Source of the DNA: Trametes villosa
Taxonomy: Eukaryota; Basidiomycota; Agaricomycetes; Polyporales; Polyporaceae
NCBI GenBank assembly: GCA_002964805.2
Contig: PUDQ02000018.1
Span: 186,001 to 250,000, forward strand
Direction of reading: 5' to 3'
Length of the DNA: 64,000 bases
Position 1 is the stretch's first letter. Each line of letters begins with the position of its first letter. Below, piece by piece: positions 1-64,000 of the stretch. The notes under the pieces are model-generated. The model saw only the letters and a list, made by a program, of their open reading frames with translations. It ran no database searches and was not told the origin of the DNA. A program made the position numbers and the translations under genes.

Positions 1-77
1 GGAACTCAACCAACTTCTCCATCGCCACAACTCGACCCATGAAGAGCATCCACATCCTCCGATTCTAGCTTCCGCCA

Positions 78-587
78 TCAATCCAACAGCCCCGATTTCA
101 TGAGAGACTGCTCCCACTGCTCGCCGTACGTCTCGCGGAGAAGGCTGAGCAAGGCTTTCAGGATGTCGTTGAGCTCGCGGCATCGGTTCTCGTGGTAAAG
201 GCGCAGGAAGTGCTCCAGCTTGTATATTTGAGTCTTCGCATACGAGTCGGCCGGCATAGCCATGGCATCGATGGTGTTCTCCTTCACCTTGAACTGGTCG
301 TAGAGGACGACGGCGTCCTCTCTCAGTTGCTTGAAGACCTCTGTCGTGAGGGTTGAGATTACGGTCGTGACGACTACTTGGCTCGGGCTTACCGTCGTAC
401 AGGTCCCACTTCGTCTGCCTCTTTTTGACCTCCTCGGGTGATAGCTGTATGAGGTCGGCGGCGAGCTCCGCCGTGGGTCTGGGGTTTGTACGTCAATGAT
501 CCTGTTGCACGGCTCTCGCCAATGCGATACTTACGCGTTCTGGCGGTAGGCGATGTTCTCAACAACGGTTGTAGTATCGGAAGACAT
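78..587 (-). CDS. Small unknown helical protein (133 aa, 3 exons)
   Basis: Reconstructed on the minus strand as exons 587-535, 478-393 and 340-78, joined by two short GT-AG introns with codon phase preserved throughout. The ATG at 587 opens a protein that starts MSSDTTTVVENIAYRQ and ends SLMKSGLLD. The sequence is rich in Leu, Glu and Lys without Pro or Gly runs, so it should be mostly alpha-helical; the segment around YKLEHFLRLYHENR looks like an amphipathic helix. I see no signal peptide, membrane segment or catalytic motif. Its shape suits a small subunit of a larger complex (GINS-like and Mediator-like architectures came to mind), but I could not match it to a family and assign no function. 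It is divergent from the SUN gene, with about 285 bp between the two start codons. Confidence 0.6.
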
Positions 588-871
588 CGGTGTGGCGGAG
601 ACGGTGTGGGGGTGGGTATCGTCTGCAGTCAACCTCTGCGGGAGCCCACGCCCTCAACCCAGCTGACTGTAGTATTCGCTTAGCGTGGCGGGCTCGCGGA
701 GGGAGCAGTGTGGCGGAAGCGCCCGAGGAGCACCGGCAAGACGCCGGCGCCTCTCCCCCTTAACTTTGCCCGCTCGCAAGTCTCGAGCTCTTTGCAGTGG
801 CACTCGCTCTCTCTACTCTGCGCAGGGGGTCTGCACGCTATTCGTGGACGATCTTGGTGGTTATCGACGCT

Positions 872-1915
872 ATGAACGCAGCTCTCAATCGATTCGACCC
901 GAGGCGCTTCGGTCGAGAGGGTAAGTGTCGTGGAAGCCGTTCGTACGGCAAACACTGAAAGGAGAGTATCAGGGCGCAAGCAAGTGCGCTTCGAGCAGGA
1001 CGAGTCGTCCGATAATGGACCAGCCTCTTCCGGAGCCCCTCCCTCCACTATTATGCCCGGCTCCACTCAAGCCGGCCACGCTATGAGGCCTCTCTGGATC
1101 ACGGTGGCTGCAATCATAGCCTACCTCCTTGTGCGAGACGGCTGGCTTGTCGTAGTCACATCGCGGCTCCCTCTCCCTCCCTCCCTCCGCTTTCTGCAAC
1201 AAGCGGTACCTCCCTCTACTCTCTCCAAGATAGACGAGGCCGTCTTCCGAGCGCGGACTCCCGTCCCGTATCGAGACTATGCGCTCGCCGCGGACGGAGG
1301 GGAGGTTCTCGGTGAGCTCACCACTGGAGGCCTGCGTGGGCCCTCTTCCCCGCTGCTCGCTCTCAACGACGACACACGCGTTGGACACTGCTGGCTCATA
1401 CCCGCCCCCCACGGACAACTTACCATCACCCTCCACGACACCATCTACCCTACACGTGTTAGTATCGACCACATTCCCCGAGCTATTGCGGCAGACATCG
1501 GTCAGGCACCCCGCAGACTCATACTTTGGGGGCTCATCGACGGCTCGGAGAACAAGGAACGGTATCGCAAGAACCTCGACGCTCTTCAAGGCGGCCGCAT
1601 CCTCGAGCGCAACCACCCACCTCTCACCCGGCCAGGGTACATGTTCGTGGAACTTGCCAGCTTCGTCTACGACATCACGCAGCCGCAAGACGTGCAAACC
1701 TTCTCTGTGCACGAAGCAGTCCGCAAGCTCGGCATGGACATCGGCGTCTACGTCCTGGAGATCGCACAGAACTGGGGATCCGACTCGACCTGTATTTATC
1801 GAGTTCGTATCCACGGGGACGCCCGCCATGCCAATCAAACCGTGAGTGCACGTTGAGCTTCATTGTCGCCATCAGCTTACCCCTCGTCGCCCTGTAGTCT
1901 TCACTCGCTCGGTAG
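872..1915 (+). CDS. SUN-domain nuclear envelope protein (Sad1/UNC-84 type)
   Basis: Exons 872-920, 973-1841 and 1898-1915 (phase-consistent) encode about 311 aa. The N-terminus is basic and Ser/Pro-rich, followed by one hydrophobic segment near residues 57-78 (LWITVAAIIAYLLV), then a lumenal linker and a C-terminal SUN domain (about residues 170-305). SUN hallmarks are visible: HCWLIPAPHGQLTI, YPTRVSIDHIP, RRLILWGLID and the closing block CIYRVRIHGD. Known family role: SUN proteins sit in the inner nuclear membrane and bind KASH proteins in the perinuclear space, anchoring nuclei and spindle poles to the cytoskeleton. The protein is shorter than canonical Sad1, with little room for a long coiled coil. 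The ATG at 872 is chosen because the first intron (921-972) joins it in frame to the long exon, which has no suitable ATG near its own beginning. Confidence 0.85.
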
Positions 1916-2132
1916 TTATATTTTATGTTTGCAATGGTATTTTCGTTGGCCATCTCGAGTGCGCCTGGTTGCGCCGGTGTGATCCTCGCAGTCTCCTCAT
2001 GGCTCATCATTAGACGCCGGAGCGCTCTGCCGGAGCAAAGGAAGCTCGGCGGAGCCACCCAAGTCCTTTGTCTACTCTCCGCCGTGCCAGCTACATATAC
2101 GCGGGCTCCGTTCAAGCCACTCCGCCTCGCAG

Positions 2133-5100
2133 ATGGATCCCCCTGAGGCACCCCCAGGTGCTTGGCCTTCCTCGACGTCGATGTCGGCCGCCCCGTCCTC
2201 GAAACACAAGACCGCACAGCCCGGTAGCAGTACCCCATCCCACCCCATCATTGTTCCACCTCGCCGCAAGGTTCCCCGAGCACCCGTGCGCCCTGGCACC
2301 GCTGTCTTGCCCGAATCTGGTAGCCAATCTCAGTATGCCCCCGCACGCCCTGCCACAGCACGTCCGGAATCGCAGACCACCCGCGCTGACGCCGTCTCGG
2401 GCACCTCTGATCGCCCGGGAGAAGACTTCGAGGCGGCTAGCGATCAGACCAACGAGCAACAAGAGACGCCTGATGGCAGCGTTGGTCTACACCGTCCGCG
2501 TGCCGCGGCGCAATCGTCTCGGGCCGGCAAAGAGCCAAAACGCGTTGTAGTGAGTCGACTCGATGTCTGCGTATACAAGTCGCATCTCATCATGAATCAG
2601 GATTGGTCCCGGATGATCGAGTTCAAGAAGGGCTACAAGCGACCTACTGTAGGTCAACGTCAACCCGGCGACCCGGAACCGCAGGGCTCTCCCAGTGCGG
2701 ACGAGGTGAAGGTAAGCTGGACGACATACTCATGCTTTCGGAAACTAAGACGACAATCAGGGCTCGTATACTATCTACCATCCGTACGCGTACACACCCC
2801 CGAAACAGCCTAAGGAGCGTAAGGGGCGTGTCGGCCAGGCATCGGAGGGCGCCGAGGAGCCGTCGAACGAACCATCGGTTCCTGCTCATCACCAACTACA
2901 GCAAGAGCCCACACGACTCGAGCAGCCAGCTCAACACGTCGCAGCTTCATCCTCCACTCAAACACCTTCCCTCAACGACCGCGAAGTTCGACCTCCCCCC
3001 GCTCCGGGGCCCTCCGAACCTACCGCAGACGTGCACATGGTGGACCTCGTCGATGAGCACGGAGAATCGCAGCTCTACTCCACTACGATGCCCTCTAGAT
3101 CTGACGGCCAGACATTCAACGCCCAGGCCGTACCTGTCCCTCAGCAGAACGTGGAAGTCAACGCGGCGCTACAACGCGACGCTACCCGCCAACCTATCGC
3201 CCCCATCCCCACCCAAGTTACCGGCGGTGGATCCCTCCAGCCGCCCGCCGAGCCGCCCCAGCACGAGCCGATGGACACTGAACGCCCCCCTATCGCAGCG
3301 GTCTCCCACCCTTCCGGTACCCAGCTGCTCGTCTCCGCTCCTATACCGCAGCGCGCCCACCAGGATGCTATGCTCCCCGAAGCCTCTCCTCAATCTAGCG
3401 CCGCTGGCGACTTCGAAGGCATGTTGGACGTTGTACAACATCAGCAGCGTTCTCTTCCCTCTCCTGCGCGTTTGCCAAGGTCGACTTCTAGTGGCGATGC
3501 TCAAAACTCCATGGAAGTCGACAGCGGCGCGGAGGCGTCTCGCAAGCGACCCCGGGAAGAGCCTCTTGATGATCCAGACGAAGTCGCACGCGTGCGCCGC
3601 CATCCCCCACCCCCTGAAGTCGGAGACCGTGCCGCATTCAGTCCTCCTTACTCGCCCGCTCCTAGCCGACTTTCAAGCACACCAAGACGTCCCCCTCCTG
3701 CGAACACCGCGCCTTCGTACCCTTCTGCACCTCTACCGCCGCAGTCGTCGACCCCCGCCGAACCCCGCATTCAGCCAACGGACTTCAGCATTGCACAGCC
3801 GAGCTCGCTGCCGTCTCATGAGCAATACCAGCAGCAGCACGGAGTTGGACAGCGTGGTTCCACGCCACAGGTGCCTAGCGTTCTTCAAGGGGCACAGAGG
3901 GCGCTCGAACTTCGGTCGACATCGACCACAGGCGGTGCTGCTGGGTCCTCCGGGAGTCGTGCGATGTCGAACGTCGAAGGCTACCTCGGGCCCGCTCCTA
4001 CGATCACGCAGGGTGCAGTTCAGCAGGCCGCTCACAGGAATGAGCCCATGCTCCCGTACGGCGGCGGCGCCGCTCATACGGGAGCTGCTCAAGACGTCCG
4101 CGTGACGGGCCATCGATCTGACCCGGCGAACTACCACAACCCTCACGCGCACTCCCCCGTAAGCCAGGCTCGGTACCAGGCACGTGCCGAGGACCACCAA
4201 GACCGTCGTGTCGGCTACGTTGAGCCGCCTGCGGGTAATCAAGCGCATCCTGCTAGCTACGAAGATCGTCGCGCCGGCTACGAGGCGTCCTCTGCGGGCT
4301 ACCAAGGTCCCCCCGTGGATTATCGAGGTCGTCGTGCCAGCTCTGACCAACCTCCTGCTGTCTACCAAGATCGTCCCGCGGACTACCAAGATCGTCGCCC
4401 CGACCACGAACACCGCCATACGGGCTACCCAGAGCCTCCCGCGGGCTACCGAGGTCCTCCTGCCGACGATCACGAACGCCGCCTTGCAGACTATCAGAGA
4501 CGTCTCGCAGATTACCAGGCGTACCAGGCGCACCAGGCGCACCAGGCGCACCAGGCGCATCAGGCGCGTCTCGCAGGTTCTCAAGAGCGTCCTGCAGGGC
4601 ACCGACAGGAACACCACGCGCACGATCCCCAGCACACTGGCTATCCTCAGGCTTTTAGCAACCAGCAAATGGTCCCCTACGCCGCCCTGGGAGGGGTGGC
4701 TCACTCCACGGTTCCGCAGGCCCGTGCGGTTCCACAGAGCGGAGGGTATCGCAGCGGCGCGCCAGCTCCCCAACCCCATGTTTCGAAACCTCGGCCGGGA
4801 GTACCACAGGAGCAGGCCGTCCCTTCGGGCTCTGCCCCCTTGGTGAGCTTCGCCCCCTCGATCTTCGCTGATGCATGTACTCATGAGCTATCTAGGCCGC
4901 CTTCCAGCAGTTCATGGCTCAGATGAGCCCACAGCATCGTCAAGAACTCTTGTCATCGCTGGGGGTGGCATCGCCAACGGGGGCGTACACCGCGACGTGG
5001 CAGCACGCACATCAGATGGTGAGTACTACACAATGCACCTGAGTCCAGTAAGGCTCACACCAGCGGATAGAATACCAACGTGGTTGATCAAAGGGTGTCC

Positions 5101-6911
5101 GTGCCGCGGGCCCTTCCCCCGCCTCCGCCTCCGCCTGCCCCCGTTGCTCATGGGGGAGGGCCTCTCCCGGGCAGCAGCGGCGGTCATGTCTCGACCGCCC
5201 CACGCACGCCAACTATACCCGGGGGCAATCAGCAGTATGTGCGTCAGGACAAGGGAAAAGGCCGCGAGACTTCAGGCGCTGTCGCGCCTCAGATAGACGT
5301 AAGTCCTCCGCCGTACATCGTCCCTTCCACGCCTCTGACGCCGCTGGTTTGCATCCCGGGCGCTCGGTGCGCGCAGCCGAAGATGACGCTCCATCTACTG
5401 GACCAAGTCCACACCTTCCGCGACGACATACAGGATATCCGGTATGTGCTTTCTCCTCCGTCTATGCACGCAGGTCTCTGAGCGTATTTTAGGCAGGAGC
5501 TTCTCAAAGAAGTGAAGAGTCTAAGCCGTGAGGTCAAGCAGCTCGGGAAGGCGGAGAAAGCCGCGGCCGCGGGGCCCGCTCACGCTGCGGGACCCTCTGG
5601 GCCTCGCAAGAGCCCCCGCAAGACGACGTCTATGACCTCAAGAGCGGCGCTTGCTCATGTGGAGGAGGACTTCACCGCCGAGTTGGATCAGATCGCGGAT
5701 GCGGACGATGAAGACGATTGCGAGCCTGCTCCCCCTACCGCACGCCGCGAGCCCCGCCGTCGAGTCCAACGTGGGGTAAAGCAGGTTAAGCTGAATATAC
5801 CCAAGACTACGCCTCACGAAGAAGCCATCATGGTGAGGGCGATGTCCGACATCCAGCGTGAAGACGTCGACAGGACGTTCTTACTGCGCCTCCAGGTACG
5901 ATCGGTCTCTTTATTTCATCCTTTGCAAGTTTTTTGCTAACTCCCTTTCAGGAAGCGGTGCGCGTCCACTTCCTGGACCTCCTCGGTGTCTCGTCGTTGA
6001 ACGAGATAGGCACGAAGTTCCCTTCGCTGACGGACGACGAGCTGAAGGACTATGAGGCGAAGGGGCCGGATCCCGTGATCAACCAGGGCAACTTCCGCGT
6101 CGATTTCAAGCGCGGTTGGCTCACCTGCCAGTACAATCGCGAAGCGAACGATTTCTTCGTCCAGCACTTCCGCGAGTGCGTGGCCGGAGGGATGTACAGA
6201 TCGCCTCCGATCCCTTCGCGCTACTTCACGGAGTCCCAAGTAGCGGGAGCCTTGTTGAGCCATATGACCCACGCTCGCACGAAGTGGAAGGAGGTCGCCG
6301 ATCCGCCGTCTGCAACGGCGAAGGAGGCCCGTGAGGAGGCGAAGCGCATGTCTAGCCGGAGGAAGACGGTTTGTTGATTTCTCTTCTGCCAATACTTCTA
6401 ACTAACGCACACGCTGCAGATCCTCATCAACCGATGTGACGTCCTCACCATCTTCGACCTACTCAAGCATCTGCTGCTTCTGTCGAAGTTCGAGCCACGC
6501 CACATGAGCGGCGACGAAGCGGAAACTAAGGAAGACGCGCTCAAGGGGAACTACGTAATCGTCGAGGCGGAATGGCAGAGTGAAGCGCTGAAGACCTTCC
6601 TACGGCTACTCGACCGGCTCTTCTACATCTACGCACTCGACAAGCAGTCCAAGGAGACCAAAGGCGGCCACAAGAAACCGGGGAAGAGACCGCGCACGCG
6701 CGTCGCGAAGCCCGACGGCCGCAGCGAGGATACCCCGGCCCCGCATGGTCTGTGGCGGAACTGCTACAACCCCGTTTGGCTCAAGAAGCAGAAGAGCCAC
6801 GTCGTGCGCAGCTTGCAGATCATCGACGAGGACTACGACTTCACCCTTGACATAGACGAGGTCCTTGGGCAGAAGAAGAAGGCCACGGACGCCATGGAGG
6901 TGACAGCGTAG
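2133..6911 (+). CDS. Large low-complexity orphan protein, conserved C-terminal domain (1,445 aa)
   Basis: Nine exons join without breaking phase: 2133-2549, 2601-2711, 2761-4842, 4896-5018, 5071-5298, 5377-5441, 5493-5895, 5952-6368 and 6420-6911. Residues 1 to about 1000 are Pro/Gln/Ser-rich and probably disordered. They include a degenerate repeat tract around residues 650-790 built on Tyr-Gln/Arg-Pro-Pro units (AGYRGPPADD, RRLADYQRRLADYQ) and an AHQ run. From about 1090 the composition changes to a folded domain: DRTFLLRLQEAVRVHFLDLL, ELKDYEAKGPDPVINQGNFR, FKRGWLTCQYNREANDFFVQ, KFEPRHMSG and LWRNCYNPVWLKKQKSHVVR. I recognise this only as the kind of domain found in lineage-expanded hypothetical proteins of mushrooms. 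A Lys/Arg-rich acidic-basic linker near 960-1050 would fit nuclear location, which is inference. No enzymatic motif is visible. An upstream in-frame start cannot be excluded. Confidence 0.65.
4512..4568 (+). repeat. 9-bp tandem repeat inside the orphan gene
   Basis: About six units of caggcgcac/caggcgtac in frame, encoding Ala-His/Tyr-Gln steps. It lies within a longer protein-level repeat tract (about 4180-4620) that is otherwise diverged, so this short block is probably a recent slippage expansion. Confidence 0.85.
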
Positions 6912-7111
6912 AGCCAGGGTAGCGGGGAAGGCTTCATGAGTGCTTCGGGCGTGAGTCGACGGTTTTGGGCTACGTTTGCTTGCTGCTTGTACGTCCTGCT
7001 GTGCGACTATGATGATAGGTGTTGCGCCTAGCGGAGGGGAGAACACATCGACCGCCACAAGACTTCTGGTGAGTCTTCCCGTACAAGTGAGAGCGCACGC
7101 TGGCGGCGCGC

Positions 7112-7545
7112 GAGCTCCCAAGCAGCGCGTCGCGCTGTTTGAGAGCTATGCGCGCACTCGCGAGGCGCGAGTCGCGGGGGTAGGGCTGCATGAGACGCAA
7201 CAGCTATCCGTACGCTCCGTAAGCGTGGCCTCCAGGAGAGGGCCGCTCAGCGCTCGCGGCGGGACGCGGGCTAGAGGTCATGCTGTGCGCGAGAATCCGC
7301 GAAGGCAGGGAACATGTTATGCGCACGAGAGCTCCCAAGTAGCGCCCCGCGCTGCCTGAGAGCTACGGGCGCGGGGCGCGAGACGTGAGGTGCGGAGATA
7401 GAGCTGCACTAGAGCTGCAACGGTTATCCGTACGCTCCGCGCGCGTAGTCTGCATGAGAGGGGGCCACTCAACGCTCGCGGCGCGGCGCGCGCTGGAGGC
7501 CTGGATTTGCGCGAGAATCCGCGACGGCGAAGTCATCTTGTGGCA
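7112..7545. repeat. Diverged two-unit tandem duplication, period about 217-220 bp
   Basis: The unit starting gagctcccaagcagcgcgt at 7112 recurs as gagctcccaagtagcgccc at 7329. The later marker tatccgtacgctccg at 7205 recurs at 7425, and a gcgagaatccgcga block near 7290 recurs near 7512. Spacing of the markers is 217-220 bp. The units have drifted considerably and carry no shared reading frame. Confidence 0.7.
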
Positions 7546-10460
7546 GCGGTAGCTACCTGATGGGCCGCTAATGTTTCGCGCTGCTACACCATGAGTCGCC
7601 GCGCCATCTACCCGTTATAGAGCTCGCAATGCGCGGCCGGTGCACAGTCTCATGGGTCGCCCGCGCGCACCCCTCCTAAGCCCTCAGACCTCTCTCACGG
7701 GCTTCCTGCCCATGCTCTCCCGCCCGCCTACTTTCGACACACCTATGAGAACATCCCCTGTCTCGAAAATCACCCATCCCACCATGAGCACCTATTACGC
7801 GACGCACACGCCTGCGAGGCCGTGACGCGCCCTAAACGCCCATCGCGCGCGCTCGACGGCCGCCTCCATCCTTCCCTTCCACGCTAGTGCGTCCGGATGT
7901 TACCTGCAAGCGCAGAGCACGGTTCTCCGATCCCCCCTTCCTCCCCTGCGCTCCCGGCACACGACAACGCTCCTTACGAGCACCATCCGGCGTCGGATTT
8001 TGTGCTCCACGGAGCATGTGCCCTGTGAGTCCCATTCCCAGCCGACCTGTGCCCGCAGCCCTGCCGTCCGGGGTCGCTATGATCACGCTGCGCTATGTGC
8101 ATCGTCCCGCACTCGTTCTGACGGTGTGTGAGCATGTTGAGTTTTGGCTGTCCAGCGGTGATTCACACCGGCCCGCGCCTCGATCTCTTCGGGCTGTCTC
8201 AAAGCCCTGCCCTAGTAAGCCCTGTTCTCTATCCAGCCTACACGATGCTGACCCTTCTTCTGTCAGGCACTCCGTCCGAGCGCAACAAACTCGCGCCCTG
8301 CACGTTGGTTCGCTCGGAGTAGCTCGGCTCCGCCCTCGACGCGACGATGCTCCAGGGAGAAGCCGACGCTCTCTTGTACCGACGCTTCAGGATGTCCGCC
8401 GCGGGTTAGAAGCACGCCTCGCGCGTGTTCTTCGCGACGTCGAACTCAGCTTCTCGTCGTCGCAGAGCGCGCTGCGGGTAGGGAGCACGTCAGCGTGAGG
8501 GCGCGCCAGAAGCGCGGCGTTGCGCCCAGCGCGGAGGCGTACGGTGCGACCACCCCACTGTCACCCCTCGTCGCGCGGCGGGACCCGGGGTGACCCGCAC
8601 GCTCCTCGGCTTGAGTTTGCCGTCATCAAGCGCGCCAGTTTTCTGAGACGATTATCCATAGTCGCGCATACAGGCTAATCCGCGCTCGCGAACCTCCTTA
8701 CGCCTTAGCGATGGTGGTTCACGCATAGGGCGCTGTCCCGGCGCGCACGGAGCTGCCCCCGCACGCCGTTCGAGCGGAATATCCAGCACCAGGGAAGGAG
8801 GCTGCAGGAGACGGACGGCGGACACTGCGAGAGAGGACGAGGAGAACGTCGGAGATGCTAGGTAAGCAGCTCACGGTTTTCACGCATCCTAGCCGTCTGC
8901 GCCCTCGCGCTCACGGTCCTGCTTTCCGATTCCCGTATCGCGCCTCGCTTCTCGCAGCCTGTGGTGCCCGGACAGTCGGCGCGCGCTCTCAGTGCGCATG
9001 CATCGCGCCAAGTACGATTCGGGACCCAAGAAGGCGGAGATCGCGCGGCGGACAAAGTATGACGTCCCGAATGAATAATTATTGCAATACTGCCCCCTAC
9101 AGGTAGACATACAAGGTAGCGGACGCGCACACCCGTACTGACGTGATTTTCTGTGAGGAAGCAGGCTCGGGCGGGATGGGCGCCGGAGAAGGCGGAAATG
9201 CGTGCCCCGCGTGTCTTCTACCGCCGCCAAAGCCCGCCCTCCCCGCGCACGGCTCTCGTCGTCGCGACTACTCGCCGCGCGCGGTGCCGCCCTCGACGAA
9301 CGGGCTCGGATAGCTCGACTGGTGCCGCCCGCCGGCTGCACATCGACACGCGGCTCGCCAACACCCGTCCGCCCTATTCCCTCGCTCCTTTCCCCGTAAA
9401 CGGACGGGCGGTGTGCGCCATCTCTGTGCGGCTGCGTCGAGGCCGCACTGCGCGCTGGCACGTAAGTTTGCAGCGCCTCCCAACTTCGCCGCGGCTCACC
9501 ACGCCCGTCTGGCAGGGTACTTGCTCGCGCAAACGCGCACAACCACGCTCGCACGCGCCCACAGCAGGCCACGGAGATCCCGCAGACGGAGGACGCGCAC
9601 GGTACGGGCGGGCAGCCGGAGGCGAGCGGCGCGACACGGCGCACTGCGGCACTCGCGCGGTCGCGCATAGGTGCGCCTCTCCTCTTCTCTCACAGCCTGC
9701 ACATCTGACCGCCCACCTCCAGCGCGGCGAAGATACGTCTGCCGTGCCTGGACGGCACCGTCACTGCTCGCGCACGGCCGCCGTCGACGTCTCGCGCCCG
9801 GAAGACGGTCGGCTGCACGGCCCGCCGCCGACCACCTCCCCTCCGTCCCTTGACCTCCCCTCCGTCCCCTGCCCTCTCCCCGGCGATGCCCCACCGCTGT
9901 GCGGCGCCAGACAGTGCCCTCAGCGTTGGGCATGCATTTGGTGCGTTCTCAGGGCGTCCGTCGTCGAACTGCGTTGACGGCGTCGAGATTCCAGACACTG
10001 AGCACCGAGAAACCGCGCTCTTACACGCGATCCTCCCTTACTCATTGCCCGCCTGTAGCGTTAATACCCTGAATATAGCGCACGACCGCCCGATACGACG
10101 TCTGAGCCGCCCGCCGACGTCTGAGAGCCGGGAGTAATGTGTACCGGGCACGGGGAGACGAACCTCACAGATGTCCCCGAGGCCGCGCCGCGCCTTCCAG
10201 CGGCTTGCAACGCATACTCTGTGAGTCTACCGCGACCCGCGTCGGAGTAATCTGCTCGCTTTCAAGCCGTTTCATGGGCGCCGGCACGGAATCGCGTGCG
10301 GCGGGCCTCCCGCTCGCCCCACTGCCGCGTCATTTAGCAAAGAGATTGGATCCGCCGAGGCGTGCCAGTACTCACCGTCGCGCGAGGTCGGGAAGTCTCG
10401 TACGCGACACTCTTGGGAATGTGAACACAGTGCATCGGGCCTTGCACGTCTCCTCGAAGG

Positions 10461-10660
10461 TGCGCTCTCCGGCGCGACCAGCGAGCCCACAGGCGCGTCG
10501 GGAGCTTCCACGCGCGTCCACGAGCTCACGGCTGCACCCAGGGGCTCTCTTCCGCACCAAGGGGCCCCTTGGCGCGAAAGAGAGCTCTGCGGCGCGGCGA
10601 GGGGCCCCTCGGCGCACCTGGGAGCTACCGGGAGCTCCTGGGCGCTCCCAGGAGCTCCTT
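10461..10660. repeat. 20-bp minisatellite, about ten units, with perfect palindromes
   Basis: Units in 20-bp register start at 10461, 10481, 10501 and so on to 10641. Most begin with a variant of ggagctc or ggggccc and continue with an ggcgcg-like core. Three perfect palindromes are embedded: ccaaggggccccttgg (10557-10572), cgaggggcccctcg (10598-10611), and a 12-bp inverted repeat with a 4-nt spacer at 10631-10658 (ggagctcctggg, spacer cgct, then its complement). The units are diverged from one another, so the array is old. Confidence 0.75.
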
Positions 10661-10679
10661 TTCCTCCTCTGACAGGCAA

Positions 10680-11190
10680 AATTCCACAAGTCGCGACATT
10701 GTGGATTCCGCACGTGTTCCGCAAGAATGTCAGACCCCCCGGAATATTACCTTCCAGAGCGCTCGTGGAATGGTAATGACATCCATTATACCAGGTCGAT
10801 TCCGTGAGCTATGAAATATGTACGCCACTCGCGATGTCCGCCCGCTGCCAGGGGTCGCGGAATCAGTCATGGCACGAGCATTCCAAGTGCTTTGACATCT
10901 CTATTTCCTCTAGACTAGACAGTTTGTATTCGCGGCCGCTTCCACTACCTCTGGAATCCGCCCGGAACAATGCATTCCCTTTTGGTGTCAATAAGCTTCT
11001 TTGTACCGCGACATCCCGCGGCATCGTGGATTCCACAGGCATTCCGCCACTCTTCCGCAACAGAGCGAATGCTACATTCCCTATCCGCCGGTCTGAAGTC
11101 GCGACATTGTGTAGACATATAATATTCCCGCAGCGATGGCAGCGTTTCGGAAATTACAAGACAGCGTAGCTGTCCTGTTAATTCCGGGGG
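10680..11190. repeat. ATTCC/GGAAT-rich degenerate repeat tract
   Basis: About fourteen ATTCC or GGAAT pentamers occur in roughly 500 bp. Longer shared seeds are visible: gcgacattgtggattccgca near 10691, gcggcatcgtggattccaca near 11018 and gcgacattgtgtag near 11101; also ctgccaggggtcgcgga near 10848 and ctgtcaggggtcccgga near 11192. The spacing of the seeds (about 325-345 bp) suggests a decayed tandem or dispersed repeat. No gene is seen here. Confidence 0.5.
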
Positions 11191-11678
11191 CCTGTCAGGG
11201 GTCCCGGAAAGGGAGTATGCTTGCCGTGTCAGAGGAATGCTCCGAGTCCGATCTGCCACTGCCATCCTCCTCCACTCACAGACGCGGGCCCGCCGTCTCT
11301 CCGTCCCCCTCACCCGCCCTCGACCTCCCAAATGACACAGGAGCGGTGTCGATCAGCGCTGAGACGGCCCATGGCGTGAAACACGGTGCACAGCGACGGC
11401 GAGGAGTGGACAGGACCTGGCCAGCAGCAGCTGTCCGCGCACTCAGCCTGTCGCTGCTCGCGGAGAGCGTCCGGGTGACCCGGGTCCATGGACTCGGGCC
11501 CGCGCGTCTCTCCCAGATCCCGGGGCGCACCTCAATCTTCCCACACACTCTGCTACGCGAGATCCATTTTGGGCAAGATCTCTTCCCGTCCTGACTATCG
11601 CGCGTGGGCCCTGTTCCTCCCACTCACTTTCTGCCCGCACGCCGTCCCACTACTTGCTCTGCAGCCCCTCTCGCCGAC

Positions 11679-14600
11679 ATGTGGTCCACTGCGCGCGAGA
11701 TAGCGGCGGGAGATGTTGTCATCGCTTGGATGGTGCGCACACCCGCTCGCACCCCCGCTGCCTGCCATCTTACGTCTTCCCTCGCCCACACGCAATGAAT
11801 TTCGCTCCTACCTGCATTCCCGCCGTCCCTGCTTGCCCATCAGACCCGAGACCTCATTCAGCCACTCGTGATCAAGCCAGGCGGCGAACTCAACTCAAAA
11901 TACGGCTACTACCGGCACGACGAGCTCGTAGGCATCCCCTACGGCTCGAAAGTGCGCTCGCGCAACGGCAAGGGCTTCATCCACCTCCTCAGGCCCACCC
12001 CGGAGCTTTGGACGCTCGCGCTGCCCCACCGCACGCAGATTCTGTATCTTGCGGACATTGCCTTTGTCACAGCATGGCTTGACATCCGGCCTGGCAGCAA
12101 GGTCATCGAAGCGGGTGCGTTCGCGTTTTTTCGACATCTTCCGTCATGCACCTCCGCCGGCTTGCCTTCTTGCGTTCTCTTTCCACGGCGCAAACATCAT
12201 CCCAGGCTGCCTTTTGCCTCTACCCCGTCGATGCGCGTCTTGTATGGGCACGGATCCGTGCCCGCAAGGTCCGCTACTCTGCTGCGACGCTCGGATCGTC
12301 GTGTTTCGCCACCGCGCATCGCCGCGCGAGCATGCAAACCGCCAGCGGACCTCCCAGAAAAGGCGGCTCAGCGCACCCAGCTGCGCTGCTTGCATGCGCT
12401 CCGCGTTCAACGGATCCCGCAGCGCGGCGCCCGCCGTGCGCATCCCGCATCGGGGCGGGCTCGCGCCATTCCGGGCGGGGTGCTTCTCTCCGGATCGGGC
12501 GGCGCGTCTGGCAGCGCGCACGCCACGTCCGATAGCCTCGCGCGCACGGCCGTACACCTGCCCGATGCGGCACGCCCGCCGCGGCGGAGACGTGTCGCCC
12601 ATCGCCCGATCCCCCGCCCCCGCGCGCTGCTAATCCTCCCTTCGAGGCCCGGAGCCCCGTTGCGCTCCGCCGCCTGGATGCTCGCATTCGCCTTTGCGCG
12701 ATTGGCGCCTCTTGTGCGCGCAACTTATCTTGCTTTTGATGCTGGCGGTGGTGGTGGGTGGTGGGACGGAGAGCTAACTCCGCCTTTTCCCTTCACGAAT
12801 GCAGGCACCGGCTCGGGCTCGTTCTCGCACTCTGTCGCGCGCACGGTCGGCCCCCGCGGCCACCTCTGGTCGTACGAGTTCCACGAGACCCGCGCTGCCA
12901 AGGCGAGGTGAGCGTATTCCCTGCAGCCCTCCCTACCCCTTTCCCTGGTTCTCCTTTTTACCATTTGTTGGGACATTCGAACCAGCGAGCGAGGCGCGAG
13001 GCGCGGGGTCGGCTGGGGATCCTCATCCGACCCCGCCCGTCGCCGCTCGCGCGCACGCTTTGCCTCTCTGTGCGTCGCGTCTGCGTCCTCGGGCGGGCTC
13101 GAGAGCGCGTCTCAGTGCTTGCCCCGCGGCTCTATGTACGATGTTCGTCAGAGAAACGAGCAGCGGGCGGCGATTCCGCGCTGGATATGTGTTACGGCGC
13201 CGGTGGCTGCGGGGCATGCGACACGCGACACAGGAGGCCATATGCAGGACACGAGATGCAATGCGGTGGCGGGCCCTACGCACGCGCGAGACAGGGAGAT
13301 TGAGGCGGCCGGGGCGGATCTGGCATCTCGGGGGAATTAATCATGGGAGGCACGGTGCTGTGCAATGCTGGTCTTACAGATGTGCCGGCGTAGCGCACGG
13401 CGCACGCGTTGAATGCCACATGTCGGTGGATTCGACGTCGTGCGCGCGTTGGGCGCGATCCAACGCGTCTCTCCGTCGTTGTGCCGCGCGCAGTTCATTA
13501 TGCGTGAGAGATGCGCCGCGCGTTAGGCGACTCATGATTGCGAGAGGCGTCTGTGTGCTGTCTTGTGGTGCTCTGGTGCTGATGTTGCGATGTGAGCGAT
13601 CAGGGAGGAGTTCACGCGGCACGGGATGGACGACGTCGTGACGCTCACCCACCGGAACGTCTGCAAGGAGGGCTTCACCGTCGAAGACACCGTCGACGCA
13701 GGTGCGTTTCGCTTTCCCTCCCTTCTTTTCCGCGTTTATTGATAGTGAAATCGGCTACTTATAGTGTTCCTTGACCTGCCCGCGCCATGGGACGCGGTCG
13801 AGCACGCGAAGAAGGCGCTCCGGGTGAGCTTCCCGCGCTCACTTCGTTATGATTGTGAGTAGACAGGGACTGACGCGCGCTTTGGGCTGCAGAAAGACCG
13901 CGCGACGCGCATCTGCTGCTTTAGCCCGTGCATGGAGCAGGTCATCCGCACCGTCGCCGCGCTCAACAGCGCCGGCTTCACCGGTACGCCCCCCCCCCCG
14001 TTCTCCACGTCGCACGCCGCTTACACGCGGGCGCAGACATCACGATGTACGAGACGCTGCTGCGACCGCACATGGTCGACGCGCCGCCGCCGCTCGAGCG
14101 CGTCGGCGCGGTGGGCGCGCGCCTGCAGCAGGCCGAGGCGCGCCGCGAGGAGAAGCGCCTCCGCCAGATCGCGCACGCGCGCCTCGGCATCGAGCGCCGC
14201 GCGAAGCGCAAGGCGGACGAGGACGGCGATGGGGAGGTGGAGGAGCAGGAGGGCAAGCGGGCGAGGACGGAGGGCGACCAGGCTGGAATTGAGCAGGTGT
14301 CTCCGGAGGACCAGGCGAAGGATGAGGCGGAGGCGCTCGCGGAAATCCGCACGACACAGAGTGCGGCAGCTGCTGCGACGTCTGGGCCTGCGGCGGGCGA
14401 GAAGACGCAGGAGGTGCAGCCTGCAGCACAACCAGAACCAGAGACGGCGGAGCCGCAGAAAATCACGCTCTCGAAGGCGTTCCCGGACGTGCGCGGCCAC
14501 ACGTCGTATCTCACCTTCGCAGTGCTGCTCCCCGTCGTGGCGGCGGGTGGGGCCGAGGGATCTGCGTCGGTGGCGACGGATACGCAGGTGCGTAGACGTT

Positions 14601-14715
14601 CACATGCTCTGCGTTCACCGTATCAAACTCATGGTTCTACTCGTGCACATAGGACATGAAAATGGCGGAGGCAAGTCCAAGCCAGCCCGCCGCACAAGAC
14701 ACGAGTACAGTATGA
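11679..14715 (+). CDS. TRM61: tRNA (adenine-58-N1)-methyltransferase catalytic subunit
   Basis: Eight exons with consistent phase: 11679-11732, 11844-12114, 12805-12907, 13604-13701, 13765-13823, 13893-13983, 14037-14587 and 14653-14715; product 411 aa. It opens MWSTAREIAAGDVVIAWM, followed by the TRM61/GCD14 N-terminal barrel (IKPGGELNSKYGYYRHDEL, LWTLALPHRTQILYLADIAF) and a Rossmann methyltransferase with motif I VIEAGTGSGSFSHSVART, VFLDLPAPWDAVEHAKKAL, CFSPCMEQV and DITMYETLLRP. A charged insertion (about residues 230-330) resembles the long insert of fungal TRM61. Known role: with TRM6 it forms the nuclear enzyme that makes m1A58 in the T-loop of tRNAs, including initiator tRNA. Two introns are abnormally long (12115-12804, 690 nt; 12908-13603, 696 nt) while the other five are 60-111 nt. 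The first splits motif I. Its 3' end converges on RAD4. Confidence 0.9.
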
Positions 14716-14818
14716 TATTAGACGGCGTTCCCGGGCATCGGGCATGTATCATAGCAGCATAATGCATCACCATACGCATCACGATATGCGCCTACTCCCT
14801 CCGGATCGCTGCGACGCG

Positions 14819-17800
14819 CTATTCTGCCACAGCGCGCCGGTACGCTTCCTCCTGCTCGCGCTCCTCCTGTAGCTTCAACGCGCTCTTCGAAGCCCGGGTG
14901 CGCAGAACTCGCGTCGACGCCGGCACCGGAGGCGGGGGCGGACGCGCCCGCGCTCGCCCCTTCTTCGCGGGCGACGGCGCGGGCTGCACCTCGTCCTCAG
15001 AAGCCCCCGCGGCCGCGTCTTCTCCGTCTTCCGCATCATGCTCCTCGGGCGGGCTCTCGCCTTCGGAATCTTCGAGCTCTGCGCGTTTCCGCTTCCGCGC
15101 GCCCCGCGGGGCTCGCTTCGACGGGGCCCTGCCTCGCCCCCGCCCTCGTGAGCTTCTCGCGGGGCCTGCGCTGCTCCTCGCGGCGGCACCGGGGGCAGTA
15201 GAGGTGCCGCTCTGGGACGTGGCCTTGGATGCACGCGTGCGCCTGCCGATGCCACCAGCGGTCTTCTCTTCGGCCGCGCTGGTCAGCGCCGGCGCTGGGA
15301 CAGGCGCAGCGAGCGTGAGCTCCTCGACCGCGTCTGCGACGCCGTCTGCGCCATCGTTGCGCCGTGCAGCCGCCGCCGCGAGCTCCGCCATCGTCTTGGG
15401 CGCGCCGTCCAGCCGGGGCGCGGGGACGTCTGCGACTGCGATGTCTTCCATGTCCATGTCCTCGTCCTCGTTGTGAGCGTCGACGTCTTCTTCCACGCCG
15501 TCGATCACCTGCAGCCTGTCGCCCCGCAGAAGCAGCGCGTCTTCCCGTTCCTGCCGCGCGCGTCCGCCAGCCTCTGCATCCGCGCCACCTCCGTCATCGC
15601 TGTCCGCATCGTCGGCGACCTCGGCCGTCCTGAGCTCGCCCAGCGCAGAGCGCCGTGTGCCCGCGTGCTCGACGATCTCACGCAGGTTCCGGGGGAGAGT
15701 GTATGGCTGCACAACGTCGTCGACGCCTGTCAGGAAGCCGCCTGCTGCGGCCGGCTGTGTCTGCTCCTGCGATAGAGATATGCGCGATTAGCAAATGTGT
15801 ATGTCGATTAGGAGTGGGCGAGGCGAGGGGCGAAAGCCAAATTCGCGGCGTGTGACGGAGGCGCAGACTCAATGAATTTGAAGATCAGGGCGGACACGCC
15901 CCACGCCTTGTGCGTAGGCTTCGCGGCTGGCGTGTCGCTTCCTCCGTCGGGCATACCATCGGACGGGTACTGCATACGGGGACAGGAGATTGACAGCGGA
16001 CACGCACCTCCTCGGCTGGAGCTGCCTTCTCCTTGCTCGTGCTGGCAGCATCGGGCGCGCGGTCGGCGTATTGTTCGAGCAGCCGCTGGCGGATGCGGAG
16101 GCCCTGCACGAGCTTCGTCCACCGCTTAAGCACCTGCTCCTGGCGCTTTGCGCGCCTCTTCGCCTCGGCCTCCTGTTCCGCTTCCCAATAGGCCTGTGGA
16201 AACACATATCTCGGCGTCAGCACGACGAACATCAGAAGATTCGGAGCCATTCATCGGGAGAGCGGAGGCCCGGGACAGAGATGCGGACGGGGAAGGGAAA
16301 GGAAGTGCGCGAAGCACACCCACCTCGAGGAGCGCGCCTTCGTTCTCCGCGGCGACGACGACGCCTGTGACGATAGGGAACGCGCGCCGCTTCTTAAACT
16401 CGAACCCTGTCTACCGCGCAGACGGAGCGTTAGGCCTCAGGCACGACGTGCAATCGGGGTAGCCCGCGCCTCTGGAGACGTACCACTGCTTCTGCATAGT
16501 CGAACCCCAGCTGTCTGGCGAGCTTCGCAGTGCCCTTGTCTATAAATGCGCGCGTTTTGGGAAGGTGCAGGAAGAGCGGTCAGCACCGATCATTTGTCAT
16601 GAGCATAGAGTGAATAGCTGATAGACAGATGGCTTGGGGGGCATGGAAGGGCAGAAGCAGCAAGAGACAATGGCTACTCACAAGGCACATGAGCCGCGCC
16701 GGCGGGAAGCATAGTTGGCACATATAGATCAATGTTCCCGAAGTCGTTCTTCGGCACTCTCCCCTGTAGTCAGCAGCGAGTGAGCATCGTCATATCCACG
16801 TCAAGCAGCGAGGCTAAGTGAGGACTCACGTCGACGACTGGATCGGGCGTGTATACCTCGGTCTGGTGCTCGGCGTACAGACCCTGCATCACGCCTTCCT
16901 CGCTGGCGAAGCCTGCGCCGGGGGCAGACCCGCCTCCCGCGTCCCAGGAAAGCTCGAGCTCGCCAGTACCCTCCTCGCCGTCTGCTACATTCTCAGGCTT
17001 CTTCGAGCTTGATGCGGAAGCCGCGCGTTCGCGCTGGTCTGCGAGCGCCATCTCGATCGCGCGCTTCTTGTTGACGGTGACCGCACGCTGCTTGACCCAC
17101 TTCAGCGGCTGCGCGCCCTCGCGCACCTTCCGCCCCTGGCGCATCCAGTTCTCCGCCGTCTTCAGCTGCAGCACGTTTGCGCGCGGGAATACAGACTCCC
17201 CGCGGAACTTGCCTAGTTCGGTTGGTGGGTCGACGACCTCGTCTCGTTTGAGGTGCCGCTCGAGCACGTAGAGAGGGTGGTCCTTGAAGCCAGCCATGGA
17301 CGTGGGCATGGCCTCTGTCAACTGGTTCGCCTGCAGCTCTTCGTCCTCTTGATCGTCGCGTTGCTATACGCTTCTGTCAGCCCCTCACTGGGCGGCATAT
17401 TGGGGTTCATACTAACCAGTCGGTACGGCCTCCGCACCATGCGCAGTATCCGCTCCCACCACTCCCGGCGGCCCTTCCCGCCCTGTTGCACCTTCGCCAC
17501 CTTCGCGCCGTACTCCCGCGCATACCGCGGCGTGACGTCTCGTGCGTAGCCGTCCTCCTCGAACGCGAGCACGTACACCATGCGGTTCTCCACGCGCACC
17601 GGCCGCCGTCGGTCCGGCTTCGCGTTGGGCGCGTTCGGGTTCGGGGTCGGGTCGAACGCCTTGCGCCGGTTAACGATTACCCGCACGGGGTCGACGGGCA
17701 GCCAGCGTGCGTCGGCGCGCGAGAACACTTCGGTCCAGAAGACGGGAGCCGTTTCCGTCGGGTCGGGTGTGCGTTCTCCTGCAAGACGGTATTAGCAGTG

Positions 17801-19107
17801 ATGGAGTAAAACACACACGGGCCGCTACTCACTGGGTCGCGGTCGCTCAGCTTCGGACGTCGCCGCAGAACCGAGTTTCTGCCCTCTGCTCTTTCGTAGT
17901 CTGATGACGGGCGGCGCCTTCTTCTTGGCCTTCTCCGAGCCGCTCGGCGCAGGGCTGCTCCCGTTCAGCCTCTGTCCGCCACCCGGGAACGGCGTGCGCC
18001 CCCTGGGTGAGCTGACCGCAGAGGATCCTGGTATGCTTACCACCTCCATGTCGTCGTCATCATCCTCGACTACAGATGCTTGCGCCTTCCCTTTCCCCTT
18101 CACGTCTTCGGTCTCGGCCTTCGGCGCCTTCTTCTTCTTCGCGCTCGGCTTCGGCTTCCCGACTCCCGCCTGCCACGGTACGCTTTGCAGGCTGACGACA
18201 AGCCGGGCGGGAATACCAAGGGCACGGCAGAGCGCGGTGAACAGCTGCGCGCTGGTGTCGCGAGACCCGCGCCGCATTAGCGCGTGCTTCATGAGGCTCT
18301 TCACGCTCCGCATCTTCTCTCCGTCGATGCCGTACCGTGCCTCATCGTCTTCTTCGTCGTCCTCTTCGACGGCACGCGCCTTACCCTTGCCCTTCGGATC
18401 GGGTGGGGCGGGCGCCTCGAGCCTGATCGTCTTCTGCACCTCTTCGAATGTGCGCGAGCGGATGTGGCCGGTGGGTACGATCTCGGAGGTGCTCGCCCAC
18501 CAGTCGGCGAGGCGCGTAACTGCGGACTCGAAGAGGCGACCGCGCTTTGCGGGGTCGGGTATGCGCGACTTGTGTATCATTGCGAACGAGTTCTGCAGCG
18601 CGAGCGGAGTGAGGGACATGAGGCGTGCCTGGGAGCGACTTGAGCGGTGCGGAGCATACTGGAACAAGAAACGGAAGGCATGCCTGGAGCAGAGGGTCAT
18701 TGAGCCAGTGGTTGCGTACTTTGGCGTTCATTAACAGCGCAACGGTATGGGCTTTGTGACAATCGAGGCGTACAAGCCGCTCAGCTGCGAGCTGTACCGC
18801 TTTCGCGTTCTTCCTAAGGTGCGATAGGGTTCAGCTTCACAAACAGCAGCGTTGCCTCTGGAAACACGCACTTTAGGTCGCCCTTTTGCTTACCCTTAGT
18901 CTGGATAGTAATCTCAATGTTAGGCTTTTCCTGCGAGCCCGCCTCCGCATCGTGCATGTCGCCATAGTACTCTTTTAGACCTGCGACTGTCTCGGCCTGC
19001 AGCTGGGCAGAGTCTAGCGGAAGGGCCGGCGCTGCAACCTCGACTTCCTCCCAGTCGAAGTCATCCTCGCTTTCCTCTCCCAGAACCGAGCTGTTCTCTG
19101 GGTTCAT
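14819..19107 (-). CDS. RAD4: Rad4/XPC-type DNA damage recognition protein
   Basis: Ten minus-strand exons: 19107-18872, 18813-18684, 18628-17833, 17778-17417, 17363-16830, 16763-16682, 16539-16484, 16410-16324, 16193-16008 and 15766-14819. The product is about 1,138 aa. The N-terminus is acidic (GEESEDDFDWEEVEV). The transglutaminase-like region follows (RLVRLDCHKAHTVALLMNAK, RNHWLNDPLLQ, CRALGIPARLVVSLQSVPW), then BHD1 (FKDHPLYVLERHLKRDEVV, ENWMRQGRKVREG), BHD2 and BHD3 (GRVPKNDFGNIDLYVP, KGTAKLARQLGFDYAEAVTG, RAFPIVTGVVVAAENE). Known role: with Rad23 it detects helix-distorting lesions and starts global-genome nucleotide excision repair in the nucleus. A long charged C-terminal tail (about 300 aa, Asp/Glu then Lys/Arg) is an extension of the family core. 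The intron at 18629-18683 begins GC rather than GT; the last intron (15767-16007) is 241 nt. Confidence 0.9.
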
Positions 19108-20514
19108 GCTTCACAAGCGACCCTTGGCCCGGTGCGAGGAAGAGCGCGACTAGTTTGTAAGGATGCTGAGTCTTGAGCGCGTGCGAGCTCTTGTTTGCAG
19201 ACTTAGGTGCACGATATCTTGTACTTTCTTGATGCCTTGCTGTAGCTTGTCTTGGTTGGTGGGAAGGTGCTTAGTTTATCAGGCAGCAATGAGAGACTCG
19301 TTGTAGACGGTTTCAAGAGGTGAGGGTCATGAAGAGAGACGATCCTCTCCAGCAGCGGGCGAGTCGAGGCCGTCGCCTCGGACCCGGAAGTGACGCAGCG
19401 CGCGAGGTGGCGCTGACTGAGCTAACACGACGTGACCATAGTCTCGTGATACGTGTCACACACTGCGAATCTCTCAGAGACGATCGCGCAGCGCGCACAC
19501 CCTTCGTCTGTCTCAATCAAAGCTGAGGAGGAAATTGACCGAAGTACTCACTGCCGTCAAAGAGCCATCTCTCGGGAGCACGAGGTAGATGCAAGCTAGG
19601 AAGTGTAGCTCGACACAGCTGAAGGACCTGCGGCTGACAAGGCCCTTAAGCCTGAGGCAGTAGCGGCAGTATCGGTGCAGTCGGGTAGCGGCGAAGACCG
19701 TGTTGTGAGAGATGCGAGCTGGGGGTAGAACGGAAAGCGATGGTACTTCGACTGGATACGCGTCGAGACTTTATAGCTGGCCGACTCGGACGCGACTGTA
19801 AAACAATGCTCGATATGGCAAGGCAGCTTCCGAAAGCAGAAAGCAAGAGACGATGACGTCACGGCATGACTGTCAGCGGCCGTGTGGCGGCGGGCGCTTG
19901 CCAGAGTCCGTCGCTGCGGCGACGTCCGGGAGCTCGATCCGTTCTTCCACGTACGTAGCGGTTTACATCAGGGATACTTACCCTCCTCTCACTATGCCTT
20001 GGTCACGATGTCTGTTGCTGGTCAGGTCGCTCTGACAAGGCAAGATCACAGAGGCGAGTCGACTCCTCGGCTAGAGAAAAGCGGATGAATCGCGCCGGAC
20101 ACCAACCGCATGCGCAGGTCAACTGACAATGTCCAGTTTCTATTGCCGAAATCCGAGTGAGTCCACAGCAAACTGCACAACAATTGTGCATGTCTCTGAC
20201 GAGCATCAGTCCAGCATACACGTCTTCCTCTGCTTCCCTATGCTATGAGGATGTCCTCTGTCGACCTCGAAGCAGAATTCATGATAGGGCTGTCGACGAA
20301 GACTACACCGTAAGCGAGCTTCGCTGACGGAAAGCCATAGTACCTGGCGAACTTCATAAGACTCCCGAGTTGATCTAGCGGCAGATGACTGCCCGCTCGC
20401 GCCGTCCTGCAGCTTGACACGGACCGGCGGGCTCCCCCGCTTAGCCTGCCCGCCGTGATACAAATCCTGGGCTCCTTGCACGGTCCTGTAGCCTCTCAAC
20501 TCTGACCTGCGGCC
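19108..20514. other. Intergenic region without a supported gene
   Basis: This 1.4-kb stretch separates the RAD4 start from the GH79 start. Open frames are short, overlap on both strands and show no motif. I see no repeat copy, tRNA or hairpin terminator here. It should contain the promoters of RAD4 (left) and GH79 (right); no clear TATA box precedes either gene. Confidence 0.5.
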
Positions 20515-22303
20515 ATGGCTCCTTCTAGTACCCGTCTCCTGGCTGCCGTGTTGTTTATCGTTGTTTCCATTGGCTTGGTCTCAGCTCTTAACGTCTCCGT
20601 ACCGGTCTTCGCCCCCGACAACTCCCAGCCGCTATCGCCTACCTTGGTCTCCTTTTCTATCGAGCAGGATCGCTGGCCCGAGTGGGTCGGCTCGCAGTCG
20701 CGAAACGAGTTCACGCACAACGCGCTTCAGAACTACGCCGCGCTGACCGGACGGCCTCCCAACATTCGCGTAGGCGCCAACTCCGAGGACCTCACGTTCT
20801 GGTCGCCCACGGTCACGGTCGAGGACAACGCCTTCCCCCCGCCAAACACCCTCACGCCGTATCCTGTAGCGACGAGCATCACCGTCGGAAATGCCTACTA
20901 CTCCCTATCTCGGTTCCTTCCCCGCGGCACCCGTATGACATGGGGTGTCAATCTCGGCGCCGACAACGTCACGAACGCGGTCAACATGGCTAAAGCCATC
21001 GTTGGCGCATTCCGCTCGGCGGCTGTCAGGGCGTCTGGCGTCATCCTTGAGCGCATCGAGGTCGGGAACGAGGCTGACCTGTTCAAGAGCAACGGGTTCC
21101 GCTCTAGCAACTGGACGATACAGGAATACCTCGCCGACTGGATATCTGTTGCGGGGCCTGTCGCCGAGGCTGCAGGAATTCATGGGCGCGGCGGTTCCCT
21201 CACGTTCCAGGGCGCCGCTTTCATAGGGCGGGACTTCACTCCTCGCCAGCTCTTCGCGCTCGGTATACTCGACAGCACGCCCGGCAAGGGAATCTCGGTG
21301 TACGTCGAGCTCCACTCCACTATTCCGTAGCTCGCAGGCACTGAATTGTTACCGTCCACAACAGCATCTCGCAGCATCAGTACTCAGCCGCATTCTGCAC
21401 CGGAGGCGACTTCCAGCTAACCTCGTTCATGAGCAAGACGTCCATCAGAGGGAACCTGACCGTCTTCAACTCCGACATTGCCGCGACGCAGGCACAGGGA
21501 CTCACCTACATCCTCGGGTGCGTCGACGGTTGATGGTCGTCCGTTTGCTTCGTCGCGGCTCACGCCATGCGTTGATATGTATAGGGAAACGAACAGCATC
21601 GCGTGCGAAGGTGCGCCGGGGGTCAGCAACACTGCCGGGGCAGCGCTGTGGGCGATCGATTACACGCTCCAGGCTGCGACTTTAGGCATTAGGGAGGCTT
21701 ACTTCCACGAGGGTATCGGATTCAAGTACAATTTCGTGAGTATGATAGCCCGTCACCGCACATACTAGCAACATCAGTACTGATTCAGAACGGTAGATCC
21801 AACCGGTCGCTCTCAATCGCTCCATAACCGACGGATCCCCCCTCGACCCTCCCGCCCCGCCACACGTGCAGCCGCCCTACTACGCCGGCCTCCTCATCAA
21901 CACACTCATCGGCTCCACCGGGACGTCGCAGATCGTCGAGCTCGCCGTGGACGACCCCGACGTCTCCGGGTACGCCGCGTTCGAGCACGGCAAGCTCGTA
22001 CGCGCCGTGTTTGTCAACCTGCATGCGTGGCTCCAGAGCAGCACTGGCACGCGGCCCTCCGTGCATATCGACTTCGACTTCGTGACGGCGGCGACAGGAG
22101 ACGTGGATGGGTTCCCGGGCAGGGAGGCGACGGCGCGTAGGGTCGTTATCGAGCATGCGGACGATACTGCCGGCGTGACATGGGCTGGGCAGAGCTACGA
22201 GACGGCGAACGCGCGTCCCTCTGGGCCTGTGGTGGTCGACCACGTATCGTTGAGCGAGGGCGTGGATCTGCGGTCTACCGAGGCGATATTGCTCTCCTTC
22301 TGA
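20515..22303 (+). CDS. Secreted glycoside hydrolase family 79 (beta-glucuronidase type)
   Basis: Exons 20515-21299, 21365-21517, 21585-21735 and 21797-22303 join in phase to give 531 aa. Residues 1 to about 25 form a signal peptide (LLAAVLFIVVSIGLVSA), so the enzyme is exported. The catalytic barrel shows the family's clan-A features: the acid/base motif ERIEVGNEAD with Glu186, and the nucleophile region TYILGETNSI with Glu314, reconstructed across the intron at 21518-21584. Substrate-loop residues HQYSAAFC follow the first intron. The C-terminal portion (from about residue 400, YYAGLLINTLIG to the end) matches the beta-sandwich domain that usually closes GH79 enzymes. Known role: removal of terminal glucuronic or 4-O-methylglucuronic acid from arabinogalactan or glycan side chains. 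Length and domain order are normal. Several NxT/S sites fit secretion. The neighbouring P450 converges from the right. Confidence 0.88.
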
Positions 22304-22753
22304 TGCGACGGCATCTCCCTAGCTCACGACCGGATGTACCGCCCCGCAGCGAAGCCCATCGCCTGAAATACTTAGCTACGACCGAGCTGCGAGGCGCCAG
22401 TATGCCCAGCGAACACACAAAGGCCGAGCGCATGGCGCGCCGGTGCGCGATTGAAATCCGAATGAATTTGTGCAGAGCTAGGCTGGCTGGCCGCTAGGCT
22501 AAAAAGGCACTGAGAATGTGGACTGACGGTGTGCTGGTGACTACATACGAACCAGCGAACGTGACAATGCGAGCTATATGCACAGACCCTGGCTTCTCGG
22601 AGCCTTCCCTCCCTCCACCGAATTCCGATTTTGCCTGCGCAGTACTCCGATGTTGGCATTCCGCCTCAACGAGGCTGACGATCAGAAGACCCTATGACGC
22701 ACCTTCGGACACAAGGCTGACCCTCGGATGTCACGCGCCAACCCAACATAGTA

Positions 22754-23038
22754 TGTCAGCCTCCTGCCAGCCTCAGCCCGCCACCCGGGGAATAAGTACT
22801 GTGCCAGGGCGACATCTGCTCTTCATTCCCGTCTTCCACCCTCTGAGACCGAAGATGGGTGGTACATTCTACAAGACGCCGGGTCTTATCGTCCAGCAAG
22901 AGGACGAACATAAAGGTGCGTCCCGGGGGAGGGACTCCGGTCCAGGCGCATACCTTTTCGTGGTCCTCAGGATAAGTACCCACCTGCGCACGGCCTCTGG
23001 GTCGTCGCGCGGGTGGGGAAACCAAAATGCGTTTTCTC
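22754..23038 (+). repeat. Dispersed 285-bp element, copy 1
   Basis: This block recurs at 44842-45125 (same orientation) and at 56359-56645 (inverted). All copies start at tgtcagcctcc, carry two ataagtac boxes about 185 bp apart, a central ggtggtacatt block, and end at ggggaaaccaaaatgcg. One strand keeps an open frame containing FVLLLDDKTRRLV in all three copies; the other contains WYILQD. It lies just 3' of the minus-strand P450, whose stop is at 23207. I cannot tell whether it is a gene remnant, a small noncoding gene or a non-autonomous transposon. Confidence 0.85.
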
Positions 23039-23206
23039 TATCTTCTATCGTCTGTGTATGGGGGCCGGGGTTGCGTGGGTGGTGATGCACTCGCTGGTCA
23101 TCGCTGATATTCCTTCGTATCATGAGATAGTATCGACTGTAGTTCTGAATGGCAACAGTAATTGTACATTCTTGCTTTGTGTGGGGGAATCGTATGCTGT
23201 TCAGGT

Positions 23207-25587
23207 TCAAGATGTAACATTGCCTCCCTCGTAGATGGCCACCATAAGCGGCAGTGAGGGCTCCGGGTCACCCGCCACCGATGGGAAGCGCAACCCAGAC
23301 TGATTCCACACGATCTGTTTGTCCGAGGGTGCGAATCTGAATCTTGTGAGCAGCTTGTATAGGACGACCTCTGGGCGTGAGCGGATGCATGAGTATTACG
23401 GTGGGAGTGAATGGGAGTCCCGCCACTTACTCATCTCGAGTTGCGAGAACTTGAATCCTCTAAGAGCATCACAACCATCAGTATGGATACCCGGAAATGA
23501 ATGCGAGGTTGAGACGCACATGCATGCACGGCCTCCACCGAGGAACGTCATACTGCAAGCAACAGGTTGGCCATCATGCAATTTACGAAGCATCAGACGC
23601 ACGTACAGATTCGAATAGATCCCGGGGATCTTCGCCTCCGTGACGCTGTCGGGGAGACCGCCGAGCCAGCGCTCGGGCTTCCACTCCTGTGCGTCCTCGC
23701 CCCAGATGGCCTTGTTGCGGTTGCACGAGTAGACGCCGACGATGACGGTGGTGTCCTTCGGAACGAGAATTTCGCGAATCTGAGAGCCGTCGACCCCAGT
23801 GATAGGCTCCGAGAGCGGAAGTACAGCGTCTTGGCGGGTTCTGTTGTGAGTAAGTGCAAAGAAGCGGGGCGAGGGAAGAGGCAGAAACGCACTCGCGGAA
23901 GATAGTTGTGACGGGGGAGTACCTACAAGGACGTCAGTTTAGGAGCGAAGGACGGTATATGTAACTCTCTGACTCACACGCGCAGCGTTTCGCGGCACAC
24001 CGCGTCTAGGTAGGGCAGGGAGACCAAGGCGTCATAGCCAGGTTCTTCGCCATCCGACGCTTCGAGGAGCTCCTTGCGTAGTTTCTCCTGGACATCGGGA
24101 TGTTCCGCGAGGAGGTTCAGTGTGGTGCAGAGCGCAGTCGAGGTGGTGTCCATGGCGGCGAAGATGAATGTCCTACAAATTCAGCCGCATACACTCAGCA
24201 CTCGGTCCGAAGTTAGAATAAGAGCAATCTGCACATACGATACTTGCGCGATGAGCTCTCCTTCGGGCAACCTGTCTTCTTCAGATGCCGCCATATTGGC
24301 CCTCACTGATCCGGGACGTCCAGTGAGAAAAGGATAAAGAGTAGCTTCGGTGTATGCACGTACGCATAATGCTCATCAAATCCTTGCCCTCGCCCACCGC
24401 GCTCTTCAGCGTCTCATCGCCTTCCTCCAGCCTCCGCTTCTTCTCTTCGTAGATCTTCGCAGCGCGCTCGTTGATCGTGTCCAGTATCTGGCGCATCCGC
24501 TGCACGCTCTCGCTCGGGAAGAGCTCTACCAGCTTCCGGCGCAGCCAAGGCGGCCCGCCTGCGGGAAGGTAAGGCACGATGCGGCGTATGAAGTTATGTT
24601 GCATCAGTGTGGGCCTGTGCTGAGAGTCAGCACAGGAAACTTAGCCGGAAGAAGTATGGCTCACTGGAACGCCTTGATCGCCGTCGCACACTCGTCTGAA
24701 GACTCCGAAACGAGTGGGTCGAAGGAGTACCCGAGTCCTGACTGTCCGATGAGTTCCAGCGCCGTACGGCCCATCCAGTCGAGCATGTCCACTTCGACGG
24801 GGCCGTTCCGCCCCGCTCGAACGCAATGCTCGACACCCTCTTGAAGCTTCGAAATGGCGGATGAAGTGTGAGAGACTGCGCGGCTGCACGGGCGCGTGCG
24901 CTGACGCACCTTGCTCGCAATATCGTTGAAGATGGGAATCATACGTCGCATGTGAGCGATCGAGAAGACGGGGTTGAAGAGCTTGCGCTGTTTCCTGTGG
25001 TGGTCCCCTGGTGAGCAGCCCCCGTGTCAGCGGGTGGAAGTGGTGCGAGGGCGATCTCCGGTACTCACCTAGTGTTGAGAGCAGCCCTGGTCCAAAGTAG
25101 ATCATATTGGATCTACGAGAAAAGTAAGGATTATTGAACTTGTGAAGCCTCTTGTGGCGTACTTGACGAAGAATGCGGCCTCCTCATAAATGTACTGGTC
25201 CTTGACAATGATGCTGTGGAGCGCTGTGGGGTCAAACACATAGAGCATGCGCGCCTTCAAAGAGGTTAGCGAGGAATACTGTGACGAAATTTGGGTAAAT
25301 GCACCCCCAGTGGACCCGCGAGCTTCACAACCCCGGGGTACGCATCGGTGAGACGATCGTACACTGGCCAAGCATGGCGCGCAAGGATCTGCTGAAGGTT
25401 ACCTGCACATTCATTAGTATCACAGCACTCTATCGTAATGCTGGTGGCGCTCACCGTATAACACCGATTCGCGTGGAGGACCTGGGATGTTGTCGAGTGT
25501 AGATTTAACGAGATACTGTTTGATACATTTCCAAAGAAGCCAGATACCACCGCACACAGCGGCAGTCTGTGCAAGCGGAGCTAACAT
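23207..25587 (-). CDS. Cytochrome P450 monooxygenase, copy A
   Basis: Minus-strand gene starting MLAPLAQTAAV and ending EGGNVTS, with about 14 exons at the same positions as copy B (53787-56195). An N-terminal hydrophobic anchor and the Pro-rich hinge DNIPGPPRES place it on the ER membrane as a class II P450. Motifs in order: I-helix FAAMDTTS, ExxR within CRETLRV, the PERW region (EWKPERWLGGLPDS) and the haem loop TFLGGGRACIGFKFSQLEM with the axial Cys. All catalytic signatures are present, so the enzyme should be functional with cytochrome P450 reductase. The substrate is unknown; such families in wood-decay fungi oxidise xenobiotics and plant or fungal metabolites. I do not assign a CYP family number. 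It converges on the GH79 gene and lies in the left inverted-duplication copy. Confidence 0.87.
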
Positions 25588-26405
25588 GGCAGCGTAGATT
25601 CACCGTAGACGTGGTTAGGGCGAAGCTGAGGAGAAAAGGTCCGCTTGAGTTCGGGCAGAGGTGTGAACAACATGACCTTTATCACTCGGCCTCAATGCCA
25701 ACGGGCCTTCTATTTCCGCCAGGAACATCGATGAAGCAGAAGCGGACGCATGGGATCTGTAGGACATATACCATGTGGGTGACAACCCTAGCTCGCGTAA
25801 GAGCGTGAGTGTTCGAACTTCGATGACGCTCATTCGAAGACGTACATGGGACCGCAGCTCGCCGGCACACGAAACGAGCTCCCAGAAATGCGGGATATGG
25901 GCTTCCCTAGTGGTTCCGCACTTCATAGCAGGATGAAGAGTTCCCCAGTGCTAGTAACACCACGGAGGTGTGCATCCTGCTGTCAGTCGATACACGAAGA
26001 GAAGAACTAGTGCATGCCATCGATATCGATAATCATGGCGAACCAGCATGACCTCTGTGTGTGGACATGGAAAGCGAGACGATGCCTCGGTTCCGATTCC
26101 ACTTAGAATCGGCTTTCTTATGAGAGTTTCAGCCTGCACGTGACTTATGCTGCCCGCTTGTTCTTGTGTTGCATTGTTTGTACCGCTTTGTCCGTCTCGT
26201 CTCGCCAGCGCTCACCTCTCCAAGCCCTCATCCACGATTTTCTTCCTGCGCTGCTTGCCGTTCGATACCCTTCAGCCGCGCCTCTGTTCGTCGTGACCCA
26301 CGTACGTCTTCCGTTTTGTTGAACGTCAGAAAAATCACTCACCGCTGCTCAGTCTGTTGTCCGATTGAGCACAGGAATTGTCCCGCGCAGTCGCCGACGT
26401 GGCCG
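25588..26405. other. Spacer between P450 copy A and the Helitron gene
   Basis: About 0.8 kb. The first 50 bp resemble the promoter of P450 copy B. The remainder should contain the 5' end of the Helitron, but a 5'-TC terminus cannot be fixed from one copy. The RepHel frame is open back to 26166 with no ATG before 26406, and a short unrelated frame starts at 26140. No other gene is supported. Confidence 0.45.
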
Positions 26406-29400
26406 ATGTCGCCAGTTCCCCGCACGGCCGCCCCCCTTTCTCGTGCGTCCTCACTTCCACTCTCTCCCACACCCAGTCTGACTTTCATTTTAGGGGGCCG
26501 TTTATGTATATCTCGTGGTGAATTCAGTTCCCTCCCCGTGGTGGCGGGCGTCATCCCGCCGTATGACTTCGTCGCTCACTTCGAACGTTCCGTCCCCCTC
26601 GTCGAGGCTACCGCGGCCTGCCCACCAGGCTCTGTAGCAGTCACCGTACCCCTCTCCGCGTTGGTAGACTGCGTACCAACTCGCTTGCTCGCAGTTGCCA
26701 TCCGTTCTCACGGGGTGCAGCTCAGTCATAAGAATCGGTCGGGCGCGGCTTTTCGCTCACTGGTTACAAGCCACGTATGCACGTCTGTCTGTCAGGATCA
26801 CGTTAGTATCTTCGTGCTCAGCCCTTCTTCGAATAGCGCCTCGCGTCCGAATGTACTACATCTCACCAATTCCACCGCGAGCCCGCCGGCTCCCTCCGTC
26901 GAGCGCGATGACCCCGCACCGCCGTCGGCGTGTCGTTCATTCCCGCCCACCCCGCCCACCGTCGCTCGGCAAGCACAGCTGCTTAGGGACTGGTGTGATG
27001 CTACGTCCCATCAGCAGGTTTCTGAGCGCCCTTGCGCAGTCTGCGCTCGTCTCACGTCACTCCCCAAACTGAGTGAGCATGCCGAGCACGACCTTCCGCT
27101 CCACTGCCTCGAACGAGCAGGAGAGCTTGTCACCCGTGTAACACGCACTCAGGCAACTGATGAGATTGAGGAGCTACCCGGTCCCGTCTTATATCCTGGC
27201 GGCATACGTGAAGTCGAGGGCAGGCGTATGCTGTCCGTATGCCAGGAGTGCTTGTCGCCTCTCCGAGTCCGTCGCCTCCCCCGCTTCGCCCTCGCCAATG
27301 GGCGCTGGATAGGCGATTGTCCTCCTGAATTGCAAGGGCTTCGTTACGTTGAGCAGTTACTCATTGCCCGCAATCGTCATAGTTTTTGTGTAGCTCAAGT
27401 AACTCGCGGTAAACAGAGGTACATGACAGCAAATGCCATTATTTTCGGCCAGCCAGTAGCCCGCATGTACACGATGCTGCCGCCCCCGCGGCAAGATATT
27501 GAAGAGTGTCTCGCGATCTTATTCGTCGGCACAGCGAAACCCACTGACGAAGACGTCGGCCGTACCCCTTTTATTGTCCGCCACAAGGTCGTCCTTAGAG
27601 CGTTACAGTGGCTACAACTAAATCATCCGGATTACTATAACATTGATATATCTCTGACGAACCTGCGCGAGTATCCTGAGGACGCGCCTCCAGTCGGCAT
27701 TGTTTTCAGAGAGCGTAACACAGTTACAGGGGAGAATATGGCGGTGTATCAGTCGGAAGATGATAGCGCCGTTAGCGACGGGCAGTGCTCGTTCACTGTG
27801 CATGGGCTCTGCGGGAACCAGTTCGCAGATATGACTTACGAGCAGAAGGTCCGTTGCGCGGTGCGGCACTTCGATAGCGGCGGTAAATCGATGTACTACG
27901 GCCATGAGCGTAAACCTCAGTCCATCTATCACAACCCTACCCTGTTTCCCTCCATGTTTCCTTGGCTGTTCCCCTACGGCCTCGGAGGGTTCGAAAACGA
28001 GAACATTTCCACGCGTCTTCATCGTGGTGATCATATTCGCGCGCTCTTGATGTACCCCGACAGGCGATTTGAGCGTGATCGCTGTTTTGCCTTTATAGCG
28101 TTCAATCATGAGCAAATACGAGGGAGCGCGTCGGGCGCGTACCTACTTACCAAGAGGAGCCACTTCGACAGTGTCGCGGACAAACTGATGAATATCGACC
28201 GGGCAGCTCTGGACAATATCATCCAGCGGGGAGCGAATGGCGACTACGTACGGCCCGAGACTGAGGCCGAGAAAGCGTGCTTTGATCTCATATCCGCCGT
28301 GGATTACGTCGGCGGGCATGTCTCCGGTCTGAACACGGCGCGTAAGTATCAACGCAACGAGATCCGGTCACTGATGATAGCGAAGGGCGTACCTCTGTTT
28401 TTCGTGACCTTCGCTCCAGCAGACCTCAAAAGTCCGCTGTGTCTGAGTTACTGCGGAGAGGATATCGATCTGCTTCAGTATATGCCCCGTCTGCGCGGCG
28501 CAGATGATCGTCGGCGGGCCATTGCAGATCACCCCGCCGGAGCCGCTCGATTCTTTCATTTTCTGGTCACAACCTTCATTCGGGTCATCCCGAAACATGG
28601 CACGGGCGAAGAAGGAGTATTTGGCCCGACCGAGGCATACTACGGAACAGTAGAGGCTCAGGGGAGACTTACTTTGCATCTGCATATGCTTGTATGGATC
28701 AGCGGCAGCCCAAGTCCTCAGGAGATCCGTGATCGACTATTAGCGGATCCCGAGTTCGAGGGCCAGTTATTGACATGGCTCGAGGCGTGTCATGTAGGCG
28801 ATTTTGCCACAGGCGACGAGCAGGGGTTAAGTGACCTGCTAGAAGACGAATATTTCGAGCGCCGCGACGACGGTACGACCGTTCGGCGTACCAGACTGAA
28901 GAGCGGCGTCCGAGATCCTGCAACCATGCTAACACCCCGTCCACCTCCCGCCGACGCAGGAGACGACGCCCTTGCCAAATGGTATCGTAGCCATCTAGAG
29001 GACTCCGATCGCGTTGTGCTCTGCATGAATCGGCATGACCGCGAGCATACCTTAGGATGCTGGAAGGGCTACTGTCGAGCGCGCTTTCCGCGGGAGACTT
29101 TCGAAGAGACCCAAGTCGATCGTGCAAGCGGCGCCATCCGATTTGCGAAGAAAGAGGAATGGATCAACACCGTAAATCGGCTGGTATCTAGCGCAGTGCG
29201 ATGTAACACCGACGTCGGTTGTCTGTTGACAGGCACGCAGATCAAGGCTATATTAGCATACATCACAGACTATATCACAAAAACCGCGCTGACTACCCAC
29301 GGGTTCTTTGAGACTGTTCGCTCAGTCCTAGATCGGAACGCGGACATCTTGAACTGCGAGGCGAGCGGTCGGGGGGAGGCTGCGCGATCTCTCATTGTCA

Positions 29401-32400
29401 AGATAGTGAACGCGCTGTCTGGTGCCGCCGAACTTGGAGGGCCTGCAGTATGTTCTTATTTGTTAGGCAATCCTGACCATTACACCAGTGAGCAGTACAA
29501 AGTGTTTTACTGGCGCTCGTATGTCCGTAGAGTAATCGAGGACTCACCACCCGAACGTCCATCTGTGCACAATCCCGCAGAACCCCACGTCGACCGGGTT
29601 GTTTTGGGCTTGTCCGAAGGAGACGTCGTTCCACTCTCGAAGATCAATGACTACATTTACAGGCCTGAGGCCTACTCGACGCGAACGTTGTACGACTTTT
29701 TGTCCAGCACAGATGTGAAGAAAGTGGGGAAAAAAGAACGGTTTGCCGAGCAAGCGAACGAGTGCCTTTCAGGCGAGCGGAGCGAGGACGATTCCTCCGA
29801 CAGTGACACCGACCAGGATGACAGCGTCGCGGAACCGACCAAACACAGCAGAGGCCAGCCATGTCAGCCGCGTGCACATCGGTTTCGCGCGGGTCACCCC
29901 CAGCGTTCCACTCACGGCGTATATAGCCATAAGCCAAGCTATGTGCTCAACTTCGTCGGGGGAGCTCTCCCTCGGCCGGACAGGGGCGACCGGGACGAGT
30001 ATTGTAGTGTCATGCTTACATTGTTTCATCCAGGAGGTTGGCGATCAGGTCGAGACCTCCGTGCCGCCGGTGAGACCTGGAGTGCCGCTTTTGCACGTAC
30101 TCAATTCGCACCGGAGCATATCCAGATCATGAAAAACATGAACTTACTATATGAGTGTCTGGACGCGCGGGACGATTACTCGGCGCAACGTAGGGAAGCT
30201 GCCAAGGAAAGAGATTGCCCGGTTCCTCTGGGCATGTCTGTGGGTGTGCACGATCATATTGCTGAGGAGCACGACGATCCGTTCTTCGAGCATACCGAAG
30301 AGTCGATGATGGATGCCGTAGACCAGTCCGCTGTAGGGCCGCGCACCGCAAAAAACCAGGCAGAGATGGAGAAAATGAGAAACCTGTTGTTGCCCATAGT
30401 GTCCATCAAGGAGAATTCGCAGCCAGTGAGTGCTCGTGAGTTGAATCTCGCGCGGCAGCCGGCAGCCGAGTGGAAGAAAGTCGTAGCAGAGGCGAAGCAG
30501 GCTGTCTTGGACAAAGCAAATGGGATAGACGCAGAGTCAGCCCATAGCACAAACCACAGAGCGCAGCCGTCCTCGATGTCCTATGGTCCTGACAAGGGCG
30601 TGGTCGCGATAGTGAGTAAAGATGACCTCCGCGGCGTGGTAGGCGCTGACGGTGTCCCACGCCCGTTGCAGGACGCGGCTACGCTCCTGTTGCACTCTAC
30701 GATACAAGCGTTCACACTGAACGAAGAGCAAACTCGAGCGTTTTCTATCGCGGCTCGTCACCTGCAACACCACGACTCGCAACAGCTGTTGATGCATCTC
30801 AGTGGGATGGCCGGCACGGGCAAGTCGCGCGTCATCCACGCGATCATGTCGTTCCTAGACGAACGCGGTGAGTCTTACCGGTTCATCGTTCTCGGCCCTA
30901 CAGGTAGTAGTGCCGCTCTAGTGGGAGGCTCTACCTATCATTCGGTGTTGGGATTTTCTATCGCGAACGAGTCCGGGAGCTCGTTTGGAACTGCTCTGGA
31001 CAAAGTCCGCGGGCGCCTTATACGTGTCGATCTTATATTCATCGACGAGATATCAATGATCTCGTGCACCGACTTTCTCCTAATTCATGAGAAGCTATTG
31101 AAAGCTTTCCCGGACGCCTTGCTACCATTCGGCGGTAAGAGTGTTATAGTGGCAGGAGATTTCGCCCAGCTTCCGCCGGCAGGTCGATCACCTGCACTGT
31201 ACAGCCACACAGTGAGCTCGTACAGCTCTGGAATGAGCCAGTTTCGTCAAAAGTGCGCCCTGGGGAAAGCCCTATGGCACCAATTTACTACCGTGGTTAT
31301 TCTTCGCGAGAATATGCAGCAGCGTGGCATGTCAGAAAGGGATTTGCGGTTCAAACGCGCGCTGGAGAACTTGCGCTTGTGCAGCTGCACCGCAGATGAC
31401 ATCGAGTTGTTTCGTTCTCGTGTATGCCGCCCCGGAATCGCTGACGAACTTCTCCGTCAGGAGCGCTTCCAAGGCGTATCGATCATCACTGCGCGCAACG
31501 CACATCGCGACGCGATAAACTCCGTACGCTGCGACGAGTTTGCTCGCGTGCGTGGGGAAACGCTCACGCACTTCGTTTCCTTAGACACCTGGAGCAAAAC
31601 TAAGGATCCCTCCTCTGTGCGCCGCGCCCAGCATGAGTATCGCGAAACCGTCGATCCAGTAAGGACCACCAATACAATTGGACGCGCTTTACAAGACGTT
31701 CTATGGGGACTGCCGCCAAACATGACGGACCATCATCCCGGCACGCTGAGACTTTGCAAGGGGATGCCAGTCCTGCTGAAGTACAACGAAGCGACGGAAC
31801 TCTGCGCCACCAACGGAGCGGAGGCCATCGTTGTGGACTGGCACGCGCACGGGATACCCGGTAATCGGCAAGTCCTGGACGTCCTGTTCGTTGAGCTCGT
31901 AAATCCTCCCAGATCAGTTCAATTACAAGGCCTGCCGCCAAACGTCATACCTTTGACCCGCATGCGCAAGTCTATCCGCTGCACACTACCTGTGGAAGAT
32001 ATGCAAGTCTCGGTGAGTCGAGAACAAGTCGCAGTGCTTCCGAATTTTGCCATGACGGATTATGCCAGCCAGGGCCGAACGCGGTCGCTGAACGTTGTGC
32101 ACATCAAGCATTGCAAAAACCATCAAGCGGTATATACATGCCTTTCGCGAAGCTCTAGTTATGACGACACCGTGATATTGGACAACTTCGATGCAGCCAA
32201 ACTGCGTGGCGGCGCAGCCTCCGCGCTGAAACAAGAGTTCCGAGAGCTGGAACTTTTGGACGAGATCACGCGTCTCCGCATCGCCGGCACTCTGCCGGTA
32301 CATATCCAGGGTGTTACGCGCGGGGCTCTGCTGTCCACGTTCCGCGCGTGGAAAGGTAAACGTTATGTGCCTAGTGCGGTACATCCCGCGCTTGATTGGA

Positions 32401-33509
32401 GTGAGGCATCTGATGAGGACCTAGCGCCTTGTCCAGATCTCGGCGCCGCCCTGCCGCATCTCTATCCATCCAGTCGCGCCACCCCCCCCGCGAAGAACCA
32501 CGTCAGTACGCAAGTTCCCATCGATTCTACAATGTCAGCGCCGCGCTTGAAACGGGCGCGTCCTGTCGAGCAATGGGATGCACGGCCGAAGAAACGACGC
32601 GTCAAGGATCAAACCGCGTACGACATCGACTCTGGCCCGTCAGCTTCACCCGCAACCGTGTCAGTTGCTTCTTTGCGCGGGCTTGTTTGGGACGCTCAAA
32701 ACTGGAGCTGCGCGTACGATTCGATTCTCACTGTTTTACTTAATCTCTATACTGAACGAGGTGCGGACTGGCTAGCGACAGTTGCGCCCGGGAACACGTA
32801 CATGGACATCATCCGCGGTCAAATCACGGACAACCTGGCAGACCCAGGCGTCGCGGAGGCGGTACGAGATGTCCTAAGAGACGTGCTCGCCACAATCTAC
32901 CCAGCACGTTTCCCGAGGTATGGGCACACTATGGCTGCCGTTTCTGACATCATGTCCTGCCTTTTCTATACACCCAACGCGTTCGCGCGTAGCGCATCGA
33001 GGTGCGCGACCTGTACTCTTGAAAGTGTACACGTGGTTGACCACGGTCGGTCTTACCTTTGGTTCCTGACAGCCGCAGCGTATCGTTCTCACTTCCCCAT
33101 GCAAAGCAGTGTCTCTCCGAGTGAGTACGTGGACTGCTTATTGACGCGTGCAGTACAGGTGCATTGTCCTGCTTGCAGGAATTTGAATCCTGTGGTATCC
33201 ACACTACTTGTCGCGCCGCCTCTGCTCGTCATCGAGACATCTCCGTCGGTCCCCGTCCGTTGCGAACCCACGCTCAACGCGAGGATCGATCACGTCGAAC
33301 ACTCGTGGGCACTAGTAGGTGTCATTTATCACGGTTTCAATCACTTCACGTCGCGTTACGTCTCTTCAGACGGCAATACCTGGTATCACGACGGCGACGT
33401 CACGAAGCAAGCTTGTGTACGCGATCAAAACATTGTCGGCAACGCGGCAGCGGCCTCAATGGCAAGAGGCAGGACAGCAACTCATTACATCTACGCGTTG
33501 ACAAGCTGA
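26166..33509 (+). mobile_element. Helitron (rolling-circle transposon), ends unresolved
   Basis: Defined by the intact RepHel gene. Helitrons begin 5'-TC, end CTRR-3' preceded by a short hairpin, and insert between A and T without target duplication, so single-copy boundaries are hard to fix. I found no unambiguous hairpin plus CTRR within about 1 kb downstream. The interval given is only the open coding frame; the true element extends beyond it on both sides and may include the minus-strand coding fragment at 33588-34113. Confidence 0.7.
26406..33509 (+). CDS. Helitron Rep-helicase with C-terminal ubiquitin-hydrolase-like domain
   Basis: One uninterrupted frame gives 2,367 aa from the first ATG; the frame is open to 26166 but only with non-ATG starts. 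Domains in order: a Cys-containing N-terminal region (about 205-315; CAVCARL, VCQECLSPL); the Helitron-like Rep domain (about 570-1000) with HUH motif LTLHLHMLVWI (His758, His760) and a two-tyrosine motif AYITDYITKT (Tyr952, Tyr956); and a PIF1-type SF1 helicase (about 1440-1930) with Walker A GMAGTGKS (Lys1473), Walker B FIDEISM (Asp1547, Glu1548), GDFAQLPP and TDYASQGRT. After a basic linker comes an extra domain (about 2085-2367) with a Cys box NWSCAYDS (Cys2102), two CxxC pairs (2200/2203, 2254/2257) and a His box NHFTSRYV (His2313), the plan of USP/C19 deubiquitinases. Known role: the Rep nicks and transfers single strands during rolling-circle transposition. All catalytic residues are intact, so autonomy is possible. 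Confidence 0.9.
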   Translation: MSPVPRTAAPLSRASSLPLSPTPSLTFILGGRLCISRGEFSSLPVVAGVIPPYDFVAHFERSVPLVEATAACPPGSVAVTVPLSALVDCVPTRLLAVAIRSHGVQLSHKNRSGAAFRSLVTSHVCTSVCQDHVSIFVLSPSSNSASRPNVLHLTNSTASPPAPSVERDDPAPPSACRSFPPTPPTVARQAQLLRDWCDATSHQQVSERPCAVCARLTSLPKLSEHAEHDLPLHCLERAGELVTRVTRTQATDEIEELPGPVLYPGGIREVEGRRMLSVCQECLSPLRVRRLPRFALANGRWIGDCPPELQGLRYVEQLLIARNRHSFCVAQVTRGKQRYMTANAIIFGQPVARMYTMLPPPRQDIEECLAILFVGTAKPTDEDVGRTPFIVRHKVVLRALQWLQLNHPDYYNIDISLTNLREYPEDAPPVGIVFRERNTVTGENMAVYQSEDDSAVSDGQCSFTVHGLCGNQFADMTYEQKVRCAVRHFDSGGKSMYYGHERKPQSIYHNPTLFPSMFPWLFPYGLGGFENENISTRLHRGDHIRALLMYPDRRFERDRCFAFIAFNHEQIRGSASGAYLLTKRSHFDSVADKLMNIDRAALDNIIQRGANGDYVRPETEAEKACFDLISAVDYVGGHVSGLNTARKYQRNEIRSLMIAKGVPLFFVTFAPADLKSPLCLSYCGEDIDLLQYMPRLRGADDRRRAIADHPAGAARFFHFLVTTFIRVIPKHGTGEEGVFGPTEAYYGTVEAQGRLTLHLHMLVWISGSPSPQEIRDRLLADPEFEGQLLTWLEACHVGDFATGDEQGLSDLLEDEYFERRDDGTTVRRTRLKSGVRDPATMLTPRPPPADAGDDALAKWYRSHLEDSDRVVLCMNRHDREHTLGCWKGYCRARFPRETFEETQVDRASGAIRFAKKEEWINTVNRLVSSAVRCNTDVGCLLTGTQIKAILAYITDYITKTALTTHGFFETVRSVLDRNADILNCEASGRGEAARSLIVKIVNALSGAAELGGPAVCSYLLGNPDHYTSEQYKVFYWRSYVRRVIEDSPPERPSVHNPAEPHVDRVVLGLSEGDVVPLSKINDYIYRPEAYSTRTLYDFLSSTDVKKVGKKERFAEQANECLSGERSEDDSSDSDTDQDDSVAEPTKHSRGQPCQPRAHRFRAGHPQRSTHGVYSHKPSYVLNFVGGALPRPDRGDRDEYCSVMLTLFHPGGWRSGRDLRAAGETWSAAFARTQFAPEHIQIMKNMNLLYECLDARDDYSAQRREAAKERDCPVPLGMSVGVHDHIAEEHDDPFFEHTEESMMDAVDQSAVGPRTAKNQAEMEKMRNLLLPIVSIKENSQPVSARELNLARQPAAEWKKVVAEAKQAVLDKANGIDAESAHSTNHRAQPSSMSYGPDKGVVAIVSKDDLRGVVGADGVPRPLQDAATLLLHSTIQAFTLNEEQTRAFSIAARHLQHHDSQQLLMHLSGMAGTGKSRVIHAIMSFLDERGESYRFIVLGPTGSSAALVGGSTYHSVLGFSIANESGSSFGTALDKVRGRLIRVDLIFIDEISMISCTDFLLIHEKLLKAFPDALLPFGGKSVIVAGDFAQLPPAGRSPALYSHTVSSYSSGMSQFRQKCALGKALWHQFTTVVILRENMQQRGMSERDLRFKRALENLRLCSCTADDIELFRSRVCRPGIADELLRQERFQGVSIITARNAHRDAINSVRCDEFARVRGETLTHFVSLDTWSKTKDPSSVRRAQHEYRETVDPVRTTNTIGRALQDVLWGLPPNMTDHHPGTLRLCKGMPVLLKYNEATELCATNGAEAIVVDWHAHGIPGNRQVLDVLFVELVNPPRSVQLQGLPPNVIPLTRMRKSIRCTLPVEDMQVSVSREQVAVLPNFAMTDYASQGRTRSLNVVHIKHCKNHQAVYTCLSRSSSYDDTVILDNFDAAKLRGGAASALKQEFRELELLDEITRLRIAGTLPVHIQGVTRGALLSTFRAWKGKRYVPSAVHPALDWSEASDEDLAPCPDLGAALPHLYPSSRATPPAKNHVSTQVPIDSTMSAPRLKRARPVEQWDARPKKRRVKDQTAYDIDSGPSASPATVSVASLRGLVWDAQNWSCAYDSILTVLLNLYTERGADWLATVAPGNTYMDIIRGQITDNLADPGVAEAVRDVLRDVLATIYPARFPRYGHTMAAVSDIMSCLFYTPNAFARSASRCATCTLESVHVVDHGRSYLWFLTAAAYRSHFPMQSSVSPSEYVDCLLTRAVQVHCPACRNLNPVVSTLLVAPPLLVIETSPSVPVRCEPTLNARIDHVEHSWALVGVIYHGFNHFTSRYVSSDGNTWYHDGDVTKQACVRDQNIVGNAAAASMARGRTATHYIYALTS

Positions 33510-33587
33510 GGCAGCAAGAATCCCTCGTCTCGCAACACTCTACTCGACAGCCGTGAGTAAGCAACCCTTCTATCAGCAGGAAGATCC

Positions 33588-34113
33588 TCACCGCAACGCA
33601 ATTCGACGAGCCAGTACATCGTCGCGGCCACGCATGTTGACTAACCCATCGCCTCTCACCGCCCCGCGGAAGACGAGCAGCTCTCCAGCCCACAGCCGTC
33701 TGCCGTTCTCGTCGAACCGGTGCTGCCTCTCCACGAAGTATACCAGATAGCGGTAATAGACCCTGCTGACCTGCCGGTTTCTCGCGTAGACTCGGCGGAT
33801 CTGCAAGCCTCGCGTAGACCCGAAGACTGTATCCACCAGGGGAACGTCGACGTTGCCCGCGCAAGGGTAGCAATGAGCGTTACATTGGATAAACCTGCCA
33901 GGGTGTTCCTCGGGTATGTGGAAACCGCGTATACTGATTGGCTATAGCCTGGCTGAGAACTTGTTCGCGACTGTAGGGCGCCGCACGTACCGTGAAGGAC
34001 ATCTCCGTCCTGTTCGCGGTTTTCGCTCGTTGGGATCCCCTTACCAGGCGGCAGTGTAGCGATGGTGTCCACGACGTCGACGACGGCAGGTAAACCCGCT
34101 CGACGAGGCGCAC
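33588..34113 (-). CDS. Partial unknown gene downstream of the Helitron
   Basis: Two minus-strand exons are convincing: 34113(or earlier)-33991 ending RTEMSFT, and 33941-33588 after a 49-nt GT-AG intron, reading PISIRGFHIPEEHPG, then CNAHCYPCAG, RNRQVSRVYYRYLVYFVE and RRLWAGELLVFRG to a stop. Codon phase is kept across the junction. A CxxxC pair (CNAHCYPC) could bind metal. I cannot find the 5' end; upstream frames switch. It may be the 3' part of a real gene or a host fragment carried by the Helitron. No family recognised. Confidence 0.4.
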
Positions 34114-34800
34114 AGCTACGCCAAATCATGGCCCAGACTCGAGAGCACGCCATGGTCACTGCGATTTTCTGGGGCGGGCCACACCCTCGTTTCTCCGAAG
34201 CCACGTCCCCTGCGGATCGCGCCGGCGATTGGCTAGCCATCACGACGGTACGCGAACCTTCTGCGGCCTTCGCGGCGGCGTAGATTTACCATCGTTGACA
34301 CATTCGTTGGCTCGCCAGGTCCCGAGCTTCAAGTGCGAGCATCGCTACCAGTTGTTCGTCCGGTGTCTGCGCGTATCGCCAGACATTGTCGCGCTGAGTC
34401 CAATCAGCACCTGCCCCTCCCCCCCTCCCCCCCGAATGCTTTCATGCATTTCCACGGCGGTCATGGGAGGTGGGTTCACGGTCCAGGAAGACGACGAGGG
34501 CGTGGTGCATTGTAACCGCGTCCGGGCATAATCCACGGCCTACGCGTCAATGTAGAAGCGCGTGCCTCGCGGTCTCGCGCGCGTGATTGCTCTTGCACAA
34601 TAACGCGACACCGACCGAAAGCGGGAGATGCAGGGGACAGGAAATTCCCCTCCTGCACGCACGCGTTTCATCCGGCCACAATTTCCGGGGCCAGCCGTCT
34701 TCTGTATGGGAATAATGCGAAGTCGCGTGCTCTATGCACAATCACGTCGGCCGCGCGATGGTGAGTGATTCGTGTGGTCCTAGCCTGCGCTCTTCCCCTC

Positions 34801-34807
34801 ATATATA
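34801..34807 (+). promoter_or_regulatory. TATA box of the first nucleotidyltransferase-fold gene
   Basis: The sequence tcatatatacc lies about 80 bp upstream of the ATG at 34885, a spacing also seen for other genes of this cluster. It supports the ATG at 34885 over the upstream in-frame codon at 34765, which lies before the TATA box. Confidence 0.5.
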
Positions 34808-34884
34808 CCTCCTTGCCCAGGAAACCCCTTCACCTCCCCCAGTCGTCCCCTCGTCGATCGCCCAAGAACACCTACTTCCCTGTC

Positions 34885-35898
34885 ATGTACAGTCTTCTCA
34901 CCCAAAGCCGCTCGCGATTCCCCGCGGCCGAGCACCACGACATCTTCACCTCCCTTGTCGACGACATGATCCTGACTTTACTCGATCACGCCGAAGTGGA
35001 CACCCTTATTCGGCTGCGCTCTACCGGGCACATCGCCGACGCCTTCGTTTCCGGGTACTTCACGCGGAAGCTCACCACCCACCTCTCCCGTTTCGTCAAA
35101 AACACCGACCACTTCCTTCACGAGCTGGAGATCTGCTCCGCGGTCATATCCGGCTCGACCGCCTTGGCCATCCTTCTCCGTCTGTCCTGGAAGCCGGAGG
35201 ACCTCGACGTTTACGCCCCCAAGGACCTCTTCTTCCACGTCGTCGGGTATCTGATGCACGTCGAGGGGTACAGCGTGGCGTTCGTTCCGCGGTACAGTTA
35301 CCACGTCACCGGCAACATCCGCGCTGTCGCCCGCCTCACCAGGTCCGATGGTCAACGTGTCGACGTCATCCAGAGCACCTCCAACTCCCCTCTCCTGCCC
35401 CTCGCCGCCTTCTGGAACACCGCGGTCATGAACTACATCACTCCTTCTTCCTTCTGCATTGCGTACCCCCACCTCACGGACGCTCACCGCGGCTTGATCT
35501 CCACGGCCGACATGCACCCCATGTACCACCAGGGTGTTCCCCTCCCGACCCAGCCCATGCAACTCGTCGAGAAGTACCGCGCTCGTGGTTTCGACCTTCG
35601 GCTCTCGCACGTCTCCTGGGCCAGGGAGTTAGACGTCAACGCCGCCTGCGCGGGCGTCGACTCCGCCTGCTGCCCGCTGACTATCCGTTACTTCGGCGAT
35701 CGCTACTGCGTCACCGGCTCGCTCAACCCGGTCCGCCAACCTTCGTCGTTCCGCGTCAGGATCAACCTGGTAACCGAGCTCACGGCTGCGTGGTGGAGGG
35801 GTGGCCAGACGTGCGGGGGGGAATGCGCTGCAGAGGGTGGATGGGTTCTGGGTGACTCCTTCTCTTGCCGCCGTTCGATGTTCGACGAAACCGTGTAG
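34885..35898 (+). CDS. Nucleotidyltransferase-fold protein, F-box-like N-terminus (paralog 1)
   Basis: Intronless, 337 aa. Residues about 18-85 form Leu-rich helices (DDMILTLLDHAEVDTLIRLR) reminiscent of an F-box. Then comes a polymerase-beta-like nucleotidyltransferase signature: VISGSTALAILL with Gly90-Ser91, followed by EDLDVYAP with Asp106 and Asp108, and RVDVIQS with Asp160 as the third acid. This is the GS-x(n)-DxD...D layout of active enzymes that transfer nucleotides. A shared distal block, FCIAYPHLTDAHRGLI, matches paralog 2. Related frames are common in mushroom genomes, but I know no established function; activity as an RNA or protein nucleotidyltransferase is inference. The last 40 residues (after about 300) are low in conservation. 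Confidence 0.65.
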   Translation: MYSLLTQSRSRFPAAEHHDIFTSLVDDMILTLLDHAEVDTLIRLRSTGHIADAFVSGYFTRKLTTHLSRFVKNTDHFLHELEICSAVISGSTALAILLRLSWKPEDLDVYAPKDLFFHVVGYLMHVEGYSVAFVPRYSYHVTGNIRAVARLTRSDGQRVDVIQSTSNSPLLPLAAFWNTAVMNYITPSSFCIAYPHLTDAHRGLISTADMHPMYHQGVPLPTQPMQLVEKYRARGFDLRLSHVSWARELDVNAACAGVDSACCPLTIRYFGDRYCVTGSLNPVRQPSSFRVRINLVTELTAAWWRGGQTCGGECAAEGGWVLGDSFSCRRSMFDETV

Positions 35899-36092
35899 TC
35901 CCAAGTGTCGTCTTACTCGCAAATGAATGTCGCAATCCCTTTGTCTTATGCCCGCTCCGCCTGTCCAGTCCCGTTGCCTCGCGTACAACACTTAGAGGGG
36001 ATCGCGTCCGAGTCGCGCAAAGAGCCGCCCGTGCCGACAGAAGTTTTCGGCTTGTACGCAAATGCGCGGGAGGCCTTCTCTCTCTTACCATC

Positions 36093-36366
36093 ATGAGTCC
36101 CGCGAAACCAACACACCCAGTTGTAAGTCTTCACCACGACATCTACTCTCGTCACCGTCTTCACTCTTTGCTAGACGCCGCCTGGTCCGCCCTCAGTCCT
36201 CTGGCCGCCGCAGCGCCCGCCTTCCGTCCTCTGGTGGGACGGACCTCAAGGACGAACTCGTCGTCTCGTCACGCCAGGCCATGACCACGTCTGCAACAGC
36301 CTGTACACCCGCATCAGCAAAGAAGGCGCGGGACGCATGTTACAGCCAAGCAAAGCCAAGCTATGA
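36093..36366 (+). CDS. Possible small two-exon gene (73 aa)
   Basis: ATG at 36093, exon 1 to 36122, GT-AG intron 36123-36174, exon 2 to a stop at 36366, in phase. The product has a repeated PPSVLW unit and an Arg-rich middle (GRTRRLVTPGHDHVCNSLY). The only support is clean splice signals and phase, so it may be chance. It lies between the first nucleotidyltransferase-fold gene and the minus-strand OB-like gene. Confidence 0.2.
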
Positions 36367-36957
36367 CCGCCCGCGAGGAGAAACGCAGTCGCCACGCGAG
36401 TACTTCGCGCGTAGTTCCCTTCGCTGTTGTCACCGCGCGCTCGCAGAGAGGCGTATTGCATGTACTCGACAAGACTCACGGTAGACCGAATGAAATAATC
36501 CGAGCGGCAGACACGATGCCAGAGTGATCGACGTCGCGAGCCGCCTGCGCGATAGCAGCGGAAGCTCCATTAGGACGCAAGGCGCCGCGCACTCTCGGGC
36601 TATTCGACGCGGTGGTGAAGCGCGGGGCGACGCTGAGAGGTAGCTATAGGCCGTGATCTGACAACGAGGCTGCCACCTAACCCGCGCGGACGCGAGCGGA
36701 GGCCGAAAGGGATTCTGTGCTTACTTCAGATTTCGCGGGACTGGCTCAGCTCGTGGCGGCGATGGCGGCACATGCGGACAGACAAGGCGAGGTAGGGCAA
36801 GATGCGTGTTCAGACGGCCTCGAAATTATGCGTTACTTGTACAACTACGTCGACGGCGTGGTGTCCATGCTATCCTCTGCACCCGTGAACGTGAACCCGC
36901 TCACTATGGCGGTGGGCTTGCGCGAGTCGGCGGCCTTGGGTGCAGGACGAGGAGCCT

Positions 36958-37952
36958 TCAGGAGGCGCTGTTGGATGTGTGAGCATCGAACTCCGACTCA
37001 GGAGGATAACGGGGACTAACAATTGTTTGCGCTGAGGACGCGAGCCGCACGATCTGTTGAGGACTGAAGAATATCTCCGTCTTTCTCACCTTCCGCGCGC
37101 GCATGGTGATTACATGCACGGTGACTGCGACGTCGACGAAGTCTCCGCGGCGTATAACGAGGGGGTTGACGCGCGCGATCGAACCGTCTTCCTTCTGTAC
37201 GCCGACAGTCAAGCGATGCTCGACGCACCAGAGATGGGCGATCTTCTCCGCGCGGCCGAGTGGGTCGTCTTGCTTGGTGAGGGCGGACACCGGCTTCGGA
37301 CACGTCGGCTGAACCTGCATATGAACATCAGCCACATAGAGTCTACGGGACGATCGATACACCACGCGGACGTCTGGGGACATACCTTCGTGAACACTCT
37401 GCACCTCAGCACGATGTCTCCGTGGCCGTCTCGTCTAGTAGGTGCGGGCAGACAGAGTTGCTTGTAGATGAGCTCGGAGATGTTGGCCAAAGCGCGTTGC
37501 TGAGCGTTAAACGGGTCACGGCACGCGCCGCCGGTTAAGGACAGTGATTGAACCGCCTTCGGCGCGTGTTCAACCTCTCTGACGTGTCCACCACCGTGAG
37601 CAGCGAGCAACCTGAATGCAAGTACCACGCACCCGCTCCAATTGCCCAGCGGATTGAAGTTCACGTCTGAGACAATGCCTTGCAAGCGCAGAGTCATCTC
37701 CATCGTCTCCGCGTGGTGGTGTTCGGGATGGATGAGGACTTTCGGTGAGCTGTTCACCTGTTCCCGGTCGACATACAACCACTGACACAGTGACTCGTAG
37801 TCCACCGGGACGACCCTCCATGGTGGTAGGTCCTTCTTGCCATCGGAGTCCAGCTTAGGACAACCTAACCCGGAGGGCCATAGCTCTCGAGCAAGCTGGG
37901 TTTCCGACGCTGGAAGGACAGGAGCTTCAGACTTGCCGATACAACACCTCAA
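36958..37952 (-). CDS. OB-like tandem-domain protein, divergent member
   Basis: Minus strand: an exon from about 37952 (5' end uncertain) down to 37386, a GT-AG intron at 37385-37315, then an exon 37314-36958. The first domain contains EMTLRLQGIVSDVNFNPLG, the second IARVNPLVIRRGDFVDVAV followed by FFSPQQIVRL. Both follow the beta-strand rhythm of the pair of domains in the three tandem genes at 38607-44237 (compare the second-domain cores [18 protein letters not shown] and VGDAVLVEA). The C-terminal frame could be trimmed by a further intron after VITMRARK. No catalytic motif. The N-terminus is missing because upstream frames are ambiguous. Confidence 0.5.
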
Positions 37953-38538
37953 CGTCGCTAGAACTCGCCTGAGATGAAGGACATGGCCAGTGAGGTTGGA
38001 AGATGAAGGTTGGCTGCAGAGTACGACGAGGGCGCTGCGTCCGCCGCCCTTGAGCTTTCCTCCAGCGGATCGACGGCGACTCCTCTCCCCAGACCCACGC
38101 CATCCGGGTGAGCCTTCCGAGCGTCATTCTGACCATCGCATTTGAGTAATCCGCCGTTTCGGTCCAGCCCTCCCGCCCGTCGGAACGAAGCGCTTCTCCG
38201 CCCCCGCCGCCATACAGAGTCCCAGGCGGTTTCACAATATCTGTCGTCTACAACTGTTCGAATACTCGTCTCAAGAACATGCCACGGTATTCCGAACAGG
38301 CGTCATACGAGGCCTTTCGGAACGAGAACTTGAGTCCGCCACACCGCGTAGCGCCCTCATGCTGGGCCGATTCGCGATCGGGCTATCCATAGAAGTTTTC
38401 AACCGACTCGCGCACACCCGCCCTCGGACGCCGGGAAGCTTCGAGATCATTCGCAGATCGCCAGCATGTTGTGCGCATCGCTACATTCGACGCCTTCGTG
38501 GCGACCAGGAGCAGCGTGGCTGGTGTTCGCTGCGAGGT

Positions 38539-38545
38539 ATAAAGT
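38539..38545 (+). promoter_or_regulatory. TATA box of tandem gene A
   Basis: tataaag lies 62-68 bp upstream of the ATG at 38607, in a position comparable to those of the first nucleotidyltransferase-fold gene and tandem gene C. Confidence 0.55.
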
Positions 38546-38606
38546 CTACAGCTGCATGTCCGCTGCGCTCACCCACCCGCACTTCGCAACCGTCTTCCAC
38601 GCCGCC

Positions 38607-40674
38607 ATGTCCAACAAGAACACTCGTCCCGACGTTCCCCTCACTCGAGCTTCAAAGCGGCAGAAGTATGTGCGCTCCACCGTTTACCCGATCGCGCGCT
38701 AACTTCAGACAGGATGCAAAACGGCCTTCCCGATCCGCTTCACCAGGAGCAAGGCTCGGCGGTTGCACAAGGCGCGCCTTCGGATGCCGCAGTTCCGCTC
38801 GTGGGGCCCGCGGCTCAACCTGAGAGTGCCGCTGTTCCGGCCGCCGGCGTCGTCGATGCGCCGCTCGCAGGTACGAGGCATCCCCCTACTGTTCCGCCGC
38901 GCACAATCTTACCCTAACGCCCAGGCACTGACGGACGGCCTGAGACTCGGGCTGTGGATGATGTCGTGGGACTTCAGGCTGCCGGTACGTCTTCGCTGGC
39001 GCAATACCAGCTGCTCTGTATGCTAATGGCTGCTAGTATCTGTAGGCAATACCGCCGTGGAACTGGTCGCAGTCGAGGAGCCGCGCGGGATGGAACCTCC
39101 GCATGGTCAGTTGACTCAGTAGTCGTCGAGTGGCATTCACTGACCCGGTAATAGGGTATAACCGCTTTGGGGACCTCGGCTCTATCGAGACGGATGAGAA
39201 CGCGCATGTTCCCTCCCTCGTCCCGCTGCCCTTGGCTGTCGGACGCACTCCATTCGGAGAGCTGCCTGTACCTGGGCCCGTTAATAGTGAGGCATCCTTC
39301 TACATTCGGGAGGTCTACAGTAGCTGATCTTCTGTTCTAGCGGCGTTGAATCCGGACGTTGTGCCCTTCCACGGCACTGCGGACGTGAACCGCTCAGCCG
39401 TCACGACCGTCGGCGCTGCCCCAACCGCCGCTGGGCCCGTGCCAAACGCCGCCGTGGCCGTGCACGCCATCCCCGCGCCTGCCGTTTCCGTCGTCGCAGC
39501 CCCGACCACGGCCGGGCCCGCCGCCGTGCCCGCCGTGCCTGCCCCGCCTGCCGTGCCCGCCGTGCCTGCCCCGCCTGCCATGCCTGCCGCGCCTGCCGTC
39601 CCCGTCGCCGTGCCCGCTCCGCCCGCCATGCCTGCCGCGCCTGCCGTGCCCGTCGCCGTGCCCGCCCCGCCCGCCGCCGTGCCCGCCGCTGTGCTCGCCG
39701 CCGCCGTGCCTGCGCCGGCCGCGGTTGTTGAAGCGCAGCCGGCTCCCATAGCCCAGCCCCCCCCCGCTGGCAATGGTGTCGGGCTCATCCCCGGGCCTGA
39801 CGGTACGGTTATCATGCCGCCCCCGCCCCCGCCCGCCCCCGTCGTATACACGGGTGTCGATTACGTGCCCTCCGAGATCAGGACGTACGTGTCTCGTTCG
39901 TATATCGCTCGACGTGCCTCTGACTGATCATATCGCAGGCGCATGAGCAACATTGCCCGCTACCGGGAGGTCGGGAACAATCGCTATGCGCTCGCCGCGG
40001 TTCCACGTTCGGCGGACTGGGGCCGCACTCCGCGGACGGAGAAGATCCTGTGTCTCAACAACAAGCCTCTCTTCATCTGGGTACTGGGCCGAGTACGTAG
40101 CCTGTGGTTCTTCGACCGCACCGGCGATCCCCACCTTCGCGTAAACATCGGGGTCACGTTGCATTCCGATGCCGACCGGTGCGCCGCGAAGGACTGGTAC
40201 GGCAAGGCTCGTCCTCGACCAGGTCAGTAGCTTGCATTCCCATCCTTTCGCTCCGCTAATAACGCCGTATTAGACGACGTCCCGTCCGTTGTGTATGCCG
40301 GTCGCATCTGCGGCCAACAGGCTAAAGGCGAATACGTTCAAACGGTGCGCGCTCCTGCTCTTAGGTCTTGCAGACTGCTGATATCTCGACAGGCAACTGC
40401 ATTCAGTCAGGTGTACGACGCCACGGCACGTCTCCGGGCGAAGTCCGCGATGCCTCAATTGAGCCCCGTGGATCTCGGGAAGAACGACATCGTCGTGATC
40501 GAGTGTCAGCTCACCCGCTGGAGGCGCGCTTCGGATGGTAAAGCCAAGAAGACTTGGACGTCTTACGACGTGGGGTTTGAACTCCACAGCATTTTCCAGC
40601 TGTACTCGGCCCCTTCAGACATTGATGACCAGGAACAGACCGAGGCTGCGGAGGAGATCACAGCGGAGTTGTGA
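38607..40674 (+). CDS. OB-like tandem-domain protein A (549 aa) with Pro/Ala/Val repeat
   Basis: Nine phase-consistent exons: 38607-38665, 38713-38870, 38925-38984, 39046-39105, 39155-39286, 39341-39884, 39939-40222, 40274-40344 and 40393-40674. The N-terminal 340 residues are disordered, with a Pro-Ala-Val repeat tract (about residues 205-300). Domain 1 (about 340-435) reads [28 protein letters not shown] and [13 protein letters not shown] and ends RPRPG. Domain 2 (about 455-549) contains [26 protein letters not shown] and [12 protein letters not shown]. The alternating hydrophobic strands with a conserved Gly suggest two OB-like beta-barrels; that fold is my inference, not a match. Genes B and C have the same two domains and the same intron before domain 2. 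No enzymatic residues are obvious. A nucleic-acid-binding role would fit the fold. Confidence 0.68.
39515..39720 (+). repeat. GC-rich Pro/Ala/Val coding repeat
   Basis: Repeating gcc/gtg/cct triplets with 9- and 15-bp sub-periods (gtgcctgccccgcctgcc and variants), all in the reading frame of gene A. They encode VPAVPAPPA and MPAAPAVPV units. Absent from paralogs B and C, so it is a local expansion. Confidence 0.8.
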
Positions 40675-40830
40675 TCGAGGGTTGAATCTTAGAGCTGAAT
40701 CTCACAAATTTTTGTATCGCTCCCGAAAATATTCGATCGTTTCCTTGTGTCCAAGCGTGTCCGGCAGACGGTCGTAGGCCTTCGTCGCCTTCTCGCAGCG
40801 TAACACGCTGGTCTCCTTCTCTCCACGACC

Positions 40831-41709
40831 ATGCCAGTCCCCTTCCCGAGGGACATCGCGGCCGTCCTGGTCTCGCACATGGACTTCCCCACTCTGATGG
40901 AGTACCGCCAGGCGTCGAAAGAATCGCTCCGACTTGTACGTGAAGAGCTCACAACCTCGCTGTTCTACCTCGTCGCTCGATTCGTCCCCAACCCCGCGGC
41001 CCTCCTCGCCAAACTCGACCAACACGGGGCTTTCATCTCCGGCTCGACCGCCCTGCAGTTCTTCCTTCGCGACGTCGACGTCAAGCCTCGCGACATCGAC
41101 ATATTTCTTCCGTACGGCAGCCTTCCCCCCCTCCTACTCCACCTTCTTGCCCAGCAAGATGGCATTGTCGTAGCTCCGACCGATCCCATCATCCCCACTC
41201 TGGTGCACGTTCTCGCCGGACAGGCGGTGACCTTCCGGACGCCCTTCGGCACAGTCACGCTGTGGGAAAGCGACGCCGGGACGCCCTTCCTTCCTATCGT
41301 GCGCGGTGCCACCTCTGCACACTTCGTGTACGTCAATCCCACCTACTTCGGCTGCGCATACCCGGAACTCCTCTTCCAACACCGCGCCATCGTCGGCCGC
41401 CCCGACGAGATCGGCTTCGACCGCGCCATCGAAAACTGCAAGCAGCGCGGTATAGACGTTCGGCTGTCGACGAAGTTCTGGTCCGACCTCGCGTCTCGAG
41501 GCCGATGCGCCGCCCAGTATCACGCCTGCCCCTCGCAAGGCCGAACGTTCTCCGACCTCGGGAGCTTGAAGGGAAGGATGAGGCCGTTGGTGGACGAGGA
41601 GGTCGAGCCGGGCGTCGCGTGGAGATTAGATTATCGTCCGTGTGGTAGAGGATGCGCCCTTCCTACGCCTTTACTGCCGATCCCAAACCTCCTGCAGAAC
41701 ATCCTGTAA
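40831..41709 (+). CDS. Nucleotidyltransferase-fold protein (paralog 2), third acid missing
   Basis: Intronless, 292 aa, paralogous to the gene at 34885. The N-terminal F-box-like helices read FPRDIAAVLVSHMDFPTLME. The nucleotidyltransferase core is FISGSTALQFFL with Gly71-Ser72, then RDIDIFLP with Asp88 and Asp90. The strand carrying the third catalytic Asp in paralog 1 (RVDVIQS) aligns with GTVTLWES, so Asp is replaced by Thr; a nearby Glu/Asp might substitute. The distal block GCAYPELLFQHRAIV matches FCIAYPHLTDAHRGLI of paralog 1. If the third acid is truly absent, this copy may bind but not transfer nucleotides. It sits between OB-like genes A and B on the same strand, about 150 bp after A and 290 bp before B. 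Confidence 0.65.
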   Translation: MPVPFPRDIAAVLVSHMDFPTLMEYRQASKESLRLVREELTTSLFYLVARFVPNPAALLAKLDQHGAFISGSTALQFFLRDVDVKPRDIDIFLPYGSLPPLLLHLLAQQDGIVVAPTDPIIPTLVHVLAGQAVTFRTPFGTVTLWESDAGTPFLPIVRGATSAHFVYVNPTYFGCAYPELLFQHRAIVGRPDEIGFDRAIENCKQRGIDVRLSTKFWSDLASRGRCAAQYHACPSQGRTFSDLGSLKGRMRPLVDEEVEPGVAWRLDYRPCGRGCALPTPLLPIPNLLQNIL

Positions 41710-41996
41710 ACTACGACGCTGAACTGTTTGTGTGTCCTTATGTATGGATCTGTGCCATCAGCGCAAACAATCGATGTGCCCGCCCGCCGTCTTGGAACAC
41801 CTTTGGGCTACACCATAAGCGGTAACGCGGGCCCCATGGATCAGGCGCCCGACGAACTCGACCTGCGTCTCCCCACCACCACGATTGCGTGACCACTACG
41901 CGTCGTCAGAATGACTGCGATGTCTGTGGCTCAATTTTCGTGCACCCTTGAGCGGCGCCTCGTACCTCTCTCTCGCACTTCTATCCGACATCCGTC

Positions 41997-42928
41997 ATGT
42001 TATACTCAAGCAGCGACTCGGACGCATCTTCCACGCCTACCCTGGTCGAACAACATGGCGCTATCTCTGGGGACCGTGATACGATGTGGGACGACATAGG
42101 GCAGGACACCCCCGCTGTTGATGTGTGGGTGCCCAACGCGATATTTCAGTGAGTGCGCTTAGATTCAGCGGGGCTCGCCTACTGACCCGTCTTCGTGTGT
42201 AGTCGGCTGTACAAGATGCTTGCGTACTCCAACCCCCACGAGCTTCGCTTCAGCGTAGGAGAGATCCCAAGGGCGAGCGACTGGGGCACTGGGGCACGAG
42301 ACTCGCAGCTGGAGCTACACGGCGGAGTCGTCGAGATTCTCGTGGTGGGGCACCTGAGAAGCGTGTTGTTCATGGCTGGTGAGAGTGTTCCTCGGCCGCA
42401 TGCCCGGGTTTCCCTCGAGCTCGTGCGAGACCGCGATCGCGCCGCCGTGCAGGAGTTGATGCAGAGGGCAAACGCGACCGCCGAACACGGTACGTGTTAC
42501 CTTGAAACGGTCGTCGAGCTGCGGATGGCTGACCGACGACCGACCACTAGCGCGATCGTGGACCACACGGTGTGACTTTTGTGCCGATTCTCGCGACGGG
42601 CGAACCTCTCAGGTAGCCTCATTGCTCCGACGCAGTGCCTAAGCTGACAAGGTTGTCGCAGATATTTAAGGAAGTGTACGATGCAAGGGACGCCTTCACC
42701 GCCAAAAGCGAGATGCGTCGTCTGCTCGTAACTGACTTAAGCGTCGGGGACTTGGTCATTGTCGAGTGTCGCTTCGTCCGTATGCCGACGGATACTACGC
42801 GCGGGCGGTGGTGGACGACGTGGACCACCGCGTTCCAGTTACGAGCCATATCTTTGCTGATGCCGCGCTTGCCTTTACCACAGCAGCAGACCAGTAGCTT
42901 TCAATGTACCTTCAACGGCGTACTGTAG
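41997..42928 (+). CDS. OB-like tandem-domain protein B (255 aa)
   Basis: Exons 41997-42148, 42203-42489, 42551-42612 and 42662-42928, all in phase. A short acidic N-terminus (MLYSSSDSDASSTPT) precedes domain 1 (LRFSVGEIPRASDWG, VVEILVVGHLRSVLFMA, ARVSLELVRDRDRAA) and domain 2 (IFKEVYDARDAF, LSVGDLVIVECRFVR, TAFQLRAISLL). It lacks the long disordered head of protein A. The third exon, read in the splice-consistent frame, gives TRCDFCADSRDG, which does not resemble the matching exon of gene C; another frame of the same DNA (VTFVPILATGEPL) does. This may mark a frameshift or an unrecognised splice choice. Fold and nucleic-acid binding are inferred only. Confidence 0.6.
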
Positions 42929-43174
42929 ACATCGCATTCATCAATATTCAAGAGTCTCCGGGGAAGACGAACACGAAGACAGCGAAAAGGCTCGCGTGAA
43001 AAGGCCCGCGTCGTGGCACCTGCTACTTCGGGTTGCGCCGAGGAATGGCGGGAAAGAATGGTGCCACGGTGCGCTGTGTTGCCCATGAGCACGTTATCAT
43101 GAGCGCTGCGTGGGCGCGATCTGACCTGTGCGAGCGATCACAACATGCGCTCGTGCTCACCTCTGGATTTTCAC

Positions 43175-43180
43175 TATAAA
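43175..43180 (+). promoter_or_regulatory. TATA box of tandem gene C
   Basis: tataaa lies about 80 bp upstream of the ATG at 43259 (MPETRKRARF). The in-frame ATG at 43145 lies before this box, which favours the later start. Confidence 0.55.
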
Positions 43181-43258
43181 GGAGCGACGACGCCGACGCT
43201 CTTCCCATCTCCACCCCTCCTGCCTTCTGTCGACAGCCCCGAAGCCCCTCCGCCTAGC

Positions 43259-44237
43259 ATGCCGGAAACTCGCAAACGTGCCCGGTTCGTTCGCGACTGC
43301 TCAACGAAACGTCGTGCGGCTCTGCTCACCAAGTTCCGCCATAGCGAAGACGAAAGTCCCGAGATCGTTGAGAAGCTCCTGGGCTCTCCGGACGGCAGCG
43401 ACGCGGGCTCTGACTCTGACTCCGACTGCACGGACTCTCTCTCGAAGAATGCCATCGTGCTTCCGTGGTGGTTGAAGGACCGACAACCTGAGTACGTTCT
43501 GCGTGTCTTCTCAAAATATTATCAATGTTGAATCGAACATGACAGCCGACTCCGTACTTTCATGGAGTACCGCGACGACACCGGCATCATGGCGATCGCG
43601 AGGGTTCCGTCCACCGCGCAGTGGGGGAAGGGAGCGTTGGCCAACAAGCTCGTCGTCGACGGCCGGGCGGTACACCTCTGGGTCGTGGGCGTGCTCCAGG
43701 AAGTTTCTTACGTCGCATCTTCCGATGCCACATTCACTGGGTGCGACGTGACCGTATCTCTTTTGCGCGATACCGACCGCGACGCCCTTGCGATGCTCGG
43801 CGCCAAAGCCCATCCGCGGCCAGGTGAGTCCGGCTTACTGCTCGGTTTGCGGATAGCTAACGACTCGCGTGTAGTGCAGCGAGAGACTACGCTCTTCGCT
43901 AGCTCGGCTACCGTAGGGATGCGGAGCATCCGGGTAAGCTGACTCGGTCGACGGACGCCGAACGTCACTGATCTTTGCCCAGGTTTTCTCGGAAATCTAC
44001 GATGCGACCCGCGCGTACACCGACACCGAATCTATGATTCGCTTGTCGCCGACCGTCTTGGTGGTGGGGGACGCCGTCCTCGTTGAGGCCAACGTCGTGC
44101 GGAGGAACTTGCGTCCTCAACAGACGAGCTGGACCACCTGGAACGTCGAGTTCGACCTCATCCGTATCTCTAGACTGATTCCGCGCGTCTTGGTGAAGCA
44201 GGAGCGAGTTGGTAACGGCTTCCCGGTCACTCTATAA
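43259..44237 (+). CDS. OB-like tandem-domain protein C (274 aa)
   Basis: Exons 43259-43491, 43546-43823, 43875-43933 and 43983-44237, phase-consistent. The basic head MPETRKRARFVRD and an acidic Ser/Asp stretch (DAGSDSDSDCTDS) precede domain 1 (MAIARVPSTAQWGKG, AVHLWVVGVLQEVSYVA, CDVTVSLLRDTDRDA, HPRP) and domain 2 (VFSEIYDATRAYTD, LVVGDAVLVEANVVRR, FDLIRISRLIP). Intron positions match gene B exactly, including the small third exon, which reads TTLFASSATVGMRSIR here. Head-to-tail order with A and B indicates tandem duplication. Function unknown; the two beta-rich domains suggest ligand or single-strand nucleic-acid binding. Confidence 0.65.
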
Positions 44238-45791
44238 ACAGTACACGACGCTTTGTATGTACTTCGATGCCTAATTCAACGTCTGTGCATTTGGGAAACG
44301 AGTTTCTGCCTGGCTGGCCTCTGGGCCCGCGCGCTTGGTAGGTGGCTGTTAGCTTCGGGTCATTACGATGGTCATCTGAGTTGTAACTAAGTATCATCTG
44401 AGTATCATCTGAGATTCAACCGCAATGAAGTGAGGGTGGAATCGGACCGGGCGTGCGGAGCATCGCCGTTCAACCCCTAGTCGGGTGATTCTGAACAGGT
44501 TTTGACTCTGAACGCACGCCGTAGTACTGCGTCACTACATGAAACATACAGTTAATACTCCGACCCTAGCCCTGGCTAGCCCTCGTGAATCGGCTATGGG
44601 GCAAAGTCCAAACTCCGCTATTGCTGACATTGACTACTGCACAGCCATCCCGACGTTGTAAGTTGTGAGTTGCGCCCTCGGAGTGCCCTCGGTACCGTGG
44701 TTGCCCGGGCCCCCCTACACACAATGGATATCCGACCGCCAATCATACAGGACCATATGCTACACTAGCCCAGGAGTATACGTGCGGAGCGCGAGAGCGC
44801 GCAAAGTGGTCATCGAGTATGCGGACGCCCGGGGACGCCCATGTCAGCCTCCGACCAGCCTCCCGCCACCCAGGGATAAGTACCGCCGCAGGGCGACGCA
44901 CGCTCCTCATTCCCGACTTCCACCCTCTGAGACCCAAGATGGGTGGTACATTTTACAAGACGACGGGTCTTATCGTCCAGCAAGAGGACGAACATAAAGG
45001 TGCGTCCCGGGGGAGGGACTGTTGTCCTGGCGCATACCTTTTCGTGGTCCTCGGGATAAGTACCCCCTGCGCGCGGCCTCTCTTCGGGGCTGCGCGCGGG
45101 TGGGGAAACCAAAATGCGCTTTCTGTTGTCTTCTGCTACGTGGGGTCGGGGGGGGGGGCTTGTCGAGGTGGGATGGGTCGTGTTGGGTGTATGCGGCAGA
45201 CTCTCTATAGTTCCTCGGCACTTCTGTCTTGTCATGGCATGTACTTGCAGTACTGCCATAGGATAGGCATGCGAACTCTGTTAGGTTGCGCCAGTGTACC
45301 ATCACCTTCGTCCTTTTTGCTCTGGCGGAAGGAGTATGTAGCTTCAGAATACGAGATACGGTTCAATGGCATATCAGCCCTCTTTACGAGAGCGGAGCGG
45401 CATGGCCCCTGGCAGCGCTGCTACCGAAGCACAAGTGCAAGTCGGTGAGCGTGAGCATGAGAAGGCGGCCGCAATACAAAATCGCTGCGGGTTCCCCTGT
45501 TTGTCCACTGGACATCCCGAAGCGGGCTTGTTGCGCAGAGAAGTCACTCGCCGAGAACCGTGAACGGTGCAGCGAACGGCGCTATGCTCATGCTGCCACA
45601 TCGGATACATCATGCCCACTGTCCAGGCTCAACGTACGAATGCTTCGCAACTTCCAAGGTCTCTGTCAGCCACGCTGCTCAGAAGTGCCATGCGGAATAG
45701 AGACACACACGGATATCACATGCATCCCCAGCGAACGCAGTCCGATTCCAAGAATACACCCACTGACTCCATTATTAGCACCGGCCGCCCC
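44238..45791. other. Intergenic stretch containing the solitary 285-bp element
   Basis: No gene supported. Contains a short direct repeat of gtatcatctgag near 44390-44410 and, from 44842, a copy of the dispersed element listed separately. Frames to the right (45286-45852) overlap the end of NTA1 on the other strand and are shadows. Confidence 0.5.
44842..45125 (+). repeat. Dispersed 285-bp element, copy 2 (solitary)
   Basis: Same start (tgtcagcctcc) and end (ggggaaaccaaaatgcg) as the P450-linked copies, same two ataagtac boxes, but no P450 similarity on either side. Sequence outside these limits is unrelated to the other copies, which defines the element's borders to within a few bases. Confidence 0.85.
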
Positions 45792-48504
45792 TCATGTTTT
45801 CACCGTCTCCTGGCCGTGCTTCGGATACGTCCAGACCTCGGCGGCCTCCTGATGGCGTCCCATGGCATGCAGGAGGCGTGGCTTCCCGCTATTGCGCCTG
45901 AGGCTGAAGAGGGAGGATGAGCCCGCGAACGAGACTCCTACATGAGTAGCATGTGAGACTATGAGCGATAAGACGGCGCCGGCACAAAGACGTACCGTTT
46001 TCTGACCCAGAGCGGTTGCAAATCACCACCAGCAGCTCTTCTCCGGGTTGCCTGCCTTGCGCCTCATCTTGTGCATCATGCGCGACGTCGGAGTCGGAGT
46101 CGGACTCCCCCTCTCCATCCCGCTCGCCCTCCTCGACGACCTTCACCCACAGCGGACGCAGGCGCAATGCCCAATAGTTGATCGTCCGCCAATCTGTATC
46201 CTCCTCTTCGTCGACTCTGGAGTCCAGCCACGCGTTCAGCAGCACGAGCACGCGCGTGCGCTGTTGTATGCAATAGTTCGCGATCTCGTACGGGCCGGTG
46301 TGGATGCCCGTCCACTCCGACGGCGGCTGCACGTTCAGGTCCATGCAGATCCCCAGGGAGAGCGTCGTGAGAGGCGGCGGGAGATGGAACGTCACGAAGC
46401 CAGTGCCTGATGGAGGATTAGCGTTGTGTTAGAGAGGAAAGACATCATGACAGCGGAACGGCAGCGCGGTACGACCGGACCGACGTTTGTAGGAAAGGGA
46501 ATGATTGCGTCCAGGCGATATGCTTTGAGGGTATGTTTTCCTGAACAGGAGCGGACAGAGGATCGTCGAGTCGCCTCACACGCCCGCCCTCGGCAGCCGC
46601 GTGCACGTTCTCCGAGCCGCTTCCGCGGTGGGCGCAGCGGTTGCTTCGGCGGGACCCGACGGAATACCAACGCAAAGACTTACCAGGTTTTGCCCATGTC
46701 ATGTCCGTGTCGTACAGGTTCGTCTTGCGATATTCGCCCACGAATTCGCCATTCGGGCCGTACAGTGCCGCGGCGTTCGCGCCCACCCGCTCGACGGTTT
46801 TGCCGTCCTCGAACTGCGTGTGCTCGATTTCGTGTTTTGGCAGGCGCTCCGGGTAGCCCGCGACGACGTAGCAGTGTAGCCGCGCGGCGAGCTCGGCGCA
46901 GAAGCGCGACGTTGGGCCCGTGCGTGGTTCTTCCAGGTAGGGAGAGATCGCGGCGGCGTCGGGGAAGACGTATCCTGTTTCATGCGGTCAGCTGGGGGTC
47001 GGCGTTCGCGCGCGCATGACCGAGACATAATATGGGTCAAAGTCATAGCGGTAGGCCTCTCTTTCGGGTACCGTGTACCTATGATACATGCCCATCGAGC
47101 CGTCTTGTCTGCAGGTATAGCACTTTGGGTGGCGGCTTTGCCACCTTCGACCGAGTCAGTTCACTGTTCGCGCCCGGCACAGACTGCCATGAGGGCTACC
47201 ATTATGTTCCCATAACGATATCCCCAACGTTTAGTTCGCCTGGCTTCACTTGGGTCTGAGCACGGACGTCAAGTACTCTTTCGCGAGTTTTGCGGTACGG
47301 TGGGACATGCGTGCCGAGGAGGCTCGGACCCCGAGCTCCATGAGCAGCGTGAGTTCCGAGCGACCGATCGATATGGGAGGTTCTGTAAGGTCATACTGTA
47401 CACAGGGAACCCGTTGAGTCCCCGCTTTTTGCGTGGCGGACCTAGGGTGGGGGTAAGAGAAGAAAATTCATCGCTTACCCTCACTCTACGGTCGTAACTA
47501 AGGACGTGTGCGAGAAACTGTTGAAATTTCGCTTGGGAACAGCACATTCAGTAGAAGCTGAGCCCGAAGAGCTGTGAGTCCGCTGCCACTGCGTAGAAAC
47601 GATCGTTTCCGCGTAGGGGAAAGCATTGCCAGCCTGCGCCTTTTCGACGGGATTCCCGCAGACTTTTCATGGGCAGAAATGGGTAGTCTGGTGTTAAAAA
47701 AAGGTGAGAAGTGGCCCCTTGACCATATGGGAAAACGCATCATAACGTTTTCCCAAGTGGAAAAGGCTCGCTTCGCAAAAAATTTGACGAACGGGAGAGT
47801 CTTGACAAACTCGACAAATAGAGGCATTCTCACAGTTTTCGAAGGACGTAAACGGTAGTTTCTGTGCAGCGTGCCATACACTCCAACGGATAGCAAATTG
47901 TGACCCTCCCCGTGCTCAGAGTCGAAGCAAATTCAGGGCGAGAGGCGTGCTCAATCAAATTCGTCGTCAGTATACCTGTGCTTCTGAGGTCCGACGCGTA
48001 GGAGTGTCAATGCGCGGACCTGCATGTAGTGATGAACGTAGACTCGGGGCGTTCCGCAGATGCGGCTAGCGCGATGTCATGTTCTTCACTTCTAGGTCCG
48101 CAGGAATAGGCTTGGCACCGGAACTTGCAATGGATGTTTGTCCGTATGTGGAGTCTTTGACAAAGTCTCCTCACCCGGGGGCGAACGATGTCTATATCCA
48201 ATCTGCGGCCCTTGACGGAGGCACCTGCTGACACGATGGTGGCGTACCTGTAAAGATCATTTCCGGCAGACAGACAAGGTCGACCGTGTTCGGTCTAAGT
48301 CTGTGGAGCAAGCTGTTTGTTTCAAGACCGAAAAGCGGGTCGGAGGACATACTGTGCACATAGCGACTGGGCCTTGCGGATGTTGTCCTGCACATGTCCG
48401 ATCTACAGATATCCGCTCGGGATCAGGATGAACGCGGGGGCGCGGATGGGCTAGGACAGAACGAGAGATACCTTCGGCGCGAACTGGATTACTGCGATGC
48501 GCAT
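45792..48504 (-). CDS. NTA1: Protein N-terminal amidase (nitrilase superfamily)
   Basis: Six minus-strand exons, in phase: 48504-48472, 48402-48353, 48312-48248, 46974-46684, 46406-45996 and 45937-45792; 331 aa. The protein begins MRIAVIQFAPKIGHVQ. The nitrilase triad is visible: Glu45 in VCLPEMIFTGY, Lys133 in EYRKTNLYDT and Cys167 in LSLGICMDLN. Other family blocks are YVVAGYPERLP, ANAAALYGPNGEFVG and SGKPRLLHAMGR. Known role: removes the side-chain amide from N-terminal Asn or Gln, giving Asp or Glu that Ate1 arginylates for Ubr1-dependent degradation (Arg/N-degron pathway). A charged insertion (EEGERDGEGESDSDSD) interrupts the C-terminal part. Intron 3 is 1,273 nt (46975-48247) and intron 4 is 277 nt, against 40-70 nt for the rest. 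The gene is divergent from the AMPK beta gene. Confidence 0.9.
46975..48247 (-). other. Oversized NTA1 intron with a 10-bp hairpin
   Basis: Splices MIFTG to YVFPD through gtacgc and aacag borders. At 1,273 nt it is about twenty times the usual intron. It is less GC-rich than the flanks and holds a perfect 10-bp inverted repeat with an 8-nt spacer (tgggaaaacg at 47728-47737 and its complement at 47746-47755). A 94-codon plus-strand frame (47574-47858) has no recognisable motif. The content looks like an inserted, decayed element, but I cannot name it. Confidence 0.6.
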
Positions 48505-49222
48505 GAAAGCGCGTCGAAGAGTAGCGTAAGATCGGGATAATGAACGCAGGAGGAGCCCCGTGGTGTTGTGTTTCTATTGGGTGTACCTGGACGGAGTAAA
48601 GGTGCGAAAGGCGGGGTAAGAACAGCTGTCGTCATTCCATTTACGGCGCGCGTGGCAGAAGAGCGCGGGGTCCAATCGGAGAGCGCGCATGAGCAGGGGC
48701 GATGGGGATCTTGGATCTCCGCCCAACTCCGATAGCCGGAGGATCGATTTTTCCACGGGCCGCGATGCAGCTGATTAGAGCAAGGCGGGCGTCTGGGTCG
48801 AGCTCCGTGCAGCGAGGAGAGTCAGGCCGACGCTGCTTGTCCCCTCCCGCTCCCTCCGCCCGGCTTCTCTCTGTGCACGCTCTCGAGGTTTGTCCGACTC
48901 GCCCTGGTCTGCTGTCTATCTCCTCCCCTGCCCCTGGAGAACCGCCCGTCGAGAGGGAGTCGGTCGACATTGCGTTGGGCGCGGCGGTAAGCATTTGTCA
49001 TTGACCGCTATGCCGACACAGCAGATGAGTGCTAAACTAGCTCCCTTCCTGCGACTGCGCCCGTCAGATTCAGACATCGGCGTAAAGCCTCCATTTACGC
49101 GAGTGTTTGCACCCCCGTCCGGGCTCGCCCAGCCCTCCACGCACGCACCCGCTGATCATCTCGATTCTACTTGTCTTCTGGTCCGCTCCTCCTCCTAAAG
49201 TCTCCGCGCCCCTTCTCCGAGC
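48505..49222. promoter_or_regulatory. Shared divergent promoter region, NTA1 / AMPK beta
   Basis: 718 bp between the NTA1 start (48504, minus) and the AMPK beta start (49223, plus). CT-rich runs precede the plus-strand ATG, as is common upstream of fungal starts. No TATA box or coding frame is convincing. Confidence 0.4.
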
Positions 49223-50949
49223 ATGGGCAACACATCCTCTAGCCCCAACGCCGCCCACTCCCGCCTCGACTCTCCCTCCCGCAACATCCACTCCCCCGTC
49301 CGCGGCGGCAGCCCTAACCCCTCCCACACTTCCCACAGGGTCCACCGCTCCCTCCGTCACAAGAAGAAGTCCCTCGAGTTGCCCGATCTGGCGTCTCTCA
49401 CTCTCACCCCCGCCTCCTCGTCCCCCTCTTCAGTCTCTCCACACCCGGGCAATCGGCGCCCCCGCGCATCTTCCCCGATCCCCATCCCGTCCGCTGCCAA
49501 TCCCCCACCGCAGACCTTCAGGCCGCAGAACAACCTCCCCTCGGCCGCGCGCATCGACCGCATGAGAGATGGCCACTCGCGCTACAAGTCCTCTCTCAGC
49601 GCGTTCAACTCCACCCGCTCCTTCCAGTCGGTCGTGCCCGAGTCTCCTCCCAGGCACGAATCGCCCCTGAGGCCCGAGTTCGTGCCAGAGGTCGTCCACA
49701 GCACCATCCCGCTAGCGCTCGTGAAGGCTGAAGAGGACTCACACAAACCTGAGCCGGTGAAGGTCAAGATCGTGTGGAAGCAGAGTGGGAGGAAAGTTTA
49801 CCTCATCCGGGCGGGAGATAACAACTGGCAAAGCCGGCAAACCATGGAGTTCGAGTGAGTTCACGTCCGTCTGCCATGCCCTCCTTCGCTCAAGCCCTAC
49901 CAGCCCACAAACGGAGACGTTCTGGACATACGTCTACCTACTGCCGGGCACGCACCACTTCAAATTCATCGTCGACGACCAGATCCGGTTGACCAATGAT
50001 TACCCGCGTGCGGTCGACGATCGTGATGGCACCCTCGCCAACTATGTAGCGGTCACTGCTTCTTCCGGAACAGGATCTCCAAACCAGCCGATGTCGGTGT
50101 CTCCGGTTGTGCCCACCCATCCACCGAATCCCAACCACCAGAACTCGTTCTGGAGCGACTCCAGCACCGCAGTAGGAGGGACCTCGAAGGGCAAGGAGGC
50201 AGAGTGGACGACAGAAATTCCAGTCGAGCTCATCGCTGCCGCGGCCGAGGAGGAATCGTACCTCGCACGCGCGGACTCACCGACATCTTCAGCGAGTGGC
50301 ATCGCCGCGCCAAACATTCCCCCCGCACCCGTCCTGCCACGGCACCTCGACAAACTCATCCTCAACGTGCGCCCCGTCATGGCAGGCCCCGCACTCGGCG
50401 GCGCGCCGTCCACGAGCGCCGAACGCGACAAGCGACGCAGCGGGCGCGAAAGGGAGCGGTCGCGGCGCGAGCGCGAGCGGGGCGACCGGGACAGTCGCAG
50501 CCGGCCAGCGAACCTCGGCATGACGTCTGCAGAAATGCAGGCCGCCGCGCTCGAGGAGAGCGCCGCACGCGCGAACGGCGCGGGGCCCGCGCCCCCGCCG
50601 CCGCTGAACCTGCCGGTGGTGACGGCGTCGGGCACGGATCTGTCCGCGGCGCTGCTGGCGCAGCAGGCGGCGGGCCCGCCGACGCCCCCTGCGACAACGG
50701 CGCGGCCGTGGGACGGGCCGGGCGTGTCGGACGACGCGAGCGTGCTGCCTGTGCCGTCGCACGTCGTGTTGCACCATTTGAGCACAAGTGCGATACGCAA
50801 TGGTGTACTCGCCGTCGCGAACACGACGCGCTACAGGAAGAAGGTGAGCATCTCAACCCCAGTCCCGACTGTTGTCGAGTGTAGAGCTGGTGCTAACTAC
50901 CATACGGCCCGGGCAGTACATTACGACGATCTACTACAAGCCGACATGA
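49223..50949 (+). CDS. SNF1/AMPK complex beta subunit (GAL83/SIP2 type)
   Basis: Exons 49223-49854, 49904-50843 and 50917-50949 give 534 aa. MGNTSSS at the start fits an N-myristoylation site (Gly2), typical of beta subunits that tether the kinase to membranes. After a Ser/Pro-rich region comes the glycogen-binding domain (about 185-280): VKVKIVWKQSGRKVYLI, GDNNWQ, TYVYLLPGTHHFKFIVDD and NDYPRAVDDRDGTLANYV. The C-terminal interaction domain reads LPRHLDKLILN and, after a disordered basic insertion, VLPVPSHVVLHHLSTSAI, then RYRKKYITTIYYKPT across the last intron. Known role: scaffold joining the SNF1 kinase and gamma subunit and directing localisation in response to carbon source. The disordered insertion splitting the C-terminal domain is long but usual for basidiomycetes. 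The strand with tryptophan in the binding domain is intact. Confidence 0.9.
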
Positions 50950-52326
50950 CGCTTCTTGCATACGCACCCGCCCTCGGTCCCGCCTCCCTGGCCATACATG
51001 CTGCTTCTCTCTCCCGCCTGCCGGCCCGGCTCCGCATGCTCTCCATCTACAGTCACTCCTTCCGGCCGCCAACATAGACCAGCGCGCGCTCGCGTGTGCG
51101 CGCTGCACCCATCACGACCTGTTTCGCCCCGCCATGCCATGTCCTGACCTCTCCGTGCACATCCTGAGCTCCCGCCTGTCGCACACATTGCCCCTTGGTT
51201 CATAGAGAGGAGTTGCCCCTCCGCCTATCCGTCCTTTCCATCCCGTCGTCCATGCTGCTCGGCTGTCTGGGGAGGGGCCCCATTGCGTCAGGTCAGTGGT
51301 CAATGATCTGATGCTGCTCAGGAATATCGACTGATTTTCCGTGATTTACAGCTCACAGGCGTTTAGACGGGCGTCATGTACGGCACCGACCACCCATCAC
51401 CCTCCGCTGTCAACCCTCCCCCAAACAGCACGGGCGCCAGAGCCGCATAGGACGCGCGACTGCCACGAGTACCGAAGAAAACGAAGTACCCCACGAACTG
51501 TATTCGTACAACCCCCCACATACCCCTGTCGTCATCTTCGCTGCTCTCCCACCCACCCCCACTCTCACCCTTGCCTCTGCCGTCGCCTGCCCTGTTGTTG
51601 TTGTTGCATCTGGATCCCGTGCTCGGATTTCTCCCCATGTTCGCGTTGCATATCATCCCCATAGATGCCTTCCATCGTCCGTCTGTGCCGTCCCGATCTG
51701 GCTGTCCCTCGTCCCCCTCCACCTGCGACAGGATGGGAGGAGGTGGAAGAAGAGGAAGGGGAAGGGGAGGCAGCTTGTCTTGCGCTTCGGGGCCCGGCGT
51801 TCATGTCTATACGGTTCGTTCTGATGTCACGCCATGCTGTATCCATCTACTTGGTCTGTTTCAGCTCTCGTGTTGCTGCGCTGCGAATCCCCCGTGAGCC
51901 CAAGTCGCCGCTCAACGTTCAGGGTCGCCTCGCCTGTGGGGTGTAGGTGAGGCACGGCCGCAGAGCCTGCGGTACCGTGCACAGTTGATCTCGTCGCGGG
52001 TCCAGTCGGGCACACACACGCCCGACCAGAAAACCCAGGAGAACCCCGCTCCCGCCGTCGAATCCCCGGCACCCCCCGCGTCCGCAGAGTCTGCGGTGGG
52101 AGGCGCATCACGGCACTCACGTACGGCGGGCGCCTCGCCAGCCAGGGCTCGCTGCTTGTTCGACAGGATGTGATTTTGGCGTGACGGCTGGGCGCCCCGC
52201 CAGCTTCTCCAGCGTGCGCGTGAGTGCGCGCGGCGTCGCCGGTGCACCGCGCAGCACGCGAGGAGCGGCGTATAACAAGCTGATCATCCCCAGCAGCCCT
52301 CAAACCCGCGCAAACTCGAAGGCACC
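50950..52326. other. Intergenic region, no supported gene
   Basis: About 1.4 kb between the AMPK beta stop and a small hypothetical gene. Frames on both strands are Arg/Pro/Ser-rich and overlap. A CT-rich stretch at 51520-51620 and a tataac motif near 52270 (about 60 bp before the ATG at 52327) are the only features noticed. Confidence 0.45.
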
Positions 52327-52941
52327 ATGGACTACTCGCGCGCGCGCCCAGACCTCAACTGGACGCCCTACGCCCTCCACCTCCCGCCGCCACCCCCACT
52401 CTCGCAATCCGCGTACCTGCACGTCATCGTGGTCGAGGCGACGTCCACACGCCACCCGAAGCCCGCGCGCTCGCGCACCGCGCTGTACACCGTCGCGGTG
52501 CGCCCCGCCGCGCCGCTCGCGGTCGGCCGCCGCGTGCACGTGCACCTGCTGTGCTCGTCCCGCCCGCACGACGTTGCACCCGCGAACATGGACCGCGCTG
52601 TCGCCGTCCCGCTCAGCGTGGCCGGCGCGCTCGCGGGTGAGCGGGGGAGGCGCGTGGGGGAGGTCGAGTATGTGCTGAAGAATGAGATACAAGGGACGGG
52701 CGTGGGGACGGCGTTTGTGAGGGTGCGGGACGTCCCGGGGGTTACGGCTGCGAGTGCGGGGATTGGGGACGTGCTGGAGGAGAGGTTGAGGAGGCTTGCG
52801 GTGGCTCAGGCTAGGGACGCTCGGGTTGAGTTTGAGGACGATGCGCGGCGGCTGACGGACTATGGTAGCAAGCCTGCGGTCGGTTTGCCTCCGATGCATT
52901 ACGACTACGGACTTCGCATGTATACCCCCGAACTAGAGTAG
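52327..52941 (+). CDS. Hypothetical protein (204 aa), single exon
   Basis: A complete intronless frame from MDYSRARPDLNW to YGLRMYTPELE. The body has alternating hydrophobic positions (SAYLHVIVVEATSTRH, RRVHVHLLCSSRPHD, GVGTAFVRVRDVPG), suggesting a beta-rich fold, then a helical charged segment (VLEERLRRLAVAQARDARVE). The tataac motif about 58 bp upstream supports the start. I recognise no family. No signal peptide or membrane segment. The frame extends across GC-rich DNA, but the codon pattern and well-placed stop make it more believable than nearby shadows. Confidence 0.5.
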   Translation: MDYSRARPDLNWTPYALHLPPPPPLSQSAYLHVIVVEATSTRHPKPARSRTALYTVAVRPAAPLAVGRRVHVHLLCSSRPHDVAPANMDRAVAVPLSVAGALAGERGRRVGEVEYVLKNEIQGTGVGTAFVRVRDVPGVTAASAGIGDVLEERLRRLAVAQARDARVEFEDDARRLTDYGSKPAVGLPPMHYDYGLRMYTPELE

Positions 52942-53172
52942 CATATAATTCTGTATGAGTGGTGGTCAGATATCTATGTCGTTGGGCTGTAGCGCGTAGC
53001 GGGGCAACCGCGGTGCCGTGGGCGCACCTCTGATCAAACAAGGAACGTTGAGGTGGCTGTGCAGAGGTCAATGTCCGCGATAGCAGAGTTTTGACTCCTG
53101 TCTACACTAGACTAACCCACGTCAGGGTCGGAGCTGCAACTATGCATTCCACCTGATCACCGACGCAGTAGT

Positions 53173-53403
53173 ATGGCTCAGCCTCTTGAAGACCTTTTGA
53201 AGATGCTCAATATCCCCGCGACTCGCGAAGTTCGTCCTGCGGACGACTCCTCTCGCACTCTTTTTCCAAACGCAACGCAGAGACCACGCATGTTCGCCGG
53301 TACTCTCGTCATTGATAGCATGCGTAGCCCCGTCGCCCTTCACGTCTATCGACTCAGCAAGAACAGGCCTCCGCAGACCGTCCGAGTCCGCAGCTACTCA
53401 TGA
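53173..53403 (+). CDS. Possible small protein (76 aa)
   Basis: An ATG-to-stop frame with a plausible leading helix (MAQPLEDLLKMLNIPATRE) and short beta-like strands (MFAGTLVIDSM, VALHVYRLS). No family recognised; it could be a remnant or chance. It precedes P450 copy B by about 380 bp on the same strand. Confidence 0.3.
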   Translation: MAQPLEDLLKMLNIPATREVRPADDSSRTLFPNATQRPRMFAGTLVIDSMRSPVALHVYRLSKNRPPQTVRVRSYS

Positions 53404-53786
53404 GGTTGTCTTTCGTCCCTAGGGTACAGGCACCGAGATGCACAGACCCACAGATGTACTAGCACGCCACGACGCGGAAGCTCTCCATTCTATCATGGAG
53501 CACAGAGCCGCTCGGAAGGTTGATTCGCCGCAAATCTGGCCAGGTGCGATCTCATGCACGTCTTCGAAAGAGCGCCACCAACTCACGCTTTTATGATAGC
53601 TAGACTATCGCATGACATATCTTACGGATCCCATGCGTAAAGTTCTGCTGCACCGATGCCGACAACGGCAATAGAAGGGCCATTTAAATTGAAGCCGGGT
53701 GGTAAAGGCTGTGTTATTCATCCCCCAGCCCAGCCTTTCCCCCAAGTTCGCCCTATCTACGCCTATAGCGGAGTCGGACCATTGAC

Positions 53787-56195
53787 ATGCTGGCTCTGGC
53801 TGCACAAACCGCTGCTCTATGCAGTGTTTGGCTTCTTTGGAGGTGCTTCAGGCGTTACTTCGTCAAATCTCCTCTCGACAACGTCCCCGGTCTTCCTCGC
53901 GAGTCGGTCTTGTATGGTGAGCACCCCCAGCATTCGGGAACGGAGTCTTGGAAGACTTATCAAAGGTCAGGAAATCTGGAGCAGATACTTGCGTGCCACG
54001 CTTGGCCGTTGTACGACCACCTCACTGATACGTACCCGGGGATTGTAAGGCTCGCGGGTCCTCTAGGGGTGCGTCCATCAAGTTCGCGTCATAGTAGTGT
54101 ATTTTGCTGATCTCTTGCGCAGGCCCGTATGCTCTACGTCTTTGACCCAGTTGCGATGCAGAGCATTGTTGTGAAAGATCAGCATATATATGAGGAGGCA
54201 GCGTTTTTCGTCAAGTTCGCCATCATAAGCTCGTAGCAGTATCACATCCCTAATGCATCCCGTAGGTCGAACATGCTTTACTTCGGACCCGGTTTACTTT
54301 CAACTCTGGGTGAGTGCCGGAGATGATGTTCACCGCATATCGACGCGCTGACACGAGTTCCATTCACAATAACCAGGGGACCACCACAGGAAGCAACGGA
54401 AACTCTTGAACCCGGTTTTCTCGACCGCACACGTGCGGGGCATGATGCCTACCTTCAACGATATCGCAGGAAATGTGCGTCAGTATGCGTTCTAATGCAG
54501 CCCCGAAGTTTTTTCCAACGCCTCCTATCTCCTTGCAGCTCCTAAAGGGAGTCGAGAATTTCGTCCGGGCGGGGCGCGGCGGCCCTGTCGAAATCGACAT
54601 CCATGACTGGATGGGCCGCACCGCATTAGAACTCATCGGGCAGTCGGGACTCGGGTACTCTTTCGACCCGCTTGTTTCAGACTCTTCAGATATGTGTGCG
54701 CAAGCGATAAAGGCGTTCCAGTGAGTCATTACACTCCTCGCGAGTAGCTTCCATGCCGTCCGTACTCACTGGTCACTTAGGCCGACGCTGATGCAGCAGA
54801 ACTTCATACGCCGCATCGTACCATACCTACCGGAAGGGGGGCCGCCTTGGCTGCGTCGTAAGCTGGTAGAGCTCATTCCGAGCGATAGCGTGCAGCAGAT
54901 GCGTCGCATTCTGGAGACCATCAGCGAGCGCGCGGTTCAGATTTACAAAGAGAAGAAACGAATGCTAGAAGAAGGCGACGAAGCACTAGAGAGCGCGGTT
55001 GGAGAGGGCAAGGATTTGCTGAGCATCCTGTGTAAGTGCGATGAAACAGTCTACACAGGCACCCCTTACACACCGTGTACTTGAATCAGTAAGAGCCAAC
55101 ATGACAGCATCTCAAGAAGACAAGCTTCCTGACGAAGAGCTGCTTGCGCAGTTGTCGTGCGTGCTTCTAATTCTCCTCCTAGATTCAGACATCATGCTGA
55201 ATGCACGCGGTTGATTATGTAGGACATTCGTCTTCGCCGCCATGGACACCACCTCGATTGCGCTCTCCACCACGCTCGACCTCCTCGCGGACCATCCTGT
55301 CGTACAGGAGAAGCTGCGCAAGGAGCTTCTCGGCGCATCTGACGGCGAGGACCTCGACTACGACACCCTGGTCACCCTGCCCTACCTCGACGCCGTGTGC
55401 CGCAAAACGCTGCGCTTGTAAGTAAAACGGCATGTGGGGGGCTTGGCTGACATACCCATAGGTACCCGCCGAAGACGACTGTGTTTCGCGAGTACGCTTC
55501 CATCTCTTTCTTCATTGTGCCCCTCCGTCCTTACATTCAGTAGAACCCGTCAAGACACGGTGCTCCCGCTGTCGCAGCCAATCACTGGGGTTGACGGCTC
55601 GCAGATCCGCGAAGTCCTGGTCCCGAAGGACACCACCGTCCTCGTCGGCGTCCATTCGTCCAACCGCAACAAGGCCATTTGGGGCGAGGACGCGCAGGAG
55701 TGGAAGCCCGAACGCTGGTTGGATGACCTCCCTGAGAGTGTTACGGAAGCGAAGGTCCCCGGGATCTACTCGAACCTGTGCGTGTGCTTGCAGCGTGGTG
55801 GCGCTTGCGACAACTGACTTATCGCTCATAGGATGACGTTCTTTGGCGGAAACCGAGCATGCATGTGCGTGACGGCCTTGCGTTCTCCAAACGTGCCCCT
55901 GCTGACGCTTGTGATATTACCAGTGGATTCAAGTTCTCGCAGCTGGAAATGAGTAAGTGATGGGATATCCTGCCCTAGCCTACTGTGATACTCATGCATC
56001 TGTCCACGTTTAGAGGTCGTCCTCTACAAACTGCTCACAAGGTTCACATTCACGCCCTCGAACAAGCAGATTGTATGGAATCAGTCGGGATTGCGCTTCC
56101 CGTCGGTGGCAGGTCACGCAGAACCCTCACTACCGCTTATGGTGGCTTTATATTACGGGGGGAGCATTGCTACAGCCCAAACCGGAACAGCATAG
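53787..56195 (+). CDS. Cytochrome P450, copy B, with ExxR Glu replaced by Lys
   Basis: Fourteen exons keep phase throughout: 53787-53916, 53971-54068, 54123-54214, 54266-54309, 54377-54474, 54539-54720, 54781-55031, 55090-55156, 55223-55417, 55462-55491, 55544-55777, 55832-55864, 55924-55952 and 56014-56195; 554 aa. The N-terminal anchor MLALAAQTAALCSVWLLW, hinge DNVPGLPRES, I-helix FAAMDTTS, EWKPERWLDD and haem loop FFGGNRACIGFKFSQ (Cys484) are present. However, the ExxR motif reads CRKTLRL: Lys382 stands where copy A has Glu, while Arg385 is kept. The Glu-Arg pair is nearly invariant in P450s and needed for the core fold, so this product is predicted to be inactive or very unusual, although nothing else is broken. 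Inverted paralog of copy A. Confidence 0.87.
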
Positions 56196-56358
56196 GACGC
56201 CGGGGGGCATATCAAGAATGTAATAATGTCAGTACTGTCGTCGCTCAGAGCTACAGTCGATACTTGAACAATAGTACACGAAGGAATATCAGCGACGACC
56301 AGCGAGTGCATCACCACCCCGCGCACCCCCAACCCCCGTACACAGACGATAGAAGATA

Positions 56359-56645
56359 GAGAAAAACGCATTTTGGTTTCCCCACCCGCGCGCAGCCCGA
56401 AGAGAGGCCGTGCGCGGGTGGGTACTTATCCCGAGGACCACGAACAGGTATGCGCCAGAGCCCAAGCTCCTCCCTCGGGACGCACCTTGTATGTTCGTCC
56501 TCTTGCTGGACGATAAGACCCGCCGTCTTGTAGAATGTACCACCCAGAATCGGTCTCAGCGGGTGGAAGACGGGAATGAGGAGCGGATGTCGCCCGGGCA
56601 CGGTACTTATCCCCTGGGTGGCGGAGGCGGGCAGGAGGCTGACAA
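56359..56645 (-). repeat. Dispersed 285-bp element, copy 3
   Basis: Inverted relative to copies 1 and 2. It carries a one-base insertion next to the FVLLLDDKTRRLV stretch, which shifts the upstream part of that frame. In the WYILQD frame, a stop seen in copies 1 and 2 is replaced by a Tyr codon here. Neither frame is therefore cleanly maintained in all copies. Confidence 0.85.
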
Positions 56646-56689
56646 CCTTTGTAGAGTTCGATTTCCAACGAAGCCCGCGTCATGGTCAG

Positions 56690-59306
56690 CCTCGGTCTGC
56701 CGGCCGATGCGCTATGTACCTTCCTTTGATTGGCTGGTGGGGCGCGCCCAGTCCAACTTAGAATACCGCGCGAAACTATTCTTGAACTTGTGGCATTCTC
56801 ATAATACAATGACTCCCGCTCGACCATGGACATACGTACAGCGTCCCACGAGGGAAGTGATTGCGAATCGCACGCAAAGCGACATTTCATAAAGTACGCA
56901 CCCAGAATATCGTCCGCCTGCGCAGTGGTCACCCTCTGCGCATGTCCCGGTAGTACTTCTCTCCAGCCGTGCTCGGCTTCGCTTCCCACGGAGCTCCTCC
57001 TTGCGCCTCCCCGGGGAAGCCGCCATGATGCTAAATTTGAGCGTGTTCCATGCCCACGCTCTTCGCGCCGTGTAGCACGTTGGCGGCAGCAGCGTTTCCA
57101 GTACATCGCTCTGATGTCCAGGAGAAGGGCCAGGCCGAAAACCCTGCCTACCGTCGATGGGCTCCGCTTTCGATATCACAGCATTGCGCTTGCCGGTCAG
57201 CCTGAACGACGCCGTGCTCCATGGAGAAAGCGTGGGGGCATCCCAGCGACATAGCCAGCAGCGTGGCATGGCGTCCCCTAGAGAACGCAAGGGAATCGCC
57301 AAAAGGGTCGTCCATATCGAGGTGGGAGGAAGAGAAGGCGTCTCTGCCGCCAAGTGCGGGCCTGTCACCGAAGGCTGACGACATCGCCGCCCGGAAGGGC
57401 CCTGCAGATCAGCAACTCTGAGGCCTATTCGGTGCACTTCCAGTGCACCCGGTCGCTCAGCTGCCTCCCCGGCCGGCGTGTGTGCGCTCGCGCGGATCGT
57501 GCATGAGGCAGTGGGGCGATGAGCTATTCGGAGGGGATATTGGCATCCGCTGGCACGTCGGAGCGCTACTGGGCGGATCGGACGTCGCTGATGGACTTTG
57601 TGTTAACGTTGGGTGTCGAATGGAAGGCTGCGTGGTGGGAAGCCGGCCACGCCTGATAGACAGGGGCGGTCCCAGGGGGGAGCATGGGCGAGGTACGGCC
57701 AGCGCCGATGGGCCAGGTCCGTGCGTCCATGCATATAGATCTGTGAGAGGGCGTGGTTTGTCGTCAGCGCTGCGGAGAGGACCGTGGGTACACGTACTTC
57801 GGTGATGGACATCTGGATGCCCACCAGCACTCGGCACGATGGCTTGCCGCCGAATCAGGCGCAATTGCATCCATCGTTAGGCGTTGCTCAACTATCACTG
57901 GGTGCGTGTTTGTTAGGCGATATAGAGACTCGCAAGCAGCGCGAAAGGTTTCTGTGGGACACATGTCGTCAATAGAAGCTAGTCATTGTGACGGTGGTGG
58001 GTGTAGTTAGGGGCGCTCTACTAACCATGGGGTGGAGTGATGCATTACACTGGCGGCGTCGCACCAGGTCCTGGAGTCAATGACTTCCCATGTTGGGACG
58101 CATGTTTCATTTGGGGCCGGAACCTTCGTCAGCGATTCGCCATCGGAACTCTCCACGCCTCGAGTCGCGTGGACACCGCTCAGCCACAAAGGCTTCTCGG
58201 ATGATTTTTACGTGAAGAAGCAAAGCACGAGGCGGTCGAAGGATGCGCGGCCAACCTTGCTTGCGTCTGCGCCCGTCACTCGCCGTCCAGAGGCTTTGAA
58301 GAGCATAGAGGCCGTGTTTGAGCATTAAAGAGTGTCGGGGGCTGGCGGCTGCGGCGGTTAGGGGCGTTATGAGGCGCGGGAGCCAACAGGCACGAGGTCC
58401 AGACGAAGGACGAACGTAGCCTTATATGGCAATCCTATCGCCGAAAGCGGATGGGGCGGGATCGATGGCCGGCGTTGAGTAGAGTCAAACCACCTGGCCA
58501 ACCCGCTCGTGCGTTGGTGGCAGAAGCCTCGGCTGAGCAGTAGTACGCCACGAGCTCGGCGCATGACAATGGTGGGGTGCGGGGTACGTGTTCGTGCTCA
58601 CGAGAGGATCATAGGATGCCCATCTTAAGCCCGCGCGCGATATCCAGGCGATGCTGCACAGGTACGAGTCGGGAGGTGTAGCAACGCCGGCGGCATGACA
58701 GATGGTGGATCGTGCGCAAAAGAAGCAGCGGGGAGAGATACTGGGAAGATGGGGAGGGGCAACGGCCAGGGCGTGATAGGACGGACGGAGATGCCGGGGA
58801 CGGAGGAGCACGCGGTGGTTGTACATTCAACCTTGTCTGGGCGCGTGGCAAAGGGGGGAGCCGGAGGAGGCGGAGAGGGGTTCCGGGGTCCTGGATGAGT
58901 GGGAAGAAGGTTTGGGCGTCTGCTGTGCCCAAACAAGTCAATCAACGCCACGCCGCCCAGAACGGCCGCTCCCCCGTCGTCCTCCATTTCCGCCATTCAA
59001 CGCCCCGTATCGCCTCCCATCGTGCCTGTCCCCGCACAGCGTGCGGCATACAATGGCGTTTGATTCGCCAGCATGTATAAGTAGTAGCTGCGAAAGTGAT
59101 ATGCGTGCAAGGTCGGCTCGGTGCATCCCAAACGGCGTGATCGAATGCGGGACGCGGTGCGTCGAGAGGAAATGTGGGATCGGACCAAACAGCTGGCCGC
59201 TTCCCCTGGCCACCACCACCTATATAGTCCAAGACCCCAGTCTCAGCCGCCGCTTCTCTCCCCCGCCCACCATCACCCCCCCCCGCCCTCCTTCCCCTCC
59301 GCCGCC
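56690..59306. other. Gene-poor stretch before the FYR-domain gene
   Basis: About 2.6 kb with many short frames on both strands (for example a 212-codon minus frame at 56799-57437 and a 113-codon minus frame at 58485-58826), none with a recognisable motif or convincing splice partner. A tatata box at 59220-59225 probably serves the gene at 59307. Confidence 0.45.
59220..59225 (+). promoter_or_regulatory. TATA box of the FYR-domain gene
   Basis: ctatatagtcc lies about 85 bp upstream of the ATG at 59307 and is followed by a C-rich leader. Confidence 0.5.
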
Positions 59307-61903
59307 ATGAGCCATTCCGCGAGGACTCCCATGGGCCCTCCCCCGCAGGATATCGTCATGGGCCCCCCGCCCGTGCCTGCACAGGTTGCGCAGTCGGGCT
59401 CCCAGCAAAAGGCGAAAGAGCCCAACTTTGCCGACAAATACAGCAAACTGAAGAGGAAATACTTTGAGCTCGAGGAGGTGAGCAATCGCAGTCGTTTTTC
59501 GTGTTCTGCGACATACTTAGTGTCGCTTTTCGCTCGCTTTTCTCTCACTGTAACTGCCGATCGCTCGCACGCGCTTCCTATGACATGGCAACAATTCTCA
59601 GAAACACAAGGAGACCGTGATACAACTACGAAGCTCTGGCGAAAGGAATGTAAAGTGGAGAGCGGAACGAGCGTACGTCTGGCATCCTGCGGGGTTTCGT
59701 GCGTCGGACCTTGACGTTTTCGCCAGACTGCTCCTTGACCGTATCACCGAGCTGGAGGTTAATCCCCATGCCAACCCTAGCTCACAAGCAGCGGGCCTTC
59801 CCTTCTCAGCATTCCCCCGGAGTCTCATGAACGACAGAACGCAGAAGGCGTTCATCGCAAACCTCCACCAAGCGATAGAAGAACTCGAACGTGAAGACCC
59901 CGAGATTGACCCGCACATCCTTTCGCGACACATCGGCCCTGCTGCACGACGGAGGCAAGAGATTGAAGACCGCGAAAGACAAGAGGAGGAGGCGCGAGAA
60001 GCAAAGCGCACGTCTCGCAAGGCGCGGGGCCCACAGAAGGGCAAAGACATAGGCGCGCCGCTCACGTTCGCGCCTGCTCCCATCCCAGGCCCTCCTCCCC
60101 CGGGTTCTCAAGCCAATCCTACAGCGTCGCCCCCAATCCTAGTCTCCAGTACTGGTACTAGACTGCGCCTCAAGCCTCCTGCACCACCCGGGAGCGAAGC
60201 TCCTCCCACCCACCCTGGGGCCCAACTCTCGGGTGGGTCTCAGCATGCTCGTCAGCGTTCCGAATCTCTATCGCCGGTCTTGTCACCACAGGATGACTAT
60301 ATGCCTGGCGTGCATCCCGGTGCCCTCTCGCCCTCGTACCAGCATGCACCACCTCCGCAAGCCCACATGCAGACCACCATGCGCACCAACAACCCCCATT
60401 CCACCCATGTTCAGCGTCAGACGAAACCGAAGCGACTCAAGGCGCATACAGTCATCACCAAAAACTTCAGCATCCCTACCGTTCCCCGCGACAAGCGGGG
60501 GAAACCGATCCTCCCTCTCAACGTCGGCATCATGACCGTCATCAACCTCGGAGAAGTATGTATGCGCGAACATTTCCACACCGAGCGATACATCTTCCCG
60601 GTCGGGTACGAGGTGACGAGGTGTGTGCGCCCTGCTTGCTGATGCTCACGAGATCGCGATGGAATGAATTTGACGTTGCGTGTCTAGGCGCTACTTCTCG
60701 ACGATCGACCCGAACCAAGAAGTTGTGTACCACTGCACGATCCTCGATGGTGGGGACGGCCCCAAGTTCAGGATAACCGCCTCCGATGCGCAAGACAAGC
60801 CCATCACTGCCGGCACTGCAACTGGCGCATGGTCGGTCATCGTTCGCGCCGCGAACCACATCCGCAACCGCGCGCACTCGAACTCCGTTTCGGGCCCCGA
60901 CTTCTTCGGGCTCGGCCAGAACACGATCAAGCATCTCATCCAGGAGCTACCCGGCGCGAACAAGCTCAAGGACTACGTGTGGCAGCACTTCGTCGAAGGA
61001 GGGTGAGCGTCTTTCTCGTGTTCTCTCCTAGCGCGCTCTTGCCTGGGCAAGTCGGCTACGCCCAAGACCACAACGCTCATTCTATGCGTTCTTGTTCCGT
61101 CATGCAGGCCTTTGGGCGGACGACATGCCGCGGTCATTCCTGCGCTTCCCGATGAGCATGACGGCTCTTCGCCTGGGAATGGTGCGACGAACGGCGATCC
61201 CGCGAACGGACACGGGTACCTCAATGAACGGGGTGAGCCCGAGCCCGAGCCTATTCCCGTCGCTGCCGCCTCCGCACGCTCTAGCAACTCTCGGTCGCGC
61301 GGCGGCGTGGACCTCATGATCATCGAAGACCCATCCCTCCGCGCACGCAACGTCCCTCCTCCGCAGGCGAACGCTCCGATGAAGAACATCACCTTCCACC
61401 AGGAGTACCCCAACGCGCCACAGGAGAACGGGCCGCGCACACGCCGGGGCTCACGCGCAAGCAACGCCGGGTACGACGAGTACGCGAACCCGCCGCCCGG
61501 GGGCACGCCCATGCGCGTCGAGTCTCCGACGCACTCGCGCACCGCGTCTCGGTCACCCGTCATGCACCGCGAACGCGAGCGGGACGACCACTTCTCCCCA
61601 TCGCAGCACCACCTCCCGCCGCCCGGCAGTGTCGCGTCGCCGCATGGTCACCGCTCTCCGTACGGCGCGCACGCGGTCCCCACTGGTCCCGGCGGGCCCA
61701 TGCCACCAAACGGCCCCGAGCCTGCGGGGTACCGGTCGGGGACGCCGCCGCCGCCCGTCCCTGCGACGTTTGCTAGCATCATGCACGCGTATCCTGCCCC
61801 GCCGATTGCGTCGTCCCCGCCAGCGAGCGAGGCCAGCGTCAACCAGGAGTACGCTTACGCGAACGGGAACGGGAGGCGGAACGGTCATCCTGGCGATCGT
61901 TGA
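59307..61903 (+). CDS. FYRN/FYRC-domain chromatin protein (TBRG1-like)
   Basis: Exons 59307-59477, 59602-59672, 59727-60620, 60688-61002 and 61108-61903 give 748 aa. A Pro-rich head is followed by a coiled coil (NFADKYSKLKRKYFELEEKH, ETVIQLRSSGERNVKWRAER). A disordered region with an acidic-basic helix (RRRQEIEDRERQEEEAREAK) comes next. The FYRN half reads LPLNVGIMTVINLGEV, FHTERYIFPVGYEVTRRYFS and VYHCTILDG; the FYRC half reads GAWSVIVRAANHIRNRAH, SGPDFFGLGQNTIKHLIQEL. The long C-terminus is Pro/Ser/Gly-rich. Known role: paired FYR regions occur in chromatin regulators such as TBRG1 and MLL-type methyltransferases, usually for protein contacts in the nucleus. No SET or PHD domain is present here. 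The 124-nt first intron and 105-nt fourth intron are slightly long. The tail after about residue 480 appears disordered. Confidence 0.85.
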
Positions 61904-64000
61904 ACGGCCGTGTCACCCGAGTCCCCCGTCGCTCGTCGTCTCTCTGTTCTGGATTTCCCCGGGGTCGGACTGCAAGACTGCCAATCGCACGCTCGCCTTC
62001 TATATCTCACTCATAACATCATACATCCGCATCTCACCGCCGTACCACAAGACTGTACCACCCCTTGAATACCGCCCGTCACCGTCACTCTGGCCCCGCT
62101 TCCTCATCCACCTCATCCTCCATCCCAACAACCAACACCGCGCCGCCTGTGCTCTCTGCTACGTTTTCTGCTTTCGCTGCTTGTTGTGTTCTTGGCTCAG
62201 TACGCTAGATCACCGCCTAATCCGCCCGCCGCCTGTAGTCGCCCATGGCGCGCGCCCCCAGTGCGCGCCCGGCATGTATTGATACGCGCTAATGCATACG
62301 CAAGTGCGCCTCTTCGCCGTCGCCGCCTCCATAGGGCATGCACGGAACGCACCCCCTGTGTGTCGTCTCACCGGTAACGTCCCTCCTATTCACTTCCAAC
62401 TTTCTACGCCGTCGTCGGCGGTCGACGAGGAACGCCCCAAGCCGGCCACCCCCACAGGCGCCCGCGCGCATCTCCACCTGTGGGCGGAGGCCAGGCGCGG
62501 TCGAGCCGTGCGGGGCGGGCGTGTATGCGCTCGCCCGCGCGGTTCCCGCTGTGCCCGCACGTCGGGAGGGGGCGAGAGCGATGCATCGTCGAGTGGTATT
62601 GACGAGCCCCACGTGGGACTCCTGCCGATGCGAGGACCGTGCCGGAATTGGGGTAGTATATGGGGCTGACATTTCTTGGGGTCGGTTTGGGTATGAGGAT
62701 ATAGCCATGTAGTGTGTACTCGACGAGCAGATGCCTGCGGACAACGTGAACCAATATTGCATGCTGGGCTGGCTACTTGAACGTCTGACCTTTCATACAA
62801 CCACAGTACTGGTTGGTAGTGCTCGTCTATCATCTATTGGAATACCTTGTGTACACTCTCAGCGTGCCCCCCAAGTCAGTGTTGAATTCAGCGTTCAATC
62901 CTCCACACTTCGGGTTTCTGACCTCGCTACTACCAGTACTTTACGCCTGCCGGGGCCCGAGGCCGCCAAGGCGGGTCACCCAAATCCCTCTCCGAGAAAG
63001 GCTGCCGCTCAACCTACCTCCGGATCCGCGCTTCCATCGTAAATTGACGAACCTGTTGGACAATATCATCCAAGCCCGGACGGTGTACTCCGTTAACGAG
63101 CTTCCTGTTACCTGTAATGACTGGCCTAATGAGATGCTGCAGCCAATAACGATTCGCAGGAGCACGGCCTCGCGACGGGAGTCATGCCCTTGGCTACCAC
63201 CCGAATTCATCGACCATAGGATGGTCCAGGTTACGGGGATGGATGAATTTATGGCGTGTCGTTGAGCATGAGCCCAGGCCCATGGATGTCCGACAATCCC
63301 TCACGACGAGCTCGTTTCCTAGGTACGATGCAACCGTATTTTCAGGACGTACGCGTACGTACGTCCGGTATAACCCATATCTACTGGCCTAGAGATCTTG
63401 ACGTTCGCATTACCTCTCGTTTGACGACGCCCCCGGCGACTAACCGCCCGACGCCGTCCCACATGCCCGGACTATGCCCATGCCCATGCTTATGCCCACT
63501 CGCTCACCTAGAACTCTCTTACGATACCTAATCAACGCGCTATGTGCGGTCCCGCCGCTGTAGTCGATACCGGCCCCTTGTATACCTTAGTAGACGGCTG
63601 TTAAGCACTACTTGAATATATCAGATCCAAAAAAAAGACGTTCGCATTACTAGTACTCAATGGTACTTATGATACGGCTCACGGGGCAGACGAACATTGC
63701 TCCTGGTACCTGCTCTGTTAGATACTACCTTCAGGAATACGGTGGACATGCCCGCTGCGATCCTCCAGTGCGTTGCGGACTGATATCCTTAACATTGGGC
63801 TCGCTGGTTCTACGCGAGTATGTTTGACGATGCACCGTTTCGTAGCGGTAGGATGATCCCCACGCCACGGGTGCCTCAGCAGATGGATCAGACCGTCATC
63901 AGACCCGGGCGGACCGCAAGACGACGAGAAGCCTTCATTTTAGATATCCAGAACGAGCTCTGAGCGTGCGAAGCCGTGCTTGATTCAGCGAGCTCTGGCA
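61904..64000. other. Right end of window, no supported gene
   Basis: About 2.1 kb. A 150-codon plus frame (62813-63265) contains an ordinary-looking stretch (RFHRKLTNLLDNIIQARTVY), but its start and end are unclear and I recognise no motif; it may belong to a decayed element. An A-run at 63630 and several gtacgtacg-like steps near 63350 are the only other features noticed. Confidence 0.4.

Follow-up and report, generated by a model that had tools for sequence, protein, structure and literature searches.

A Helitron of Trametes villosa whose RepHel protein carries a C-terminal domain with a predicted USP-type peptidase fold

The window, meaning the whole stretch of 64,000 nucleotides of Trametes villosa DNA that was analysed, holds a Helitron of about 18.4 kb. 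We infer its exact terminal bases from the limits of similarity to related elements in the same genome (assembly of 46.7 Mb in 140 contigs). The extent of the element and its terminal features are the following, with slashes marking the boundaries:

26092..44480, plus strand: whole Helitron, about 18.4 kb, T/TCCGATTC...CCCCTAG/T
26091..26112, plus strand: 5' terminal hairpin TTCCGATTCCACNNNGAATCGG, with a 7-bp stem
44436..44480, plus strand: 3' end, with GTGGAATCGG, a short stem and CTAG

The 5' end is the point at which similarity to four kin elements starts, at the 7-bp hairpin, and similarity to the C1 kin element ends at GTGGAATCGG...CCCCTAG/T. The junctions read T/TCC...CTAG/T, with the 5' TC, the 3' CTRR and the subterminal hairpin of Helitrons, the 5' hairpin being a strong one. 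It follows the pattern TTCCGATTCCAC-NNN-GAATCGG, folds better than 200 of 200 shuffled versions, and has 17 exact copies in the genome, the reversed pattern having none. At the other end, GTGGAATCGG is an inverted repeat of the 5' end, and the stem is no stronger than shuffles, 169 of 200 of which fold equally well. The 18-base 3' motif, allowing up to two mismatches, is found at 31 genomic places against 11 for its reversed control, so that some of the 31 are due to chance. A 3' motif lies downstream of 13 of the 17 copies of the 5' end, on the same strand and within 25 kb, where 0.14 would be expected. The spacing in these pairs is 17.7–20.0 kb in five, the window's included, and 0.3–7.2 kb in the remaining eight, which look like non-autonomous derivatives. 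In the case of the C67 kin element, the 3' motif was not found within 25 kb. Upstream of the Helitron, the segment 24900–25860 is 70% identical to C18:239538-240483 (other strand, within the window), with another match in C89; on this similarity, it is a duplicated neighbouring gene.

The RepHel protein is encoded on the plus strand by a stop-to-stop frame of 2,461 codons at 26124–33509, with these components:

26406..33509, plus strand: RepHel-USP coding frame, from a putative start ATG at 26406 (that of the sequence-only reading)
27270..27665, plus strand: DUF6570 (Pfam E 6.4e-38)
28041..28694, plus strand: Helitron_like_N (Rep) domain, PF14214 (Pfam E 7.2e-26)
30717..31211, plus strand: Pfam-matched part of the PIF1 helicase, PF05970 (Pfam E 4.9e-17)
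32583..32606, plus strand: basic stretch RPKKRRVK, in the linker ahead of the USP-type domain (motif scan of copies)
32661..33506, plus strand: peptidase domain of predicted USP fold (AlphaFold2 model; Foldseek and VIA matches)

As the sequence-only reading had claimed, the tail shares its frame with the PIF1 helicase: DUF6570, Helitron_like_N and PIF1 all lie on one continuous frame. The fusion of Rep with a PIF1-type helicase that marks Helitrons is present, both PF14214 and PF05970 scoring above cut-off. Helentrons carry an AP endonuclease in the RepHel frame, and none of the ten Pfam matches of this frame with E up to 5 is to an endonuclease family. A basic stretch, which may serve as a nuclear localisation signal, occurs in 10 of the 11 copies scanned. 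Behind the helicase, at about 32271–32283, lies the sequence KLRGG, whose K-x-x-GG form resembles the C-terminus of ubiquitin or SUMO. The approximately 280 residues that follow the helicase are without match to any Pfam or NCBIfam family.

An AlphaFold2 model of these residues (pLDDT 94.8, pTM 0.91) exhibits the papain-like core and the finger domain of USPs, with Foldseek and VIA matches, in agreement with the C19 type proposed beforehand. The order of catalytic Cys, zinc fingers, catalytic His and Asp known from USPs, which had also been anticipated, is seen both in the alignment and in the predicted fold. Helix 24–47 of the model, the first long one, begins at the putative catalytic Cys (model position 24), and the His and Asp are found in a C-terminal box. 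In six reference USPs with a mutated Cys named in the entry title (USP2 C276S, USP14 C114S, USP30 C77A, USP35 C450S, Ubp8 C146A, and CYLD C596S or C596A), this Cys lies at model positions 22–26, counted from the range starts with gaps ignored. Identity to USPs in the listed structure alignments is 12–18%, and the SUMO protease USPL1 ties with the USPs in structural Z. OTU, VTD and C48 folds are absent among the structure matches listed, which is an absence from a list and not an exclusion.

At the sequence level, a 45-row profile of the family matched USP9X with an E of 1.9e-4; the first profile, of 24 rows, had given PAN2 (E 0.071), RPA12 (E 0.079) and USP15 (E 0.083). The window domain has no match to Pfam UCH (PF00443) or UCH_1 (PF13423) at E up to 5. 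Among the 45 family members, UCH weakly matches four (best E 0.058) and UCH_1 matches one (E 6.4e-4). When compared with one host USP, the His half aligned weakly over 38 columns (probability 11, E 0.0027), and the Cys half failed to align beyond 12 columns at a zinc site, with a probability of 2.3. The family is filed here as USP-fold and USP-like, outside present sequence models. Single-sequence searches were uninformative: a dual-specificity phosphatase, the sole PDB match of the window domain alone (E 0.22), and an InsA zinc ribbon, a weak Pfam match only, were both discarded.

The putative active-site and zinc-binding residues of the domain are listed below, with their conservation in 44 homologues and in the copies of the T. 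villosa genome:

32709..32711, plus strand: putative catalytic Cys2102, where the first long helix begins (44/44 homologues; 26/27 own-genome copies)
33003..33014, plus strand: putative first zinc pair, Cys2200 and Cys2203 (43 and 29 of 44 homologues; 22/22 and 22/22 own copies)
33165..33176, plus strand: putative second zinc pair, Cys2254 and Cys2257 (43 and 44 of 44 homologues; 20/22 and 21/22 own copies)
33342..33344, plus strand: putative catalytic His2313 (44/44 homologues; 21/21 own-genome copies)
33390..33392, plus strand: putative third triad residue Asp2329 (44/44 homologues; 20/21 own-genome copies)

The numbering given in advance proved correct: counted from the ATG at 26406, nucleotides 32709, 33003, 33012, 33165, 33174 and 33342 correspond to residues 2102, 2200, 2203, 2254, 2257 and 2313. 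Of the 62 proteins found, 44 entered the homologue counts. Those set aside are P0005, which is without the His half, both RepHels recovered at full length, five sequences that extend far into the helicase, and ten matches that were short or weak. For the genome's own copies, 29 of the 30 matches were counted, with the window copy excluded and fragments included. Conservation of Cys2102 and His2313 in related Helitron C-termini was the check proposed beforehand, and neither is replaced in any homologue. Of the four zinc cysteines named in the same check, Cys2200, Cys2254 and Cys2257 are conserved, but Cys2203 is often replaced, which counts against our best explanation. Many USPs, although not all of them, have two zinc-binding CxxC pairs in their fingers; in this family, the four positions are kept in 43, 29, 43 and 44 of the 44 homologues. 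The motif WYHDGD, proposed to supply the Asp after the His, would do so with its first Asp, which is Asp2329 and is preceded by a Trp kept in 44 of 44, whereas the second Asp is conserved in 0 of 44. Since the four remaining cysteines of the window domain are conserved in at most 18 of 42 rows, and the mean column identity to this domain across the 44 homologues is 0.24, the conservation of the Cys, His, Asp and zinc cysteines goes beyond chance.

The genome contains 49 matches to Helitron_like_N and 30 to the USP-type domain, some of the latter being pieces of one copy. Ten long domain matches (at least 264 of 302 residues) are located in open frames of 2,332–2,541 codons, and the Rep matches adjoining them report the same frame lengths. 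Another 14 Rep matches in frames of at least 2,000 codons have no USP-domain match, and the domain is therefore not a general need of Helitrons. In six of these 14, where the 3' ends were read, the frames stop 303–366 codons into the stretch read, without the domain, ending in helicase sequence or just behind it. A genome search with a distant homologue revealed no additional intact RepHel group carrying the USP domain. Two kin copies are interrupted: at C4:78914-79818 (L014, L027), the domain is divided between two frames, and this copy therefore looks broken there; in the RepHel at C56:6624-25261, it starts at 11190 and resumes at 24632, the interruption probably being due to a later insertion.

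A tree of the Rep (HelN) domain was built with 44 of the 49 matches; its deep branches have modest support, it carries a long-branch warning, and its root is unfixed. The three labels placed on it change five times in total, against a shuffled mean of 18.1, a value as low being reached in 0 of 200 ('no USP' 2 against a shuffled mean of 15.1, 'USP' 5 against 13.2, and 'fragment' 3 against 5.7). The sole 'no USP' row within the USP part of the tree, C39, is without a helicase match and is probably truncated. Judging from this topology, a single fusion, or a single old loss, would fit better than many captures.

The domain is under purifying selection and has been co-inherited with Rep. Ten pairwise comparisons among the window and four kin elements give, for the USP domain over 281 gap-free codons, a pN of 0.28–0.33 and a pS of 0.72–0.85, with its synonymous sites saturated and its replacement sites not. 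The linker ahead of it gives a pN of 0.38–0.50 and a pS of 0.60–0.84, and the pN of Rep and of the helicase is 0.11–0.18 and 0.16–0.20, respectively. Most dN/dS ratios are not computable due to the saturation of synonymous sites; between C4 and C10, which form the closest pair, the ratio is about 0.05 over 231 codons, at a pS of 0.73 that is itself near saturation. The USP domain is the faster-evolving of the two, with 56% identity to its nearest kin compared to 82% for Rep. Rep and USP distances across 11 elements nevertheless correlate with a Mantel r of 0.94, reached by 0 of 5,000 permutations. With the predicted fold, the invariance of Cys, His and Asp, and this selection, the USP-like cysteine peptidase domain that had been assigned to the Helitron RepHel is supported.

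Behind RepHel, the element holds several further genes, none of which has a Pfam match over the cut-off:

33588..34002, minus strand: convergent small gene, with a predicted exon at 34002-33991, a predicted 49-nt intron, an exon at 33941-33591, and the stop at 33590-33588
34885..35898, plus strand: cargo gene with an SGSTAL...DLDV motif (42 genome matches)
36961..38123, minus strand: cargo gene, probably spliced
39928..40671, plus strand: triplicated cargo family, copy 1
40804..41709, plus strand: diverged second cargo gene with the SGSTAL motif (identity to the first, 30%)
42186..42925, plus strand: triplicated cargo family, copy 2
43532..44234, plus strand: triplicated cargo family, copy 3

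The small gene consists of a predicted first exon of 12 nt and a main exon of 117 codons, and Pfam shows no match to it up to an E of 5. It has six matches in the genome, each adjoining one of the six closest USP-RepHels, and the 15 pairs compared give a pN of 0.11–0.33 against a pS of 0.61–0.78. In its C17 and C4 copies, the frame is also open through the predicted intron. Six close matches of the first SGSTAL gene, of the 42 in the genome, likewise adjoin these six USP-RepHels, and many members of this SGSTAL...D[LI]D family are near RepHels, both USP-bearing and USP-less. The motif is nucleotidyltransferase-like; the structure prediction of the first gene, with two sequences in the input, has a pLDDT of 38.4. 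The cargo gene at 36961..38123 matches nothing in Pfam at E up to 1, and the best match among all the extra genes is that of a piece of cargo copy 3 to GIDE (E 0.0043; 17 bits, below the cut-off of 23.6). The second SGSTAL gene interrupts the row of three triplicated genes. In C1 and C10, the kin elements whose sequence was read to this point, counterparts of both SGSTAL genes, of the probably spliced gene and of the triplicated copies occur in the same order.

Our best explanation, to which we assign a probability of roughly 0.6, is that the C-terminus of this RepHel is a USP-type isopeptidase acquired by an old fusion, whose most likely action is to take ubiquitin, or a modifier resembling it, off targets in cis or at the nick or fork, thereby stabilising the transposase. 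The papain-like, zinc-fingered domain would have joined RepHel long ago, probably once, in a Helitron lineage of mushroom-forming fungi, and would then have been kept. The predicted fold, together with the invariant triad, leads us to infer an active isopeptidase with an intact Cys-His-Asp set. Because the domain is fused to a replication protein, and because VTD peptidases provide a precedent, it may act in cis on RepHel or its nick partners; its substrate would be either the transposition protein or other proteins present at the nick or fork. Such removal would keep the transposase stable and active against host degradation. Both ubiquitin and SUMO are possible modifiers, since USPL1 ties with the USPs.

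A domain acting as a SUMO protease, like USPL1, would strip SUMO from RepHel or from host silencing or repair proteins. We regard this as a tentative possibility: it is compatible with the tie in structural Z, but USP9X is the better match by profile, and most of the structures listed are ubiquitin proteases, though these also dominate the PDB. The K-x-x-GG site just behind the helicase would, on the other hand, suit a domain that cleaves RepHel after the GG and releases the helicase from the tail. Of the 14 own USP copies, 13 have this site (LRGG, LTGG and similar), against 0 of the 6 USP-less RepHels read. However, the GG appears in only five of the ten homologues with a readable site (an eleventh row starts past it), and the helicase family is conserved where the site lies, so that self-processing was set aside as unlikely.

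The domain might also be catalytically inactive, like the pseudo-USP of PAN2, and serve as an adaptor that only binds ubiquitin or a partner. PAN2 was indeed the top match of the first, shallow profile, but PAN2 has no catalytic triad and the Cys, His and Asp are invariant here, which makes a role of this type quite improbable. Finally, Helitrons take up gene pieces, according to the accessible part of PMC6431247, and the domain could be a host gene piece without a role. This is hardly credible, being largely contradicted by the selection pattern: ten fusions in open frames retain the domain at 22–57% identity, their synonymous sites being saturated, and none of the 28 host UCH matches in the genome overlaps any of the 30 domain matches.

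Peptidases of the deubiquitinase class are already known from Helitrons, and the isopeptidase reading can be compared with them. In zebrafish, the Helitron-borne VTD deubiquitinases DrT1 and DrT2 have been assayed, and a role in protecting transposition proteins has been proposed for them (accessible text of PMC9741609). Like these, the T. villosa protein holds a cysteine deubiquitinase-class domain inside a Helitron frame, with conserved catalytic residues; unlike them, it is of the USP type and not of the herpesvirus tegument-like VTD class. OTU-like peptidases are reported on Helitrons and Helentrons, the latter from animals and certain fungi (PMC6431247 and PMC9741609, in the parts available), in line with the statement of the sequence-only reading that OTU peptidases on some Helitrons are established. 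The available part of PMC9741609 describes the activity of transposon OTUs as untested, and these often accompany an AP endonuclease. They share with our case a deubiquitinase-class cysteine peptidase on a transposon protein, and differ in having an OTU fold where a USP fold is predicted here. Among host proteins, the domain resembles the USPs (C19: USP30, CYLD, USP54, USP9X) in its predicted fold, its order of Cys, zinc fingers, His and Asp, and its CxxC pairs, and departs from them in its low identity, its Cys box SCAYD, and its being part of a transposon protein. It resembles USPL1 (C98) in predicted fold, tied Z and the His box NHF, USPL1 being, however, a host gene and not a transposon.

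We could not find described a Helitron with a USP-type deubiquitinase-like domain, as the predicted model suggests for this one. The open literature searched, its scope leaving aside subscription journals and Repbase notes, yielded only OTU and VTD cases in the texts accessible, in line with the earlier remark that a USP/C19 fusion in a fungal Helitron is not well described. The USP-type domain seems to have been acquired separately, as one more solution to the need that OTU and VTD also serve; herpesvirus groups also differ in their choice between the OTU and VTD classes (accessible text of PMC9741609). A third class conserved for long in fungal Helitrons would suggest a recurrent need to escape host ubiquitin or SUMO marks. 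The fuller proposition, which we place at even odds, is that the USP class was gained independently and that purifying selection has since maintained it throughout a deep clade of Helitrons, large and with several genes, in mushroom-forming fungi, where it would act on ubiquitin or SUMO as a functional isopeptidase needed for transposition. On that reading, modifier removal would be required by rolling-circle transposons and would have been invented by them repeatedly.

The HELPO Helitrons of Pleurotus are likewise basidiomycete elements with extra genes downstream of RepHel, capA/capB among them. According to the accessible part of their description (Castanera et al. 2014, PMC4289320), their RepHel has about 1,400 aa, the elements reach 13.7 kb, and no cysteine protease is reported; the T. 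villosa element differs in its 18.4 kb and in a frame that carries a cysteine-peptidase-type domain. At about 18 kb and with conserved extra genes, it exceeds the 6–14 kb given for fungal Helitrons in the available text of a 2019 review (PMC6431247).
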